From a virus: a stretch of 64,000 bases of DNA. The DNA is taken from positions 1 to 64,000 of the IMG/VR virus record IMGVR_UViG_3300025127_006147; one strand, written 5' to 3'. How positions within the stretch are numbered: position 1 is the stretch's first letter; each line of letters opens with the position of its first letter. This document shows positions 1-64,000 of this stretch, piece by piece. The translations under genes were made by a program, and so were the position numbers. The notes under the pieces were generated by a model. It ran no database searches. It worked only from the letters and a program-made list of their open reading frames with translations, and had not been told where the DNA came from.

Positions 1-1628
1 ATAGGTGGTACTGGGGGTAATTTAATATATCTTAGTAACGTATCTAATAAACTTCTACAATCAGAAATGTTATCTATACTTTCAGTAGCAGCTAAAAGTG
101 TTTGTATAAGTGAATTTATAATAGCTGATTGTTTTACATCATTTTCTTTTAGAATTTTTTGTACTATGTATGATACTATTTGTATTATAAATTTTTTAAC
201 TTCCTCCCAAACATATTCTAAAATTAAATCTTTAATACGTTTTAAAATTTTAAAGATTATTCTAAAAAATTTCTTAATTAAATCCATTATATCTAAACTT
301 TCTAAAAAAGCTCCTACAGCTTTTAAGGCTATAGAAATACCCAATAAGACTTTAGGTGTTAGAATTAAACTAATTAATATTAATGGTAATTTTTTAATTA
401 TATTAAAATCAAAATCTACTTTAAGATTCGGTAATTTAAAACCTAATCCTAATTCTTTATCTACACTCATCCCATTTATAGCATTTTCGATAGCTGTATT
501 TATCATTACACCTTCCACGGTAGAGTTAGACTCGTTTAAAAGAGAATCTATAGCATTATTCATTTCATCTATATTTATTTCTCCTTCTATGTCATTACAA
601 GTAACAAACTTAATTAAACCTTTTAATTTTAAATTTACATCTTCATTTAAGTTTCTTAGGTCCTGGTCACCAAACTCAAAAAACTTGTCAATATCTTCAT
701 CCCCACCATCTTCGGATAAATGGCCAACACCAGAAGAATTTATAGACCCACCTAATGAACCATCTCCTTCATCACCACAAACATTTAAAAGTTTATTTAT
801 TAAAGCACCAAATTTACCTTTTAATTCTACTTCTGGTCCACTTAGGTCAGCCTGTATACTTAAGAACCCAGACATAGAATCTAATAATGTAGCTAAAAAA
901 TTATGGGGTTCAAATATTTTAATCGAATCATAATAATCTCTTAAAAATGTGGTTATTTTTCTATCATTATCGTTGGTTATTGTATTATCATTAAATGTAT
1001 TATCTAGACCTACTGGCTTAATTATATAATTAGCAGACCCGTCAAACTCTATTGTAAACAGTCTTTCACCTGACACCCCGAAGTAATCTTGAGGTGCTGT
1101 AGGATTTTCTAGTCTGGAGTATAACTCTTTGTTTGTTGAGTAGGGGAAATCTAGTTGTACTGGGTCATTTTTTTCGTAGGTGGATTTACCGACATTAGTT
1201 GTAGGTGCGTTTTGTAACATTTTAAATGGGTCCAGACTCTTTACTGGAATAGTCATAGAATTATCTACACCACCTGAACCATCCGCAGAGGGAATAACAA
1301 AATCTAAATTACAATTAATAAATTGTATTAATTCTTCAAATATAATTTCTTTACACTCCTCGCTTACCTTACCACCAATTTCGTTACTTATTTTTTTTCT
1401 AACTTTTTTTACAGATTCATCCCCACCTAAATTTTGTAAAAGGTCCATAAAATATTGTATCATATTTCCTTCACCCTCCTCTACGTTAGCACTTACAGAG
1501 TCCAATGAAGACATGAGACTATTTAATTTTGCCTCTTTATCTAAAGATTCTATAGCGTCTTTGGTATTAGTTAGATTTTGAATACCATTTAATCCATCTT
1601 TTTTAGTATTTCCAATATCCTGAGCCAT
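1..1628 (-). CDS. Large probable virion protein, 3' part cut by window edge
   Basis: An uninterrupted minus-strand frame of about 542 codons starts at ATG 1628-1626 and is still open at position 1, so the C-terminus lies outside the window. Its start overlaps the stop of the upstream gene by one base (TAATG), so the two are probably translationally coupled. Visible features are an acidic N-terminal half, a Gly/Ser/Asp-rich linker around residues 290-320, a strongly hydrophobic stretch around residues 405-445 and then a Lys-rich amphipathic helical region. I do not recognise the family. Size, composition and the neighbouring late-type promoter suggest a structural or ejected protein. The hydrophobic stretch could contact a membrane, but that is inference. 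Confidence 0.6.
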   Translation of the reverse strand, partial: MAQDIGNTKKDGLNGIQNLTNTKDAIESLDKEAKLNSLMSSLDSVSANVEEGEGNMIQYFMDLLQNLGGDESVKKVRKKISNEIGGKVSEECKEIIFEELIQFINCNLDFVIPSADGSGGVDNSMTIPVKSLDPFKMLQNAPTTNVGKSTYEKNDPVQLDFPYSTNKELYSRLENPTAPQDYFGVSGERLFTIEFDGSANYIIKPVGLDNTFNDNTITNDNDRKITTFLRDYYDSIKIFEPHNFLATLLDSMSGFLSIQADLSGPEVELKGKFGALINKLLNVCGDEGDGSLGGSINSSGVGHLSEDGGDEDIDKFFEFGDQDLRNLNEDVNLKLKGLIKFVTCNDIEGEINIDEMNNAIDSLLNESNSTVEGVMINTAIENAINGMSVDKELGLGFKLPNLKVDFDFNIIKKLPLILISLILTPKVLLGISIALKAVGAFLESLDIMDLIKKFFRIIFKILKRIKDLILEYVWEEVKKFIIQIVSYIVQKILKENDVKQSAIINSLIQTLLAATESIDNISDCRSLLDTLLRYIKLPPVPP

Positions 1629-1999
1629 TACATTTTATATTCTGTCGGATTATTGTCATCTTCTTTGTCTTTATTTAAAAGACTATTTAAGGTCTCCCGG
1701 TCCTCTAAAGAAAAGCCAGCAGAAGCATTACTACTACTTAAATCTTTTTGTACTAATGTACTTTGTATTTTTGCTAACTGAATTTTTTTCTCTAAAGCGG
1801 AGTCTATAACCTTTTGTTGTTCTTTAATTACTGGACCTAATTGTTGTAAATCATCAGGACCTTGCATAAAACTCAACATTTTATTTTGGATACGAATAGC
1901 TGTAGTTCTTTGTTCTACACATTCATTATAAACTTCTTGTAACAAAGCTAACACACTCTCTTGGTCTAACTTTATTTCCTTTTTTTTAGGTCTAGGCAT
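1628..1999 (-). CDS. Small helical protein of unknown function
   Basis: This 123-residue protein is almost entirely predicted helix, rich in Gln, Lys, Glu and Leu, with a coiled-coil-like centre (residues 10-90) and an acidic, Asn-rich tail. It begins MPRPKKKEIKL and shares the MPRPK start with the sigma-like gene immediately upstream. A TATTTAT motif lies 18 nt before the ATG, suggesting late expression, and its stop overlaps the start of the next gene. Small terminase subunits and chaperones can look like this, but no diagnostic motif was seen, so no function is assigned. Confidence 0.6.
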   Translation of the reverse strand: MPRPKKKEIKLDQESVLALLQEVYNECVEQRTTAIRIQNKMLSFMQGPDDLQQLGPVIKEQQKVIDSALEKKIQLAKIQSTLVQKDLSSSNASAGFSLEDRETLNSLLNKDKEDDNNPTEYKM

Positions 2000-2017
2000 A
2001 GTAAATTTATTTATTGC

Positions 2018-2024
2018 ATAAATA
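2018..2024 (-). promoter_or_regulatory. Candidate late promoter motif
   Basis: TATTTAT on the minus strand, 18 nt before the ATG at 1999. It belongs to a recurrent set of sites in this window that precede virion-type genes. Confidence 0.4.
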
Positions 2025-2041
2025 CCACAATAATAAAAACC

Positions 2042-2746
2042 TTAGTCCTTGTACCCGTCCATAACCCCCTTATAGATGATTTTAAATTTCTTTAGAGAAC
2101 TTCGAATTTCTTTTGTGGATAAATTAGTCATTTCTCTTAAATTTAAGAGAACTAAATTTTTATTAAATTTATTTCCTTCCCCATGAATAAAAATTTCATC
2201 ATAGTTAGTGAAAACTTCTATTAAAGCTGAACCCACTTTAACCTCATTTTCATTTAATGGTGTTATGGACATAAATTCTTCTATCTCATCTACTAAGTCA
2301 ATAAAAAACCTAGTAGTATCTGTTTCTTCTCCAGTACCCATATAATATACTTGGTCGGGCCTTTCTTCTATGGATTTGGAGATATCTTCATAGGATACAC
2401 TTCTATTCTGTAATTTTTGGTCTTTTATTATTTGACCCATTAAGTAGTTTTTACATATAGTACCAAAATATGAGTAGGCTTTTTTACCTTTAGCTGGTTG
2501 AAATTTTTCAGCTTTTGTAATTAGAAAGGAAAGTACATCTGCATGAATATCTCTAAATTCTAAACCTTTTCGATATAATTTATACCTTCTTATTATACTA
2601 TCTATCATTTTATTTAATGGTTCATATAAATAAGATGTATAAATTTGATTTCTTTCGGTAAGAGTAGTAGCTGTTAAAAACATTTTAACAGCGTACTCTT
2701 GTTCCTCTCCGAAGTACATATTATTTTTAGACTTAGGCCTTGGCAT
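2042..2746 (-). CDS. Putative late-transcription sigma factor, gp55-like
   Basis: This 234-residue protein has a sigma-70 region 2-like core. A helical segment (about residues 45-85) is followed by the pattern DIHADVLSFLITKAEKFQP and then KKAYSYFGTICKNYLMGQII, which matches the 'Phe-x-Pro ... Ala-Tyr-x-Tyr-Phe' signature of T4 gp55 and cyanophage late sigma factors that bind the -10 element. The C-terminal 60 residues look like a small helix-turn-helix. In T4, gp55 directs host RNA polymerase to late promoters. A recurrent TATTTAT(A/T) element upstream of structural genes here is a candidate target. The start codon lies next to the stop of the glycosyltransferase gene, so the two are probably co-transcribed. 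Assignment is by motif only. Confidence 0.6.
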   Translation of the reverse strand: MPRPKSKNNMYFGEEQEYAVKMFLTATTLTERNQIYTSYLYEPLNKMIDSIIRRYKLYRKGLEFRDIHADVLSFLITKAEKFQPAKGKKAYSYFGTICKNYLMGQIIKDQKLQNRSVSYEDISKSIEERPDQVYYMGTGEETDTTRFFIDLVDEIEEFMSITPLNENEVKVGSALIEVFTNYDEIFIHGEGNKFNKNLVLLNLREMTNLSTKEIRSSLKKFKIIYKGVMDGYKD

Positions 2747-3550
2747 TTAGTCAGCTGTTTCTGGAGTATATTTTATTCCCCTATCGGTAGTGAAAAAATA
2801 TTCTTTTTTAGCAGTCTCAATCCAAAAGTTAGCTTCCGTCGCATCGATTAACTCTTCCTGGTTAAACTTATAATTCCAAAATAAAGAGTCAGGACGCATA
2901 TTAGTATGTTTATAACCTACTTTAGGTATTGTGAAAACTTTTAAATCGTTATAAGTAGCTCTAAGTAAGAATTCGTAGACAAAAGTTAATCTAACAGTAC
3001 TTTTAAATCCTCCGACTTCTTGGAACTTTTCTTTATTTATTACCATTCCACTAGTTTGGAAATTAGGGTACCGTAATAAACACTGATTATCTAGATATCC
3101 CATTTTATCACTAAAATTCATAGCCCAAACTGCTTCATTTGTAAAATTAATAAATTCACCTTCCGCAGTTACATCTACAACTAATGGTAAGAAAATATCC
3201 ACATCCTTATATTCATTAGAATATTTAAACACATTTTTAAACCATATAGTTGCATATTCATCATCATATTCTAATACTGAGAACCATTTGGTTTTTACAT
3301 TATCAACACCAAAATTAATTTGTCCCATAAATGAAGTATCTCCTGTGTTTTCCACAATATCTACTTCTAAATTTTGAAAATCGAATTGGTCTAGGTAACT
3401 TTTAAGTTTAGGGTCATTACTACGTACAATTAAAAGTTTTGGTTTTTCTTCTACGGTTTGAGTTGTGATGCTTTTAATAGCATTCTTAAATAGGTCGTCT
3501 GTTTTTTCATTTGTTAAATGAATGGGTAATATAATAGTTAAATCTTTCAT
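2747..3550 (-). CDS. Family 2-type (GT-A) glycosyltransferase
   Basis: The 267-residue protein starts with a GT-A Rossmann-like strand (LTIILPIHLTNE) followed by an 'AIKSITTQT' helix, as in GT2 enzymes. An acidic EYDDEY motif near residue 100 stands where the metal-binding DxD of this fold is expected. A second region around 170-190 (SGMVINKEKFQEVGGFK) matches the acceptor-side part of GT2 proteins. It should transfer a sugar from a nucleotide-sugar donor, but donor and acceptor cannot be read from sequence. It overlaps or abuts its neighbours and belongs to the glycan-related minus-strand block, although separated from the main cluster by PhoH and two small genes. Confidence 0.75.
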   Translation of the reverse strand: MKDLTIILPIHLTNEKTDDLFKNAIKSITTQTVEEKPKLLIVRSNDPKLKSYLDQFDFQNLEVDIVENTGDTSFMGQINFGVDNVKTKWFSVLEYDDEYATIWFKNVFKYSNEYKDVDIFLPLVVDVTAEGEFINFTNEAVWAMNFSDKMGYLDNQCLLRYPNFQTSGMVINKEKFQEVGGFKSTVRLTFVYEFLLRATYNDLKVFTIPKVGYKHTNMRPDSLFWNYKFNQEELIDATEANFWIETAKKEYFFTTDRGIKYTPETAD

Positions 3551-3551
3551 T

Positions 3552-4646
3552 TTAATTTTCTTCGTTTACAGTAAGTTTATTAATAGCGTCTTCTAATTCT
3601 TTTTCTTTATCTTTCATTAATCCATCAATAAAAGATTTGATTTCTTTATCTTGTCTTTCAGTGGTGTAAGGTGAAACAGTTTCTTCCATTTTTTCGAATA
3701 ACTCAGACGGTACCGAATCCTCTAACCATGTTTTCATGTACGCATTTATGACATCTACCATTTGATTAAATTCGTAACTCCAAAAACCATTTTCCTCTTG
3801 TAACCATTCAGGTTTAAGATTAGGTATTTTACCAATTACTGGCACACCACTTTTCATACACTCTAGTGGGAAAGTACCAAAACCTGAAATATCGTCTACC
3901 CACACACCTACTGCAACATCTTTTAAAGTTTCAGCGAATGTTTTAGTGTCCATTCCTCTCATATCTCTAAATGTTATCCATTTAAATTGTGGGTATCTAG
4001 CATAAAAAGTTTTAACAATTTTCATAGTATCTCTAGGTTCTCTTGTATGGATAGCCACTAAAGGAGTTCCAGGTTTTTCAGTTTTAGTAAAATCGTCAGT
4101 GATAGATGGTGGAACTACTGAAACATTGACATTAGGGAATACTGAAAGTATGTATTCTTTTGAAATTTCAGAAGTAGTAATAACGTGATTATACCCATAA
4201 CTCATCCATTGTACACCAGGTTGTAACATCTCAAATATATAATCATATGACTGACATAGAACAACTTTAGTACAAACCATTTCTTTAGTTTGTTCCATAA
4301 CATGACCAAATAATTCTGGTACAATTAAAACATCTGCTGGTCCTACAGATAACCCACCTGAACTTACACAAGCGTGTGGTAAAGAAGAGTACTCTTCCCC
4401 TAACCATTCACTTATAGACATCCATTCTCCGTTTTGAGTATCGTTAATTTTATAGTCTTCATTTTCATGTAGAATAAAAGCGTTATACCCCTCATCAACT
4501 AAAGATTTAACTAATTGGTAGTTATATCTGATAGACGCTTTAGGGTTACCTTTACTATCTTGTGTTAAAATAAAAATTTTACCTTCTTTATCTCTGACTA
4601 GATTTAAAGCAAGTTCAATTTTTTGTACGTTAATGTTATTTTCCAT
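3552..4646 (-). CDS. GT-B glycosyltransferase (GT4-like)
   Basis: This 364-residue protein has the two-domain GT-B layout. The N-terminal half begins with 'FILTQDSKGNPKASIRYNYQ', typical of an acceptor domain. The C-terminal half contains GVWVDDISGFGTFPLECMK followed by SGVPVIGKIPNLKPEW, the GT4 signature in which conserved acidic residues bind the nucleotide-sugar phosphate. The last 40 residues are charged and helical. It is one base from the next gene, indicating an operon with the GT2 gene and the sigma-like gene. Substrate is unknown. Confidence 0.75.
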   Translation of the reverse strand: MENNINVQKIELALNLVRDKEGKIFILTQDSKGNPKASIRYNYQLVKSLVDEGYNAFILHENEDYKINDTQNGEWMSISEWLGEEYSSLPHACVSSGGLSVGPADVLIVPELFGHVMEQTKEMVCTKVVLCQSYDYIFEMLQPGVQWMSYGYNHVITTSEISKEYILSVFPNVNVSVVPPSITDDFTKTEKPGTPLVAIHTREPRDTMKIVKTFYARYPQFKWITFRDMRGMDTKTFAETLKDVAVGVWVDDISGFGTFPLECMKSGVPVIGKIPNLKPEWLQEENGFWSYEFNQMVDVINAYMKTWLEDSVPSELFEKMEETVSPYTTERQDKEIKSFIDGLMKDKEKELEDAINKLTVNEEN

Positions 4647-4654
4647 TTTTTAAT

Positions 4655-4981
4655 TTAATTTACTTCTTTTATTATTTTATATTCAATTAAGGTATTAAAA
4701 GACAATTTAAACGGAAAACTCAAATTATCAAGACTTTTATAACCCATCTTTTCATCAATTTCTTCATTGGTAGATAATATAACATCTAAAAATAATCTTA
4801 ACATTTCATATTTTGCAGCATTTATAGCTAAATTATCTGTAACCTCTTCATCCTCTTTGGTTTTAGATTCTTTTTCGAGCGTTATACAGTTCATTAACTC
4901 GTCTAAGTCAACAACCATTTTAGTTCCCATAATGTCCACTTGAAAATCTTTAAGCGAACTCATTTCTCTCAATATACTCAT
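4655..4981 (-). CDS. Hypothetical acidic protein
   Basis: A 108-residue acidic, mostly helical protein with no recognised motif. It overlaps the 3' end of the upstream gene by 32 bases. A second in-frame ATG at 4963 (MSSLKDFQV) is an equally plausible start and would shorten the protein by six residues. The overlap suggests translational coupling with the 198-residue protein upstream. Confidence 0.55.
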   Translation of the reverse strand: MSILREMSSLKDFQVDIMGTKMVVDLDELMNCITLEKESKTKEDEEVTDNLAINAAKYEMLRLFLDVILSTNEEIDEKMGYKSLDNLSFPFKLSFNTLIEYKIIKEVN

Positions 4982-5546
4982 CTTCTATTAAATCTTTAAT
5001 CGAGGAGACATATAAGACATTTCCGTGATAATTAGATACCTTATCATCTTTATTATATTCCTCTTTGTTTATTTTTATATACTTAGTTTTTTTATAGTTA
5101 GTAATGTTTGAATTATTTGTAATTATTATATCTGCTTTTTCATTAACAGATTTAAAATCCTCTAAAGGAAAAAACTCTATATTATCTATTAGGATACCCA
5201 TTCTAGCTAAAAACATTAAAGTAGCGGGTTTAGATTTCTCAATTTCGTTAGAAAATAAAATTATATTAAATTTATCTCTATATTTTTTATAAAATTCATT
5301 AACCATAAATGAAGTTCCTTCTTCACACTCGTTGGAGTAACCAAATATTCTCATAGGACATTCTATGTACATATACTCAATTAAGTCCTCTTTAGAATCA
5401 AATCCTAAATATTCTTGTAGACCTTGTCCTTCATACTCATTTTCAAACTCTTTTTCTAAATTATCAGCCTTGTAAACTAATATAGTTTTACTTTCAATGT
5501 CTCTAATCAAATTATTTAATTCTATGTAAATATTTTTTTTCATCAT
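4950..5546 (-). CDS. Possible degenerate HAD-like protein
   Basis: This 198-residue protein begins with two tandem ATGs, and a TATTTAT motif lies 12 nt upstream. The order of elements resembles the HAD fold: an N-terminal strand (TILVYKADNL), a central 'FNIILFSNE' strand where HAD motif II would lie, a conserved Lys (SKPATLMFLARMGI), and a late 'KADIIITNNSNITN' strand where motif III would be. The nucleophile motif DxDxT is not present, so if related it has probably lost phosphatase activity. Resemblance to phage 5'-nucleotidase-like proteins is weak, and function is not assigned. Confidence 0.5.
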   Translation of the reverse strand: MMKKNIYIELNNLIRDIESKTILVYKADNLEKEFENEYEGQGLQEYLGFDSKEDLIEYMYIECPMRIFGYSNECEEGTSFMVNEFYKKYRDKFNIILFSNEIEKSKPATLMFLARMGILIDNIEFFPLEDFKSVNEKADIIITNNSNITNYKKTKYIKINKEEYNKDDKVSNYHGNVLYVSSIKDLIEDEYIERNEFA

Positions 5547-5558
5547 TTAAAAAATAGG

Positions 5559-5565
5559 ATAAATA
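5559..5565 (-). promoter_or_regulatory. Candidate late promoter motif
   Basis: TATTTAT on the minus strand, 12 nt before the ATG at 5546. The spacing equals that at the tape-measure and fibre genes. Confidence 0.4.
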
Positions 5566-5581
5566 CTATAGTAGTAAACTA

Positions 5582-6244
5582 TTAATAACCCGTTAATAAA
5601 GTTAAAACTTCATCTATAGCTTCATGTCTGTGATTATCTTCTAAAACAGCTTTAAAAACAAATTCTGAATCTTTAATTTTAGGAATTTCATGTATAGCAG
5701 AGTAATTTTTATCTTTGAGGTCGATTTGTTGATTATCACCACAAAATATCATAGTAGAATTTTTACCCAACCTACCCAAAGCCATGTTTAACTGGGACTT
5801 AGTTAAGTTCTGAAATTCATCTACAATCACCACACAGTTTTCAAAAGTTCTACCCCTAAAGTGAGCTAATGAAACTAATTCTATACTTTCGTCTTCTTCC
5901 ATTCTAGAAAGTATTTGTGGTTTATTATATACCTTTCTCATATTACTTCTAATAGGAACAAGCCATGGTTCCATTTTTTCTTTTTCAGAACCAGGTAAAA
6001 ATCCATTATCTTCAGTAGATACTGTAGGTCTAGTTATTATAACTTTATTAACCATTCTTTTAAAGAACATATCTAAAGCACTTTGACAAGCTAATAGTGT
6101 TTTTCCGCTTCCAGCCTTACCCACAATAAAATTAAATGGGTGATTTAATATAGCTGCTTTTGCTGTTTTTTGTTCTGGAGATAAGGTTATTGAAAATCTA
6201 ACGGGCCCTTTAGGGGGGACCTTATCTATGTTTTGTTTTGCCAT
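5582..6244 (-). CDS. phoH: PhoH-like P-loop ATPase
   Basis: This 220-residue protein has a Walker A loop (GKAGSGKT, residues 42-49), the PhoH-specific 'IITRPTVSTEDNGFLPG' segment, a Walker B (VVIVDEFQN, about 138-146) and a sensor-like CGDNQQID. Length and motif order match the single-domain PhoH proteins common in T4-like marine phages. PhoH proteins are ATPases, and cellular relatives are linked to RNA metabolism and phosphate stress. The phage role is unsettled. It sits between the sugar cluster and the small HAD-like gene, 8 nt from the end of gmd, so it is probably in the same transcript. Confidence 0.92.
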   Translation of the reverse strand: MAKQNIDKVPPKGPVRFSITLSPEQKTAKAAILNHPFNFIVGKAGSGKTLLACQSALDMFFKRMVNKVIITRPTVSTEDNGFLPGSEKEKMEPWLVPIRSNMRKVYNKPQILSRMEEDESIELVSLAHFRGRTFENCVVIVDEFQNLTKSQLNMALGRLGKNSTMIFCGDNQQIDLKDKNYSAIHEIPKIKDSEFVFKAVLEDNHRHEAIDEVLTLLTGY

Positions 6245-6252
6245 CTAAATTT

Positions 6253-7308
6253 TTATTTTTTATATTTATTTAACCAATACTCTATCATTTCATCTAACAT
6301 AGTTTCAAAAGTGTATTTAGGTGTCCAACCTAATTCACTCCTTAATTTAGTAGAATCACCTTTTAAATCATGTAACTCTTCAGGTCTCATATGTTTTTCA
6401 TCAATCACTACATAATCCCTAAAATCTAAATCTAATCTATTAAAAGTATATTCACATAAATCTTTAACCGAGTGTGAAATACCTGTGGCACACACATAAT
6501 CATCTGGTTTTAAAGTGGATTGTAACATAAGCCACATAGCTTCCACATAATCTTTAGCATGACCCCAATCACGAGTAGCGTCTAGGTTACCTAAATGTAA
6601 TTTGTCTTGCAATCCTAATTTAATTCTAACTGCAGCTTTAACTACTTTATTTGTTACAAAATTTGTCCCTCTTCTAGGTGATTCGTGGTTAAAAAGAATA
6701 CCGTTCCATATTTTCATACCATAAGAATTTCTATAATTTCTTGTTATGTTGTAAGAAAATACTTTTGCACAACCATAAGGTGATACTGGATTCATAGCTG
6801 TAGTTTCCCTTTGAAATCTATCTGAATCTATATTATTACCAAACATCTCAGATGAACTAGCTTGGTATATTTTGGAGTTAGGTGACACCATCCGACAAGC
6901 TTCTAGTAAATTTAAAGTACCTAAACCTGTTGCATTTACAGTATATAGGGGTTGGTCAAAACTTACTCTAACATGTGATTGAGCTGCTAAATTATATATT
7001 TCGTCTGGTTCTACTTTTTGTAATACTCTAACTAAAGAAGCCATATCAGTTAAATCAGCATACTCTAAATTTAAATAATCGAATATATGGTCAATTCTAA
7101 CTGATTGAGTTTCGGAAACTGAATTTCTTTTTACAATACCCCATACCTCGTAATCTTTTTCTAATAATAGTTCTGCTAAATAAGAACCATCTTGTCCATT
7201 AATTCCAGTAATTAATGCTCTTTTTCTTCTATAATGTTTTTCACCCATATCTATAATCCCTAATTTAGATTCTTTAGGGTCAACTTCTACCCATCCGTCT
7301 TTATTCAT
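6253..7308 (-). CDS. gmd: GDP-mannose 4,6-dehydratase
   Basis: Converts GDP-D-mannose to GDP-4-keto-6-deoxy-D-mannose, the entry step to GDP-fucose, GDP-colitose and related sugars. This 351-residue extended SDR has the NAD(P) loop ([16 protein letters not shown], from residue 31), the catalytic segment SSSEMFGN and the YxxxK pair in '[12 protein letters not shown]'. A C-terminal '[21 protein letters not shown]' region is characteristic of Gmd. The first 30 residues are an extension relative to typical family members, and ATG at 7248 is a possible alternative start. The 8-base overlap with the stop of the aminotransferase-fold gene supports the longer form and coupled translation. It feeds the two downstream-acting enzymes encoded just upstream. 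Confidence 0.93.
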
Positions 7309-8449
7309 GTTTATTTATTATATTAACTATTACGTCTATATTTTGGGTTGTAAGTCCTTGATGGTTAGGAATATAGAAACCCTGTGACTCAAGTAGTTCA
7401 CAGTTATTCAATCCCCCTTTATCACCTTTCCACATAGGTTTATTTGCCATATTTCCAGCAATTAATGGCCTAACTTCTATATTATTATCCACTAAATCTT
7501 TAATAATGTTATTTCTTTTCGGGTGAACTATCGGTATAGCAAAACTAGAAACGTAATCACTAGGTTTTTCATCTAAATCCAACAAATTAGTTTTTAACTT
7601 ACTAATATAATATTTAAAATTTTCTCTACGTCTTTTAGAATACTCATCTAGTTTTTCGATAGCTCTTAAACCTATAAAAGCCTGTAAATCAGTAGACCTT
7701 AAATTCATTCCAGGAACATAGAAATTATATAGTGCATCAAAATCCGTACACCCATATTGTTCTCTTAATTGTTTTTGTTTCCATTTAGGTAAATCTCGGT
7801 CCCACCCATGACTTCTCATCATTAGTAATAAATGATAAAACTCTTCATCATTGGTATTTATAAATCCACCCTCGATAGTTGATAGATGGTGACCAAAGTA
7901 CATAGAGAAAAAAGATGCGAAACCAAATGAACCTAAGTAATCTTCATTAAATTTAGAACCCATACTTTCACATACATCTTCTAATAAAATTACATCATAC
8001 TTATCACAAAGTTTGTTTATTTCTACCATATCGGGTACTAATCCTAAAGGAGAAACTAAAATTAGAGTAGATGGATTTTCTTTCTTAAATATTTTTTCTA
8101 ATGATTTTAAATCACACGACAAATCTGTTAAGTTACAATCACACATTACAACATCATAATCTAATAACATAGGGGAACTTACATCAGTTGCCCAACTTAG
8201 AGCTGGTACAACTATTTTATTATTTTTTAATTTACCTGATTCTTTTAAAGCAGCTAAAGTTAATAAAATAGAAGATGAACCAGAATTTACAAATACAGAA
8301 TATTTAGTTCCTATTTTTTTGGCCCATTTTTTTTCTAGTTCTTTGGTGAGTTCACCTTTTGTAAGTCTGGGTATTGGGTCCTGTTGTAACCAGGAAATGA
8401 GATGGTTTATATCCTCTCTATCTATTGTATCACTAACTAATTTTATCAT
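7301..8449 (-). CDS. colD: GDP-4-keto-6-deoxymannose 3-dehydratase, ColD-like
   Basis: A DegT/DnrJ/EryC1-fold PLP enzyme of 382 residues. In sugar aminotransferases the PLP lysine sits in the motif Lys-Asn-Leu-x-x-x-Glu-Gly-Gly. Here the aligned segment is [12 protein letters not shown] (residues 184-195), with His187-His188 where the lysine belongs. His in place of Lys is the hallmark of the 3-dehydratases ColD and RfbH/E1, and FGHH-type segments are characteristic of ColD. ColD removes the C3 hydroxyl of GDP-4-keto-6-deoxymannose. The position between gmd and an Fcl/ColC-like reductase, with overlapping ends on both sides, supports a GDP-L-colitose pathway. The alternative, a GDP-perosamine synthase, would need the lysine. 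Confidence 0.82.
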
Positions 8450-9326
8450 ATACTTTTTTTATTCCTTTACTTAAAGGTAATGTTTTAAACTCAGGGAGTA
8501 AACCTTTTAATTTATCTATTGACACATCTTTTCTGTGTTGCCCATCTGGTTTAGTAGAATCAAATACTATTTTTATATTTTTTAAATTACAGGATTCTAA
8601 GGCTATCTGAGCCATATCTTTTATTGTAAGGTTATCTTCAGTAGCTACATTTAAGTTTTCGTAGATTTGTTTATCTAAACATTCCTTTATTACCCAAGCT
8701 AAATCATCTGAATGCATAAATTGTCTTAAAGCTTTACCACTTCCGAAAAGATTTAGAGTGTCTCCCCCTTCTTTTTCTACTTTTACTATTTTTTTAACTA
8801 ATGCAGCTATAAAATGACTATTTTCCCCGAATTTATCATTTTCTCCATATAAATTACATGGTGTTAAATACTGATATTGTGTACCGTATTGTTTATTACA
8901 AGCTTCTATGTGTACCGCTAAACATCTTTTAGCGTAACCATACGAAAAATTTGTAGGTGTAGGAGGTCCAGAGTGTAACATCTCTTCAGTCATTGGGTAG
9001 GTGTCTACTTTGTCTGGATATATACAAGTACTTAATATCCCTATAAATCTTTTTACTCCAGTAAGCCGTGACCACTTAACTATATTTGTATTCATTTGGA
9101 TGTTTTCAGTAAAATAGCTTTCAGGGTTATTCATATTATCTATTATTCCACCACATTTTGCAGCTAAATGAATTACAACATCAAATTCATTTTTAACCAT
9201 TAAAGATTTTACTTCTTTTTCATTTGTCAAATCACATTCTTGTGAAGATAAGTACATGGCGTTCGGTAAATATTTTTTTAATGATTTACCAACCATACCA
9301 CTACCACCTGTAACTAATATATTCAT
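8433..9326 (-). CDS. colC: GDP-sugar 5-epimerase/4-reductase (ColC or GDP-L-fucose synthase)
   Basis: This 297-residue short-chain dehydrogenase has the NADP loop MNILVTGGSGMVG, the Ser/Cys segment STCIYP, YGYAKR (catalytic Tyr and Lys) and a downstream SHFIAAL His. These match the Ser, Cys, Tyr-x3-Lys and His residues used by E. coli GDP-fucose synthase for reduction and epimerisation. Fcl and ColC are close homologues. With a ColD-like partner next door, the likely product is GDP-L-colitose (3-deoxy-L-fucose) rather than GDP-L-fucose, but the enzyme might make both. It overlaps the ColD-like gene by 17 bases. Confidence 0.8.
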   Translation of the reverse strand: MNILVTGGSGMVGKSLKKYLPNAMYLSSQECDLTNEKEVKSLMVKNEFDVVIHLAAKCGGIIDNMNNPESYFTENIQMNTNIVKWSRLTGVKRFIGILSTCIYPDKVDTYPMTEEMLHSGPPTPTNFSYGYAKRCLAVHIEACNKQYGTQYQYLTPCNLYGENDKFGENSHFIAALVKKIVKVEKEGGDTLNLFGSGKALRQFMHSDDLAWVIKECLDKQIYENLNVATEDNLTIKDMAQIALESCNLKNIKIVFDSTKPDGQHRKDVSIDKLKGLLPEFKTLPLSKGIKKVYDKIS

Positions 9327-9350
9327 ATTAAAATTATAATTAAATTTATT

Positions 9351-10184
9351 TTATAATAAACCCGTTTTTATGTAGTCATTAAAAATTTGATTTTCACCTA
9401 ACGTGAAATTTTTAGATAATTCTAAATTCTTTTTAATATGAGGTAACATTTTTTCATATTTTTCCACACTTAAGTCATTTAAAATTTTACTTATATCGTT
9501 TACATTATTAATAATGATAAATCCACGAGTATCAAAAAAGTCCCCTATTGATGGACATCCCCAATAAATTGGTACGGTACCAGTAATTAAACAATCTATA
9601 AGTTTTTCAGTAAACCAATAATCTCTTTTACAATTTTCTATCACTACTGAAAATCTATAATCACCTAAACCTTCTATTTTTTTATTTACATACTTATACC
9701 CATTACCGAATACATCTAATTTTTCTCTATTAGTTCCAATAATGTGATGTCTAATTTTATGTCCCTCCAACTGAACTTTATTCGATGCTATTATGGAAAC
9801 CAACTTATTTTTGGGGTGTAATTTTCTATCTTCAGGTTCTATCCAACAACCACCAAAAGGTATAAATTTAAAATTATCACCTAAATCTAATAGACTTTTT
9901 TCGTGCGTAAAAACATATTTAAAACTACTATTATTATTTTTAATAATTTCATAGGCTGTTGGAACAAAATCATATGGTTCTAATAACCAACAAACCTTAT
10001 TATTATTTTTATCATTGAGGGCTTCATTTACTGTACTATGTGTATAAAAAGTTAGTTCATTTTCTGATGGAGTACTCCAGTCCCATTCCATATGTTCACA
10101 AAAACTAACAGGAGGCATAGGATTATTACTATAACTACAGTGTTGAAATGAGGTGTCTTTTATTTTTACTTTTATTTTATCCAT
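9351..10184 (-). CDS. GT10 fucosyltransferase-like glycosyltransferase
   Basis: The C-terminal half of this 277-residue protein carries the GT10 (alpha-1,3/4-fucosyltransferase) donor signature: a 'FSVVIENCKRDYWFTEKL' segment followed by LITGTVPIYWGCPSIGDFF, equivalent to the FxxENSxxxDYxTEK and GxVPVxxG motifs. The N-terminal half (residues 1-130) would be the acceptor domain. No membrane segment is visible, so it is probably a soluble cytoplasmic enzyme. The donor may be GDP-fucose or GDP-colitose, given the pathway genes next to it. Colitosyltransferases are known to be related to fucosyltransferases. Confidence 0.82.
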   Translation of the reverse strand: MDKIKVKIKDTSFQHCSYSNNPMPPVSFCEHMEWDWSTPSENELTFYTHSTVNEALNDKNNNKVCWLLEPYDFVPTAYEIIKNNNSSFKYVFTHEKSLLDLGDNFKFIPFGGCWIEPEDRKLHPKNKLVSIIASNKVQLEGHKIRHHIIGTNREKLDVFGNGYKYVNKKIEGLGDYRFSVVIENCKRDYWFTEKLIDCLITGTVPIYWGCPSIGDFFDTRGFIIINNVNDISKILNDLSVEKYEKMLPHIKKNLELSKNFTLGENQIFNDYIKTGLL

Positions 10185-11124
10185 TTTTTATTTCTTTTTT
10201 AAACCAATTAACAAACTTAACTAATCCTTCATTAAGTGTACACACTGGAGACCACCCAATGTCCTTATAAAGTTTGTTAGATGTAGTGTAAGCATGCATT
10301 ATATCACCTTTTCTATGATAATCTGTTACAATTATTTTAGAATTAGAGTCTATTAATTTTTTTAACTGTTGAGTAACATCTAGAATTTTGGATGGTATAC
10401 CTGTACCTATATCGTAAGTTTTGTAGTTAGTATTTTCATTAATTATACAACCTAGTGTAGCATTTACCACATCGTTAACATATATGAAGTCTCTAGTAGG
10501 TTTTCCATTATCAAATATTGTGACATCTTTATTATTAATAAATAAATTACTAAAAATACTAATGATACCAGTATATGGATTATTTAAACTTTGTCCATCT
10601 CCAAAAACATTTTGATACCTTAAAATGGTATACGGTACTTTACTAGATGTTTTTATTAATTGTTCTTGTGTTAATTTTGTAATAGCGTAGACTGATTTGG
10701 GTTCTAAAAATTTATTATTTTCATCATTAATACCTTCACCATAGACCGCTCTACTAGAGGATAATATAATTTTTTTAGTACCATACTTACCACTATTAAT
10801 TAAATCTAACATTAATGAAGTTCCTACAATATTGGTAGTGGTGTACCTGTTAATTTCATCCATGGATTGTCCTGTACCAGTTTCTGAAGCTAAATGTAGT
10901 ATTACTTCAGGATTAAATTCTAGAGCCTTTTTCCAGTCACTCTCATTTCTAACATCACCAATAATATAAGTAACACCATCAATTAACTCTGGTGTATTAC
11001 CGTGAATTTGTTCTAACATATTGTCAAGAACCACAATTTTATAAGTTTGTGAGGAGTCCAAAACTAATTTATTAATTATTTTAGAACCTATAAAACCTGC
11101 TCCCCCCGTTATTAATATTTTCAC
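10177..11124 (-). CDS. NAD-dependent sugar-nucleotide epimerase/dehydratase
   Basis: An extended SDR of 315 residues with MKILITGGAGFIGSKI at the N-terminus, SSSRAVYGEG in place of the usual Ser-Ser-x-Val-Tyr-Gly, and the YAITK catalytic pair. The segment 'VVLDNMLEQIHGNTPE' resembles dTDP-L-rhamnose 4-epimerase and related 4-epimerases more than UDP-glucose epimerase, but this distinction is weak. It should act on a nucleotide sugar in the phage glycan pathway, possibly on the product of the dTDP-glucose 4,6-dehydratase encoded farther along. It overlaps its neighbours by 4-8 bases on both sides, so the cluster is tightly coupled. Confidence 0.8.
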   Translation of the reverse strand: MKILITGGAGFIGSKIINKLVLDSSQTYKIVVLDNMLEQIHGNTPELIDGVTYIIGDVRNESDWKKALEFNPEVILHLASETGTGQSMDEINRYTTTNIVGTSLMLDLINSGKYGTKKIILSSSRAVYGEGINDENNKFLEPKSVYAITKLTQEQLIKTSSKVPYTILRYQNVFGDGQSLNNPYTGIISIFSNLFINNKDVTIFDNGKPTRDFIYVNDVVNATLGCIINENTNYKTYDIGTGIPSKILDVTQQLKKLIDSNSKIIVTDYHRKGDIMHAYTTSNKLYKDIGWSPVCTLNEGLVKFVNWFKKEIKNG

Positions 11125-12533
11125 TGTTTATTTATTAAACAAAGTTTATTTATACCCCACATTGTTTTTGGTAATAAAAACATTTTCATGTCTTTAATGT
11201 TTTTTGTTAAAAACTCGTTTTCATTTTTAGTTAAATGATTACTACTAAAAATATTTTCATCTATATATCTTTCTAATACATTTACTGTAGACTGTCCCTC
11301 TTTGAAAGACATGTCATACCCATAAAGGGTTTTACCTTGCCAAACTTCTCCGTCCGAAGTGTGTAAATCTTCAATCCAGTACTGGCCTCCTTTTTTAAGA
11401 TGTTTAAATAAAGTACCTAAACTAACTAGTTGATGTTCTATTACATGTGAACCATCGTCTAGTATTACGTCTAAAGGACCTATTTTTTCCATTAAAGATT
11501 CTAGTTGTTCCCTATTTCCTTGGTCACAGACATGTGTTGTTACTCTATCATTATTGTGTCCTGAACAATCATTAATATCTATAGCGTGTATTGTCGCGTT
11601 TGGAAAAAACTCATACCACATTTTAAGTGATGGGCCACCACCAATTCCAATCTCTAAAAAGTTAAGTTTATCATACCTTATCTTTTCAAGATAATCACCA
11701 TAAATTGTACTAAAATGTAGTCTTGGCCCATGTCTTCTACCATCATTAGGTATGGTAGTACCCTTATCGGAACTATATTTATTTGCAAGTTCTGTTAAAA
11801 AATTATCCATATTTTTACTATCTTTCTTGTGTATTTTATTTTTGTAATATCTCCATTCTTTTTCTTCTAATTCTCTATGGGTCTGATATACCTGGTCATC
11901 ATGTATTCTAATTATTATTGATATTTCTGGAATTACTAGAGGTGCACCATAAAGTTCATACAACTGTTTATGCATATCTAAGTCATTTATTATTATCAGA
12001 TTTTCATCAAACAATGTCATATTATTTCTATCGTGTTTAAAAAATGAAATGGAAGGACAGCCAAAAAATTTAAAATTTTCACCATCAAATTGTGGGAAAG
12101 GAGAGGCTGGGTCTTTAAATATGTTTTCATTTTCGTGGTAGTGAATAAACCCCAAACCACCCCATTTATATTCAGTTCCACTTAACGATTTATTAAGTGT
12201 TTCTAAAACATTTGGGTTAGAAAACCTATCATCCATATGCATTATTTTAATAAAATCACCCGTTGAATGTTTAATAGCGTTATTCATATTGATGGAACTG
12301 TTACCCCTACCTTTTTCACAAAATATATGTTTAACATTTAATTTTTTTTCCCATATAGTTATAAGATTTTTTATATCATTATTTTTAGAATGGTCTGACA
12401 CAATAACTTCATAGTTATCGTATGTTTGCCCTTGAATTGTCATTAACAAATCAGTAAGTAATTCACACCCTTTATTATTTGCCTCATAAGTGGGGATACA
12501 TATTGAAAATTTCAAACTCATATTATTTTCCAA
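11121..12533 (-). CDS. Fusion: GT2 glycosyltransferase plus SAM methyltransferase
   Basis: Two domains lie in one 470-residue chain. Residues 1-235 are a GT2 enzyme (FSICIPTYEANNKGCELL; IKIMHMDDRFS as the DxD region). Residues from about 240 start anew with NFLTELANKYSSDKGTT, then 'LNFLEIGIGGGPSLKMW' (SAM-binding loop), HAIDINDCSG and 'LDVILDDGSHVIEHQ', matching the demethylmacrocin O-methyltransferase/cephalosporin hydroxylase-type methyltransferase group. The fusion could add a sugar and O-methylate the same or a neighbouring sugar. No frameshift or stop separates the halves, and the linker (about residues 225-240) is charged and short. Confidence 0.82.
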   Translation of the reverse strand: MENNMSLKFSICIPTYEANNKGCELLTDLLMTIQGQTYDNYEVIVSDHSKNNDIKNLITIWEKKLNVKHIFCEKGRGNSSINMNNAIKHSTGDFIKIMHMDDRFSNPNVLETLNKSLSGTEYKWGGLGFIHYHENENIFKDPASPFPQFDGENFKFFGCPSISFFKHDRNNMTLFDENLIIINDLDMHKQLYELYGAPLVIPEISIIIRIHDDQVYQTHRELEEKEWRYYKNKIHKKDSKNMDNFLTELANKYSSDKGTTIPNDGRRHGPRLHFSTIYGDYLEKIRYDKLNFLEIGIGGGPSLKMWYEFFPNATIHAIDINDCSGHNNDRVTTHVCDQGNREQLESLMEKIGPLDVILDDGSHVIEHQLVSLGTLFKHLKKGGQYWIEDLHTSDGEVWQGKTLYGYDMSFKEGQSTVNVLERYIDENIFSSNHLTKNENEFLTKNIKDMKMFLLPKTMWGINKLCLINKQ

Positions 12534-13285
12534 GTATTAGGTATTAAATCTTTAGTTTCGTGATTTACTCCAGGACCAAACCAAATTGAGGGGGCTACTA
12601 CTTTTTTATCGACATTTTTATTTAACCAAGCACCCCACCAAGAAAAAGAAGAATTTGCTATTATATTATTTTTACACATACTCATTAAGTATAAGTCCTC
12701 AAAATCGGTATTGCCTTCTACAAATATAAATGAACTTCCTTTAAAAGTATTTTTACACCATTCTATATCATCCGAAAAAACTAAAAAAACATTATTACCA
12801 CCGATATAATTTATAGCTTCACCATAATAAACAGAAGAACAAACCGGATGGTGATTAGGTAATCGTAAATAATCTCCTCGTCTAACATGAATACTACAAA
12901 TGTTAGATTTACTAATAAAAGGATATTTGGTTTTTAGTTTTTCTATTATATCCTGTGTCGGTGAAAAAAACTGTAAAATTTCTTCCCTACGGTGATTAAA
13001 ATATTTTTCACTTTGAAAGTACCCATTTAATCTAATATTGGGTACATAATCAATTTTGTTGAAATGGAAATTAGGTTCGTTGTAGTGAACTACACTAGAA
13101 TTAATTTTATTAAAATTTATATTTCTAAAAATATTATCTCTATAACTATCAATGGGTTTATGGACTACCGTAGCATCATTATCGTCATATACTAATGTGT
13201 CTTTATTATCAAGACATAAAGCCAAACTAGTTGCTATTTGAAATAGATAATTTCCTAAACCCCCTATAAGATTAGAATTAACCAT
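12518..13285 (-). CDS. GT11 alpha-1,2-fucosyltransferase-like
   Basis: This 255-residue protein contains the GT11 motifs: IGGLGNYLFQIATSLAL at the N-terminus, the donor-binding SIHVRRGDYLRLP near residue 134, and NSSFSWWGAWLN near 213. Known GT11 enzymes transfer L-fucose in alpha-1,2 linkage, and colitosyltransferases of O-antigen clusters (WbgN, WbwK) belong to this group. Together with the GT10 gene and the Gmd-ColD-ColC set, this is strong context for a fucose- or colitose-decorated glycan. It overlaps the GT2-methyltransferase gene by 16 bases. Confidence 0.87.
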   Translation of the reverse strand: MVNSNLIGGLGNYLFQIATSLALCLDNKDTLVYDDNDATVVHKPIDSYRDNIFRNINFNKINSSVVHYNEPNFHFNKIDYVPNIRLNGYFQSEKYFNHRREEILQFFSPTQDIIEKLKTKYPFISKSNICSIHVRRGDYLRLPNHHPVCSSVYYGEAINYIGGNNVFLVFSDDIEWCKNTFKGSSFIFVEGNTDFEDLYLMSMCKNNIIANSSFSWWGAWLNKNVDKKVVAPSIWFGPGVNHETKDLIPNTWKII

Positions 13286-13289
13286 TTTA

Positions 13290-13913
13290 TTACTTTATTA
13301 AACATCTATTAAAAAATTCTATCATCCAACCATAGTCAGCGTGTTGGTTTTCTATATTACTATACCCTTCTTGTTGTATACATAACATGGGGTTCATAAT
13401 AAAAGTTTTTTGTCTAGGGACGATATGCCTACAGTAAAAAACATCTATAATCGGATGAAATGGTGCTTCTTTCAATATAAAATCATACATGGTATGATTT
13501 ATTGCGTAAGCGTGAGTTGTGTAAGCAAAATTAGTTTTAACTAAATTAGGTGTGTGGGTTACTAATCTCCCCACATTAGGGTCTACCGTAGCTCCTAAGT
13601 AAAATAAATCCCAATCCTGGTCCGTGAGTTGGTCTAGAGATTTATTTAAATGTGTGATGTTTTCATCTATAACTAACACATCATCTTCAAATATTAAGAC
13701 GTTTTTTAATCCTTCATCTTTAGCTTTTTTAATAATACTTAGATGACTTTCTCTACAACCTAAAGCTCCATTATCGAATTTTAATGCTGGAAAATGTAAA
13801 ACTTTATCCTTTATGTTTAATTTATCGAATTCTTTTTGTGCTTGTTCCCACCTATCAGTTCTTTCTTCTAGGTTTATACAAAACATCCCATCAAAAAATT
13901 TTTCTAGTCCCAT
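13290..13913 (-). CDS. GT25 family glycosyltransferase
   Basis: The 207-residue sequence opens with FDGMFCINLEERTDRWEQ, then has GALGCRESHLSIIKKA and 'NVLIFEDDVLVIDEN', the classic GT25 (LPS/LOS galactosyltransferase-like) pattern, with EDD as the metal-binding motif. Length fits single-domain family members. Related proteins add sugars to lipooligosaccharide in Gram-negative bacteria. Here it would take part in the phage-encoded glycan. Linkage and acceptor are unknown. Confidence 0.82.
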   Translation of the reverse strand: MGLEKFFDGMFCINLEERTDRWEQAQKEFDKLNIKDKVLHFPALKFDNGALGCRESHLSIIKKAKDEGLKNVLIFEDDVLVIDENITHLNKSLDQLTDQDWDLFYLGATVDPNVGRLVTHTPNLVKTNFAYTTHAYAINHTMYDFILKEAPFHPIIDVFYCRHIVPRQKTFIMNPMLCIQQEGYSNIENQHADYGWMIEFFNRCLIK

Positions 13914-13932
13914 GAGTCAAATAATTTATTGA

Positions 13933-14580
13933 TTACTTTAATTTATTTTTAAACTCATCCACAGTAACCACATTCATTAGTGAATTACGTTCATTTTTAA
14001 ATAATTTCCAGTTAAGTTCCTCCATGTTTAAAATTTCTTTTTCCGACACAAAAGGTTCTTGTTCTCCTTTTTGTATAATACCTAAACCACAATCAGTGTC
14101 AATAGTATACATATTCAGGTCTTTTCTAGTCATCCGATAAAAAGCAAAAGATTTCCACACAGTACCCCACCAACCAAAACCAAAGTCTTTTTCTAATTGA
14201 CCTTCGTATCTTTCTGGCAAACAGTCATGTATTACAATAGTCCCACCCTCGTTTAAAAAACGTAATGAGTTATCGATATCTCTTTTAACCTGCCAGTCCA
14301 AATGAAGACCATCTATAAACACAATATCTAACATTTGTTTATTCTGTTCAAAAAACTCGTCGGAAGTCATAACGAATTGTATTTGATTAGAAAATATTTC
14401 CCTATTATCATCACCCCAATGTGTAGCTACTCTTAGGTTTTTATCGTATGGGTCAACACCTATTTTATTTTCAATTTCTATTTTATTAAAATTTAAATCT
14501 GGATTATCTATTCCAATCTCTAAATAGGTTTTATACCCATTATGTTTTATAAATTTATTAATTGCTTCTGTTCTAGTCAT
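13933..14580 (-). CDS. Class I SAM methyltransferase (Methyltransf_24-like)
   Basis: This 215-residue protein has a SAM loop near the N-terminus (YLEIGIDNPDLNF), an acidic 'IGVDPYDKN' strand after it, and 'MLDIVFIDGLHLDWQVKRD' with 'EGGTIVIHDCLPE', typical of the Methyltransf_24 and rhamnosyl O-methyltransferase-type fold. It probably O-methylates a sugar in the glycan pathway. Small-molecule or protein substrates cannot be excluded. Flanked on both sides by glycosyltransferases in the same orientation. Confidence 0.75.
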   Translation of the reverse strand: MTRTEAINKFIKHNGYKTYLEIGIDNPDLNFNKIEIENKIGVDPYDKNLRVATHWGDDNREIFSNQIQFVMTSDEFFEQNKQMLDIVFIDGLHLDWQVKRDIDNSLRFLNEGGTIVIHDCLPERYEGQLEKDFGFGWWGTVWKSFAFYRMTRKDLNMYTIDTDCGLGIIQKGEQEPFVSEKEILNMEELNWKLFKNERNSLMNVVTVDEFKNKLK

Positions 14581-14588
14581 GATTGTAT

Positions 14589-15350
14589 TTAAATTTTTAT
14601 TTTAAAGTAATTAGGTACTATTTCACATTTAGGTTCGTCAGTATCTATATTGTATGTTATTATTTTATTTGCTCTTTCATCTATAACACCGTCATTTTTA
14701 TAGTTTAATCTACAAGTCCAAGACTCATATTTTTTTCTAATATCTTTTCTTATTGTAGTATAGTGGTGCATAAGAATATCTTTCTTATCAAATAAGTGAG
14801 GGTTATGGTATGTGTTAACTATTCTAGTCGGGTCTATCTGTGAAACAAAATATTCACCACCCAAAACTAACTGTGTATTATCATAAATTTTATTAATAAA
14901 AGGTACCTTATAAGGTTCTGACAAACCAATAACTCGATATTCAGGAATTTTGTGGTAATTCTGTATCCAACACACTGAAGTGTCTATATCTTTAGTTTTA
15001 ATAAATTCTTTAGCTTTATTAAACTCTTCTTTAAAATAAAATTCATCACAATCCATTGTCATAAAGTGTGTGTAACCTAAACTTTTAACTTTTTCTAAAC
15101 CTATATTTTTTTTATTTAGTTCGTTCATTTGAGGACCGATAGGTGATGTCTTGTAAGAGATATATTCATTTATGAGTCCTTTTTTATAAAGATTAATGAC
15201 AGTATCTTCCACATCTGGATTAAAAACACCAAAATTAGAGGTGGTCTGATATACCACTATAATATAATCCACACATTCTTTTATAGAGTTAATTGATTGT
15301 TCTAATAGTTCTTCACCATCAAATACGTTATATATTGCTGCTAATTTCAT
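14589..15350 (-). CDS. GT-A glycosyltransferase, tandem paralogue 1
   Basis: A 253-residue protein of the GT2/GT92-like type found in marine T4-like phages. It has the motif IYNVFDGEELLEQSINSI, then 'CVDYIIVVYQ', and a DCDEFYF metal-binding motif near residue 119. It is clearly homologous to its neighbour along nearly the whole length (FDGEELLE, VDYI, VVYQ, SNFG, NIGL, MDxDEFY). The pair overlap by four bases, consistent with a tandem duplication followed by divergence. Confidence 0.72.
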   Translation of the reverse strand: MKLAAIYNVFDGEELLEQSINSIKECVDYIIVVYQTTSNFGVFNPDVEDTVINLYKKGLINEYISYKTSPIGPQMNELNKKNIGLEKVKSLGYTHFMTMDCDEFYFKEEFNKAKEFIKTKDIDTSVCWIQNYHKIPEYRVIGLSEPYKVPFINKIYDNTQLVLGGEYFVSQIDPTRIVNTYHNPHLFDKKDILMHHYTTIRKDIRKKYESWTCRLNYKNDGVIDERANKIITYNIDTDEPKCEIVPNYFKIKI

Positions 15351-16114
15351 AAAAATAATTTTTTAGTTTTCTTTAAATTTACAAGTTCTTCATTAGGTTT
15401 ATACATCAAACCTTGTTGTGGATATTCCCACTCATTAAAATGTTTAACTATTTTATTTATATTATTAAAATTAGGTGATGATGAAGAGTTAGTCAACTTA
15501 ATCTTTAAATCTTTTCTAATATAACTCATATGGTGCATTTCAATTTCTTCTCTGGTAAATATTTTACATTTACCGGATTCCATTCTTCTCGTAGGGTCCA
15601 CTAACGTGGGAAATGGTAAACCCATAACATATTGTTTACCACTCTTTATTTTATAAATTAAAGAAACGTAGTAGTCTTCATGGGGGTCTAACCTATAGAT
15701 TGGTTCCTTATAATAAGTTACCATTTGGCAACACGAAGAATCATAATCACCTTCTATCATTTCTTTTTTTAAAAATTTAAACTGTTCGTCTGTATAAAAT
15801 TCATCTGAATCCATGGCCATATGATGTGTACATTTTGCACCTTCAGATAAAAATAAACCTATATTTCTTTTACTTATTTCATTAAAGTGTCCTCCTCTTT
15901 GAGGTTGTGGCCTGTACTTAAAAACTTCATCTACCAGACCTTCATTTTTTAATCTATTAATTAGTGGTATTAAATTTTCGTTACATGGATTACCAAAATT
16001 CGATATCTCTTGATAAACCACAGAAATGTAATCTACGTTTTTTCTAATACTTTTTATAGAATTCTCTAGGAGCTCCTCTCCGTCAAATATATTATAACTT
16101 ACACCTAATTTCAT
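15347..16114 (-). CDS. GT-A glycosyltransferase, tandem paralogue 2
   Basis: This 255-residue paralogue of the adjacent gene begins SYNIFDGEELLENSIKSI and has MDSDEFYTDEQF near residue 121 as the probable metal and nucleotide site. It keeps a 'MHHMSYIRKDLKIK' segment equivalent to 'MHHYTTIRKDIRKK' in its partner, a probable conserved active-site region. The divergence of the central part suggests different acceptor specificity. It overlaps both neighbours by four bases. Confidence 0.72.
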   Translation of the reverse strand: MKLGVSYNIFDGEELLENSIKSIRKNVDYISVVYQEISNFGNPCNENLIPLINRLKNEGLVDEVFKYRPQPQRGGHFNEISKRNIGLFLSEGAKCTHHMAMDSDEFYTDEQFKFLKKEMIEGDYDSSCCQMVTYYKEPIYRLDPHEDYYVSLIYKIKSGKQYVMGLPFPTLVDPTRRMESGKCKIFTREEIEMHHMSYIRKDLKIKLTNSSSSPNFNNINKIVKHFNEWEYPQQGLMYKPNEELVNLKKTKKLFL

Positions 16115-17649
16115 ATTGTCAATTCTTTATATTTATTTTTTATTAGTAAAGATAAATTGTTTTTATCTATATTAGAAAAATTACTATGACATCCTTTAGA
16201 TTTTATTATTTTAGGTAATAAACGATACATATAATCTTCAGCTTCCCTTTTTAATTTTTCTTTATCTTTATTTCTAGTTTGACTTTCATAGTGATAAGCA
16301 ACCGCTGTCCCTATAAAGTAATTTTTATATTTTCTATTTAAACATTCTATGTTTAATTCTACATCTTCAAAACATTCGGTATATGACTCCTTAAATCCAC
16401 CAATCTGTTTAAACAAATCTTTTTTAATCATCATAAAAGCTGCGGTATTACCAAAAACTTCCTTTCTACCCTGATGGTAATTAAAGTATGTACCTATACC
16501 ATGATGACTAACCCTAATGTTATATTTGTCATCTACAAAAGCAATAACACCAGAATGTTGCACCCTATTATCACCAAAGTGTAACCTTATACCCACTGTA
16601 CCAGTTTTTTTATTAGTATTGTAAACCTCAACCATCTGAGTAATTGAGTTATTTAATAATTTAATATCATTATTACAAAACAACAGTAATTCTACATCGT
16701 CATCGACATGGTTAGATACTATGTCATTATTAATACTTGCAAAGTTATAGTAATTATATTCTATTAATTTAATATTTTTTTTATCCTTTATGTATTCCTC
16801 TATTTCATCTAACTCTTCTAGTGATGAACCAGTATCACCTATATAGATTTTTAAATTAGGATACCCATCCATATCAAATATGGAATCTATACAGTCTTTA
16901 AGTAGGTTAACATTACCTTTAGTGGGAATTACCACACCCACACCTGGTAATTTTTTAAGTTTAATTTTTTTATCTGTTAATAAGATTTGTGGGGTAAGTT
17001 CGTAAGGTAGATTTTGTGAGTTTTTTTCAACAAACTGTCTTCTATTCACTTCCCATTCTTCGTTAGTTTGGCCTATAGATTTATGGGTTATAGTTATGTT
17101 GGTTATCACACCTACTTTAGTTCCTTTTAAATGGTTATTAAAACAAAAATCTATTTCATAAAAGTGAAATCCTTTAATATTTTCGTCGAAGTCAGTACTT
17201 AATCTGTTTTTAGAAACAGCAAAAAATAAACCATCTACTAATATACTTTCTAATATTTCGTCCCCAAATTTTGGTGAGTAAGCACTATTCCAAGTTTTAC
17301 CTTCATGTGTGTGTTTAACTTGACCTAACATTAAAGATGGGTTTTGCCACCATCTTCCAGTAGATTGCATTTCAGTAGTTCCCGCAACACCTAGAATACC
17401 AAAATTAGTATTATTAAAATGGGATATAATCCTCTTACCCCAATTTTTAGTATTGAAGATGATATCATTGTGACAAAAAATTACAATATCATTTTTAGTT
17501 TCTTTTAAAGCTTTATTGTAAAATTTTGTTAGGGGTTCTCCTTTATTAATATATTCGATTATTTCTACTTCTTTTAAACCCACAGTTTTTTTAATGTGAG
17601 AAATATGAGATTCCATAGGTTTTGGAGTACAATAAACAACACTTAACAT
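16111..17649 (-). CDS. Two-domain glycosyltransferase
   Basis: A 512-residue protein made of two GT-A-like domains. Residues 1-225 (MLSVVYCTPKPMESHISHIK; DIVIFCHNDIIF with an HND acidic motif) form one. Residues from about 230 (GVVIPTKGNVNLLKDCIDSI; ELLLFCNNDIKL) form a canonical GT2 domain that includes 'GNTAAFMMIKKDLFKQIGGF'. Two active sites could build a repeating disaccharide, as in bifunctional polymerases, but this is inference. It overlaps its neighbours by 1-4 bases. Confidence 0.78.
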   Translation of the reverse strand: MLSVVYCTPKPMESHISHIKKTVGLKEVEIIEYINKGEPLTKFYNKALKETKNDIVIFCHNDIIFNTKNWGKRIISHFNNTNFGILGVAGTTEMQSTGRWWQNPSLMLGQVKHTHEGKTWNSAYSPKFGDEILESILVDGLFFAVSKNRLSTDFDENIKGFHFYEIDFCFNNHLKGTKVGVITNITITHKSIGQTNEEWEVNRRQFVEKNSQNLPYELTPQILLTDKKIKLKKLPGVGVVIPTKGNVNLLKDCIDSIFDMDGYPNLKIYIGDTGSSLEELDEIEEYIKDKKNIKLIEYNYYNFASINNDIVSNHVDDDVELLLFCNNDIKLLNNSITQMVEVYNTNKKTGTVGIRLHFGDNRVQHSGVIAFVDDKYNIRVSHHGIGTYFNYHQGRKEVFGNTAAFMMIKKDLFKQIGGFKESYTECFEDVELNIECLNRKYKNYFIGTAVAYHYESQTRNKDKEKLKREAEDYMYRLLPKIIKSKGCHSNFSNIDKNNLSLLIKNKYKELTI

Positions 17650-18617
17650 TACAAATAAGATTTTACAGTTTCAGTGATTCCTAAGTTAAAGTTTACTTCT
17701 GGTTTCCATCTTAACTTTGTGTAAATTTTATCAAAGTTTATAGAGTACCTTAAATCATGACCAGGACGGTCACCAACAAACGATATTAATCTAGAAGACG
17801 TTCCAGGCACTAAACCCTTTATGTTATCGTAGGTTGAACAAATTTTCTTTATTAATTCTAAATTAGTTAATTCAAAGTCACCACCAACATTATATCTTTC
17901 ACCACTTTTTCCCGAATGAAAAACTTTATCTATGGCTTTTACATGGTCGTTTACGTGTATCCAATCCCTTATATTACCACCATCACCATATACAGGGATT
18001 TGTGTATTTTCTTTTAAACATTTAATTACTTTAGGTATTAATTTTTCTGTGTGTTGTTTAGGACCATAGTTGTTAGAACAATGGGTAATACAACCAGGTA
18101 AGTTAAATGTTCTAAAAGCGGCTAAAACTAAAAAATCTGCAGACGCTTTAGACGCTGAATAGGGAGAACTTGGTGCAAAAGGAGTAAATTCATAAAAAGT
18201 TCTTCCGTCATCAAAGTTAAGACTTCCATAGACCTCATCAGTAGATACTTGTAAAAATTTGTTAACTTTATATTTTAAAGAAGCATTTATTAATGTTTGG
18301 GTTCCTATGACATTTGTCTCTAAAAAGATATCGGGACTATCAATTGAATTATCTACGTGTGTTTCTGCTGCTACGTTTATAACACCATCATAATTGTTTA
18401 ACTCAAACAAACTGTTTACATATCTTTTATTAGTTATATCTACTTCGTGAAATTTTATTTTATCAATATAATCCTCTAAATTTTTTTTGTTTCCAGCATA
18501 GGTTAAACAGTCCATGACATGAATGTCGTAAGTAGGATAGTTGTCTACCATATGTTTAACTAGATGTGAACCTATAAATCCAGCTCCTCCAGTTATTAAA
18601 ATAGTTCTTTTTTGCAT
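17649..18617 (-). CDS. rfbB: dTDP-glucose 4,6-dehydratase
   Basis: Converts dTDP-D-glucose to dTDP-4-keto-6-deoxy-D-glucose. The 322-residue sequence has the NAD loop ILITGGAGFIGSHL, the family-specific 'VINVAAETHVDNSIDSP', the catalytic STDEVYGSL (Thr-Asp-Glu) and YSASKASAD, and NNYGPKQHTEKLIPK. These are all RmlB signatures, and length is normal. No RmlA, RmlC or RmlD is visible in the window, so the precursor may come from the host, and the product could feed the epimerase-like gene or a host pathway. It is one base from the two-domain glycosyltransferase. Confidence 0.92.
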   Translation of the reverse strand: MQKRTILITGGAGFIGSHLVKHMVDNYPTYDIHVMDCLTYAGNKKNLEDYIDKIKFHEVDITNKRYVNSLFELNNYDGVINVAAETHVDNSIDSPDIFLETNVIGTQTLINASLKYKVNKFLQVSTDEVYGSLNFDDGRTFYEFTPFAPSSPYSASKASADFLVLAAFRTFNLPGCITHCSNNYGPKQHTEKLIPKVIKCLKENTQIPVYGDGGNIRDWIHVNDHVKAIDKVFHSGKSGERYNVGGDFELTNLELIKKICSTYDNIKGLVPGTSSRLISFVGDRPGHDLRYSINFDKIYTKLRWKPEVNFNLGITETVKSYL

Positions 18618-18625
18618 TAGATTTT

Positions 18626-19255
18626 TTATTTTATACCAGTACTACCAAAACCTCCTTTTTCTCTGTTAGAGGCATTTAGTGTACCCACTTTATTTAATTT
18701 TCCCCACACCTTATCTAATACTGGTGATATAACACCTTGAGCTACTCTGTCACCATTAGTAATAACAAAATCTTTTTCACCTAAATTAATTAAAATTATT
18801 TTAACTTCTCCTCTATAGTTACTATCTACAGTACCTGGTGTATTTAAAACGGTTATCCCGTTTTTTAATGCTAAACCACTCCGTGGTCTTACTTGTAATT
18901 CATAACCTCTAGGTACCTCAAAGTAAAGGCCTGTAGGAATCAATTTTCTAGACCCAGGTTTTATAGTTATGCTTTCTTCTTGATTTAAGTTTGCTCTAAA
19001 ATCAAAACCACTATCTCCTTCATGAAAGTAATCTGGGTCCGTATTATTACTTTTATTTAAAAATTTTATTTCTATTTTAGGTTTAGTTATCTTTGTACTA
19101 TTGGTGGGTAGTGTTAAAGTCTCACCAATGTCACTAAATTTTTCTAAAATCTTTTCGGTCTCTGGTAGGGTGTCAGATTGTGGAATTAAATTATTAATTT
19201 CACTAATCGTTTCTTTTAATTTTTTAATATCAGCTATTATTTTTTCTTTTCCCAT
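18626..19255 (-). CDS. dut: dUTPase with N-terminal coiled-coil extension
   Basis: Hydrolyses dUTP to dUMP and pyrophosphate, keeping uracil out of DNA. All five trimeric dUTPase motifs are present in the C-terminal part: EGDSGFDFRA, RPRSGLA, 'GTVDSNYRGEVKI', GDRVAQGVI and the terminal 'REKGGFGSTGIK'. The family is usually about 140-150 residues. This one has 209 because residues 1-65 form a charged helical extension (KIIADIKKLKETISEINN), which could mediate oligomerisation or interaction with replication proteins. It overlaps the exonuclease gene by one base. Confidence 0.93.
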   Translation of the reverse strand: MGKEKIIADIKKLKETISEINNLIPQSDTLPETEKILEKFSDIGETLTLPTNSTKITKPKIEIKFLNKSNNTDPDYFHEGDSGFDFRANLNQEESITIKPGSRKLIPTGLYFEVPRGYELQVRPRSGLALKNGITVLNTPGTVDSNYRGEVKIILINLGEKDFVITNGDRVAQGVISPVLDKVWGKLNKVGTLNASNREKGGFGSTGIK

Positions 19256-19944
19256 TATGTAATATGTTTTACTAATTTTATAGTTGCCGTAACATCATTT
19301 TCACAATACTCCCTTATTTTATCCATATCTCTTTTTTCACTATAATAAAATTGATGCAGGAGGTCACCCTTTAGGTCTCCAGATTTAGGAGATTTTATAC
19401 CTAAAGAAGCACAAATTAAGTCTAGTGACGATAACCCAATATACGAATTAAAACCCCATACCTCTTTGGTGTCAACAACTCTGGTCTCCCAAGGTTTATC
19501 ATTATAGGTGGGTAAAATTTTAGGTAGAGTTATACCATGTACTAACATTTTTTTACCAATATACGGTAAATCAAAGTTTTTGATATTGTGTCCACAAATT
19601 CTAAACCCTAATTTATCAACCCTATTAAATAACTCACAAAGATTACCCAATATTTCTTTTTCCTCACCAACAAAACTATCTAGTTTAATTTCTCCATTAG
19701 GCACTATAAACCCTACAGAGGCACAAACTATTTTACCAAACTCAGGGAGTAAGGCTGCTTTTTTAATAAACATTTCATTACTATATAGGTCTTCATTGGG
19801 GTACCTCCTTTTACAGTAATCGTATCCAGTTTCATCCCACATTTTACTTAAATGTGGAAACTCTACATGTAAAGAATCCAAATCTTCCTCAATACCTACC
19901 GTTTCTATGTCTAGAAATAAAAGTTTATTTATATCTTTAATCAT
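19255..19944 (-). CDS. DEDDy-type 3'-5' exonuclease
   Basis: This 229-residue protein carries the three exonuclease motifs: LFLDIETVG (Exo I, residue 9 onward), GHNIKNFDLP (Exo II, about 137) and REYCENDVTAT (Exo III, Tyr-x3-Asp). The layout matches the predicted PolB-like exonuclease domain (DNA_pol_B_exo2) rather than the DEDDh DnaQ group. It probably trims 3' ends during replication, repair or recombination. It is separate from the proofreading domain of the family B polymerase at 29652. It overlaps the small gene upstream by four bases and dut by one. Confidence 0.85.
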   Translation of the reverse strand: MIKDINKLLFLDIETVGIEEDLDSLHVEFPHLSKMWDETGYDYCKRRYPNEDLYSNEMFIKKAALLPEFGKIVCASVGFIVPNGEIKLDSFVGEEKEILGNLCELFNRVDKLGFRICGHNIKNFDLPYIGKKMLVHGITLPKILPTYNDKPWETRVVDTKEVWGFNSYIGLSSLDLICASLGIKSPKSGDLKGDLLHQFYYSEKRDMDKIREYCENDVTATIKLVKHIT

Positions 19945-20174
19945 TGTTGATAATACTTAGGAGTTAACGTTGGGTGTAAAATATCTTCGTAAGGTGCTTT
20001 AATAAGAGACACAATTTCAGAATCTCTAGTGTCTTCTGACAAATATCTACTTACTCTTGTAGTAGCTTCATACACTGACTCAGCTTCTACAATATATTTA
20101 AATTTTTTAACTTTAGGGTTACCATTACCATCCAAGGCCCCTGTTTCAAATGCTACGATTGCTTGATAATACAT
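19941..20174 (-). CDS. Small protein resembling DUF4494
   Basis: A 77-residue protein with the pattern 'YYQAIVAFETG ... VKKFKYIVEAESVYEATTRV', which resembles Bacteroidota DUF4494 proteins (a strand, then 'ylVdA.s..EAe.ri'). The resemblance is by eye and moderate. The known family has no defined activity. It is translationally coupled to the exonuclease and, if the family match holds, supports a Bacteroidota host. Confidence 0.6.
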   Translation of the reverse strand: MYYQAIVAFETGALDGNGNPKVKKFKYIVEAESVYEATTRVSRYLSEDTRDSEIVSLIKAPYEDILHPTLTPKYYQQ

Positions 20175-20189
20175 GTTTTTCTTTTTTTT

Positions 20190-21413
20190 TTAATGTGATT
20201 TTATTATTTGTTTATATAATTCAGCTCTTTCCTCAGTAACTCTATCTATATGATATTTTTGAACCGATTCATAAAGCCTTTCACCTAAATCTTCTATCAA
20301 AGAAGGGTTGGTGATTAGTCTTTTTATGTGTTGTGCCCATTGTTTGTGATTTCTTGAAGCATCTACCAATAATGAATTTCCTTTATTGTTAAATGTTCCA
20401 CCCCTTTCGTAAGCGTTCACACAATCTATTTGGTACGGACCAAAATTTTGAGCTATTAACGCTTTTTTATGAAACCCAGCCTCAATTACCTTGAGTTGTG
20501 ATTTAACTCTATTAAATGTGTGGTGTTTAAGAGGAGCTACACTAATATCGAATTTGTTGTAGTTACTAGCGTAGGTAGTGATGGGTTTGGTCCAAACTCT
20601 TCTGTACGGTGTATCTGAATCCCCAAACTCCTCACCAAATTTAAACTGCATTAGTTGGAACATCTGGTCTTTGTCTACAATTTTGTAATTACCAGTAAAT
20701 ATTTTTTCGTACTCATACCACACCGATTCTTTAGGTTTAATTTTTCTAGTCATTTCTTCACCAGTCTGTGGATTTATTTGAGTTATACTACCTCTGGTGT
20801 CAAATCCACAAAGTACAAATTGCATTTTATCCTTTAAAGAGGTTAACTTATCTACAGTACCTCTTAAAATTTCTAAATCCGCTAAGTGTGATGAACCACC
20901 TAACCAACCCACCCTTATTCGGTCACTTTTTTCAGGGTTGTGATGGAATTGTTTTTCGTTAGGGTCTACACAATTAGGTAGTACATAAACATTTTTACAT
21001 ATTTTTTTAATTTCATCTGCAAATAAAGGTGTGGTGGTCGTCACATAATCTGCTAAGTTTAAATTAGCTGTAATAAGTTCATCCATCTTTTTATTTCTTA
21101 TTATCATATAAGCTGGATGTTCTTTGTTCGGCAACCAGTAATCATCAATATCCATAATACTAGGGATTCCTAACTTTTTAATTTTAGGCATTATTTGTCT
21201 AGAAAAGTTATAATCAGGATGTAAAGTTCTATGATAATGAATTAAATCATATTGTTTAAGGTAATTGTCATCGTTTAGTTTTGGGGAATAATCAATGTCA
21301 ACCCAAAAATCATCTCCAAATTTTTCTTGTAATTTTAAGTGTTGGTCTATCGACCTAAACTTAGATACACCAGTTCGGTCACTAGGTAAAACTAATATTT
21401 TGTACTTTGCCAT
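20190..21413 (-). CDS. GT-B glycosyltransferase
   Basis: A 407-residue GT-B protein. The N-terminal domain begins ILVLPSDRTGVSKFRSIDQH. A 'DLIHYHRTLHPDYNF' segment and 'PSIMDIDDYWLPNKEHPAY' follow. The C-terminal domain has RVGWLGGSSHLADLEIL and 'VIEAGFHKKALIAQNFGP', where GT4 enzymes place their donor-binding Glu. It is the first gene after the terminator at 21472-21497 and probably starts the transcript that leads into the exonuclease and dUTPase genes. Similar proteins are widespread in large T4-like phages, and the target is unknown. Confidence 0.75.
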   Translation of the reverse strand: MAKYKILVLPSDRTGVSKFRSIDQHLKLQEKFGDDFWVDIDYSPKLNDDNYLKQYDLIHYHRTLHPDYNFSRQIMPKIKKLGIPSIMDIDDYWLPNKEHPAYMIIRNKKMDELITANLNLADYVTTTTPLFADEIKKICKNVYVLPNCVDPNEKQFHHNPEKSDRIRVGWLGGSSHLADLEILRGTVDKLTSLKDKMQFVLCGFDTRGSITQINPQTGEEMTRKIKPKESVWYEYEKIFTGNYKIVDKDQMFQLMQFKFGEEFGDSDTPYRRVWTKPITTYASNYNKFDISVAPLKHHTFNRVKSQLKVIEAGFHKKALIAQNFGPYQIDCVNAYERGGTFNNKGNSLLVDASRNHKQWAQHIKRLITNPSLIEDLGERLYESVQKYHIDRVTEERAELYKQIIKSH

Positions 21414-21471
21414 ATATTTTTTTATATTTTATATGGAAAAAAGATACGAGTAATTGTAGAAATAGTCAAAC

Positions 21472-21497
21472 AAAAAAAGAGAGGAAAACCTCTCTTT
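21472..21497 (-). terminator. Rho-independent terminator
   Basis: On the minus strand AAAGAGAGG, a TTTT loop and CCTCTCTTT form a 9-bp stem followed by a run of T. It lies 25 nt beyond the stop codon at 21522 and ends the late block 24195-21522. Confidence 0.85.
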
Positions 21498-21521
21498 CTA
21501 ATCTTATTTAAAATAGTAATT

Positions 21522-22160
21522 TTATTTTTTTTGTGGTTTTACAGACTTAATAGATTTTATATTACCTACGAATATTTTATTACCAACTCTAATTTGTAAA
21601 TTTTCTTTAATGTTTTTAGATTCCATTAGTAAATTTTCTTCTACCATAATTTCTTTAATACATTCTTTTATGGTTTCTTTTAAAGAATTGCTATCTACCG
21701 AAGATGATTCAAATGGTGAAGGTATTGGGTCAGTAGATTTATTTTCTTTAATCTGTGTAGTTGGAATTGAAACTCTATTAACATTACTGTTAGCTGTATT
21801 TCTCATATTTTGAATACTATATTCTTCGGAGTTCATTTTTTGACTTACTTTTTCCATAAAGGACTCTGATAGATTAGGGGTCGGTGAAACATCAGGAATT
21901 GGATTAGTAATCATAGCTTGTTTAATAGCGTCTGGGAGTTTAGAATTTCTGATTGATTCTTCTGTCATCATCGCCTTAGGGTTCATGTTTGGTGAACTAG
22001 GAGTAGGCATTGACATTGGTGGCGTTTGTGTATTTTGTGGTGGTACGGTAACTGATTCTGTTTGTACATTAGAAGTTACCCTTCCTTGTCTATTATTGTT
22101 CATGGCTTTGTGTTCCATGAATTTTTTAGCGTTTAATAATGATTGTTCTAAATTTTTCAT
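21522..22160 (-). CDS. Proline/serine-rich protein, possible scaffold or internal head protein
   Basis: This 212-residue protein has low-complexity Pro/Ser/Asn/Met-rich regions (residues 25-70 and 125-155), a short helical motif 'KLPDAIKQAMITNPIPD' near residue 77, a helical acidic segment (LKETIKECIKEIMVEENLLM) and a compact basic C-terminus (VGNKIFVGNIKSIKSVKPQ). It abuts the WYL-like gene and ends at the strong terminator. Composition is like phage scaffolding or internal proteins, but no family was recognised. Confidence 0.6.
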   Translation of the reverse strand: MKNLEQSLLNAKKFMEHKAMNNNRQGRVTSNVQTESVTVPPQNTQTPPMSMPTPSSPNMNPKAMMTEESIRNSKLPDAIKQAMITNPIPDVSPTPNLSESFMEKVSQKMNSEEYSIQNMRNTANSNVNRVSIPTTQIKENKSTDPIPSPFESSSVDSNSLKETIKECIKEIMVEENLLMESKNIKENLQIRVGNKIFVGNIKSIKSVKPQKK

Positions 22161-22526
22161 TTAATCAAATTTTGCATTAATCCATACTTGGTTCATGCTT
22201 TTATCACCATTTGGGTTATAGTTTGGTCTAGGTTCATTAAAATTTTCAGTTGTAGGATTCCAATTACGTACCCTATCTAGTCTAAAAAATTTCCACCCAG
22301 GAACTTCAGTATCTGTAGCTCCTTCGGTTTGCCAAGCTCTAACTACAGGATTATTTCTTTTAGTTGTTCCTGCACACACTGGTTCTATTGTTCTCCATCC
22401 AGGATTATTAATAGTATCTCCCTCATAGTAAATAACAGCAGTATTTCTATTTTTTATAGCTTTTTGGACTTCGTCCCTATTAGCTACTTCAAGTATAATG
22501 GAAGACAGTGTGTTGTAAAGTTTCAT
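22161..22526 (-). CDS. WYL-like domain protein with (L/I)xE leader
   Basis: Residues 18-105 of this 121-residue protein follow the WYL-domain pattern: TAVIYYEGD, RTIEPVCAG, RAWQTEG and WKFFRLDRVRNW. WYL domains are small SH3-like modules that bind nucleic acid or nucleotide ligands and often regulate. The first 17 residues (MKLYNTLSSIILEVANR) form a separate amphipathic helix with Ile-Leu-Glu, like the leaders of DeoC and other proteins in this window. In T4, such a leader followed by (L/I)xE cleavage directs proteins into the prohead. The gene lies in the late-type block. Confidence 0.68.
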   Translation of the reverse strand: MKLYNTLSSIILEVANRDEVQKAIKNRNTAVIYYEGDTINNPGWRTIEPVCAGTTKRNNPVVRAWQTEGATDTEVPGWKFFRLDRVRNWNPTTENFNEPRPNYNPNGDKSMNQVWINAKFD

Positions 22527-22536
22527 CTTAAAAAAC

Positions 22537-22860
22537 TTAAGAAGGTGTTAAACCTATAGTACCATTAGTGACATTATCGTCAGGAACACTATATCCATTT
22601 TTTGAATTATATGAATTAGTTTTTACATTTTCTTTTCTAGTAAGAATATCTGTTTTTGTTCCTGTTTCTTGGTCTCTTACACCTAAAAATACCGCTGTAC
22701 CTCTACCTTTTTCATCACCGTCACTTAACGCGTTCTGATGTTGTGGTCCGTACTGGTCAGATTTTGGGCTATAAAGATTTTTAGGGAATAATTTATCCCT
22801 TTCAGCTTTAGCAAACTCTGATAGTTTTGCTCCTGGTTGCATTTGTTGTTCTCCTGCCAT
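22537..22860 (-). CDS. Hypothetical late protein
   Basis: A 107-residue hydrophilic protein rich in Gly, Asp, Lys and Asn, with a helical N-terminus (KLSEFAKAERDKLFPK) and an extended remainder. No motif is recognised. A TATTTATA element lies 12 nt before the ATG, the same spacing as at several structural genes, so it is probably a late, virion-associated protein transcribed with the WYL-like and scaffold-like genes. Confidence 0.6.
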   Translation of the reverse strand: MAGEQQMQPGAKLSEFAKAERDKLFPKNLYSPKSDQYGPQHQNALSDGDEKGRGTAVFLGVRDQETGTKTDILTRKENVKTNSYNSKNGYSVPDDNVTNGTIGLTPS

Positions 22861-22872
22861 AACTTTTTATTT

Positions 22873-22880
22873 TATAAATA
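22873..22880 (-). promoter_or_regulatory. Candidate late promoter motif
   Basis: TATTTATA on the minus strand, 12 nt before the ATG at 22860, followed by A-rich sequence. Confidence 0.5.
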
Positions 22881-22897
22881 TTTTATTTTATTTTTAT

Positions 22898-23068
22898 TTA
22901 TAGTTCAAAACCAAGATTTAATACCATAAATCTAAATTTAGAACATTTGTCAGTACTACACGGACAAATCTTAACTTCAAATACAGTTAATTTACCTAAT
23001 CTAAAAGTTAAACTATATTTTTCTTTTTTATTTCCACTTTTCCAGGAATTAATCCAATCTATTTTCAT
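22898..23068 (-). CDS. Small protein, 56 residues
   Basis: A short minus-strand gene filling the gap between two larger ones. It starts at ATG 23068-23066 and ends at TAA 22900-22898. The sequence begins MKIDWINSWKSGNKKEKYSL, then has LTVFEVKICPCSTDKCSKF and a hydrophobic end. The Cys-Pro-Cys and following Cys could bind a metal, although only three cysteines are present. The frame fits exactly (two bases after the stop of the upstream gene), which supports a real coupled gene. Function unknown. Confidence 0.6.
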   Translation of the reverse strand: MKIDWINSWKSGNKKEKYSLTFRLGKLTVFEVKICPCSTDKCSKFRFMVLNLGFEL

Positions 23069-23070
23069 AA

Positions 23071-23529
23071 TTAATAATTTATTAGTTTATTCATTCTTTT
23101 TATTGTTTCACTTAATGTCATCATATTATTTACATTATCTGGTGTTGGGACATTTACTTTAGTTGGATTTTTATTTCCGTCTTTTTCATGCTCATCATAG
23201 TGAGTATTCATCATACCACTGTTCATTTTTGTTTTTCTTCCAGATGATTTTCCATCTCTTAATTGTTTTTCTAACTCTAGAAAAACTTTTTTTCCGTAAT
23301 CACCTCCTGTTAAATTATATGGTTGTGTACCTTCTTCTTCATTCCTAAAAAAATTATTTATCTTTTTTAGTAATTCCATACTAATTACAGGATTTTTAAT
23401 AATGTTAAGTGCTCGTTGGTAACCTTCAGTAGTTTTTGGACCATTGAAGTCATGCACCGCGATTTTAATATGTTTTACACATTTATCGGGTACTTTAATC
23501 TGGTGTCCTTTTAAAACTTTATCAGGCAT
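23071..23529 (-). CDS. Hypothetical protein, probable structural block
   Basis: A 152-residue basic protein with two parts. Residues 1-75 are helical (VKHIKIAVHDFNG; SMELLKKINNFFRN). A low-complexity polar region follows and ends in LSETIKRMNKLINY, a short basic helix. It abuts the 221-residue gene upstream (stop and start adjacent). No family recognised. Membership in the 24195-21522 late block suggests a virion or assembly role. Confidence 0.58.
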   Translation of the reverse strand: MPDKVLKGHQIKVPDKCVKHIKIAVHDFNGPKTTEGYQRALNIIKNPVISMELLKKINNFFRNEEEGTQPYNLTGGDYGKKVFLELEKQLRDGKSSGRKTKMNSGMMNTHYDEHEKDGNKNPTKVNVPTPDNVNNMMTLSETIKRMNKLINY

Positions 23530-24195
23530 TTAAAATTTATTTAATACTTCATTAGGGTCCACTCCTTGAGCTTCACACGCTTTTTTAAATCTAGAACCTA
23601 GTTTATCTAATATCGGATAATTCATTCTATCACGTAATTCCATTTCTACTCCTGGTTTAATGTCGTCTACTTCATCTTTTTTATTTAAGATTACTTCTAA
23701 CATATCTTTCATTTTTTTATTAGATAACTCTACCAGTCTTTTTCTTTCATCGTTTTCAGCTTTTTCTTGTGATACATCAGTTGCGTACCCATTTTCTTCA
23801 CATTTTTTAACCGCTTTTTCTCTAGTTAAACCATAATTACCCATAAAGTATTCCATACATTCATTAGTAGTTTCTACTTCACTATCTAATTCTTCGTTGT
23901 CACCAAGACCACCACCTAGATAAGCTTCTCCCCAGTATCTTTTATAATAATAACCAAAACCATTACCTTTTTGATGTGCGGTTTTTACCATATCATCACT
24001 AGTACTTCTACTAATTTTGTTACTTTTATTAATACCTAAAGGAATTTTTGAGTTCATCATTGAACCATCATAATCCACTAATTCTTCTAGTTCTTCTTCA
24101 TTTTTACCGTCTAAGAGTTCAGTTTCGGACATTTCCTCCTCTTTATCTAAGTAAGTTTTTTTAGAAGTTTTACCTTTATGTTTTAATCTATCCAT
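23530..24195 (-). CDS. Hypothetical charged helical protein, late block
   Basis: A 221-residue strongly charged protein. The acidic N-terminus is ELLDGKNEEELEELVDYD. A Gly/Tyr-rich stretch (KGNGFGYYYKRYWGEAYLGG) and a mostly helical C-terminal half follow. It is the first gene of the block. A TATTTATA motif lies 14 nt before its ATG, divergent from the large plus-strand gene. No family is recognised. The end resembles 'ACEAQGVDPNEVLN', a helical pattern common in phage structural or scaffold proteins, but this is not diagnostic. Confidence 0.58.
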   Translation of the reverse strand: MDRLKHKGKTSKKTYLDKEEEMSETELLDGKNEEELEELVDYDGSMMNSKIPLGINKSNKISRSTSDDMVKTAHQKGNGFGYYYKRYWGEAYLGGGLGDNEELDSEVETTNECMEYFMGNYGLTREKAVKKCEENGYATDVSQEKAENDERKRLVELSNKKMKDMLEVILNKKDEVDDIKPGVEMELRDRMNYPILDKLGSRFKKACEAQGVDPNEVLNKF

Positions 24196-24209
24196 AGTTT
24201 CTTTTTATC

Positions 24210-24217
24210 TATAAATA
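24210..24217 (-). promoter_or_regulatory. Candidate late promoter motif
   Basis: TATTTATA on the minus strand, 14 nt before the ATG at 24195, and it opens the minus-strand block. A plus-strand TATTTATT lies at 24235-24242, close to the alternative start of the divergent gene. Confidence 0.5.
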
Positions 24218-24220
24218 TTA

Positions 24221-27040
24221 ATGCATTCATTAAATATTTATTTATGTATGGGACCACAGAATTTAAATAACTATTATTTCAATAAATTAGACGCTAGACT
24301 AGATTATAGCAGCTACTATGACATATTTTTAACGTCTGATGAGCGGGATTACAACCGAGAAGTTGTATTTTCTCCTTATCTTATTTGTGTGGGTGACCAC
24401 ATTAACGCTTATCTAAGTGGCAATACTTGGTGTTCAGATTGTTTACCTCTTTGGATTGACTTAAATAATCCCCAGTCCAGTAGACAGTTAGACCCCTACT
24501 TATGTACAGAATATAATGAAAATAATACTTTATTGAGTTTACCTTATTGGTGTTCTGCTAGACCAAATTCAGGTGACACACGATGTACGTGTCCTAAATG
24601 TGAAAACCGAGAATTTACAGGAAACACTTCATTCATAGAATCTATATGTGATGTTGGTTTAACTGGTGTAGATAATGGTTTGGTACAATATATGAGTGGA
24701 AACACTACCGAATATGATAAGTGTAAGGTAGAATTTATTAAAAGCACAGCATTTACAGTAACTATAAGTGCAGAAACAGGAACAAACTGTGTCGGCACAA
24801 TTCGTAGTCTTATAAGTGGCTTTATACCAGTTACCGTGTTAAGTTCTATAGTGGGTGGTAGCATCCCTTTAAAATATCCATGTACTGGAAGTACTACATC
24901 AGTTACTAGTGGGACCACAATAAATTGGAATAATTTTTATGATTCAGCAGTGGGTATACCTGCACTCGAACCTGATATGGCTTTATCTGGATGTTGTTTT
25001 TTTACCGCTGGTCAAGATGGTGGACAAGGAGACGGTTATAATTTAAATTTTACTAATTTTCAATCAACCTTTAGTGGGGAGACATTTACGGTTGACCTAA
25101 TTACCGAAAAGGGTTATTGGCAAGCGCCTTGTCAACTAGAGTCTATAAAATTGTGGACAGACATGCCAGACCAATACAAATGGGACCATTTACATTATGA
25201 TAGAAGATTTAAAATGAAACAAGTTACTGGTTTAACTCACCAGTATAGTTACGGTATCGAATCTGTTTCGGGAGGTCCAGAAGGTTATTACAACAATCTT
25301 AGGGGTGGATTCTACCAAGGATTCTATGAACTTTATGGGTATCCGTACCAAGTTTTACCAGAAAGAGTAGAGTGTGGTTGGACCGTAGAAAGTTTATTAA
25401 AATTTGATGTTAAATGTGTGACAGAATGTATAATATCTGGGACACAAACTTTAAATGATAAGTACCCCAACAATAAAGGTATATACTTCTATATGGGAAC
25501 ACGAGCAGAAAATAAATTCCATAATTATTATTCTGCAGAAACCCACCTACAAACTTGTGACCAAGGAGACTTTAGTTGTTCTGGGATACCAACACCAATT
25601 ATAACTACAGGTACAACAGGTCACTGTGGAACCTTAGTTAATGTCATAACATCAACATACGATGAAAAAATAGATTCTTTAAGTAATGCTTTTGCTTTGA
25701 GATTAACCGACGACGGAAGAGTAGGATATAGGGCTTTATATTACACGGGTAACTGTATAACCACATATTCTGAAAAAAAGGTTTTAGATTGTGAAACAAA
25801 TGAGTATTATGTTGTTGAGGATTGTGTGACTGGTTTAACCTATAGTTCAGGTTACACCGTAGTAGAAAAATATAGTAATATTGTTTGTGGTTTAACAGGT
25901 TCTACATTCGTAAATACTTGTCCTTGGTTATTGGTAAGTGCGAGGTTCCAAAGAGATTATTGTTATGAAGGTTGTGATTTAGAAAATGAGGGTGGGGTTA
26001 ATGATTTAATAGATATTCCAGTAATGGATACACCAGGTTACATAGATTCAGGTTTAAATAGTACCTCAACTACCTTAGTTAGGGAAGCTCCATTAATGCC
26101 TGGATGGCAAGATAATGGGAATAAAGTTGTTGTAACAGGTCAATACTTGGGACCGGGTCAAATTGCTACAGGGTGTACGGAAACTGAATGTTGTACTGGT
26201 TGTACTAAAACTGATTGTCATACTTGTGGCCCAGCTACTGGATGCACTACTAATTACACAAAATTAGTTGAAAAAATAAAATTTTCTAAAAAGTGGTCCG
26301 ATGAAAGATTTTTAAGAAAGGGAACTTTAACAATTTTTGTTAATGGTAGACCAGTATTGACAGACCCAGATTTTGAAGAAATAATACCTAGAAGACTTAA
26401 CACAGAAAAACAAAAACAGGTTGGTGTGCCATTTAATATCTCTTGGGGTGGTGGAACACAGGGTCTAATAGATAACCAGACATTTTCTGCTGACACTAGT
26501 GGAAACACCATAACTTGTCCACCTTATGTGCAGGACCCAGCAGATTTAGGGTTGTTAATAGAAAAGAATTTTGCGGGAACCTATATCGGAGGAATATCCC
26601 AATTAAGATACTACATAAGGCCGTTGGGTGTCGATGAAATATTTCATAATTTCTTGGTTAATAAAGACCGATATGATTTAGTTGATTGTGCTGGTGGTTG
26701 TACCAATGGTTGTGGTCCTTGTCCCGCTATAATAATACGTGACTGTGACTCATTAGATATCATTTTAGATTACGCTATAGGTCAAACTAGCACATCAGTA
26801 GACAGTTTATCTCAATTTATTGTGTCCCCAGAATATACATCAGTTAGGTTTACAGGAGTTCTTGTAGATAATGTTGTAAGTTATAGTATTAGGTTAATTG
26901 AAAACATGGGTACAGGAAGTGGTTCTATAGTCACCACACCATTTTTAGCTACACCCACAGATGTAATACAGGTTGAGATAATAAAATTTGATGCAACTAA
27001 AGAAGCAAAAGTTACCATTATAGGCAACTTAACTAAGTAA
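24221..27040 (+). CDS. Large cysteine-rich appendage protein with LamG-like domain
   Basis: A 939-residue protein. The first ATG is at 24221, but ATG 24248 (MGPQNLNNYYF) is an equally good start. Cysteines are frequent throughout, with a dense cluster near residues 645-680 that includes TECCTGCTKTDCHTCG. The C-terminal third has a concanavalin A/LamG-like pattern (KGTLTIFVNGRPVLTD ... IGGISQLRYYIRPLGVDEI), the usual ending of a lectin-like sandwich. Such modules bind glycans, and a role as a tail fibre or surface adhesion protein is likely. Its downstream neighbours are fibre and baseplate-upper proteins. Confidence 0.7.
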   Translation: MHSLNIYLCMGPQNLNNYYFNKLDARLDYSSYYDIFLTSDERDYNREVVFSPYLICVGDHINAYLSGNTWCSDCLPLWIDLNNPQSSRQLDPYLCTEYNENNTLLSLPYWCSARPNSGDTRCTCPKCENREFTGNTSFIESICDVGLTGVDNGLVQYMSGNTTEYDKCKVEFIKSTAFTVTISAETGTNCVGTIRSLISGFIPVTVLSSIVGGSIPLKYPCTGSTTSVTSGTTINWNNFYDSAVGIPALEPDMALSGCCFFTAGQDGGQGDGYNLNFTNFQSTFSGETFTVDLITEKGYWQAPCQLESIKLWTDMPDQYKWDHLHYDRRFKMKQVTGLTHQYSYGIESVSGGPEGYYNNLRGGFYQGFYELYGYPYQVLPERVECGWTVESLLKFDVKCVTECIISGTQTLNDKYPNNKGIYFYMGTRAENKFHNYYSAETHLQTCDQGDFSCSGIPTPIITTGTTGHCGTLVNVITSTYDEKIDSLSNAFALRLTDDGRVGYRALYYTGNCITTYSEKKVLDCETNEYYVVEDCVTGLTYSSGYTVVEKYSNIVCGLTGSTFVNTCPWLLVSARFQRDYCYEGCDLENEGGVNDLIDIPVMDTPGYIDSGLNSTSTTLVREAPLMPGWQDNGNKVVVTGQYLGPGQIATGCTETECCTGCTKTDCHTCGPATGCTTNYTKLVEKIKFSKKWSDERFLRKGTLTIFVNGRPVLTDPDFEEIIPRRLNTEKQKQVGVPFNISWGGGTQGLIDNQTFSADTSGNTITCPPYVQDPADLGLLIEKNFAGTYIGGISQLRYYIRPLGVDEIFHNFLVNKDRYDLVDCAGGCTNGCGPCPAIIIRDCDSLDIILDYAIGQTSTSVDSLSQFIVSPEYTSVRFTGVLVDNVVSYSIRLIENMGTGSGSIVTTPFLATPTDVIQVEIIKFDATKEAKVTIIGNLTK

Positions 27041-27045
27041 AAAAC

Positions 27046-27053
27046 TATTTATA
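27046..27053 (+). promoter_or_regulatory. Candidate late promoter motif
   Basis: TATTTATA, 12 nt before the ATG of the fibre gene at 27066, in a 25-base intergenic gap. Confidence 0.5.
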
Positions 27054-27065
27054 AAATAAAAAAAT

Positions 27066-29150
27066 ATGTCTTGTAAATGTAAAAATATTATAGAAAACTT
27101 CCAAGGAGGAACAATTCCTTTAGATACCATATTCAATGGAAACGTTCAAATTTGTGGTGCTGGTAAAACTTTAAAGGTAGAAAATATAATAGGTTGTTCT
27201 CCCACAACTATAGGGGCAGAGAGTGGTTGTACTTCTGCTACCACTACAGTTTTAATAGTTAGTGGTAAAACTAATTTTGGTTGTGATATTAATATTGCAA
27301 ATGGAGGTGGAATATTTTCAGGTGGTACAAATTTATTAGATATTTTTTCCACCACTACCTCATCAGGTTCCACAGGAGGAGGAACCTTTACTGGAAATAC
27401 TTCAGCTACCTGTATTAATGAATTATGGGTTTCTAATATTTCTGGATGTAGTCCAGTTACTATCGGAACAGAAGCAGAATTTTCACAAGACGTGTCGGTC
27501 TCACAATACATCAGACATACAGGTGATGCTGACACACATATTCAATTTTTAGATAATAAACTTCAGTTACATGCTGGTAACATACCTTTTATTCAACTTG
27601 ATAAAGATGCAGCAACACCTTACCCTCTTACAATTAATCATGGTGGTAATAGAGTTAACTTTAGGGTTCTAGATAAAGATAGTAACCTACTTTTAAAAAC
27701 CGATTCTGAAGCATCTAAGGTAAATTTATACCATGCTGGTAATATGAAATTAGAAACACAAATCGGAGGTATTGATGTAATAGGTGAACTTAATGTGACT
27801 AGTGGTTTAACTGTAACGGGAGACACTATAGTAAAGGGGGGGAAAATATTACTGGATGATGGTGATGTTAGTAATAACTATGCTGGATTTGGTAATAATG
27901 ATGACCTAAAAATATTCCACAATGGAGGCCATTCAGTAATAAGAGAAACAGGAACAGGAAACCTATACCTACAAAGTGATAATAATGTCATAATTTCTAA
28001 GGATTCGGCTACAGAAACTATGATTAAGTGTATTGCCGATGGAGCTGTTGAACTCTACCATAATAATGTTAAAAAGTTTGATACGGGTAGTCATGGTGTT
28101 GATATAGTAGATGAAGCACACATAGAAGGTGAGACTCCACACCTAACACTTAAAAGGACTGACAACGCAAATGTTCCTAGTCTACGTTTTAAAGGCAGTG
28201 GTGGTACTATAGGTGCAAGTATTGATTTTGACGGTACAGCAGGCAGTTCCAATGAACTTATATTTAAAACTTTTCCAGGACTTACACTTACAGAAAAATT
28301 TAGAGTTACATACACTGGAGCAAAAGTTTCAGGTGAACTTAATGTGACTAGTGGTTTAACTGTAACAAGTTCAGGCACAAATACTTCAGATACGGTATTT
28401 TTAGTACAAGATAGTGTCGGTAATCATATCATAGAAGGTTTAGATACTGGACAAGTTCATGTTGGAGACTTAGTTAATAGTGCCCTACCAACAAATCCAA
28501 CACTTATGATTGGTGCGGGTAAAACACCAAACGATAGAGGTTCGTTAGCCTTTACTTCTTCAGGTATAGGTATCGGGGGAGATAATGATGCAACTGGAGA
28601 TTTTCTACACTTTCTTTTACCAGGAAGTGATGATAGTAGATGGAGATTTGATACTAGTTCCGCTTTTGGTTTTACCTTAATAAGTAGACAAAGTAACGCT
28701 TTTGGTTCGGGTGCGGGAACTAGAAGTAGTATTTACACTAGTAGGACATACGGTATAGATTTTTTACTCGGTTATTCAAGTGGCCTAGGTGTTACCGATA
28801 CTGTCGGATATAGATTTAATACTAAAGATAGTACTAGTGCGGGTGCAAATGATATAGAAAGGTTTGTTATTGAAAACGGTACGAGTGAAACTAAATCTTA
28901 CTTTGATAATATTAGTGTGTTGGGTGTTGGGACACCTAATCCTGACACTAACGTTAAAGTACACATTAGTGGAGATACTTTAATAAGTGGTAGTTTTACC
29001 GCAAGTACCATGACACTTAAAAATGTCCCCGCTTTTCAAGATGAAGCAAATGCTGCACTTGGGGGACTCACAACTGGAGACGTATATCAAACAACTGGAA
29101 CTGGACCCTCTCCGTTAAATGTGGCGGGAATATTAATGATAAAACAATAA
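27066..29150 (+). CDS. Tail fibre protein with repeated beta modules
   Basis: A 694-residue protein rich in Gly, Thr, Ser and Asn. It contains the fibre modules seen in T4-like cyanophages and pelagiphages: 'NNDDLKIFHNGGHSVI', TGTGNLYLQSDNN and AVELYHNNVKKFDTGSHGV. The N-terminus is Cys/Gly-rich like its upstream neighbour. The segment GELNVTSGLTVT occurs twice, encoded by an exact 36-base DNA repeat at 27782-27817 and 28331-28366. The far C-terminus (KNVPAFQDEANAALGGLTTG) is a typical distal tip. It is expected to be a trimeric shaft that helps host recognition. Confidence 0.82.
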   Translation: MSCKCKNIIENFQGGTIPLDTIFNGNVQICGAGKTLKVENIIGCSPTTIGAESGCTSATTTVLIVSGKTNFGCDINIANGGGIFSGGTNLLDIFSTTTSSGSTGGGTFTGNTSATCINELWVSNISGCSPVTIGTEAEFSQDVSVSQYIRHTGDADTHIQFLDNKLQLHAGNIPFIQLDKDAATPYPLTINHGGNRVNFRVLDKDSNLLLKTDSEASKVNLYHAGNMKLETQIGGIDVIGELNVTSGLTVTGDTIVKGGKILLDDGDVSNNYAGFGNNDDLKIFHNGGHSVIRETGTGNLYLQSDNNVIISKDSATETMIKCIADGAVELYHNNVKKFDTGSHGVDIVDEAHIEGETPHLTLKRTDNANVPSLRFKGSGGTIGASIDFDGTAGSSNELIFKTFPGLTLTEKFRVTYTGAKVSGELNVTSGLTVTSSGTNTSDTVFLVQDSVGNHIIEGLDTGQVHVGDLVNSALPTNPTLMIGAGKTPNDRGSLAFTSSGIGIGGDNDATGDFLHFLLPGSDDSRWRFDTSSAFGFTLISRQSNAFGSGAGTRSSIYTSRTYGIDFLLGYSSGLGVTDTVGYRFNTKDSTSAGANDIERFVIENGTSETKSYFDNISVLGVGTPNPDTNVKVHISGDTLISGSFTASTMTLKNVPAFQDEANAALGGLTTGDVYQTTGTGPSPLNVAGILMIKQ
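27782..27817 (+). repeat. 36-base direct repeat, copy 1
   Basis: Exactly identical to 28331-28366, in the same reading frame of the fibre gene, encoding GELNVTSGLTV. The two copies are 549 bases apart, a potential site for recombination between fibre modules. Confidence 0.85.
28331..28366 (+). repeat. 36-base direct repeat, copy 2
   Basis: Second exact copy of the repeat at 27782-27817, within the same fibre gene. Confidence 0.85.
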
Positions 29151-29156
29151 AATCGG

Positions 29157-29164
29157 TATTTATA
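29157..29164 (+). promoter_or_regulatory. Candidate late promoter motif
   Basis: TATTTATA, 14 nt before the ATG at 29179. Confidence 0.5.
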
Positions 29165-29178
29165 ACTAAAACACACAC

Positions 29179-29553
29179 ATGGAATTTTTTATAAGAAAAG
29201 ACTCATTAGAACCAGTATTAAAAATGCAATTAATACAAGATGGTAGAAACGATTTCAGAAAGTTTTACCAAGGTTTAGAAAATGCTATGTTAAGTTTTTC
29301 TATGAAAAAGGTAGATACTGGTGAGTACGTAATTTTAAATAAAGCTGCTGGTATCGTACAAAAGACACAGGTAGACCCAATCAACGACCCCGAATATTAT
29401 ATATACTACAGATGGCAACCAACAGACGTAATGGAAGAGGGAAGATATCAAGGTCAGTTTTTAATCGAATTTTTAACAGACGGGACCCAGTTAGTGGCTC
29501 CAGTAAGAGAAGATTTATATATCAATATTCAAGAAAGTTTTGGAATTATTTAA
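29179..29553 (+). CDS. Baseplate upper protein-like (BppU N-terminal fold)
   Basis: This 124-residue beta-rich protein has the pattern 'FIRKDSLEPVLKMQLIQDG', 'MLSFSMKKVDTGEYVI' and 'RYQGQFLIEFLTDGTQLVAP', ending in a short beta strand. This resembles the N-terminal domain of baseplate upper or receptor-binding-anchor proteins (BppU/DUF2479-like), which hold fibres on the baseplate. It follows two fibre-type genes and has its own late-type motif. Identification is by fold pattern, so moderate. Confidence 0.6.
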   Translation: MEFFIRKDSLEPVLKMQLIQDGRNDFRKFYQGLENAMLSFSMKKVDTGEYVILNKAAGIVQKTQVDPINDPEYYIYYRWQPTDVMEEGRYQGQFLIEFLTDGTQLVAPVREDLYINIQESFGII

Positions 29554-29554
29554 A

Positions 29555-29585
29555 TTGACATCTCACAAATAGTTTCTTATATTTT
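29555..29585 (+). promoter_or_regulatory. Possible host-type promoter for DNA polymerase
   Basis: TTG at 29555-29557, 20 nt, then TATATTTT at 29578-29585. It departs from TAnnTTTG at the last base and lies 66 nt before the polymerase ATG, so the support is weak. Confidence 0.25.
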
Positions 29586-29651
29586 AATTAATGTTAAGTA
29601 AAATTCACTAATAGAGTGAAGCTAATATTACAAACGAAAATTATTATATAC

Positions 29652-32363
29652 ATGAAACCTACACAAGAAGAAATCCAACAATTTTTAGAAGGGAGTGACC
29701 CAGAAAAACACATAGTAGCGGTAGAATATGACTATCGTAGCAGTTCTATATTTAAAATCAAAGAAGACCCAATTAATGGTAAACAAATAGTTAAAGATAC
29801 TTTCGTACCTTTTGCTTGGGTTGGAGACTTAAGACCTTACAATTTTTATTCTAATAGTAAAGCTAGACAAAAAGAAGCTATGAGTAAGCATGGTATTCTT
29901 ATAGAAAAACTAGACAACCATAACCAACCAAGATTAGTAGAAGGATTAAATTTTATAATTAAAACTACTAAAACATATCAAAACCTAGTTTCATTTTTTA
30001 GAGAAGGTGGTGTAAACCCTTGGGGAGAAAATACTAGGTCATCAATTATTATACTTAGTCCTGTAGAACAATATTTAATTCAAAAAGAAAAAAGACTGTT
30101 TAAGGGTTTTGAAGATTATAACGATATCCATAGATTAGTTTTCGATATTGAGACTACCGCACTCAGACCTTCTGATGGTATGATATTTTTAGTAGGGATA
30201 TTAGATAATAGAGGCAATAGTGAAATATTTTATGCCCATGATGATGAAAGTGAAAGACAATTAATTATTAATTTTTTTGAAACTATTAATAGAATTAGAC
30301 CTACCATAATAGGTGGTTATAACTCCGCGTCCTTTGACTGGGAATGGATGTTTAAAAGAGCAGAAATATTAGGATTAAACATAAATGAAATTTCACATAC
30401 ACTACATCCAAATATTAATATTAGAAGAAAAGAATCTATACTTAAGTTAGGTGCAGAGATAGAAGATTATATGTCTACAAATATGTGGGGTTATAATGTT
30501 ATTGATATTGCACATGCGGTTAGAAGAGCACAAACAATTAATTCTGACATTAAGTCTTGGGGACTTAAATACATCACACAATTTATTGGAGCAAATAAAG
30601 AAACTCGTGTATACGTACCTGGTGACAAAATATCCTCGATATATGAAGAGAATGAAGACTATTATTTTAATCCAAGAACTGGAAAATATAAGTTAAGAAA
30701 TACAGAAGGGTTAGAAAATTTATTACAGAGACACCCAAACGTTTACGAAGAAGTTAATGGACAATTTATAATTAAAAAATATCTTGAGGGTGATATTGAA
30801 GAAACACTAACCGTTGACGAGGAATTTAACCAAGCTTCATTCTTATTGGCTTCAATGGTACCAACTACCTATGAAAGGGTGTCTACTATGGGAACCGCTA
30901 CACTATGGAAAATGTTGATGTTGGCTTGGTCATACAAACAAGGTTTAGCTATACCTAAAAAAGATGAAAAAAGACCTTTTGTTGGTGGATTGTCAAGATT
31001 ACTTAAGACTGGTTATTCTACTAATGTACTTAAACTGGACTTTAGTTCACTATACCCTTCAATACAATTAGTACATAAAGTTTTTCCTGACTGTGATGTT
31101 ACAGGTGCGATGGAATCTATGTTAAAATACTTTAGGGACACTAGAATAAAGTATAAAAAATTAGCTGCAGAATATTATGGTGTAGACAATAAAAAATCAT
31201 CATCTTATGGTAGAAAACAATTACCTATTAAAATTTTCATTAACTCGATGTTTGGTTCTTTATCCGCTCCTCAGGTTTTTCCTTGGGGTGAAATGGATAG
31301 TGGTGAAATGGTGACTTGTACAGGAAGACAATATCTAAGACACATGATTAGGTGGTTTATGGAACGTGAGTATTCTCCTTTAGTATTGGATACTGATGGT
31401 GTAAACTTTTCATCACCAGAAGGTGTAGAAGAACGTCTTTACATAGGTAAGGGACATAATGAATTAGTGGTGGAAGGTAAGGAATATAAAGGTGCGGATG
31501 CAGATGTAGCTGAATATAATGATTTATATATGAGAGACGAAATGGGTCTAGATACAGATGGTACTTGGCCTTCTTGTATAAATGTAGCTAGAAAAAACTA
31601 CGCTCTTTTAACAGATAAAGGAAAAGTTAAATTAACAGGAAACTCTATTAAATCCAAAACATTACAGGGATTTTTGGTTGAGTTTATAGACGAAGGTCTA
31701 CAAATGTTGTTAAAAGGTGACGGTAAATCTTTCATAGAACACTATTACTCTTACGTTGAGAAAATTTACAACAAGGAAATCCCACTATCTAAAATAGCTA
31801 ATAAATCTAGAGTTAAATTAACTGTCGCGGAATACAAAGAAAGAGCTAAAAAAGTAACCAAAGCTGGAAACCCTATGTCTAAAATGGCACATATGGAATT
31901 AGTTTTAAAAGAAAATCTTAGAGTTAATTTAGGTGACACTATCTATTACGTTAATAACGGAACGGCTATGTCTCACGGTGATGTACAAAATAAAAAATTA
32001 AAAGATGGAACTAAAGAAACTATATTAAGATGTTACAGAATTCCTGAAAAAGACATAGAAGAAAAACCTGAGATGTGTGGAGACTACAACGTACCAAGAT
32101 ATATGAACACTTTTAATAAGAGGGTTGAACCTTTATTGGTGGTTTTTAAACAAGAGGTGAGGGATAGTTTAATTGTGAATAAACCAGAAGATAGGCAATT
32201 TTTCACGACTAAACAATGTGAGTTAATAAATGGTTTAGCTAGAAAAGAAGGAGACCAAGATGATTTAAATGAAGTTTTATCATTGTCTGATGAAGAAGAT
32301 GTCTTCTGGGATAAAATGGGTCAGGACCCAGAAAAATTTCTAGAACCTCTAGGAATTTTTTAA
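29652..32363 (+). CDS. Family B DNA polymerase (T4 gp43-like)
   Basis: Replicative DNA polymerase of 903 residues counted from ATG 29652. An in-frame GTG at 29616 would add 12 residues but gives a poor N-terminus. It has the 3'-5' exonuclease motif FDIETTALRPSDG near residue 163, and polymerase motif A LKLDFSSLYPSIQLVH near 460. Motif B is in the Lys/Asn/Phe-Gly segment 'PIKIFINSMFGSLSAP' near 525, and motif C is LVLDTDGVNFSSP near 577. Length matches T4 gp43. Unusually it lies between virion genes and a convergent fibre gene. Its 3' end overlaps the S74 gene tail-to-tail by 15 bases. Confidence 0.93.
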   Translation: MKPTQEEIQQFLEGSDPEKHIVAVEYDYRSSSIFKIKEDPINGKQIVKDTFVPFAWVGDLRPYNFYSNSKARQKEAMSKHGILIEKLDNHNQPRLVEGLNFIIKTTKTYQNLVSFFREGGVNPWGENTRSSIIILSPVEQYLIQKEKRLFKGFEDYNDIHRLVFDIETTALRPSDGMIFLVGILDNRGNSEIFYAHDDESERQLIINFFETINRIRPTIIGGYNSASFDWEWMFKRAEILGLNINEISHTLHPNINIRRKESILKLGAEIEDYMSTNMWGYNVIDIAHAVRRAQTINSDIKSWGLKYITQFIGANKETRVYVPGDKISSIYEENEDYYFNPRTGKYKLRNTEGLENLLQRHPNVYEEVNGQFIIKKYLEGDIEETLTVDEEFNQASFLLASMVPTTYERVSTMGTATLWKMLMLAWSYKQGLAIPKKDEKRPFVGGLSRLLKTGYSTNVLKLDFSSLYPSIQLVHKVFPDCDVTGAMESMLKYFRDTRIKYKKLAAEYYGVDNKKSSSYGRKQLPIKIFINSMFGSLSAPQVFPWGEMDSGEMVTCTGRQYLRHMIRWFMEREYSPLVLDTDGVNFSSPEGVEERLYIGKGHNELVVEGKEYKGADADVAEYNDLYMRDEMGLDTDGTWPSCINVARKNYALLTDKGKVKLTGNSIKSKTLQGFLVEFIDEGLQMLLKGDGKSFIEHYYSYVEKIYNKEIPLSKIANKSRVKLTVAEYKERAKKVTKAGNPMSKMAHMELVLKENLRVNLGDTIYYVNNGTAMSHGDVQNKKLKDGTKETILRCYRIPEKDIEEKPEMCGDYNVPRYMNTFNKRVEPLLVVFKQEVRDSLIVNKPEDRQFFTTKQCELINGLARKEGDQDDLNEVLSLSDEEDVFWDKMGQDPEKFLEPLGIF

Positions 32364-33221
32364 ACCATCAGAAGAAAGTATAAACCAGTTAGTGTTGTCC
32401 GATAATACCTCAATACTACTTTGTGGTCCCATATTAATTTCTTCCCACTCACCGTCTATTTTACCAGATTTTGTTTTTACTGTAATATTAGCCATAGATT
32501 TAATATAAAAACGGTTAAGGTTAGTATCATTAAGTGTGATGGTTAAATCTTCTGTAGCTATAATATATCTTGTATTAAGAGTAGTGTAGTTTGAATTTAT
32601 ACTTACGGGGATATTCTCTATATTTTCAACTGTCTTCTCAACCACAGGGATTTTACCCTGTTTTAATACAGCAATTAATGCTATAGTAAGTAGTTTATAG
32701 TTTATACCATCAGGTTCACCGTTTTCATCATAAATTACAAAATCTTTAAGACCTACGGAATCTACTTCCTCAGCAATTAATCCTACTGAAGATTTTCCAT
32801 TATTTTTCCATTTAAATTTTACTGGTGTTAATTCTAAAATAGAATTCAATTCAGTAAGATTTATTGGTTTTACATCTTTTTTATATTTTAAAGATGAAGC
32901 TACTCTAAAAACTTCGTTAGTGGACACATCTATTTCTAAGTCTGTCCCAGTACCTGTTGGGATTAGGTCTGAATTAATCTGTATAGCTGACTTACCAAAA
33001 GTTAAATCTGGGTCTAACCCCATAGAAAAAACCGCTGTATTAGCTGATGTAGATGTAAAATTAAAATTATAAGTAGACGAATCACCAGATTTACTAATTA
33101 AAACATTTTGTTGTAATCTACTACTACCAGACATTTCTGCAGTTGTATCACAATTTTGATAAACTTGTCTAGAAAAATCTATTTTAGTTCTTAGTCCGAA
33201 TCCTGGATAACTATATCCCAT
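32349..33221 (-). CDS. Fibre protein with Peptidase S74 chaperone domain
   Basis: This 290-residue protein is largely a fibre-end module. Residues 105-195 form an intramolecular chaperone (Peptidase S74): FRVASSLKYKKDVKPI at the start, SILELTPVKFKWKN, SVGLIAEEVDSVG and 'PDGINYKLLTIALIAVLKQ'. In endosialidase-type fibres this domain trimerises the shaft and then cleaves itself off at a Ser just before the Leu-Lys-Tyr-Lys. An extra 95-residue beta-rich tail follows it, so the self-cleaved product or the domain order is not standard. It overlaps the convergent polymerase gene by 15 bases at the 3' end. Confidence 0.85.
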   Translation of the reverse strand: MGYSYPGFGLRTKIDFSRQVYQNCDTTAEMSGSSRLQQNVLISKSGDSSTYNFNFTSTSANTAVFSMGLDPDLTFGKSAIQINSDLIPTGTGTDLEIDVSTNEVFRVASSLKYKKDVKPINLTELNSILELTPVKFKWKNNGKSSVGLIAEEVDSVGLKDFVIYDENGEPDGINYKLLTIALIAVLKQGKIPVVEKTVENIENIPVSINSNYTTLNTRYIIATEDLTITLNDTNLNRFYIKSMANITVKTKSGKIDGEWEEINMGPQSSIEVLSDNTNWFILSSDGLKNS

Positions 33222-33222
33222 A

Positions 33223-34344
33223 TTATATTACATTATAAGGGTCCTGGAATGGTCTGTATCCCAAGGCTTTATTAAGATTTTCAGCTACTAGAGCTTTTCT
33301 TTCCATTAATTTATCTTCTCTTAATCTTTCTAATCGTCCCATTAACTCCTCTGATAATTTTGTTTTTTCATCTTGTGATTCACTAAACAACGACGAATAA
33401 TCCATAGTCAATTCACTATCAGGAACTTTTAAAGCTCCACTAAATTTACCTCTTACTCTACCTAAAGTTTCTTTTGCGAGAGCGGTAAAATATCTCCTAA
33501 CCCAAGCTCTAGCTGGAGAATTTAAGTCAATCCATTCTATATCACTAATAGGTGCGTCGGAAGGAACTCTAATAATGTCTTTATTTTGAGCTAAACAATC
33601 ATTCACATTATCATCATTAACATCATAATACCAATACCAAACACGAGCTCCATTTATTTCAGAGTTTCCAAAATCAAATTTACCACCAGGTACATTGTAC
33701 AAGTGAAGATATCTAGTACCTTCTGGTCCAGCTGTAACTCTATATGTTAAGTCAGAACCTATAAGTCTATTTTTAATATTCCTATCTTGCATTCTTAAAA
33801 GAATATCATAAGCCGGCATCATGTAATATGAACCAACAATACCCATTTGTGCAAAACCACCAGCTCCACCCATACCAATTCCACCAAAACCACCAAACCC
33901 ACCTAAGAATGGGTCCACCAACATTTCATTTAATTCTGGTCTATTAAACCAAAGAATTTCGTTTATTTCCCTTCCTGCTGGAATTTGATATATTTGTTGG
34001 TTAGTTACTAATTCAACGTAGTCTTTTTTAAGAATCCACGGACCCATTGTTTGTAAACCAACAATTTTAGAATAAGCATAAGTAAACGAACTTTCCCAAT
34101 CCAAACTACGGGTAGTATATGCTCTAGCTAAATCAGCCTCGTCTACATTAATACCGTCTAATGATGCCCATTGGTTTTCAATTAACCAGTCGTTAACATA
34201 CATAGCATAGTCTTGTATCGCTATTTCTAATAACGAATCCAACATATCATCCTCTAATTCTACACCGACAATCGGTGCACCTAGTTGATGCCTAAGTTGG
34301 GTATATAGTCTCTGTTTGTCTATTACTGAAATATTAGTTGGCAT
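33223..34344 (-). CDS. Neck protein, gp13-like
   Basis: A 373-residue protein with a helical N-terminal half, a glycine-rich loop (residues 146-165, FLGGFGGFGGIGMGG) and a C-terminal helical region 'WIDLNSPARAWVRRYFTALA' then 'SEELMGRLERLREDKLME'. The C-terminal part follows the pattern of T4 gp13-family neck proteins, which form part of the head-tail junction. The plus-strand genes just upstream encode gp14/gp15-like and sheath proteins, consistent with the T4 neck-to-tail order but on the opposite strand. Assignment is moderate. Confidence 0.5.
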   Translation of the reverse strand: MPTNISVIDKQRLYTQLRHQLGAPIVGVELEDDMLDSLLEIAIQDYAMYVNDWLIENQWASLDGINVDEADLARAYTTRSLDWESSFTYAYSKIVGLQTMGPWILKKDYVELVTNQQIYQIPAGREINEILWFNRPELNEMLVDPFLGGFGGFGGIGMGGAGGFAQMGIVGSYYMMPAYDILLRMQDRNIKNRLIGSDLTYRVTAGPEGTRYLHLYNVPGGKFDFGNSEINGARVWYWYYDVNDDNVNDCLAQNKDIIRVPSDAPISDIEWIDLNSPARAWVRRYFTALAKETLGRVRGKFSGALKVPDSELTMDYSSLFSESQDEKTKLSEELMGRLERLREDKLMERKALVAENLNKALGYRPFQDPYNVI

Positions 34345-34356
34345 AATGTTTTTCTA

Positions 34357-34364
34357 TATAAATA
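34357..34364 (-). promoter_or_regulatory. Candidate late promoter motif
   Basis: TATTTATA on the minus strand, 12 nt before the ATG of the neck-like gene at 34344. Confidence 0.5.
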
Positions 34365-34382
34365 TTACAAGTTATGTTACTT

Positions 34383-36143
34383 TCAATTATTATGTAACTC
34401 ATTAAATAATTCTGTCATAATATCTGTGTCAGGATGAGAAGAAATATCACCCATAACTGTATCGATAACGTTTTTTTTCTTTTGTAATATATTATATATA
34501 ATTCTTTCTATAGTGTTATCGAACGTTGGGTAAAAACATGAGACGTTTTTTTTCTGACCAATCCTAAAAGCTCTATCTTCAGCTTGTGAATGGTCTGAAG
34601 GAACAAAACTAAGGTCATTCATTATCACTGCCTCCGCTGAAGTTAATGTTATACCCACACCTCCCGCTTTTAAGTTCGATATGAATATTTTCACATCAGG
34701 ATTATTTTGGAATTCGTCTACAGATTTTTGTCTATCTTCTTTAGACATTTGGCCATTTAATATTACAGAGTTATTTGGGTAATGGGAATGTAACTCCATT
34801 AAAGGGGAGGTAAAGTTAGTGAAAACAATTACTTTTTTATCTTGTTCTAAAATATCATTTATTATTTGTCTAGTGTGTACAATCTTACTTGAAGCTATAA
34901 TTTGTCTAACCTTAGTTAGTTTAGCTAAGTGTATGGTTATACTTTCGTTTTGATTTTCATCAGACCAAGACAAATATTCTCCCATTTCTTTTTCATATTC
35001 TGAAGAACTTAATTCTAGATAAACTGGTGTAATAATTTTATCTGGTAAATCCAGTACATCTTCTTTTAATCTTCTAGTAATTTTGTCTTGGGTCCTGTCC
35101 CTTAATTCTTCTAAATTAGAAGCTCCACTAACATTCCATATTTTCCTACCGTTTGGTCCTCTGAATTGTCTACCTTCACAATATCTACTAACATAGGTTA
35201 TCCAGTTGTTAGCCACCCTACTTTTTACCAATTTTAATAAATTATAATAATTTATTGGTCTAGATGTCATTGGTGTTCCAGTTAGTAACCACACCTTACC
35301 TAATTTATTAACTATTTCATTAATAATTTTTGTTCTTTGTGCTTTGGGATTAGAAATGTAGTGAGCTTCGTCTATTATTATTCTTTCAATACCAGAATCT
35401 AATAAGGTTCTAATTGAATCATTTTTAAGTGAATGAAAATTTTTTAAAATATCGTAATTTACTATAATAAATTTACCTTCTTTCCATTTTTTACCTTCAA
35501 CAATAACAACCTCTTCATCTGTATAATTTTCTATTTCTCTTTTCCAGTTAATTTTTAGTGATGCTGGACAAACTATTAATGTACGTTTATTGTTTTCTAT
35601 TATACTAGCGAGAACAGCCGAAGTAGTTTTACCCAAACCCATATCATCAGCTAAAATATACATATCGTTTTTTAATAATGATTCTATAGCTGGGATTTGA
35701 TGTTCCATAGGTGGCCTATGTGAAAAGGGAGTATAATCTATTTTAATTTTTTTATTGGTGGATGGAACTACTTGAGACTTGGGTATCCAAAATGCATAAA
35801 GATTTTCCGAATCTATTACCTTACCCCAAATATGATATGATTTGTCACCCTCTACTAGTATTTTCTCAACCCATATCTCTGTTGGTGCTTTTGGTAGTAA
35901 TTTTTTTTCTTGTAGTTGTTCTGAAAGGTAAGGGTCTATTTTTACTTTTTTTCTAGCTACCTTAGGTATAATATTGTGATTATTTAATACATAGTCCGCC
36001 TGATTTCTAGTTAGATTAAAGTACTTACTTTTAATTTTTTCTTTTAAATCTAATATGAAATTATTAGCTCCACTATATGTGGAGAGTATGTTACGAGCTT
36101 CAACTTCCGGTATTTTTATTTCCACAATATGATAATTATCCAA
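34383..36143 (-). CDS. SNF2-family DNA helicase/translocase
   Basis: A 586-residue SF2 protein. Its helicase motifs are ADDMGLGKT (Walker A, residues 165-173), LIVCPASLKINW (Ia), IIIDEAHYI (DEAH, about 258), LTGTPM (III), IFISNLKAGGVGITLTSA (V) and 'DRAFRIGQKKNV' (VI), the last two diagnostic of SNF2 translocases. An N-terminal segment (residues 1-140) with 'NFILDLKEKIKSKYFNLT' is separate and may bind DNA. T4 UvsW plays a comparable replication/recombination role but is a different SF2 branch. Probable roles are replication-fork remodelling or removal of bound proteins. Confidence 0.9.
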   Translation of the reverse strand: MDNYHIVEIKIPEVEARNILSTYSGANNFILDLKEKIKSKYFNLTRNQADYVLNNHNIIPKVARKKVKIDPYLSEQLQEKKLLPKAPTEIWVEKILVEGDKSYHIWGKVIDSENLYAFWIPKSQVVPSTNKKIKIDYTPFSHRPPMEHQIPAIESLLKNDMYILADDMGLGKTTSAVLASIIENNKRTLIVCPASLKINWKREIENYTDEEVVIVEGKKWKEGKFIIVNYDILKNFHSLKNDSIRTLLDSGIERIIIDEAHYISNPKAQRTKIINEIVNKLGKVWLLTGTPMTSRPINYYNLLKLVKSRVANNWITYVSRYCEGRQFRGPNGRKIWNVSGASNLEELRDRTQDKITRRLKEDVLDLPDKIITPVYLELSSSEYEKEMGEYLSWSDENQNESITIHLAKLTKVRQIIASSKIVHTRQIINDILEQDKKVIVFTNFTSPLMELHSHYPNNSVILNGQMSKEDRQKSVDEFQNNPDVKIFISNLKAGGVGITLTSAEAVIMNDLSFVPSDHSQAEDRAFRIGQKKNVSCFYPTFDNTIERIIYNILQKKKNVIDTVMGDISSHPDTDIMTELFNELHNN

Positions 36144-36166
36144 CCTAAATATAAGTAAAAACTAGA

Positions 36167-36174
36167 TATTTATA
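36167..36174 (+). promoter_or_regulatory. Candidate late promoter motif
   Basis: TATTTATA, 17 nt before the ATG at 36192. The flanking bases make it nearly palindromic (TATTTATAAATA), so it could serve both directions. Confidence 0.5.
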
Positions 36175-36191
36175 AATAAAAAACGTTAACA

Positions 36192-36707
36192 ATGAGTGAA
36201 AAAAGAGTGCCCATAACGAGAGTAAATAAGTTTTTCGGTGATGAAGACTTCCGACTCCAGGAGTCCATGGGTATGGAATACCTACACGGCAATTTAAATT
36301 TTACTCTGGTTTTATATAGTGTAGATAGGGGTAAAAGTGTTACTGATGATGTTTACGGTGAAGCTGCTGAAGAAGAAATAAGATTTTTTCCTCCTGTAGA
36401 ATTTAAAGCCTTGGTTAACATTTCGGGCCCTACTAACGATAGTTATGCGGGTGGTCTAATGAGATATTTAGAAAGTGGTAATCTTACTATTAGTGTCTAC
36501 AAAAAAGAGCTTGAACAGTTAGGTATAGACATAAAATATGGTGACTACATAGGTTATCCAGAAACTGAAGATTTTACAAGGTACTTTACTGTATCTAATG
36601 ATGGTAGAGTAGCTGGAGATAATGCACACACTATCCTAGGTTATAAATCTTTTTATAGAACCATAACATGTGTACCAACAAGTGAAAATGAATTTAAAGG
36701 AATTTAA
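36192..36707 (+). CDS. Neck/tail completion protein, possibly gp14-like
   Basis: A 171-residue beta-rich protein that is two bases from the gp15-like gene and just upstream of the sheath. Features are 'RFFPPVEFKALVNISGPTND', an ESGNLTISVYKKELEQLG segment and 'IDIKYGDYIGYPETEDFTRYF'. The position between a gp13-like gene and a gp15-like gene suggests T4 gp14. No diagnostic motif was seen, so this is mainly by context. Confidence 0.5.
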   Translation: MSEKRVPITRVNKFFGDEDFRLQESMGMEYLHGNLNFTLVLYSVDRGKSVTDDVYGEAAEEEIRFFPPVEFKALVNISGPTNDSYAGGLMRYLESGNLTISVYKKELEQLGIDIKYGDYIGYPETEDFTRYFTVSNDGRVAGDNAHTILGYKSFYRTITCVPTSENEFKGI

Positions 36708-36709
36708 TT

Positions 36710-37810
36710 ATGGGTAAAATAAATAAAAAAATTAAAAAGACACTTAACATGTATCCAGTGGTTAGAAATCAACCACAATATCCATCGGGTTATGATGGAT
36801 TATCAACGCCTAAAAGAAGAAAACAATTAGCTGAATTTATTAGTGAAGACGGTACATTTTTACCTAAGAGTGTTCTACACGCTGATTTAGATAAAGGTAT
36901 GTTAGATTTTGTTAAGGATAGACTTCAGATAAGTGTAAATGGTAAAGGAATTTCAATTGTGGACCAAATACTTACGATACAAAGGTGGGCAGAATTTTCA
37001 AATACTTGGTCATTTAGTGATAAGGATTTAAATCCTGAAATTCCGTTTTTGGTAACTGTAAGAAATCCAGCGGTACAGTACGGTTCCAACCCTTCTTTAA
37101 TTTATACTATACCAGATAGAAGAACTTTTCACTATGCTAAAGTTCCTACCTGGGATGGTCAAAGAAAAGGAATGGATTTATATAAAATACCACAACCAGT
37201 TCCTGTAGACATAACCTATAACCTTAAAATAGTATGTAATAGAATGAGGGAGTTAAATCAATTTAATAAAGTTATGATGCAAACTTTCACATCTAGACAA
37301 GCATATACGTTTGTAAAAGGACATTACATACCTATTATTTTAGAAACACTTAGTGATGAGAGTCAAATTTCAGATAATGATAAAAGAAAGTTCTACACAC
37401 AAGACTATCAATTACAACTTCAAGGATTTTTAATAGATGAAGAAGAATTTGAGGTAACTCCAGCAATTACAAGAAAATTATTAGTTTTTGAAACAGATTT
37501 AAAAACTAAAAAACGTGACGCAGGCCCAACTAAAGAAAACCCACTTAGTATTTTTACTGAAACTTTTACTATTGACGCTGGTGTAACCACACTTACCATA
37601 CCTTTTGAATTTGACGCTAATGTTCAGGTTACTGAAACTACCAATAATAATAACTATACTGTAGGTATTGTGATTGACGGAGTTACTGAATTAGTTAGTG
37701 ACGAATTTACAACATACTATGTGTCTAGAGGTCAGAGTTTAAGATTTAATTTAACTCCATTAGATGCGTCAGAACCCCAAACAATTACTTTACAAACAAA
37801 ATTTATTTAA
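36710..37810 (+). CDS. Tail sheath stabiliser/terminator, gp15-like
   Basis: A 366-residue protein. The central region contains 'PVDITYNLKIVCNRMRELNQ' and then FNKVMMQTF, with 'DKRKFYTQDYQLQLQGFLID' and 'EFEVTPAITR' farther on. This matches the layout of T4 gp15: a beta strand with 'P..I.Y.L.I..R' followed by a helix, then '+R+...L...G.+....P'. gp15 caps the tail at the connector. An extra 90-residue beta domain at the C-terminus (TFTIDAGVTTLTIPF) is unlike T4. It sits directly before the sheath gene, with the small ORF between them on the other strand. Confidence 0.6.
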   Translation: MGKINKKIKKTLNMYPVVRNQPQYPSGYDGLSTPKRRKQLAEFISEDGTFLPKSVLHADLDKGMLDFVKDRLQISVNGKGISIVDQILTIQRWAEFSNTWSFSDKDLNPEIPFLVTVRNPAVQYGSNPSLIYTIPDRRTFHYAKVPTWDGQRKGMDLYKIPQPVPVDITYNLKIVCNRMRELNQFNKVMMQTFTSRQAYTFVKGHYIPIILETLSDESQISDNDKRKFYTQDYQLQLQGFLIDEEEFEVTPAITRKLLVFETDLKTKKRDAGPTKENPLSIFTETFTIDAGVTTLTIPFEFDANVQVTETTNNNNYTVGIVIDGVTELVSDEFTTYYVSRGQSLRFNLTPLDASEPQTITLQTKFI

Positions 37811-37974
37811 AGGTCTCCGTAAATGTCTTTTTTTGGTGAACATTTTTCTTTTATCAACTTCTCGACAAACTGAAACATTTTTAAACCGTTTTTACTACAA
37901 TAGTCTTTTAATAGTTTGTGAACCCCACTATCTATTTTAATGTTTTTTATGTTTTTAGGGTAAGGCATAACCAT
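37807..37974 (-). CDS. Small ribbon-helix-helix-like protein, 55 residues
   Basis: A minus-strand gene in the otherwise empty gap before the sheath gene, running from ATG 37974-37972 to TAA 37809-37807. The core 'IKIDSGVHKLLKDYCSKNGL' and 'KMFQFVEKLIKEKC' has the strand-helix-helix pattern of small phage regulators (ribbon-helix-helix/antitoxin-like). Such proteins bind DNA as dimers. The stop overlaps the stop of the plus-strand gp15-like gene. Transcribed against all surrounding late genes, it may be an early regulator, although no promoter was recognised. Confidence 0.68.
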   Translation of the reverse strand: MVMPYPKNIKNIKIDSGVHKLLKDYCSKNGLKMFQFVEKLIKEKCSPKKDIYGDL

Positions 37975-38055
37975 AAGTATGAAAAAAGTATGTTTTTTTT
38001 CTTACAAGAACTTGCAATAGTCAAAAATGTGGTAATCTTTTGGGATTAGAGATAA

Positions 38056-38063
38056 TATTTATT
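38056..38063 (+). promoter_or_regulatory. Candidate late promoter motif, tail sheath
   Basis: TATTTATT, 39 nt before the sheath ATG at 38103. The leader is longer than at the other sites. Confidence 0.4.
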
Positions 38064-38102
38064 AATAAAATAAAACCAAAAATATAAAAAAAATTAATTA
38101 AC

Positions 38103-41100
38103 ATGGCAACAGACGGAAAAGTTTTTGTATCCCCAGGGGTATACACGTCAGAGAAAGATTTAAGTTTCGTAGCACAAAGTGTGGGAGTAACAACACTTGG
38201 TTTAGCTGGTGAAACTCTTCAGGGTCCTGCTTTTGAACCTATTTTCATAAGTTCATATGGAGAATTCCAAACCTATTTCGGTTCATTAAACCCAGAAAAG
38301 TTTACGGAAACACAAATCCCTAAATACGAATTATCATATATAGCAAAAGCATATTTACAACAATCTAATCAGTTATTTGTGACTAGAGTATTAGGTTATT
38401 CTGGATATGACGCTGGACCTTCTTGGTCAATAACAACAATAGGTAACCCTGATTGTGAAACTATTAGAACTCAGTGTGCTGACACTACAAGTACAGTATA
38501 TAGTGCTTCTACATGTAACACTGGAACGGCTTTTGAGTCAACTAGTGGTTCTACTGCTGTGGTAAATAGTGGTTCTGTTGGGTTATACTTTACTGGAGGG
38601 ACTGACGTTTGGACTGATTCATCCACAACTGTTAAACCTATTGATTCTTTACCTTGGCCTATTTCTGAAAAAATAAATGAAACTTTAACAAAAACAGATG
38701 GTAGTAGTACAACTATTTCTGCCGAGTTAGATAGTATGTTATCTACATATTACTCTAGTTTATCACACATAGCAGTATGTGCAACTGGAGGTACCCCATG
38801 TTTCTTACCTATGACAGGAGGAACTAGTGTAGAAAAAGCTTTTGGTTGTAACTATGATGGAGATACGGTTTCAGGAAATACATTATATGAAGGAACATAT
38901 TTAGAAAATGCAGGAACACCAGCATCTTCAGGATACACTTACCAGTCTAAATTTAGTGGTATAACAGAAACACAAGTTTTAGGTTCTTCTTGTAACCCTA
39001 AACCTTCAGTATTCTGTAATGACATTAACGACCCTTGGTTATACGGATTCTTTGACCTAGTTCCTGGAACAGACCAGTATACTGGTTTCTCAATGAGTAT
39101 CGGTATCAATACTAATGATGTTTTAGATATTAGTACATCCGCTCAAACAACATTATATTCTGGAGATTCTGCTTTAAGATTCTCTTACACATTATATACA
39201 GGAGAAACTTTCTGTAACTACAACGATTTAGTAGTCGCAACTTTCCGTTCAAGAGGTGTAAGTACACAAAATTCAGGTGGACCTGTTTATCAAGTAACTG
39301 GTGGAACAGATGTTACAATGGTTTGTACGGGAGACACTTTCTCCAAAGTAAATACTGACCCATTTGCCACTTTTGGTATGGATGTTACAGATAAAGACGG
39401 TGATTCATTTAGATTTGAAACTTCTATGTCTCCATCATCTAAAGACTTTGTTAAACGAGTATTTGGGGTGGCACCGTTTGATAAACAAATGGAACAAGTT
39501 CCAATCTTTGTAGAGGAAGCTTATCCTAACATGTTAACATACGCTTATAAGAAGGGTTACATTAAAGGATTAAACTGTAGTCTACTAGATTTACCTTCAT
39601 TTAGAGATTCTAATAATACTGGAACTATTGGTTTCTACCAAGAACAATGGCAAACCCCAGTAACACCTTATGTTGTTTCTGAACTAAGAGGTACCAAAGT
39701 ATATAAATTATTTAGATTTATATCTATATGTGATGGTAACGCAGCTAACACACAAGTTAAAATATCTATTGTTAACATTTCATTTGAAAGAAATGAATTC
39801 GATGTGTTAGTTAGAAGTTTCTATGACACAGACGCTTCACCAGTTGTATTGGAAAGATATACAAGATGTAGTATGAATCCTAATTTGAACTCTTTTGTTG
39901 GGGTTAAAATTGGTACCGCTAATGGTGAATATGAATTGAAGAGTAGATACATTATGGTAGACTTAGACCCAGAACAAGAGACTGACACTAACCGTCATGA
40001 TGCTGTTCCTTGTGGATTCGAAGGTTATGTGACTAGAAATTACTTAGGAGAACAAAGTCCTACATTATACTATAAAACAAAATATAATAAACCAGGTGAT
40101 ATAATCTGGAACCCACCTTTCGCTGTAAGTTCAACTGTGGATAACTCAGTGATAAGTGCGGGAGATAAAATTAGAAGAGTTTATTTAGGTATTTCTGATA
40201 CTGCAGCTTCAGCTTATGACGATGACTTCTTCCAATATAAAGGAAAACAAGCACCTACAGATAAATGTAATGATTTAGATGGTACAGACTGGAATTGTTT
40301 AACTCAAGGATTCCATATGGATAGTGGAGCGACTTGTGTAAATACTTTAGGTGAGTTATGTGTAACTACACTTTGTAAAAATTGTGGTACTGGAACAACA
40401 ACTGAAGACCAGTTCGCTGTTGGTGTAGCACCGTTTAGAAGTGAACCAACTAATTCACAGGACCCATACTACACATTACAGTCTAGAAAATTCACATTAG
40501 CACCGTATGGTGGTTTTGATGGATGGGACATTTATAGAAAATCAAGAAGTAACGGAGATAGTTATGTTAGAGGTAAATCAGGGTTCTTAAACGGAGCTTG
40601 TACTTCAACTACATTCCCTAACGCGTCTGGTGATGGTTCATTTAAACTATTATCAAGCACTCCTTGGGGTGAATCAGGATTCTTCGCAACAACTGACTAT
40701 TACGCTTATTTCTTCGGTATTAGAACATTTAGAAACCCAGAAGCGGTTAACATTAACGTATTAGCAACACCAGGTATTGACTATGTAAACAATAGTAACC
40801 TTGTAGAGGAAACAATTGACATGGTAGAAACTGAAAGAGCTGATTCACTGTATGTTACTACAACACCTGACTACAACTTGTTTGTACCAGGAGCTACGGT
40901 AGCGGCAAACATAATCCAACCTACTGAAGCGGTAGATAACTTAGATTTAACAGCAATCGATTCTAACTACACCGCTACTTACTACCCATGGGTACAGTAC
41001 AACGACCAAGAGAACAATACAAGAGTATGGTTACCACCTACTTATGATGTAATGAGAAACATTGCTTTAACAGATAATATCTCATTCCCTTGGTTCGCGT

Positions 41101-41582
41101 CCGCTGGTTACACTAGAGGTATTGTAAACGCGGTTAAAGCTAGAAAGAAACTTACTCTTGATGAAAGAGATACGTTATACGCTGGTAGAATTAACCCAAT
41201 CGCAACTTACTCAGATGTTGGTACTATTATCTGGGGTAACAAGACACTACAAAGTAGACAATCTGCATTAGACAGAATCAACGTTAGAAGATTGTTACTA
41301 CAGGCTAGAAAATTAATTTCGGCAGTAGCAGTTAAATTGTTATTCGAACAAAATGACGAACAAGTAAGAAACGAATTCTTAGACTTAGTTAACCCAATCT
41401 TAGACTCTATTAGAAGAGAGAGAGGTTTAACAGACTTTAGAGTTGTTCTTTCTGACGACCCACAATTGATTGACCAAAATACATTAGAAGGTAAGATTTA
41501 CATAAAACCAACTAGGTCTCTAGAATTTATCGATATCGAATTCTTAATTACACCTACTGGAGCATCATTTGAAAATGTATAA
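38103..41582 (+). CDS. Tail sheath protein (gp18-like) with large insertions
   Basis: Contractile sheath subunit of 1159 residues, far longer than T4 gp18 (659). The N-terminus is typical (FVSPGVYTSEKDLSFVAQS; SYIAKAYLQQSNQLFVTRVL). The C-terminal domain is classical (ATYSDVGTIIWGNKTLQ; 'IDIEFLITPTGASF'). Between them lies an insertion from about residue 110 to 430, rich in Thr, Gly, Ser and Cys, and a second Cys-bearing segment near 720-770 (SGATCVNTLGELC; TLCKNC). The insertions may decorate the outer tail surface. It is preceded by a TATTTATT motif and followed directly by the acidic protein. Confidence 0.93.
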   Translation: MATDGKVFVSPGVYTSEKDLSFVAQSVGVTTLGLAGETLQGPAFEPIFISSYGEFQTYFGSLNPEKFTETQIPKYELSYIAKAYLQQSNQLFVTRVLGYSGYDAGPSWSITTIGNPDCETIRTQCADTTSTVYSASTCNTGTAFESTSGSTAVVNSGSVGLYFTGGTDVWTDSSTTVKPIDSLPWPISEKINETLTKTDGSSTTISAELDSMLSTYYSSLSHIAVCATGGTPCFLPMTGGTSVEKAFGCNYDGDTVSGNTLYEGTYLENAGTPASSGYTYQSKFSGITETQVLGSSCNPKPSVFCNDINDPWLYGFFDLVPGTDQYTGFSMSIGINTNDVLDISTSAQTTLYSGDSALRFSYTLYTGETFCNYNDLVVATFRSRGVSTQNSGGPVYQVTGGTDVTMVCTGDTFSKVNTDPFATFGMDVTDKDGDSFRFETSMSPSSKDFVKRVFGVAPFDKQMEQVPIFVEEAYPNMLTYAYKKGYIKGLNCSLLDLPSFRDSNNTGTIGFYQEQWQTPVTPYVVSELRGTKVYKLFRFISICDGNAANTQVKISIVNISFERNEFDVLVRSFYDTDASPVVLERYTRCSMNPNLNSFVGVKIGTANGEYELKSRYIMVDLDPEQETDTNRHDAVPCGFEGYVTRNYLGEQSPTLYYKTKYNKPGDIIWNPPFAVSSTVDNSVISAGDKIRRVYLGISDTAASAYDDDFFQYKGKQAPTDKCNDLDGTDWNCLTQGFHMDSGATCVNTLGELCVTTLCKNCGTGTTTEDQFAVGVAPFRSEPTNSQDPYYTLQSRKFTLAPYGGFDGWDIYRKSRSNGDSYVRGKSGFLNGACTSTTFPNASGDGSFKLLSSTPWGESGFFATTDYYAYFFGIRTFRNPEAVNINVLATPGIDYVNNSNLVEETIDMVETERADSLYVTTTPDYNLFVPGATVAANIIQPTEAVDNLDLTAIDSNYTATYYPWVQYNDQENNTRVWLPPTYDVMRNIALTDNISFPWFASAGYTRGIVNAVKARKKLTLDERDTLYAGRINPIATYSDVGTIIWGNKTLQSRQSALDRINVRRLLLQARKLISAVAVKLLFEQNDEQVRNEFLDLVNPILDSIRRERGLTDFRVVLSDDPQLIDQNTLEGKIYIKPTRSLEFIDIEFLITPTGASFENV

Positions 41583-41608
41583 TAAGAAAAGATAAAAAAA
41601 GGTAAAAA

Positions 41609-43558
41609 ATGAAACTTAATTATAAAAAACAAAAATTAGTAGAAAGTTTAGGTTTTAACGTAAATTTCAAAAACCATTATGGTAATAAACCACAAAACGT
41701 TAAAGTAACACCAGACCAGTTCAAAAGATTAATGGAGTCTTACTTAGTATATGAGGAAGAAATACACAAGGAAGAGGAGGATTTAGAGTTAGCAGAATTC
41801 TCTGATTCATTCCAAGACGAACTTGACCAAGACATATTAGATGAAATGGATATGGAAAAAGAAACCAAAGAAGGGTATGGTAAAAAACATATGGACGAAA
41901 TGAACTTTGGTGATGACGGTGGTTTGAATTTACCTTCAGATGTAGATATGGATACTGAAAACGACAATAACCCGATTGATTTAGATGAATATGGTTATCA
42001 GTCTATTGACCATTCTGATAGAGACGAGTTCGATGGTAGAAAATCTAGAGTTGTTGGGGTATATTCAGACATTAACAAACAACGTTATGGGATGAATGAA
42101 GATTCTGAAGGAGAGGAAACATATCACTACGATGAAGATTTACACCATGACAGAGATGAATTACATCATTTAGAACGTGAAAGAAGTCACGCTCATGGTG
42201 GACATAAGTCCGACCTAGACCAACATATCGCAGCTCTAATTGATTCAATGAAGTATGACGATAAAAGAGGTGTGGGTAAAGATGATATGTACAGAAGAGA
42301 ACCAGGAACACACTTTTACCATGAAGGAAACGGTTTAGCGGAATCTGTTGACAAAACTTTTAAAATGATTAGAGAATCTATTAGAAGAGAAAGACCAAAA
42401 GGTTTAAGAATGAGTAACTATAGTAGAAAAACTTTAAATGAACAATTTGTTGGTTATACTGAAATGGGTGAACAATTCTATGGTGGTAGAGGTAACTACA
42501 ATAATCCTGGAGTAAATGCCGCTAAGGGTATTGAAGAGTTAGTTAAGAACATTAAAAAAGCTTATAACTTTATTAAAGATTCAAGAACTAGAAAACAAAT
42601 TGAAAACACCTTAGTTAAGTTACAAAACTTTATGGCTATCACAGCTGACGCAGTTATGGCAGGTAAACAACAAAGAGCACCTAGAAGAAATGACCAATTA
42701 ACTAGACCATTACCTTATCCTGAATTAGACGAACCAGAAGATTTAGAGGATATTGATGATGAGTTAGATTTAGATTCACTTAATGAGTCCCAAAAACGTA
42801 GTTTGGTTAGAGAAGCTAAAAGAGAGTTGAGAAGAAGAGCTTTAGTTGAAGAATTTTATTTACTTAACGAACAGGACGGAAAAGATAAAATTAAACAGTT
42901 AAAAGACGCTTTAAAAAGAGAAAGACAAGCTAAAAGAGATTTAAACAAACTAGGAAGAAAAGAACAAAGAGAAGAAAGAAAAAAAGCTAGAGAACAAAGA
43001 AAAGAACTCAAAAAATTCGAACAACTATGTTCTAAATTTCCAGACGCTCCAGAATGTTCTGATAAAGATGAATTCGTAAAAGATGTTGAACAAGAAATTA
43101 CAAAGGTAGAAGTTGCAACAAAAGATGCGGAAAAAGATTTCCAAAAACCCCCATCTGGGATACCAGATAAAAAACCTGGTGATTCGGTTAGTGGAAAAGA
43201 AACATCAAAGTTATGTCAACTAAAAGGAGACAAAACCTATGAGTATAAAGTAGAAAATGATGAGTGGTACAGTAGAAAAAGAGGTACAACTAAATGGAAC
43301 TCATTAGCTGGAGATAAATTTACTTTAGCAAGAGCAAGGTTAGATAAAGGTTGCCCAACGTTTAGAAAAACTAAAGAAGAAATGCCAGATGACGCGGTTA
43401 GTTCACAGGAAGATAAAGTGAGTTCAGCTACACAAACAAATGACCCAGATTCTTGGAAATCAAATATTCCAGGAAATGACCCAAAAAAGGACGCTGAAGC
43501 AAGACAAAGAGCCAGAGAATTTGCAGCTATGGGGTACCAAGGTTATTCAGGTAATTAA
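41609..43558 (+). CDS. Acidic coiled-coil protein with (L/I)xE-type start, unknown function
   Basis: A 649-residue, highly charged protein. It begins MKLNYKKQKLVESLGF and has 'QFKRLMESYLVYEEE' near residue 38, both with (L/I)xE sequences. A long acidic region follows, then a His/Asp-rich stretch (residues 170-200) and a Lys/Arg/Glu coiled coil (430-480). The C-terminus holds 'TYEYKVENDEWYSRKRGTTK', a small SH3-like pattern. Size and position (after the sheath, before a terminator) suggest a virion, scaffold or packaged protein, but no family was identified. An AAAGG lies 6 nt before the ATG, one of the clearer Shine-Dalgarno-like sites. Confidence 0.6.
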   Translation: MKLNYKKQKLVESLGFNVNFKNHYGNKPQNVKVTPDQFKRLMESYLVYEEEIHKEEEDLELAEFSDSFQDELDQDILDEMDMEKETKEGYGKKHMDEMNFGDDGGLNLPSDVDMDTENDNNPIDLDEYGYQSIDHSDRDEFDGRKSRVVGVYSDINKQRYGMNEDSEGEETYHYDEDLHHDRDELHHLERERSHAHGGHKSDLDQHIAALIDSMKYDDKRGVGKDDMYRREPGTHFYHEGNGLAESVDKTFKMIRESIRRERPKGLRMSNYSRKTLNEQFVGYTEMGEQFYGGRGNYNNPGVNAAKGIEELVKNIKKAYNFIKDSRTRKQIENTLVKLQNFMAITADAVMAGKQQRAPRRNDQLTRPLPYPELDEPEDLEDIDDELDLDSLNESQKRSLVREAKRELRRRALVEEFYLLNEQDGKDKIKQLKDALKRERQAKRDLNKLGRKEQREERKKAREQRKELKKFEQLCSKFPDAPECSDKDEFVKDVEQEITKVEVATKDAEKDFQKPPSGIPDKKPGDSVSGKETSKLCQLKGDKTYEYKVENDEWYSRKRGTTKWNSLAGDKFTLARARLDKGCPTFRKTKEEMPDDAVSSQEDKVSSATQTNDPDSWKSNIPGNDPKKDAEARQRAREFAAMGYQGYSGN

Positions 43559-43582
43559 TAACTTATAACATTTTTATTATTT

Positions 43583-43610
43583 AAAAAGGGTCCTAATGGA
43601 CCCTTTTTTT
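43583..43610. terminator. Bidirectional rho-independent terminator
   Basis: AAAAAGGGTCC, TAAT loop, then GGACCCTTTTTTT. The stem has A and T flanks on both sides, and the element separates the plus-strand gene ending at 43558 from the minus-strand gene ending at 43609, so it can end transcription from either direction. Confidence 0.9.
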
Positions 43611-43842
43611 ATTCATCTATTTTTCCTCCGTTTCCAAGGATTAGTAAAAATATCATAGGAAACATTAATGGTGCTTTTAAGATGTGGGTAAATATATAGA
43701 AGTTGAACCATCCGTTTGAAGGTTCCCCTGAGTTTTCCTGTTCAAGTTCCAAATAATTTTTTTCAATCTGTTTTTTATTTATTTCGATAAAGAAAATCAT
43801 AGTAATGATTGAAATCGTAAGGTATGTGATAATGTATGTCAT
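43609..43842 (-). CDS. Small membrane protein with two transmembrane segments
   Basis: This 77-residue protein has a hydrophobic N-terminal segment (IITYLTISIITMIFFIEI, residues 3-20), a hydrophilic loop (NKKQIEKNYLELEQENSGE) and a second segment (THILKAPLMFPMIFLLIL, about 53-70). It has a host-type promoter 26 nt upstream and is the only membrane protein in the early-type group. Superinfection exclusion or membrane modification is conceivable, but no homologue is recognised. Confidence 0.7.
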   Translation of the reverse strand: MTYIITYLTISIITMIFFIEINKKQIEKNYLELEQENSGEPSNGWFNFYIFTHILKAPLMFPMIFLLILGNGGKIDE

Positions 43843-43868
43843 TGGTTCGTATTTTAATAATTATGATA

Positions 43869-43900
43869 CAAAGATAATAAATTCGGTGGGACTACACAAA
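43869..43900 (-). promoter_or_regulatory. Host-type promoter (Bacteroidota consensus)
   Basis: On the minus strand TTTG (43900-43897), 20 nt, then TATCTTTG (43876-43869), matching TTTG-N19/20-TAnnTTTG. The last base of the -7 box lies 26 nt before the ATG at 43842. Confidence 0.75.
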
Positions 43901-43905
43901 TATAT

Positions 43906-43922
43906 ACGTAATTAGTTTACGT
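43906..43922. repeat. Perfect inverted repeat near host-type promoter
   Basis: ACGTAA, TTAGT, TTACGT: a perfect 6-bp inverted repeat with a 5-base centre, just upstream of the -33 box for the gene at 43842 and after the stop of the gene at 43927. It could be an operator. With no T run, it is unlikely to be a terminator. Confidence 0.5.
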
Positions 43923-43926
43923 GATG

Positions 43927-44709
43927 TTACGAAAAACTAAAACGTCTTTTACTGTAAATTCTCCAAGCTTCGTTGTTGTCATATTTCTCATTAATTTTAC
44001 TAACAACTTCTGTAGGTAATTCCTCTTCAATTAAACTTTTTTTGGTTATGTCACATTTAATATTTGTGATTTGACTGTTCAATGAAGACATTTTAGACCT
44101 TAATTCATCAATTTGTTTTGCCAACTCTTCTTTTTCTTTTTGAGCTTTTGTCAACTCTTCACTACCATTAAACTCCTTTTTCCAAGCGTCTTCATAAGTG
44201 TCATCAGTAAATAACTCAACGTGATTTCTAGTATACCTTTCATTGATGTTGGATACTTGACCTTCAAGGTAATCGTTAATGGTATCCAACAATTTATTTG
44301 TAAAAATTTCAGTTATCCTAGGAATGTCCTGAATAAAAGTATCATAGATACCATCGTACTTTTCAATTTTCTTTTTTCTTGTACGAATTCCAGTAAATTT
44401 AAATTCTACTCTATGTGTTTCGTGCATGTTATAACATTCTGACTCTTCTCTCAGAATTTGAGAAAGTTTGACAGCTTTTAATAATTGTGGGTTGATAGAC
44501 TTAAGTGTCTCTACAATTTCTGGTTTAAGAACAACATAAACACTCATCCAAAGAGAACGGTCAAAGGAATATTTAGCGTCAACAGCTCTGTCTGCGTCTT
44601 TTTTTGAGTTGGAGGTTTTGACTATTACATCATCTTTTGTGATTCCTTCTACAATTGTTAAATATTCTTTGTCGTTACTAAATAAGCTTTCTGTTTTTTC
44701 TATCTTCAT
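43927..44709 (-). CDS. Coiled-coil protein of unknown function, probably early
   Basis: A 260-residue charged protein. A beta-rich N-terminal part (residues 1-105) is followed by a long coiled coil, including 'KAQKEKEELAKQIDELRSKM' near residue 185. It is transcribed from its own TTTG-N20-TATATTTG promoter, divergent from the HAD gene at 44843. The host-like promoter suggests early expression and perhaps host takeover, but no family is recognised. Confidence 0.68.
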   Translation of the reverse strand: MKIEKTESLFSNDKEYLTIVEGITKDDVIVKTSNSKKDADRAVDAKYSFDRSLWMSVYVVLKPEIVETLKSINPQLLKAVKLSQILREESECYNMHETHRVEFKFTGIRTRKKKIEKYDGIYDTFIQDIPRITEIFTNKLLDTINDYLEGQVSNINERYTRNHVELFTDDTYEDAWKKEFNGSEELTKAQKEKEELAKQIDELRSKMSSLNSQITNIKCDITKKSLIEEELPTEVVSKINEKYDNNEAWRIYSKRRFSFS

Positions 44710-44736
44710 GTTTTTCTTTTATCGTTTTGTTATATA

Positions 44737-44768
44737 CAAATATAAGAGCTTTATTTTAAAATACCAAA
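44737..44768 (-). promoter_or_regulatory. Host-type promoter (Bacteroidota consensus)
   Basis: On the minus strand TTTG (44768-44765), 20 nt, then TATATTTG (44744-44737), 27 nt before the ATG at 44709. Confidence 0.8.
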
Positions 44769-44788
44769 TTAAATTTATCTTTTTTTTG

Positions 44789-44819
44789 TTTGTTTACTAA
44801 ATATTTTTTCTTATATTTG
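44789..44819 (+). promoter_or_regulatory. Host-type promoter (Bacteroidota consensus)
   Basis: TTTG (44789-44792), 19 nt, then TATATTTG (44812-44819), 23 nt before the ATG at 44843. It is a near-perfect match and is divergent from the promoter at 44737-44768. Confidence 0.85.
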
Positions 44820-44842
44820 TATCGAACTTTAAAACATAATAA

Positions 44843-45283
44843 ATGAAATTAGCACTTTTTGACTTTGATAATACATTATTTAAAACCCCTTATGACGAAA
44901 GTCCAAGTTATATGGATAAACCAGAAAGTTTATCAATACGTAAATGGAAATTCGAACCAATACTTGAGACTATAAAAAAGTTTAAAGAATGTAAAAAAGA
45001 AAAAAATACGAAAGTTATTTTACTTACAAATAGAATTGACAATGTTTACTCAGAATTAAAGACTTTATTAGAGGAATACGGTTTGGTATTTGACGACTAC
45101 AAAATGATTATTGGTGTGGATGGTGATAGGTCTAAAGGTAAACGAGTAAAGGACTTGATATTAAATAATAACGTGGGTTCTGTTGAGTATTGGGAAGATA
45201 AAGATAAACATATAGAAGATGTCAAAAACACCATGGACTTTTTTCCAGAGATAGAATTAAAAATAAATAAAGTAGTTATTTAA
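44843..45283 (+). CDS. HAD-superfamily hydrolase, SAK-like
   Basis: This 146-residue protein carries HAD motif I as FDFDNTLFKTP, motif II as VILLTNR and a late acidic 'EYWEDKDKH' that can supply motif IV. The sequence 'LFDFDNTLFKTP ... W' resembles the HAD 'Swiss army knife' RNA-repair-like group (HAD_SAK_1), which is annotated as possible nucleic-acid end processing. The gene is driven by a strong host-type promoter, so it is probably early. It ends tail-to-tail (8-base overlap) with the kinase gene. Confidence 0.8.
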   Translation: MKLALFDFDNTLFKTPYDESPSYMDKPESLSIRKWKFEPILETIKKFKECKKEKNTKVILLTNRIDNVYSELKTLLEEYGLVFDDYKMIIGVDGDRSKGKRVKDLILNNNVGSVEYWEDKDKHIEDVKNTMDFFPEIELKINKVVI

Positions 45284-45929
45284 TTCTATTAATACTACCA
45301 GTAGCCCTTTCTCCTTTAGGTAAATCTCTAGTATTATCTACAATCCAATAATTATCTACCATAGGAATTAAATCTTTAACAACTCTTCTAACTTTATCGT
45401 GATAATCAATAACCATGTCTCTAGGTAAACTTCGGTCTCTTTCTTGATTTCTCTCCAAAGCTTTATCCAATTCTGTAACAACATGAACTATAGTTACAGC
45501 ATAACCATTGTCTTTAGCTAAATTAATTACATCATTCATAACTTGTCTTTGACCACCACCCGCATCATATACAATATTAGGTGTGTGATTTCTCTCCACC
45601 TCTAAAAAGTTCTTTAAAAATCTAATAGTTAAATTTCTAGGGTCTGATGTGGTATATGACATATCTAATATCTTTTTATAACCCTCGTCAGTAGAAATAT
45701 TTTCTTTCCAAGAATCACCCCAGATTTTTTTAGCTAACGCTACTCTATAGTTGTCTACATTAAATTGTTTGTAATCAGGTAAGTCTATAAAGTTTTGTGT
45801 AACGAAACTTTTTCCCGCACCTGGGCCACCAGCAATAATTACAAAATTACCCTGAGGTCTATCAAATCCAACTACCCTGGACTCAACAAACATTAATCTT
45901 TTGATTTTCTCAATTTCTTTTAGTAGCAT
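45276..45929 (-). CDS. P-loop kinase (zeta toxin/dNMP kinase-like) with (L/I)xE leader
   Basis: A 217-residue P-loop protein. It has Walker A GGPGAGKS near residue 34, a 'NVDNYRVALAKKIWG' loop with an acidic pair as in zeta-type kinases, and a lid-like 'ERNQERDRSLPRDMVID' near 165. Either a nucleotide kinase or a zeta toxin-like kinase is plausible, and the substrate is not evident. The N-terminal 17 residues (MLLKEIEKIKRLMFVES) are a separate basic helix containing LxE, as in DeoC across the shared promoter region. A late-type motif lies 7 nt upstream, so it is probably a late gene. Confidence 0.75.
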   Translation of the reverse strand: MLLKEIEKIKRLMFVESRVVGFDRPQGNFVIIAGGPGAGKSFVTQNFIDLPDYKQFNVDNYRVALAKKIWGDSWKENISTDEGYKKILDMSYTTSDPRNLTIRFLKNFLEVERNHTPNIVYDAGGGQRQVMNDVINLAKDNGYAVTIVHVVTELDKALERNQERDRSLPRDMVIDYHDKVRRVVKDLIPMVDNYWIVDNTRDLPKGERATGSINRIK

Positions 45930-45936
45930 ATCTTTA

Positions 45937-45952
45937 TATAAATATATTTATT
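45937..45952. promoter_or_regulatory. Back-to-back late promoter motifs
   Basis: TATAAATA at 45937-45944 (TATTTATA on the minus strand, 7 nt before the kinase ATG at 45929) runs directly into TATTTATT at 45945-45952 (21 nt before the DeoC ATG at 45974). The shared 44-base gap probably drives both genes. Confidence 0.45.
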
Positions 45953-45973
45953 AATGATAATAATACAATAATC

Positions 45974-46780
45974 ATGAACACAAAATTACTTATCGAAAGA
46001 ATGATGAGATTAATGGAAATAGAAGACATTAAGTCTGATATTTCAAATTATCTCGATTCAACGTATTTAAAAACATCAGAACAAGCTGGTATCTCAGACG
46101 AAGAAACTAAAAACAACGTTATGTCATTATTAGATGACGCTTTAAACCATAATATGAAATTAGTTATGGTAAGACCAGAACAGGTAGAATTAGCCAGAGA
46201 AGTAATAGACCAAAGAAACGGTAATACTTTAGTTGGTACAGTAATTGATTTCCCGTTTGGAAATGGTAGTACTTCAGATAAAGTTAATGAAGCTAAAAGA
46301 GCCATTAATATGGGTGTAGATGAAATTGATTATGTAACGGACTATAAATCTTTTAAGGCAGGAAATATAGAAAAATTTATTAGAGACATTGTAGATGGAA
46401 CCAGGGTTGGTATGGATGCTGGTAAAGTTGTTAAGTGGATTATAGAAAGTGAAGCTCTTACAAACCAAGAAATACAAGACATAACTCAGCTTATCAGAGA
46501 TGTGGTAGTTAATGAGTTTGGTGAGATACCAGCATCATCTGTTTTTGTTAAAACATCTACGGGATTTTTTAACGGTGAAAAACCAAATCCTGAAAAAACT
46601 AAAGAAGAAGACGTAATAATTATGTCTCAAAATGCTGGACCACTGAGGGTTAAAGCTTCTGGTGGTATTTATACTATAGACGATTTAAATAAAATGGTTA
46701 AAGCTGGAGCTAGTAGAATCGGAACTTCAGCTGCCAAAGAAATAATACGTGGTGATAAAGACGTTATAAAAGATTATTAA
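45974..46780 (+). CDS. deoC: Deoxyribose-phosphate aldolase (DeoC)
   Basis: DeoC cleaves 2-deoxyribose-5-phosphate to glyceraldehyde-3-phosphate and acetaldehyde. This 268-residue sequence has the DeoC motifs: YLDSTYLK, TVIDFPFGNG, MGVDEIDYV, 'FVKTSTGFF' (Schiff-base Lys near residue 192), 'VKASGGIYT' (second Lys near 227) and GASRIGTSA. The first 18 residues (MNTKLLIERMMRLMEIED) form an additional helix with LIE and LME. These are candidate cleavage sites of a T4-like prohead protease and are not part of typical DeoC. A late-type promoter motif precedes it. Phage DeoC is otherwise known in nucleotide catabolism, and the leader suggests possible packaging. Confidence 0.9.
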   Translation: MNTKLLIERMMRLMEIEDIKSDISNYLDSTYLKTSEQAGISDEETKNNVMSLLDDALNHNMKLVMVRPEQVELAREVIDQRNGNTLVGTVIDFPFGNGSTSDKVNEAKRAINMGVDEIDYVTDYKSFKAGNIEKFIRDIVDGTRVGMDAGKVVKWIIESEALTNQEIQDITQLIRDVVVNEFGEIPASSVFVKTSTGFFNGEKPNPEKTKEEDVIIMSQNAGPLRVKASGGIYTIDDLNKMVKAGASRIGTSAAKEIIRGDKDVIKDY

Positions 46781-46781
46781 A

Positions 46782-47663
46782 ATGAGTAAACGAATTAGAC
46801 AAATAATTAGAGAACAAGCTGGATTAAATTTATCCGTACAGGATGAAATCGGTAATTTGAACCCTAATGAAAGACAACAAATTAAGGGAGCGTTAATAGA
46901 TTTATTAAATAATAATCCAGAACAGGAAATGTCAGAAATAGAGTATGGTGGTATTCCTGAGTTAAAAGCTACTGGTTTAGTAGGTAAAATAGGTAAGTGG
47001 TTTAAAAGATTCTTAACAGATAAAGCTTCAGACTATTTAATCGACGCTAGTGCACAAGAAATGGAGGACACCATAAAATTAATTGACGCGTTAGACCCTA
47101 ATGACTTGACTGGTATATTCACTCCTAGAGCAATGTATTTAGGTGGTGGTATAGATTTTGCTGATGACGCGTTGTCATGGAGAACTCAGGTTGAGAACTT
47201 TTTTGGTCCTGGTCACGTAGTTAAAGGAGATAAATTATTTGAGTTAATTACCACGGGTAACATGAGTTTTAAAGGTCTTGATACTCCAGCAATACTTAAT
47301 CCATTAAGAGCAGAAACAGTAAGAGATGAAGACGATGAATTTCAACAAATGTTTAAACAGTGGAAAGCTGGTGAACTAGACGGACAGACATTCCAAAAAT
47401 TTAGAGAAAAGATTAGAGAACAAATAGTTGTACAAGATTTATATATGTTAAAAGTGTGTGACACTAACCTAATTAATTTTGATGGTACTGCTGGAGCTGG
47501 AACATTCGGAGAAGCTCAGTTTAGTGCTTTGAAAAACTCACAAATCTTTGTTTGGTTAACTAACGGAATGAAAATATCTAACATCTCTCCATGGATGATG
47601 CCCTCAATAACCAAAATTCTTCAAGAAGACGAACTTTGGCCTTTCTTGTCTAACTTCAAATAA
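46782..47663 (+). CDS. Nucleoside 2-deoxyribosyltransferase-like protein
   Basis: This 293-residue protein begins MSKRIRQIIREQAG, a basic helix with an IRE sequence like the neighbours. From about residue 115, 'AMYLGGGIDFADDALSWRTQ' resembles the donor-binding start (GGxD/xxxWR) of deoxyribosyltransferase-like proteins. 'LYMLKVCDTNLINFDGTAGA' with 'GTFGEAQFSALKN' matches the D...GT..E region. These enzymes exchange bases on 2-deoxyribosides or cleave them. Beside DeoC and two phosphatase/kinase genes, a nucleoside-salvage role is plausible. It follows DeoC by one base, so they are coupled. Confidence 0.65.
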   Translation: MSKRIRQIIREQAGLNLSVQDEIGNLNPNERQQIKGALIDLLNNNPEQEMSEIEYGGIPELKATGLVGKIGKWFKRFLTDKASDYLIDASAQEMEDTIKLIDALDPNDLTGIFTPRAMYLGGGIDFADDALSWRTQVENFFGPGHVVKGDKLFELITTGNMSFKGLDTPAILNPLRAETVRDEDDEFQQMFKQWKAGELDGQTFQKFREKIREQIVVQDLYMLKVCDTNLINFDGTAGAGTFGEAQFSALKNSQIFVWLTNGMKISNISPWMMPSITKILQEDELWPFLSNFK

Positions 47664-48332
47664 ATGAATCTTGTCAGAAGAATATTAAGAGAATACACTG
47701 AACAACCATTAAATGAACTAGCTAGAACTAATCGTTTAATAGTTCTTGACGTTGACGATACATTACTTAAACCTTCTGGTGTATACATCTATAGAAATTT
47801 ACCTTCAGACCCCCAAGAAATTGCATTAACACCTTACGAATACGGTTTAGAAAACGTAACCCCAGAAACGAAACAATATTACGACTATAGGGACTTTTTA
47901 GACCCAGTAAAAACACAACAATCAATAGAACAAGCTGAACCAATAGTTACTAACTTATCAGTAATGGACGATTATTTAAAATTAGGTCATCAGATAGCTA
48001 TATTAACAGCAAGGTCTAATGAACAGGTTGTTTTTGACGGATTAAAACAATGGTTAATGTATAAAGACAGAAAAGGTAACCTAATACCAATAGGGGACCG
48101 TCTAAATAGAGAAAACGTATTTGCGGTAAACGACACCAACAGAATGAGTACACTAGAGTCGGAGACTGATTATGAAAAAAAGGCGGAGATAATGGAAAAA
48201 TTAGTTAAAGTTTATGACGAAATAGTTTTCATAGATGATGATATGAAAAATATTAAACAAATGAAGATGTTAAAAAGAGATTTACCGGAAGAGCTTGCTA
48301 AGAAATTATTTGTAATGCATGCTAAAGAATAA
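47664..48332 (+). CDS. HAD-family phosphatase with (L/I)xE leader
   Basis: This 222-residue protein follows the deoxyribosyltransferase-like gene without a gap. The N-terminus MNLVRRILREYTEQPLNE is a basic helix with LRE. The HAD core then has LIVLDVDDTLLKPSG (motif I), IAILTARSNE (motif II), and VFIDDDMKNIKQMK (motif IV), resembling phage polynucleotide 3'-phosphatase or nucleotidase domains. The substrate may be a nucleotide or nucleic-acid end. The shared leader and late-type promoter upstream of DeoC argue that this cluster is expressed late. Confidence 0.8.
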   Translation: MNLVRRILREYTEQPLNELARTNRLIVLDVDDTLLKPSGVYIYRNLPSDPQEIALTPYEYGLENVTPETKQYYDYRDFLDPVKTQQSIEQAEPIVTNLSVMDDYLKLGHQIAILTARSNEQVVFDGLKQWLMYKDRKGNLIPIGDRLNRENVFAVNDTNRMSTLESETDYEKKAEIMEKLVKVYDEIVFIDDDMKNIKQMKMLKRDLPEELAKKLFVMHAKE

Positions 48333-48344
48333 TTAGTATTATTA

Positions 48345-48352
48345 TATTTATA
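48345..48352 (+). promoter_or_regulatory. Possible late promoter motif, distal
   Basis: TATTTATA, 126 nt before the tail tube ATG. The gap 48333-48478 holds no convincing gene, and a second motif lies nearer at 48438-48445. Confidence 0.3.
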
Positions 48353-48437
48353 TTATATAATAGCTTGTATGCTATATGGATATAAAATTAGAAAAATAAA
48401 GTAAAGGGTTAAATTGGTCGATTTTTAAAAACCCGTA

Positions 48438-48445
48438 TATTTATT
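48438..48445 (+). promoter_or_regulatory. Candidate late promoter motif, tail tube
   Basis: TATTTATT, 33 nt before the ATG of the tail tube gene at 48479. The longer leader resembles that of the sheath gene. Confidence 0.4.
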
Positions 48446-48478
48446 AAGAAATAAGAACACAAAACAAAAAAAACTAAC

Positions 48479-48967
48479 ATGGCTGACTTATTAATGAAAA
48501 TGCCCATACCGTATGAACCTAAAAAGAAAAATAGGTTTATCTTAAGATTCCCTTCGTCGTTGGGTATTAATGAGTGGTATGTGGAAAGTACTTCTAGACC
48601 TGCTGTTAATATTAACCCAGTAGAAATCCCTTTCTTAAACACATCTACTTATGTAGCTGGTAGATTTACATGGAACACAATCAGTGTGACATTTAGAGAC
48701 CCTATAGGACCATCAGCGTCACAAGCACTTATGGAGTGGGTAAGATTACACGCAGAATCTGTAACAGGTAGAATGGGTTACGCTGCAGGATATAAAAAGG
48801 ACATCGATTTAGAGATGTTAGACCCTACAGGTGTTGTAGTTGAAAAGTGGATAATGCAAGGAACATTCTTAACAGACGTTAACTTCGATAGTTTAGGATA
48901 TAGTGATGATGCAATTGCAACTATTTCAGCAACCTTGAGACCAGATAGATGTATATTAGTATACTAA
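48479..48967 (+). CDS. Tail tube protein (gp19-like)
   Basis: This 162-residue protein is a canonical T4-like tail tube subunit: 'KKNRFILRFPSSLGINEW', 'GRFTWNTISVTFRDPIGPSA' and 'SDDAIATISATLRPDRCIL'. Its length matches T4 gp19 (163). Tube subunits form the inner hexameric channel inside the sheath. The gene ends at a strong terminator at 48988-49016. It is separated from the sheath gene by about 7 kb holding an acidic protein, the early genes and the nucleoside-enzyme cluster. Confidence 0.95.
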   Translation: MADLLMKMPIPYEPKKKNRFILRFPSSLGINEWYVESTSRPAVNINPVEIPFLNTSTYVAGRFTWNTISVTFRDPIGPSASQALMEWVRLHAESVTGRMGYAAGYKKDIDLEMLDPTGVVVEKWIMQGTFLTDVNFDSLGYSDDAIATISATLRPDRCILVY

Positions 48968-48987
48968 TCTACATTACATAAAATTTT

Positions 48988-49016
48988 AAAACCCGTACTT
49001 AGTGTATGGGTTTTTT
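48988..49016 (+). terminator. Rho-independent terminator after tail tube
   Basis: AAACCCGTAC, loop TTAGT, GTATGGGTTT (10-bp stem with one G-T pair), then TTTTTT. It overlaps the stop of the convergent Mom-like gene (48999). Confidence 0.85.
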
Positions 49017-49628
49017 ATTTAAAGGAGCTTTGTTTTTTATTTTAGGGTAAGGTTTTTCTTCCCATAAACAATTTAGTGTTTTATCAAAAACCATTAAGTA
49101 CCTGTGTTTACGTTCACGAGGTCGCCATTCACCTTTTTTACCTTTAACTGGACCTCTCTGATGTTTAACAAAAGAACCATCCCCTAACTCAAACCAAAAG
49201 TCTTTTTTAGAGTCAGTTAAACCGTAATATTTAAAATTTGTGGCTTGATATATAAAACCAGTGTGTAGAGAAGAATCTGCATAAGATAGTATGGACCTAA
49301 CCGTTGTTTCTTTTTTTAATTTTTTTATACATCTAGAAACAAACCAAGACAATATGTTCTTTTCTTTAATTTGAGGGTCTAAACATAAACGACCTAATTC
49401 ATATACACCGTTTTGTTCTGTTCTACTTAAACCAAAACAGCCTTTTAATGTTTCGGGTACCGATGGAGAGTGAAACACACAAACACCAACTAAAACAGTA
49501 TCCTTATATAAACCAAAATTAAAACCAGTTCTAAAGCCTTTACTTTTTTTATTTAAATAATGATATTGTGAAAGTATGGACTTACATAAATCTTTACTTA
49601 TTATTTGTATGTTATAGGTTTTATTCAT
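48999..49628 (-). CDS. Mom-like DNA modification protein (GNAT-like)
   Basis: The 209-residue protein matches the Mom family of GNAT-fold enzymes, of which phage Mu Mom converts adenine to N6-carbamoylmethyladenine and so protects DNA from restriction. Visible hallmarks are VLVGVCVFHSPSVPETLKG, YELGRLCLDPQI, 'LSWFVSRCIKKL' and SYADSSLHTGFIYQATNF, the 'SYADP...G..YQATN' region shared by Mom proteins. It lies on the minus strand between the tail tube and chaperone genes. A TATTTTTG (TAnnTTTG) box at 49643-49650 is 14 nt upstream, which suggests early expression, fitting a DNA-protection role. Confidence 0.7.
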   Translation of the reverse strand: MNKTYNIQIISKDLCKSILSQYHYLNKKSKGFRTGFNFGLYKDTVLVGVCVFHSPSVPETLKGCFGLSRTEQNGVYELGRLCLDPQIKEKNILSWFVSRCIKKLKKETTVRSILSYADSSLHTGFIYQATNFKYYGLTDSKKDFWFELGDGSFVKHQRGPVKGKKGEWRPRERKHRYLMVFDKTLNCLWEEKPYPKIKNKAPLNKKPIH

Positions 49629-49642
49629 TGTAATAATTATAG

Positions 49643-49650
49643 CAAAAATA
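49643..49650 (-). promoter_or_regulatory. Possible host-type -7 box for the Mom-like gene
   Basis: TATTTTTG on the minus strand fits TAnnTTTG, 14 nt before the ATG. No TTTG -33 box lies 19-20 nt upstream, so it is weaker than the three other host-type promoters. Confidence 0.35.
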
Positions 49651-49676
49651 AACTAAAAAGTATATAAAATAAATAA

Positions 49677-50435
49677 ATGGACCCAAGAGAATACTCAGAC
49701 CCGTCACAATCAAACATCCCTTATGATGTGGTACCATTACCATCTAAAGGTATGTTTTACAAAAACAAACTGGAGTCTGTAAAGGTAACATATCTCACCG
49801 CAGCAGATGAAAATCTTTTAAGTTCCCCTAATATTGTTGAAAGTGGAAATATAATAGATGAACTACTTAGAAGAAAAATTTTAGGTAGTGAAGTTAACAT
49901 AACCGAAATGTTAGAATGTGATAAACAAGCTGTTCTAATATTTTTACGTAATACTGCTTTTGGACCAGTATATGAATTCACTTTAACTGACCCACAAACC
50001 AAACAAACATTTAATCACTCACACGATTTAAGTAACGTGAGTATGAAGGAGTTTAATTTAGTTGCTGATGAAAAGGGAGAGTTTTCTTACACACTTCCTA
50101 TAACAAAAAAAGTAGTTAAATTTAAATTCTTAAGTTCAACACAAGAAACAGAACTAACCAATATAGACACACAATATCAAGGACGAATTTCACCTAAAGT
50201 AACAAAAAGACTAGAATATCTTATACAAGAGATAGAGGGTGAAAGAGATAAGGGTAATTTAGCACAAATGATTCAATCAATGCCCATAAAAGATTCTCAG
50301 GAGTTTAGAAACTACGTTAGAGATAACGAACCTGGGTTGGATTTAAAAATAACAGTTAGGGCACCGTCAGGAGAAGAGGTTACAACTTCGGTTGTTCTTG
50401 GTGCCCATTTTTTTCGTCCTTTCTTCGGATTATAG
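49677..50435 (+). CDS. Tail assembly chaperone, T4 gp26-like
   Basis: This 252-residue protein fits the T4 baseplate/chaperone family that includes gp26: PLPSKGMFYKNKLESVKVTY, 'YLTAADENLLSSPNIVESGN' and 'ECDKQAVLIFLRNTAFGPVY'. The 0-frame ends in CAT TTT TTT CGT ... TAG, with a run of seven T. It lies directly before the tape-measure-like gene, the position of lambda G. The downstream overlapping frame (50392-50610) has the second chaperone part. Such protein pairs help the tube polymerise on the tape measure. Confidence 0.7.
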   Translation: MDPREYSDPSQSNIPYDVVPLPSKGMFYKNKLESVKVTYLTAADENLLSSPNIVESGNIIDELLRRKILGSEVNITEMLECDKQAVLIFLRNTAFGPVYEFTLTDPQTKQTFNHSHDLSNVSMKEFNLVADEKGEFSYTLPITKKVVKFKFLSSTQETELTNIDTQYQGRISPKVTKRLEYLIQEIEGERDKGNLAQMIQSMPIKDSQEFRNYVRDNEPGLDLKITVRAPSGEEVTTSVVLGAHFFRPFFGL

Positions 50436-50610
50436 GCAGGGTGTGCTCGACGAAATCTATTATCTAGTAAAATTCGCAAATTTTAATCATCAAGACTTAA
50501 CAAATATGCCTGTTTATGAACGTAGGTACTATCTTGGCAAACTTATAGAAGAGTTTGATAAGAAAAAAGAAGCTGCGGAAAAACAAAAGAACAAGTCAGG
50601 TGGGTTTTAA
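50392..50610 (+). CDS. Second chaperone part, probably made by frameshift
   Basis: An open frame (shifted +1 relative to 49677-50435), without any ATG before its core. The only possible starts are TTG/GTG with no Shine-Dalgarno. The frame is open upstream to the stop at 50350-50352, so the natural reading is a fusion produced by +1 (or -2) slippage at the T7 run 50408-50414. The core 'EIYYLVKFANFNHQDLTNMP' and 'YERRYYLGKLIEEF' resembles the C-terminal chaperone segment seen in T4-like gp51 and lambda gpT. The tail KKKEAAEKQKNKSGG is basic. Confidence 0.65.
   Translation: MFLVPIFFVLSSDYRQGVLDEIYYLVKFANFNHQDLTNMPVYERRYYLGKLIEEFDKKKEAAEKQKNKSGGF
50406..50417 (+). promoter_or_regulatory. Candidate programmed frameshift site
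   Basis: CAT TTT TTT CGT in the 0 frame, with seven consecutive T. A P-site Phe tRNA on the second TTT can slip forward to TTC (+1) or back by two. The next codon in frame +1 is GTC. Confidence 0.5.
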
Positions 50611-50625
50611 AAATAGATAATTATC

Positions 50626-50633
50626 TATTTATA
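50626..50633 (+). promoter_or_regulatory. Candidate late promoter motif, tape measure
   Basis: TATTTATA, 12 nt before the ATG at 50646. Confidence 0.5.
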
Positions 50634-50645
50634 TAAAAAAAGACT

Positions 50646-52715
50646 ATGGCTATGGAATCTTTAAATACACCGTGGAATAAGTTGACACCAACTCAACAAG
50701 CACAATATCCTGGTGGTCAAGCACAGTGGCAAAACTTACAAAGACAATTTAAAAGTAACCAGACCAAACAAACCGAATCTAACGATAATCTAGCGGAAGG
50801 TCAAAACAAACTTACAGGGATACTTACTAAAAACTTAAGTTTATGGACTAATCTAAGTCAATCCATAGTAAACGCGAATGAAGCTCAAACTACCCTTAAT
50901 AGTGTTACCGATATCGCGGTAGCAGCTCTACAAAGAGAACAAAAAATACGTACCGAAATAGTCCAAGAGTTAGGACAAGTTGGAAAACTCCAACTAATGC
51001 AAAACCAAAATATCCAACAAGCTGCGATAGAAGCTGAAAGATATGGTGTGAGTTTAGATGAGACATTGACCACTATGGTTAGTCTTGCTCAGGCTATGGG
51101 TAGAAACATGTTTATATCAGACGAGGATTTAGCTAGAGTAGCCATTTTCCAAAAATCCATGGGTCTTACCAGTACTGAAGCTGCAAATGTAGCTCAATTC
51201 TTTGACCAAATGGGATTATCTGTAGGAGAAGCTATAGACAAAGGTAATGAAATGGCCACAGTCGCAAGACAGATGGGAGTTAATGTTGGTGATTTCATGA
51301 GTACAATTTCAGGTAATATGAAATTGATGAATACCTTTAATTTTGCAGATGGAGTACAAGGATTTGCAAAAATGGCCGCACAAGCACAAAAATTGGGTAT
51401 CAGTATGGAGACCACCGCTGCTTTAGCAGAAAAAGTGATGGACCCAGAGGGAGCTATAGAATTAGCTGCAAATTTACAAGTAATTGGTGGAGCCGCTGGT
51501 GATTTAGCTGACCCATTTAAATTAATGTACATGGCTACAAACGATTTAGCTGGACTACAAGACTCCTTAGTTGAAGCGGGACAAGAACTTGCGATGTTTA
51601 ATGAAGAAACTGGTGAAATTTCTTTCCCACCTACAGCACAAAGACAACTACGTGCTATGGCAGAGGCATTAGGGATGAATAAAGACGAGTTTGCTCAAAT
51701 GATTAAACTACAAACGAAGTTTAAATCTATGCAAAATCAGTTCTCTTTTGAATTAGAAGGTAGAGAGGACATGCAAGAGTTTGTAACTAGTATGGCTAGT
51801 TTAAATCAACAAACTGGAAAATATGAAATTAAAGTTCCTGGTCTAGAGGACGCGGTTGAAATAGAAGACCTAACATCTAGACAATTAGACGCTTTAAAAG
51901 AAGTCCAAGACCAACAAAACATGACCGAAAAAGAGTTAATGGCGGAACAAACAGGACTCTTACAAAATATTGACAATAATACCAACGCTTTAAACAGTGC
52001 TTTATTAGCTGGTGTAGACCAAGGTTTGAATTTGGGTAAGATTGATGTAGATTTAAGTCAAGCGATAAGTAAAGCTTTCAGTTCTGACGAACTAGGTAAA
52101 GTTAGTGAACAATTTGCAGGACTACTATCAAGTGGTGTTGAGAATGTATTTGGTGATGAATTGTCAAATATTACAGAAATGATTGCTGGTGGTGGAAATG
52201 TTATGCAAGCTCTTATGGGCACAGCGATGAGTGGTACAGTGGATTTAATGTCATTAATGACCGAAGCGAGCCAAAAAGACTTTGTTGTACAACAAGGGTA
52301 TTTTAAAATTAGTGAAATGACCGCAGAAGGTGAAAACGCTAATGATTTTGAACTAGGTCCTGGTGAAGCTAAAGCGGTATTAACAGAGAGTGGTTTTGTA
52401 ATACCTTCAGTAAATGACACAGTAAGTGGTGTTGATTTAACAGCTGGTGCTAGAGGAGCAAACTTAGGTTCCTTAGTTAGTAATGCACAAACATTACCGC
52501 AACAAACTATGAAAGTAGAGTTTACGGGACTACCTTCCAGAATACCAATTGAATTAAACGGAACAAATATGGGTGACTTTAATTGGAGAGGATTGATTGG
52601 TAATAATTTATTCATGCAGAACTTAAAATCTATGTTAATTGAAACTAACTTAACTAGTGCTCCTGGTTTAGACAACGAAAGAGAACTTGCAAGGTATACT
52701 GAGTTATCAGCATAA
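50646..52715 (+). CDS. Tape-measure-like tail length protein
   Basis: A 689-residue largely alpha-helical protein. The N-terminal Gln-rich segment is followed by long helices (DIAVAALQREQKIRTEIVQE) and then a hydrophobic 'ARQMGVNVGDFMSTISGNMK' region. A Gly/Ala-rich helical part near residues 275-290 (LQVIGGAAGDLADPF) lies farther on. It directly follows the chaperone pair and precedes baseplate genes, which is the standard position for the tape measure (gp29-like). The length is shorter than many tape measures, but T4 gp29 (590) is comparable. Expected role: set tail length and perhaps assist DNA passage. Confidence 0.75.
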   Translation: MAMESLNTPWNKLTPTQQAQYPGGQAQWQNLQRQFKSNQTKQTESNDNLAEGQNKLTGILTKNLSLWTNLSQSIVNANEAQTTLNSVTDIAVAALQREQKIRTEIVQELGQVGKLQLMQNQNIQQAAIEAERYGVSLDETLTTMVSLAQAMGRNMFISDEDLARVAIFQKSMGLTSTEAANVAQFFDQMGLSVGEAIDKGNEMATVARQMGVNVGDFMSTISGNMKLMNTFNFADGVQGFAKMAAQAQKLGISMETTAALAEKVMDPEGAIELAANLQVIGGAAGDLADPFKLMYMATNDLAGLQDSLVEAGQELAMFNEETGEISFPPTAQRQLRAMAEALGMNKDEFAQMIKLQTKFKSMQNQFSFELEGREDMQEFVTSMASLNQQTGKYEIKVPGLEDAVEIEDLTSRQLDALKEVQDQQNMTEKELMAEQTGLLQNIDNNTNALNSALLAGVDQGLNLGKIDVDLSQAISKAFSSDELGKVSEQFAGLLSSGVENVFGDELSNITEMIAGGGNVMQALMGTAMSGTVDLMSLMTEASQKDFVVQQGYFKISEMTAEGENANDFELGPGEAKAVLTESGFVIPSVNDTVSGVDLTAGARGANLGSLVSNAQTLPQQTMKVEFTGLPSRIPIELNGTNMGDFNWRGLIGNNLFMQNLKSMLIETNLTSAPGLDNERELARYTELSA

Positions 52716-52747
52716 CAAAAGAAACTCTTAATATTTCTATTATGGAA

Positions 52748-52755
52748 TATTTATA
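52748..52755 (+). promoter_or_regulatory. Candidate late promoter motif
   Basis: TATTTATA, 16 nt before the ATG at 52772. Confidence 0.5.
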
Positions 52756-52771
52756 TTAAAAAAGAGACAAT

Positions 52772-55700
52772 ATGCCAGGGTCACCACAAAATAATAATTT
52801 TTCTTCATTAAGTTTTTCAGGAACTAAAGCTCTTAGAGATTTACTTCTAACTAAAAACTTACCTAACCCAGAAGGTTTGGGACCATACGGTAACTTTACA
52901 AATGCAACATATTCTACGGCTTCTTTATCAGTTAAAGATGTTGTAGACCAACCACCAGTAGAAGAAAATTCGGAGATGTTTTTAAATAAACTTTATTTAA
53001 ACAACGCTTACGGCCCAGAAGGAGGTTATTCTGACTTTGTTAAAATTTACACAACTAGTCAAGGAGTAGCTAAGGTTAATGAAGGTGAGTATCCAGATTT
53101 TACAGCACCCGAAACAGGAACTGGTTTATTCGGTGAAAATCCATTTAGGTTAGTGGGTAGATATTACTCACCGATAGACATACTTTTAGGTGTGTCCGCG
53201 GAAGGACTATTATCACAAACATTATTAGAAGATAGCCCACTTCAACAAGCTGGAGCTATTCAGTTAAGAGCAGAATTCCAAGAAAGGATAGCTCAGGAAC
53301 TTTATCAAGAAACTATAGGTAGATTAAGTTTTGTTGACGCTTTACAAGACCCTGTAGACGCATTAGAGATAGTAACTGGTAGACAACCATTAATAGATAG
53401 AAACTACAGTATAACACAACCTAAATCACTTGTAGGACAAGGTTTAGATTTTGTATCAAGACTTACTGGTGTTTATGTGCCTTATTCTTATATTCCTGGA
53501 GACTATTTTGAATTAGAACCACCAAGAGGATTAAGTACCGCTGGTAAAATAATATCAGATGTTACTGGTATTTTAGGTAGTTTAGTGGGAATTCCAAGAA
53601 GAAGACAATCACCATCACAAAGATTTTTAGAATATACTGGTGGTGGAACAAAATCAAAATTATTTAAAGCTATTAGATATAACAAATATGGTCCACAGTA
53701 TGGTGAAGGTGCACAAGCACAAACAGCTATTGGTGCTGGATTTGGTGAAGCTATAGACTTTATTGGTGGTGGAATACTAGGTTTTGGTAATAACCCACCT
53801 AATAGACCACAATATATCGGTGGACCAAGGAATAGAGTAGCTGATATGACTAGTCCTCCAGACAATACATTTGCTGGTAAAAATTATGTTCCTATGTTTG
53901 GACCAGACGCGGTGGCAAAGGAATTCGATTCTAACGAATATGAGTTTGGAATGAAAGGTAGAGCGTATACTAACCAAGGGAATGTTCCTGGTGGTTTTAC
54001 TTGGTTTACTGATAAAACACCTGGTGGTGGTTTCTTAAATAGTGTAGCGTCTTTATTCAATAATAACGCTAATAATAATAGAATAGGACCACAAGAACCA
54101 GGAGCTACACAAGGACCAGAAGCCTCAACAGACGATACTACCCGTTATCAAACACCAAACAACTACGACAGTACTAAATCTACTAACTATAAATTTAGGG
54201 AGGACAGTATAATGGACACCACCCAACAAATCATAGATTCTGTACCTAAAGGAGGTGCTGCATTAAAATCTGTGTCTCATGCCATGAATCAAGTTAGTAA
54301 AGTTTTTAATGATGGGTACAAAGAACTAACCAAAGGTTCTAGGGTTAGAAAATATGTAAATACAGACCCAACATCAGGTCAAGGTGTTGAAGAGGCAAGA
54401 GAATATTGTAGAGTATGGACAAAAGATGTTCCATATTACACATATGATAGATTAGTCAGGTTTAATATGAACCATAGAAAAGAAACTTATTCTGTTTTAG
54501 ATAGTCCATATAATTTAAATATTGCACCCCATAGAACAGATGAAAGTGGAAAAGGTTCTAGTAATATTGTTGATGGTAAAGTTAAAAAATATATGTTTTC
54601 TATAGAAAATTTAGCGTGGAGAACTAGTGGAGAACCAGGGTTTACATATGACGATTTACCTTCATGTGAAAAAGGCCCAAATGGAGGTAGAGTAATGTGG
54701 TTCCCACCATATGATTTAAGTGTTGACGAATCTAGTTCTGCAAATTGGACAGAAAATAATTTCTTAGGTAGACCAGAACCAATTTACACATATAATAACA
54801 CTAATAGAACTGGAAGTTTAAGATTTAGGATAGTGGTAGACCACCCGAGTATTTTAAACTTGTTAGTTAGAAAAGAATTGGAAAAACTAGGTCCAGAAGA
54901 AACGGATGCTATAGTAGACTCTTTCTTTGCTGGGTGTAAAAGATATGATATATTTGATTTAGCTAGAAAATGGAAACAATTTTCAGTTAATGAATTAGCT
55001 TCTTTAAATGAACAACTTAATACACCTGGTCTATCTGATAGAGCAACTAGAGAAATAATAAATGAATCAGCTACAGAAGAACCTGAAAAAATAGTAGAAA
55101 TACCAGAACCTAACTTACCAGATGGGTTAACTTTTTATTTTGATAACGATTATCCTAATCCAAATACTTCTAGAATAACTTCTACTGTTAGTTATGTCGC
55201 GTGTGCTGAAGGAAGTATGTCTAAATTTGGACAGTACTTGGTACCTGGAGGAACATCATTCCAACCTCAAATAGACAGAGCTACCACAAACGATAAAGCA
55301 GGTTTAACTAATTTCTTTGAAGAAAAAGCTTATAGTGAATACCAAGATAAATGGCCTACATTTGCACGTGAATTAAAAAGGGTGTTGGATACAGGGTTAT
55401 GGGAAGTCACACTAAATTTTAAAGGGTCTGCAAGTTCCATAGCCTCTAATTCTTATAATAAAAAACTTTCTAAAAGAAGACTAGACTCTGTTGTACAGAT
55501 GTTTCAAGAATATGAAATAGATGGTAAAAACGCTTTTAATAATTATTTAACTTCAGGTGACTTATCTATACCTACGGGTGAAGCTTTAGGAGAAGAGTTT
55601 TGTAATAATGTTTTATATTCAGCGACAACAGGTACTGGTGAGGCAGGAGAATCTGGAGCTGTTTATTCTGCTCCTGCAGCTAGTTGTAGATACGTTACTA

Positions 55701-57823
55701 TATCTTCAGTTAATTTGGTACCTAAACCACAACCCGAACCTGAACCAGAACCAAAACCACCAGTAGATAGAAAAAGAATTAGACCAATACAACAACAAGA
55801 AGAACTTAATATAGAAAAAGATAAAAATACTAGGAGAGAAATAGCTAATAAAGTTTTAATGAAAATGGTTACCGAATGTGACTATTTTGATATGATTCAA
55901 GAAGAAAACGAATTTATTTACGATTCTTTAAAACAAAAATTTAAATTTTTTCACCCAGCATTTCACGCTATTACACCAGAAGGGTTAAATAGTAGACTTA
56001 CCTTCCTTAATCAATGTGTAAGACCAGGAGCGACAATACCTACAGTTGTAGATAAAAATGGTACATTAAATAGGAGTGTTGATGCTAAAAATACATCTTT
56101 TGGTGCACCCCCTATATGTGTGTTAAGATTTGGAGATTTTTATCACACTAAGATTGCTATAAATCAAGTTTCTTTAACTTATGATGAAAACTTGTTGGAT
56201 TTAAATCCAGAGGGTATAGGTGTACAACCTATGATAGCTACTGTAAGTCTTAACTTTAATTTTATTGGTGGACAAGGATTAAAAGAACCCGTAAATCAAC
56301 TTCAGAACGCGTTATCGTTTAATTTCTTTGGTAATACTGAAATGTATGATGATAGAGCGGTATTAACAGTGACAGACGATGACCCAGATGAACAAGCCTG
56401 GATTGCTGAAAATTCAGACTTAATTAACAATACTGGTTTAGAAAACCCTGAAGGTACAGCTGATGAAACAGACGAACAAGACACATCAGCAAATGATGGA
56501 ATAACTATTGGTGATAGAACTAATTCATACGGTGGAACAACTGGACAAACTGGAACAATTAATTACAAAAATAATTGGAATGATTTAAGTAATGCAGCTT
56601 ACGAATATATTACTAGTACTAACAACGATTTATTTAATTACGTTAAAAATCAAAACTACGCAGGATTAAAAATATTCTTTGATAAAAAACAAATGTTTGA
56701 GGGTGAGTATACTGTTGCTACATCAACAGGTCCAATAGGTACTTCTGGAAATTTAATAGGCACATCAAAAGGTTGGGAAGTAAGACTTAAATCGATTGAG
56801 GATGATTATAAATCTAAAATTGAGGGAGGGACAACCCACATACAGATTTTAGCTACAGACCTAACACCAACCCAAGAAGACGATTTAAAAACATTCTTAT
56901 TAGAACAATTAGATTTAAATATATCAGATTATGAATACCAGTTTACACAGTTGGACCTAGATTTAAAAGCGGCCACACTAAAATATGTAAAAAATATAAA
57001 TGCGTTAAATATTATTAATAGTGGTGGTGACGGTTATGGTGAAAATGGTAAATGGACGGTATTAAAGTTATCGGGAGGTTCCGAAACGTATCCAGTAGCT
57101 AACGGTGTGACAGCACCAACAGATACACTAGAAGAATTAGGCAACGACTACAATTACTTAACCAACCTAATAACGTGTTATAGTCAAATTTATAATGGAG
57201 ACGATAATGGATTATCCGTAGGTAATGTCCTTAATGACGTTATAAGTGCCAAACTTACTGGCCCTAATGAATTACAGATGGGTGTGTTAGGTGGAGTAGG
57301 TAACACATTTAGTTCTCCATCTGCATCAAATTTAACCCCGTTTATTATGGAGTATTACTTATTTGGTATGGACTTAATGGACCAATCTACAATAGACTCT
57401 TTAGTTACTACTAATATTCAACCACTAAAAGATAATAATAGAAATTATACTGGACCAGCACTTTTTATAGATAATATGGTTAATGTACTTTATCCACCAC
57501 CATTTACAGTTCCTAACTGGGTAAGTACTTTTAGAAATGAAGTATCTCAGTACATCGCACTTAATGAAGATTTTTATATGAGAAAATTATTAGACATTAA
57601 AGAAGAATTTGTAGATAAAATGACACCACAAGGCAAGAGTACATTATCACAAGGACTAACCAACTTAATATACCCAACAAACTTAACTGACTTGAAAGAT
57701 GATAAAAAACGTGAAATGACATATGAACAGATTACTGACCAAAGTATAGAGGCCGAATTAAGAAAGTACGCGAGTAAAACAAATCAAGGTCCAGACAGTA
57801 GTTTTAATTTAAAATTTAATTAA
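52772..57823 (+). CDS. Large baseplate protein with OmpA-like domain
   Basis: This 1683-residue protein is one continuous frame. Residues 1-470 are beta-rich with Gly/Asn/Pro-rich linkers. Residues 780-980 carry an OmpA-like pattern: LTFYFDNDYPNP at the start and 'SASSIASNSYNKKLSKRRLD' about 100 residues later, the 'G.a...G....N..LS..RA' element that binds peptidoglycan. A Pro/Glu linker (EPEPEPKPP, about 993) follows, and then 'CVLRFGDFYHTKIAINQVSL' with 'VQPMIATVSLNFNFIGGQGL', a pattern of large-phage baseplate proteins. It probably occupies the baseplate and may contact the cell wall. Confidence 0.75.
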   Translation: MPGSPQNNNFSSLSFSGTKALRDLLLTKNLPNPEGLGPYGNFTNATYSTASLSVKDVVDQPPVEENSEMFLNKLYLNNAYGPEGGYSDFVKIYTTSQGVAKVNEGEYPDFTAPETGTGLFGENPFRLVGRYYSPIDILLGVSAEGLLSQTLLEDSPLQQAGAIQLRAEFQERIAQELYQETIGRLSFVDALQDPVDALEIVTGRQPLIDRNYSITQPKSLVGQGLDFVSRLTGVYVPYSYIPGDYFELEPPRGLSTAGKIISDVTGILGSLVGIPRRRQSPSQRFLEYTGGGTKSKLFKAIRYNKYGPQYGEGAQAQTAIGAGFGEAIDFIGGGILGFGNNPPNRPQYIGGPRNRVADMTSPPDNTFAGKNYVPMFGPDAVAKEFDSNEYEFGMKGRAYTNQGNVPGGFTWFTDKTPGGGFLNSVASLFNNNANNNRIGPQEPGATQGPEASTDDTTRYQTPNNYDSTKSTNYKFREDSIMDTTQQIIDSVPKGGAALKSVSHAMNQVSKVFNDGYKELTKGSRVRKYVNTDPTSGQGVEEAREYCRVWTKDVPYYTYDRLVRFNMNHRKETYSVLDSPYNLNIAPHRTDESGKGSSNIVDGKVKKYMFSIENLAWRTSGEPGFTYDDLPSCEKGPNGGRVMWFPPYDLSVDESSSANWTENNFLGRPEPIYTYNNTNRTGSLRFRIVVDHPSILNLLVRKELEKLGPEETDAIVDSFFAGCKRYDIFDLARKWKQFSVNELASLNEQLNTPGLSDRATREIINESATEEPEKIVEIPEPNLPDGLTFYFDNDYPNPNTSRITSTVSYVACAEGSMSKFGQYLVPGGTSFQPQIDRATTNDKAGLTNFFEEKAYSEYQDKWPTFARELKRVLDTGLWEVTLNFKGSASSIASNSYNKKLSKRRLDSVVQMFQEYEIDGKNAFNNYLTSGDLSIPTGEALGEEFCNNVLYSATTGTGEAGESGAVYSAPAASCRYVTISSVNLVPKPQPEPEPEPKPPVDRKRIRPIQQQEELNIEKDKNTRREIANKVLMKMVTECDYFDMIQEENEFIYDSLKQKFKFFHPAFHAITPEGLNSRLTFLNQCVRPGATIPTVVDKNGTLNRSVDAKNTSFGAPPICVLRFGDFYHTKIAINQVSLTYDENLLDLNPEGIGVQPMIATVSLNFNFIGGQGLKEPVNQLQNALSFNFFGNTEMYDDRAVLTVTDDDPDEQAWIAENSDLINNTGLENPEGTADETDEQDTSANDGITIGDRTNSYGGTTGQTGTINYKNNWNDLSNAAYEYITSTNNDLFNYVKNQNYAGLKIFFDKKQMFEGEYTVATSTGPIGTSGNLIGTSKGWEVRLKSIEDDYKSKIEGGTTHIQILATDLTPTQEDDLKTFLLEQLDLNISDYEYQFTQLDLDLKAATLKYVKNINALNIINSGGDGYGENGKWTVLKLSGGSETYPVANGVTAPTDTLEELGNDYNYLTNLITCYSQIYNGDDNGLSVGNVLNDVISAKLTGPNELQMGVLGGVGNTFSSPSASNLTPFIMEYYLFGMDLMDQSTIDSLVTTNIQPLKDNNRNYTGPALFIDNMVNVLYPPPFTVPNWVSTFRNEVSQYIALNEDFYMRKLLDIKEEFVDKMTPQGKSTLSQGLTNLIYPTNLTDLKDDKKREMTYEQITDQSIEAELRKYASKTNQGPDSSFNLKFN

Positions 57824-57825
57824 TT

Positions 57826-58326
57826 ATGGCTAGATATTATAATAGATATAGTGATTTTAATATAAATGGAGAAAACCTTACTGTGCCATTTCTTAAACTA
57901 CCATCACTACCAACAGATAAAAAAACAATTTATAAAGTTAACAGTTCCAGATTAGATAAAATTAGTCAACAATATTATGATAGCCCTTACTTTGGTTGGT
58001 TAATTTTACAAGCTAATCCACAGGTTGGTGGGTTAGAATGGAATATTAAAGACGGACAAGTATTGATTGTTCCGTATCCTTTAGTAGCTTCTTTGCAAAA
58101 TTATAAACAAGCGGTAGACGACTATTTTTTCTTCTACGGTAAAAATTTACCTATGAATACATATACTGTTCCTAATATAACTTCAACACCAATAACCTAT
58201 GTAGCACCTGTATCTAATGGTACAAGTACAACACAGGGTAGTAACAACACAACTGGAACTCAAGGAACCATAAACACCACACCTAACACGTCTAATGGTG
58301 GTGGTTCATATTCGTCTTCTTATTAA
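57826..58326 (+). CDS. Baseplate wedge protein, gp53-like with LysM fold
   Basis: A 166-residue protein. The N-terminal half ('ARYYNRYSDFNINGENL') leads into a LysM-like core, 'SRLDKISQQYYDSPYFGWLI' followed by NIKDGQVLIVPYP, as in T4 gp53. The C-terminal 55 residues are Thr/Asn/Gly/Ser low complexity (GTSTTQGSNNTTGTQG). It lies two bases after the large baseplate gene and 14 bases before the next one, so it is in the same operon. In T4, gp53 is a wedge component that joins adjacent wedges around the hub. Confidence 0.82.
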   Translation: MARYYNRYSDFNINGENLTVPFLKLPSLPTDKKTIYKVNSSRLDKISQQYYDSPYFGWLILQANPQVGGLEWNIKDGQVLIVPYPLVASLQNYKQAVDDYFFFYGKNLPMNTYTVPNITSTPITYVAPVSNGTSTTQGSNNTTGTQGTINTTPNTSNGGGSYSSSY

Positions 58327-58340
58327 CTGTATGATTAATT

Positions 58341-61300
58341 ATGGCAAATGAAATTTCTAATGGTGATAATGTCTTAGTAGAGTTTTCCGAAAACAATATA
58401 TTACTAGTAGACCCTAATAGAGTATTTGAGGGTGGAAGAGTAAAAGACCGTTTAGTTGACTCTGAAAATTTGGTTATATACGCTAGTTTAAAAGCTAGGG
58501 TAGTACCTCGTAGTAAATTAATTAGTGGTGCGGGAGTTGACAACCAGACACCAGAAGCGTTCGTAGATGTTTTTGAAGGAGAAATAAATTTTCTAAAACC
58601 CCAAGGAAAAGACTATTATACAAGTGATTGGACTGACACACAAACAGGCAAAGGATTTGGAAGTGAAGCAGGTTCTTTTAATCAAAGGGTACAAACTAGT
58701 ACTATTGGAGCTAACGGACAATTACTATTCAAAGAACAAATTAGAAATAAAATAGATTCCGAAGGTTTTGGTATTAATAACATTTCAGTAACACTTAACA
58801 GAGCGTTTACACCAATAGTTAATATTACTTTTACTGACGTTAGGGGTCAAACATTATTTGAACAAGGCCCTAATTCACCATATGCTGCTTTTTTCCAATT
58901 ACCATATCCTTTATTTAAATTAAAATTAAAAGGTTATTATGGTAAAGCGGTGGAGTATCAGTTAATGTTGGAAAAATTTAACGCGTCTTTTGATTCTAGT
59001 ACTGGAAATTATAATGTAACTTGTAATTTTAAAGGTAGGGTTACCGCTTTATTAGCTGATATTACCTTACAAGAAATGCGTATAGCACCTTATATGTTTG
59101 CTAGGTCATATGAGATAGAAACTGGAGAAGATGAAAAATCTTCTTTTATAAGTAGCAGAGGTAGACAAACCTTAAGTCAAGTTTATGCAGCTTATAAATC
59201 AAAAGGTCTAATTGGAGAAAGTTTACCTGATTTAACTATAGATGACTTAATTGAAAGAATAAAACAATTAGAAACTGATATAGAAAAAAAATTAAAAAGT
59301 TATAATTTAGACGCTTTAGATGACATTGAGACTTATGACAAGTATTCTACTTCCTATAGAAATAAAATACTTGCTTCTGGAGGTTGGAGAGCAACCTATA
59401 TAGATAATGATATAAATTCTGTAAGTGGCCCACAAGTAGATATATCTACAGATGTGGTTTATTATCAGTTTAAAAAAACATATAGAGATAATCCCGTAAA
59501 ACAAAAAGACGCTTTTGAAAATTTAAAGAAAAGGATAAAAGAAGGTAATGAAGCTTTACTTAGAAATAAAACATTTGGTAAAGGGGGAAAACAGGCGATT
59601 CCTGTAGATATAAAATTAGAAGATTTTGAAAGTTCACCCCCTACAGGGTTTGAAGACAGTACTAGTAATTGGTTTAGGTTTGATGTTTTTGAAGAAAAAA
59701 TTGGTAAAATAATTACAGTATTTAACACAAAAAGAACTGAGATTGAAACCACACTAACATCTGCTGTTAATGAAGTTGTGATAGAATCGTTAGGGTTTAA
59801 CCCAACAGTTAGAAATATATTTGCGATTATGATAGCTCATGCAGATACATTCTTAAGATTGATGGACGAAACCCACACCCAAGCTTTCGAAGTTAGAGAT
59901 GAACTAGATAGATTGAATGCGGTTAAAGGACCAGGAAATCCTAGTAGTGCTGATGAAGATGTTATAGTTTATCCTTGGCCACATTATTATATTGAAGAAA
60001 CAACAGAAAACGGACCACAATATGTAAGTACTTATCCTGGTTCACCCAAAGTTTTAGGACAAACCAAAGCTTATAACGCCACACTATGGCCTGAAGTTAA
60101 CTTTGTCGAAGAATTTTTTAAAGCACAAGTAATTAGTAATTCGGACACTAAACCCGAATTTTCTGTAAATACTGTGGGTGGTAATTGGGTACCCATATCT
60201 TCTTTTGAGTTGGGAGAAGAACAAGTTTATATAAACAAAGCTACAGTCCCATTCAACTACGAAATCTGGGACCGTTCAGTAGCTTTTTCATGTTTTTATG
60301 GTTTAGCTACTAGATTAAAAGATAATGTTGCTAAAAATACCTATTATGAATTATCTAAAATAGAAGCAGCAAATATAAAAGAATATCTTACAGGCCTGTT
60401 GGACCTTAACGAATTATTAAAAAATCAAAATTTTGATTATAATACTTACATAGATTACTTACAACAAATTTCACCACTAAATAACTACCAACTCTTATTA
60501 AGAGACCAGTTTAGTACACCCTACATTAGAGAAAAAGTTAATAACTCCACTTTTACTATTAGACCATTTAATTCTTTTAAAAGTTTAACATATCAACTAA
60601 ATGATGGTGAAATAGAAAGTTCATTAGAGTCTTTAAATACTGTATTAGCTTCTGGAAACATAAGAGAAAATAATATTTTAGAAACTTTTCCTTTTTCTCA
60701 TTTTGTTTCTAATGCACCAAACACTTCCTGGACAGTAAATAATTTAGCTGGTGGAGTACAAATATCTAGTTATGAAAATTTAAACAGTATATCACAGAGT
60801 ATAAGTTATCAATCAGACCAAAAAGTTTTTGCATCAATTATACCTAATAACACTACCTCATCTGTTATAGAAAATATTCAATTTTATACTGATGGGGATT
60901 GGGCAGCAAAAACAGCTATAACAGATTTAGCCACAAAAATAGATACAAGATTTATAAACAATCAAAATACTAAAAATTCTTGGCAAGTATTTTTCGATAA
61001 TGTACAATTCCAAGAAAACTCATCTTATGTTTCTAACCAAAATTTGGTAACTACAGAAGGTAGTTTGAATTATGGGGATGATTATGGTGGAGATATATCC
61101 TCTAAACAAATAACTTCATTATTAAATACACCATACTTTATTAATAGTTTAGTGGAAGGTGTAAATAATGAAATTAATAATACTAGTAATCCCTATAAAT
61201 CAGCAGCCTACTTATTTTTAAATTCATTACCTTTACCCACACTAAGAGAAAAAACATTATTATCTAATCAGTCTACATATAACTTATATGGTGATTATAT

Positions 61301-64000
61301 CGGTAAAACTCTGAACCAAGTTTCAGCAGTGCATCCTTTACCCAGTGCGTGGATTTTAAAGTATGGTGCTATTTGGCATAGATATAAAGAATTTACAAAT
61401 AACGGTTCTGACTTTCTTTCCTCTATTTGGGACAATTTTGATGCCAACACTTATTTTAATAATAGTAATGGTTTGGGTTATACCTATGATTTAAATGTCG
61501 GGCCCAATAATACATTAACAAGTTTTGGAGGACAATGGTCCCCCACCCCAACATCCGACCAGTTAAATCTTGGATTTTATCCTGAGTTAAACAACTATAT
61601 TTATTATTTTGTAACTGGTGAACTTTTATATGATGGGTTAAATATAAGTGGTTTCCCAATAACGGACAATCAAGTTAATCAGTTAATTTTACAGGAAGCG
61701 TTATTTCTTAAAAACGCGGAAGAATTAACAATAACTTCTATACCTACTGACCCAGTACAAACCAAAGCTAGTTTGTGGTTCAATTATTATGATTTAACCA
61801 GAGAGGGTTATCTTAGTGGATATACTACTGCACAGTACTTACTTTTCCCATGTGAAGGGGGTATGAAAAAATCACAACTAGAATTTGAAGTTAATACACC
61901 ATATAATTTAATTAATAATAGTAATGTAACTAATGGTGCCGCAAGACTAGTTTGGTCTTTATCGAATTACGGTTATTTTGAACACAATCAAAATACTTTC
62001 CCACAACCAGACCAATACCTTAAAGTGATTGATAGTACACAAGAAGAACAACTGTCTTTTAATATTAGTAATAATGAAAACTATTCTTCCATTGAAGAAT
62101 TATTTGATATTTTTACACCCCAGATACTCGATACATTTGAGGAGTATTTTCTAAATTTTACAGAAGCTTTTAATCCAGACCCACCAGTATATTACGATAG
62201 TGAAGACATTAGAAGTTTGAATTTCCAAAAAACCATTAGAGAATTTTTGAAAATAGACCAAGACAAAGTTAACGATTCTCAAAGTAATACACAACTAAGT
62301 TATAATTTAGGTCAAACACAGTTAAATAAAATTAACTCTACTTTAAGAGAATTTTTGTCACACCAAACAGCTTTTAATTTCTACAACCCAAAAGATATAG
62401 ATATCTTAGTATTTAAAAGTATGGCTCCCCAATCAGGAGCTACACCTTACATAACTTTTGGTCAATATAAAGGTAATTTACCCCCAGACATTTCTTTAAA
62501 TGATTCCACAACCCTATATGTAAACGAGTGGAAAGAATTAAGACAACAAGTAGGTTTTTATAGTGACTCTTTATCTTCCGCTTATACATTAAATTTAATT
62601 TATAACGATAGTGGAAACTATGTAACAGAATTTTTCCGTGAGTTTAATATCGACTTTAATGTCCCCAACATTAAAAACCTGAGAAAAATTATTAGAATGT
62701 ATGTAACTGCTAGAATTGAAGCGGGAGCGACACAAAATATAGACAATATAGAATTTTTACAAAGAATTAAAACGGAATCTATTGAAGCGTGGGAATTTGC
62801 ACAATTTGATTTTATAAATCAATTGTTTATACAACTAAAAAAAGTGTTACCACAAACAGCGGAAACAGAAATCGAAGAATTTACAAACAATTCTACTTTT
62901 GAAACTGATGAAGCTAAATTAGAACAATATCAGGTATTTAAGACTCTAAACGATAAGTGGGTAAGTGGGGAAGAATTCAGTAATAAGTATTTGTTTGAGG
63001 ATTTCTTATTTTATGATGTAGCTAACAGAGATGTGGGTGATAAAGCTATAATTACTACTGATGCTATTGCCAATTTTGATAGTATTAATAACGCTAATAA
63101 AAGTTTATTAACCATTATAGGAGCTATTTTACAAGGTAACTTCTTTAACTTTATGGGTATGCCTAGTTATATTAATTTTTACGGTATGACATCACAAGGT
63201 AACACACCCATCCCTAAATTAAGTACTCAAGAAGAAGCAGACGCTATTTTTGGTACACATTTAGAGGTAGATACTCTAGACTCAGGACCTAAATTTTTAT
63301 GTCAATACGTAGGACCACCGTCAACACAATTGGGTGGTGAATTAGCTAAACAAAGTAAATATGAAAATGATTCCTTCCTTTTAGGTAGGACAGCTCAAAA
63401 TCCATTACTTTCAACCGACTATGACCCACAAAAAAATAATAAGGTAGTTGCTTTTGCGGTAGATTTTGGAATACAGAGTCAAGGGGTATTTAAAGGAATT
63501 AGTTTAGACCAGAGTGAATTTAAAAACACTTCTGAATCTTTTGCTGTTACAGAATCCATGGCACAATCAGCGAATGATAAAAGTATTTTAACACAAGGAT
63601 TAAGTTTATTTAATATCTATAAAACTAGGTCGTATACATGTAAAATAGAAGCTATGGGTAATGTGTGTATACAACCAACAATGTACTTTTCACTCAGACA
63701 CATTCCAATGTTTAGTGGACCTTACTTAATATTAGACGTTGAACATACAATACAACCTAATACTATGACTACTAGTTTTACTGGAGTTAGAGTACCATTC
63801 CATAAAATGCCTGAAATAAGTCAACTAGTAGCTAAAGTTAATCAAACGTTTTTAAACAAACTAAGAAAAAAAGTAAAAGAAGAAAAAGCAATTCAAAGAC
63901 AAGGAGGATTTGAACCAGAGAGCACTACAGAAAGTAATTCAGTTAGAGAAGGTAATTATAATTTTAGGGGTAGAGATGATGGTAAGTTAGATTATATAAT
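58341..64000 (+). CDS. Large baseplate/hub protein, 3' part cut by window edge
   Basis: An uninterrupted frame of at least 1886 codons starts at ATG 58341 and stays open to 64000. The N-terminal 250 residues are beta-rich ('NISVTLNRAFTPIVNITFTD'; 'FQLPYPLFKLKLKGYYGKAV'). The far part ends with 'YTCKIEAMGNVCIQPTMYFS' and 'SGPYLILDVEHTIQPNTMTT', a baseplate hub or late-control-protein (gpD/gp44-like) pattern seen in large myophages. The C-terminal region (KKVKEEKAIQRQGGF) then begins a linker that may lead to a further domain beyond the edge. It is a giant component of the tail tip, co-transcribed with the wedge gene. Confidence 0.7.
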   Translation, partial: MANEISNGDNVLVEFSENNILLVDPNRVFEGGRVKDRLVDSENLVIYASLKARVVPRSKLISGAGVDNQTPEAFVDVFEGEINFLKPQGKDYYTSDWTDTQTGKGFGSEAGSFNQRVQTSTIGANGQLLFKEQIRNKIDSEGFGINNISVTLNRAFTPIVNITFTDVRGQTLFEQGPNSPYAAFFQLPYPLFKLKLKGYYGKAVEYQLMLEKFNASFDSSTGNYNVTCNFKGRVTALLADITLQEMRIAPYMFARSYEIETGEDEKSSFISSRGRQTLSQVYAAYKSKGLIGESLPDLTIDDLIERIKQLETDIEKKLKSYNLDALDDIETYDKYSTSYRNKILASGGWRATYIDNDINSVSGPQVDISTDVVYYQFKKTYRDNPVKQKDAFENLKKRIKEGNEALLRNKTFGKGGKQAIPVDIKLEDFESSPPTGFEDSTSNWFRFDVFEEKIGKIITVFNTKRTEIETTLTSAVNEVVIESLGFNPTVRNIFAIMIAHADTFLRLMDETHTQAFEVRDELDRLNAVKGPGNPSSADEDVIVYPWPHYYIEETTENGPQYVSTYPGSPKVLGQTKAYNATLWPEVNFVEEFFKAQVISNSDTKPEFSVNTVGGNWVPISSFELGEEQVYINKATVPFNYEIWDRSVAFSCFYGLATRLKDNVAKNTYYELSKIEAANIKEYLTGLLDLNELLKNQNFDYNTYIDYLQQISPLNNYQLLLRDQFSTPYIREKVNNSTFTIRPFNSFKSLTYQLNDGEIESSLESLNTVLASGNIRENNILETFPFSHFVSNAPNTSWTVNNLAGGVQISSYENLNSISQSISYQSDQKVFASIIPNNTTSSVIENIQFYTDGDWAAKTAITDLATKIDTRFINNQNTKNSWQVFFDNVQFQENSSYVSNQNLVTTEGSLNYGDDYGGDISSKQITSLLNTPYFINSLVEGVNNEINNTSNPYKSAAYLFLNSLPLPTLREKTLLSNQSTYNLYGDYIGKTLNQVSAVHPLPSAWILKYGAIWHRYKEFTNNGSDFLSSIWDNFDANTYFNNSNGLGYTYDLNVGPNNTLTSFGGQWSPTPTSDQLNLGFYPELNNYIYYFVTGELLYDGLNISGFPITDNQVNQLILQEALFLKNAEELTITSIPTDPVQTKASLWFNYYDLTREGYLSGYTTAQYLLFPCEGGMKKSQLEFEVNTPYNLINNSNVTNGAARLVWSLSNYGYFEHNQNTFPQPDQYLKVIDSTQEEQLSFNISNNENYSSIEELFDIFTPQILDTFEEYFLNFTEAFNPDPPVYYDSEDIRSLNFQKTIREFLKIDQDKVNDSQSNTQLSYNLGQTQLNKINSTLREFLSHQTAFNFYNPKDIDILVFKSMAPQSGATPYITFGQYKGNLPPDISLNDSTTLYVNEWKELRQQVGFYSDSLSSAYTLNLIYNDSGNYVTEFFREFNIDFNVPNIKNLRKIIRMYVTARIEAGATQNIDNIEFLQRIKTESIEAWEFAQFDFINQLFIQLKKVLPQTAETEIEEFTNNSTFETDEAKLEQYQVFKTLNDKWVSGEEFSNKYLFEDFLFYDVANRDVGDKAIITTDAIANFDSINNANKSLLTIIGAILQGNFFNFMGMPSYINFYGMTSQGNTPIPKLSTQEEADAIFGTHLEVDTLDSGPKFLCQYVGPPSTQLGGELAKQSKYENDSFLLGRTAQNPLLSTDYDPQKNNKVVAFAVDFGIQSQGVFKGISLDQSEFKNTSESFAVTESMAQSANDKSILTQGLSLFNIYKTRSYTCKIEAMGNVCIQPTMYFSLRHIPMFSGPYLILDVEHTIQPNTMTTSFTGVRVPFHKMPEISQLVAKVNQTFLNKLRKKVKEEKAIQRQGGFEPESTTESNSVREGNYNFRGRDDGKLDYI

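Follow-up and report, generated by a model that had tools for sequence, protein, structure and literature searches.

The N-terminal leaders of four enzymes encoded by a marine T4-like phage are very probably capsid-targeting propeptides of the T4 kind, placed on variable enzyme cargo. Taken together, our results suggest that this phage and its relatives load the enzymes into the head and inject them with the DNA; docking, cleavage, packaging, injection and benefit are steps that we infer. In the analyzed window (the whole stretch of 64,000 nucleotides), the four genes lie in the gap between the tail-sheath and tail-tube genes, which is best read as a variable cargo locus holding kinase, DeoC, a 293-residue protein and a HAD phosphatase. 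Relatives add a superoxide dismutase (SOD) with a leader at this locus, and others. The features are as follows, a slash marking the predicted junction between leader and mature protein.

22488-22526, minus strand: putative leader of a WYL-like protein, MKLYNTLSSIILE/V
41609-43558, plus strand: 649-residue acidic protein with many protease-type sites, bordering the cargo locus on its left
44843-45283, plus strand: small HAD protein without leader, adjoining the kinase, used as internal control
45276-45929, minus strand: P-loop kinase, polynucleotide-kinase-like (Pfam AAA_33 and model fold), with N-terminal leader
45882-45929, minus strand: kinase leader, type A, MLLKEIEKIKRLMFVE/S, predicted cleavage after E16
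45937-45952, divergent: late-promoter-like core of T4 type, TATAAATATATTTATT, between kinase and DeoC
45974-46780, plus strand: DeoC, deoxyribose-phosphate aldolase (TIGR00126), with leader
45974-46018, plus strand: DeoC leader, MNTKLLIERMMRLME/IE, the phage extension reaching to about residue 22-25
46782-47663, plus strand: conserved 293-residue protein with leader, deoxyribosyltransferase-like by motif only
46782-46814, plus strand: its leader, type B, MSKRIRQIIRE/Q
47664-48332, plus strand: HAD phosphatase with leader
47664-47693, plus strand: its leader, type B, MNLVRRILRE/Y, with a second site PLNE/L ending at 47717

All four open reading frames were found where an earlier, sequence-only reading of this DNA had placed them, with the N-termini that it had given. 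Judged by its sequence, DeoC is certainly genuine: it scored 138.4 bits against the TIGR00126 equivalog (cut-off 117.3), and its catalytic lysines K154 and K193 are invariant. The kinase matched Pfam AAA_33 from residue 30 onwards (E 1.9e-10), and the closest PDB folds to its AlphaFold2 model (pLDDT 80) were polynucleotide kinases (4gp7, E 6e-8; T4 Pnk 1ly1, E 1e-5). According to this model, it has a P-loop kinase fold and is predicted to be polynucleotide-kinase-like. The HAD phosphatase has an invariant DxDDT motif and weak HAD-family profile matches. For the 293-residue protein, the proposed deoxyribosyltransferase label retains the motif likeness, but Pfam and PDB searches gave no match, and the AlphaFold model (pLDDT 45) was too low in confidence for use in fold comparison. 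The wider idea of a nucleoside-catabolising set holds in part: it suits DeoC, but the kinase is polynucleotide-kinase-like, no substrate could be assigned to the HAD phosphatase, and the SOD of relatives lies outside nucleoside metabolism.

Each enzyme is preceded by an amphipathic helix of 10-17 residues. Ranked by hydrophobic moment (maximum over 11 residues within the first 16) among the phage's own N-termini, kinase, DeoC, 293-residue protein and HAD phosphatase reached percentiles 96, 88, 99 and 99, with leader net charges of +1, 0, +3 and +2; the leaders had been described as basic and amphipathic, and amphipathicity holds for all four, whereas the DeoC leader is not basic. The kinase model has a separate helix at residues 2-13, with low confidence at residues 10-14. 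The statement that every leader contains (L/I)xE has to be loosened for the kinase, whose junction is FVE/S and becomes LVE or LIE in relatives; E11 of the 293-residue protein is invariant across 7 orthologues. The small HAD protein opens directly with MKLALFDFDNT, and its orthologues likewise have no leader.

A leader criterion (moment of at least 0.6 plus [LIVMF]xE) was passed by 12/157 N-termini, including those of all four enzymes (hypergeometric 2e-5, for a set picked post hoc), compared to 36/1119 interior segments (p = 0.01). The bare (L/I)xE motif, of which the earlier reading had itself warned that it is common, was found within the first 25 residues of 31% of proteins versus 25% expected (p = 0.07) and is thus at chance level genome-wide. 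Genome-wide leader enrichment was modest in this record (G000) and in the relative G001 (p about 0.01-0.03) and absent in G003, and ungapped pairwise scores among unrelated N-termini were only ~1.35 times those of interior windows. Because whole-proteome (L/I)xE counts and regex scans give little or no enrichment, genome-wide frequency is a poor test. The window leaders do not fit the consensus of the T4 capsid-targeting sequence (CTS), MK(T/S)(F/Y)xxF(I/T)xE.

Comparing the N-termini of relatives showed that the leader and its site are kept despite swapped sequence. Across five enzyme families, [LIVMF]xE was present in 39/39 non-redundant leaders compared to 28% of body windows, and strict [LI]xE in 36/39 compared to 11% of enzyme-body windows, orthologous leaders in this count not being independent samples. 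Orthologous enzymes bear unrelated leader types and retain the xE junction: kinase leaders are of types A, B and C, orthologues carrying B or C instead of A, and SOD leaders are of types B, C and D, ending in LSE/A, LTE/A, IAE/A, LVE/A, ILE/S or ILE/G. Within one genome, the leader DNA of neighbouring SOD and kinase genes is identical at 39/48 nucleotides, while the gene bodies match at no more than 27/48.

The same extension is missing from cellular homologues. Cellular DeoC proteins (n = 75) start at a median of 5 residues ahead of the fold and have the site in 1/75 cases, whereas all 16 phage DeoC proteins begin 25-27 residues ahead of it and all have the site, which makes the phage N-terminus ~20 residues longer. 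Similarly, residue 3-5 of cellular SOD aligns with residue 20-22 of the phage protein, corresponding to an extension of 17-19 residues, and the metal ligands are retained in the phage enzyme. Matches of DeoC and SOD obtained by tblastn in "phage" records of Listeria, Staphylococcus and Salmonella resemble host DNA and were excluded.

The earlier reading had noted the lack of a prohead protease in the window; because the record is incomplete and does not include the head block, the phage's own protease and capsid gene remain unseen. The relatives G001 and G003 encode a gp21-type S77 prohead protease with T4-type catalytic motifs, its NHP and SSRG motifs aligning with T4 gp21. The protease was also present in 6/10 further records with leadered enzymes, the remaining four being fragments. 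All checked isolates with a leadered homologue have an S77 match above the cut-off; in LR756503, S77 matches were sub-cutoff only. Capsid and scaffold proteins of relatives carry matching sites: the major capsid protein gp23 has LINE/A close to the T4 cleavage position, and the gp22 scaffold contains 8 [LI]NE motifs versus 0.5 expected.

Three of the enzyme families carry a T4-type CTS in distant phages. This applies to kinase homologues in Klebsiella KP15 (MKSFKQFTESTLTE/A) and Aeromonas phage 65 (MKKFSEFIKLEE), and to DeoC (MVKNFDKFVRE/A) and the 293-residue protein (MKNFTRFINE/N) in LR756503, where 6/102 genes compared to 2/417 interior methionines have such a start. The SOD homologue of Pseudomonas phage PA5oct, with the leader MNDSIKKYISIAE/A, has an ESI-MS/MS flag in its record, a flag that extends to non-virion proteins such as ribonucleotide reductase; leader enrichment among the flagged proteins was weak (p = 0.03). 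A literature search found no virion proteomics for this clade or close isolates; those nearest to it, Microcystis phage Mel-JY01, Rhodothermus RM378 and Flavobacterium immuto, are distant. A virion mass spectrometry paper on a Klebsiella T4-like phage concerns a different genus.

According to the mechanism we propose, the enzymes would be synthesised late in infection with an amphipathic helix of 10-20 residues, which would dock them onto a gp22-type prohead scaffold core. A gp21-type (S77) protease would then cleave after (L/I/V)xE at the junction of leader and enzyme, leaving free enzyme inside the head to be ejected along with the DNA at the following infection, and the leaders would act as modules swapped among cargo genes. 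The comparative tests support the propeptide part of the original proposal, while virion presence and injection are deduced. We lean towards the broader view that marine T4-like phages, probably with flavobacterial hosts, possess a general enzyme-delivery system in which swappable leaders of multiple types load varying combinations of host-derived enzymes into the head, namely SOD, DeoC, end-healing kinase and phosphatase, possibly also polyphosphate kinase and peptidoglycan hydrolases, so that infection begins with a metabolic and antioxidant kit.

It is highly improbable that the leaders are plain N-terminal helices bearing chance xE motifs. Neither bare (L/I)xE genome-wide nor TATAAATA in the window is enriched, as such an explanation would have it, but the site is found in 36-39 of 39 leaders versus 11-28% of bodies, it persists when unrelated leader types are swapped, and cellular DeoC has no extension. 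The leaders could instead dock onto another phage structure (tail, membrane or replication compartment), with xE as a mere helix cap and neither proteolysis nor packaging. Amphipathic helices often act as docking peptides, and the sheath and tube genes flank the locus; we nevertheless regard this as unlikely, since the junction residues equal the protease site of the relatives' gp22 and gp23, the T4-type CTS on homologues of three families is known for head targeting (PMC9026906), and an S77 match accompanies leadered homologues in every checked isolate.

If the leaders are capsid-targeting propeptides, the enzymes could still enter the prohead and work or stay there rather than being injected into a new cell, just as T4 IPIII itself influences head assembly (PMC9026906). 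We give this only a small chance, since the catalytic residues are retained (DeoC K154 and K193, SOD metal ligands) and, in T4, Alt and the internal proteins leave the head by ejection (PMC9026906).

In T4, CTS propeptides comprise 10-19 residues and are cleaved by gp21 after L/I-X-E (PMC9026906); the leaders of its internal proteins were taken directly from the T4 record. The window leaders resemble those of IPI-III and Alt (PMC9026906) in being short, putative N-terminal propeptides that terminate in (L/I)xE, frequently with A as the next residue, in the gp21-type protease, and in the unrelated mature proteins behind the tag. Unlike in T4, the leader types are IxxIKxLMxxE, LIKxILRE and ITESQxxxIL, swapped between cargo genes, and they precede conserved metabolic enzymes, whereas T4 tags small inhibitors or ADP-ribosyltransferases. 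The ejection proteins of phiKZ-like phages such as SPN3US offer a further parallel: many of their head proteins bear propeptides, which a prohead protease removes by cleaving behind Glu, and are then ejected; however, the protease lineage and cleavage motif differ, and the consulted parts of these reports do not describe the ejected bolus as host-type metabolic enzymes (PMC5694885, PMC10052503). As with auxiliary metabolic genes of marine phages, host-type enzymes are encoded within the phage genome; ordinary enzymes of this sort are taken to work only once expressed, but one that carries a head-targeting tag would arrive at time zero.

Metabolic genes of phages are usually assumed to act only once expressed in the infected cell. 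Enzymes riding in the head would be active ahead of any phage gene expression. If this is true, capsid targeting would represent an exchangeable address tag across T4-like phages, the internal cargo of uncultured phages would become predictable from sequence, and the leaders would widen the choice of tags by which proteins can be loaded into phage heads.

Two further proteins had been credited with the same leader type. The case is weak for the 649-residue protein, which has no amphipathic start (moment at the 29th percentile); its [LI]xE[AQSG] count of 7 versus 1.5 expected throughout is exceeded only by a relative's gp22, and on these sites it is a possible prohead-core substrate. For the WYL-like protein (22161), a similar start in G001 and G003 is consistent with a leader, but the moment is weak (69th percentile).

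Late-type motifs had also been proposed between kinase and DeoC. Counts of TATAAATA, one copy of which lies at 45937-45944, show no enrichment (18 in the window versus 17.96 expected); we retained the core as a feature despite this chance-level count because it is conserved in the divergent spacer. There, a core of the TATAAATA/TATTTATA type is kept in nearly all of 11 relatives while the flanks have diverged, and several relatives have an exact TATAAATATATTTATA.

The window spans bases 1-64000 of a virus record of 194,481 bp, and its cargo interval lies between two tail genes. Four of the proteins encoded there carry a leader, a short amphipathic N-terminal helix ahead of the enzyme:

38103-41582, tail sheath, left flank of the interval
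Between tail sheath and gp19, 649-aa acidic protein
44843 (between tail sheath and gp19), 146-aa HAD protein, leaderless
45276-45929, minus strand, kinase with leader
45974-46780, plus strand, DeoC with leader
46782-47663, plus strand, 293-aa protein with leader
47664-48332, plus strand, HAD phosphatase with leader
48479-48967, tail tube gp19, right flank

DeoC scored above the cut-off of a curated NCBIfam model, and the kinase is a P-loop protein whose AlphaFold model (pLDDT 80) places polynucleotide kinases as the nearest structures. Family and structure searches returned no match for the 293-aa protein, whose AlphaFold model is of low confidence (pLDDT 45) and whose designation as a deoxyribosyltransferase in the sequence-only reading remains a motif-level guess. 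The label "nucleoside catabolism" is firm for DeoC alone. In relatives, the same interval harbors a superoxide dismutase (SOD; Pfam Sod_Fe_C, E 9e-41). A neighbouring YDVWPSAYASG-domain family bears leaders of type B or C (types being unrelated sequence classes on orthologous enzymes). In the cargo locus, a conserved cysteine-containing domain (motif YDVWPSAYASGA; relative G003, 43036-43737, plus strand; records L064, 2339-3001, and L065, 2294-3001) follows type B or C leaders and has no Pfam match above cut-off. Since the closest cellular relatives of the window DeoC all belong to Flavobacteriia/Bacteroidetes, they hint at this group as the phage host.

Orthologues of the four enzymes and SOD were taken from IMG/VR, yielding 55 distinct leaders in five enzyme families, or 39 once those more than 75% alike were dropped. 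All 39 showed [LIVMF]xE ahead of the enzyme start and 36/39 showed [LI]xE, compared to 28% and 11% of equally long enzyme-body windows, although p-values are only nominal as the leaders are orthologues. The xE junction is kept whichever leader type is present (a slash marks the predicted cut): SOD carries MRELIKKILKEGFLSE/AKK or MRNLIKKILNENIIAE/AKK (type B), MKIRITESQYNLILE/GKE (type C) or MQNKFLNQVEAILDNTVVLE/AKK (type D), and the kinase MLLKEIEKIKRLMFVE/S (type A), MRNLIKKILREEFLKE/E (type B) or IMVTESQIEKILMTE/A (type C). Within one genome, SOD and kinase leaders are identical at 39/48 nucleotides, whereas the gene bodies reach at most 27/48, which argues that leader DNA was transplanted between unrelated neighbouring genes. 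The L064 kinase (3638-4327) has a broken type B start followed in tandem by a complete type C leader, as if replacement had been caught in the act.

The extension proved to be phage-specific rather than shared with cellular homologues: the closest cellular DeoCs have a median of 5 residues ahead of the fold, with the site in 1/75, whereas phage DeoCs have 25-27, with the site in 16/16. Cellular SODs start at phage residue 17-19, and the small HAD adjoining the kinase is leaderless in every relative seen.

Homologues elsewhere carry T4-type targeting sequences. T4 internal proteins start with MKTYQEFIAE/A and MKTFKEFTSTTTPVSTITE/A (T4 record); the ten N-terminal residues of IPIII are enough for entry into the head, and the cut by gp21 falls after L/I-X-E (PMC9026906). 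In Klebsiella KP15 the homologue of the window kinase starts with MKSFKQFTESTLTE/A, and in Aeromonas 65 with MKKFSEFIKLEE. In a 735-kb phage (LR756503), DeoC starts with MVKNFDKFVRE/A and the 293-aa protein homologue with MKNFTRFINE/N; T4-type starts occur there in 6/102 genes vs 2/417 interior Met positions. The SOD homologue of Pseudomonas phage PA5oct (MNDSIKKYISIAE/A) has an ESI-MS/MS flag in its record, a permissive flag since ribonucleotide reductase is also flagged; the flagged proteins are weakly enriched in leaders (p 0.03). In KP15 (L217), of a T4-like Klebsiella phage lineage, the kinase with an IPI-like capsid-targeting sequence (CTS) lies in a hypothetical protein, KP15_200; the gene adjoining it bears the annotation deoxyribonucleotidase in a relative (L222).

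The head block is absent from the window's record. However, the prohead protease, which the sequence-only reading noted as absent from the window, was located in close relatives (gp19 identity 90-94%), which encode a T4-type S77 protease with NHP and SSRG motifs aligning with T4 gp21, and in 6/10 further leadered records, the remaining four being fragments. Isolates with the leadered homologues also encode S77 above cut-off, the 735-kb phage showing sub-cutoff matches only. The major capsid protein gp23 of relatives contains THLINE/AT close to the T4 maturation position. The gp22 scaffold of these relatives has the top LNE enrichment among the proteins of three genomes (8 vs 0.5 expected). For [LI]xE[AQSG], second place goes to the 649-aa window protein (7 vs 1.5 expected), which may be a core substrate.

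Within the genome, bare (L/I)xE near the N-terminus showed no genome-wide enrichment (31% vs 25%, p=0.07). Combining hydrophobic moment and site selected 12/157 proteins vs 3.2% of interior segments (p=0.01), including all four enzymes. Such whole-proteome tests are weak, and the informative ones are comparative. A sugar-nucleotide enzyme and glycosyltransferase block (window 1628-21413), in which 1/24 called genes passes, represents a useful negative set.

Late-type motifs had also been proposed in the spacer between the divergent kinase and DeoC genes. TATAAATA is found there (45937-45944), but its count in the window is at chance level (18 vs 17.96 expected). Nevertheless, the core TATAAATATATTTATA or a 1-2-base variant is kept across 11 relatives amid differing flanks, and the spacer therefore fits putative back-to-back T4-type late promoters.

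With leader, junction site, phage origin, leader exchange and T4-type tags on homologues in hand, and protease and matching head-protein sites present in relatives, the leader would dock the enzyme onto the prohead core, the protease would cleave at the junction, and the enzyme would be packaged and then ejected. SOD cargo would blunt superoxide, DeoC would convert deoxyribose-5-phosphate to central metabolites, and the kinase and phosphatase pair could repair nucleic-acid ends. T4 capsid targeting itself is already known, and the CTS has been proposed to let related phages take in various proteins (PMC9026906); in the open-access literature searched, we found no report of head-targeted SOD or DeoC.

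Further leadered candidates occur elsewhere in the virus record:

146363-148276, minus strand, DHH-family-like phosphoesterase (relative G001: 58555-61452, plus strand)
148293-148910, minus strand, lysozyme (peptidoglycan enzyme), leader MKLINQLTLLIE/Q
167832-172838 (L006: 9833-14839), plus strand, 1668-aa protein, polyphosphate kinase 2 domain (E 3e-71); 2457-aa counterpart in G001, 19995-27368, minus strand
175759-177123, plus strand, M23 and SLT peptidoglycan enzyme, leader ITEEQLQKILKIKSTLNE/A
177123-183146 (L007: 124-6147), plus strand, 2007-aa protein, leader MYTLKEIRKILNIQE/Q, PAP2 phosphatase domain

The PAP2 protein contains 14 [LI]xE[AQSG] sites vs 5.3 expected. The polyphosphate kinase 2 proteins, with leader-like starts (MRQNSPHIKE and MRQSPNILQE) and many xE sites, are possibly packaged giant enzymes. 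The DHH-family-like phosphoesterases likewise show leader-like starts, MKKIIKE/SG and MEKILIE/SG.
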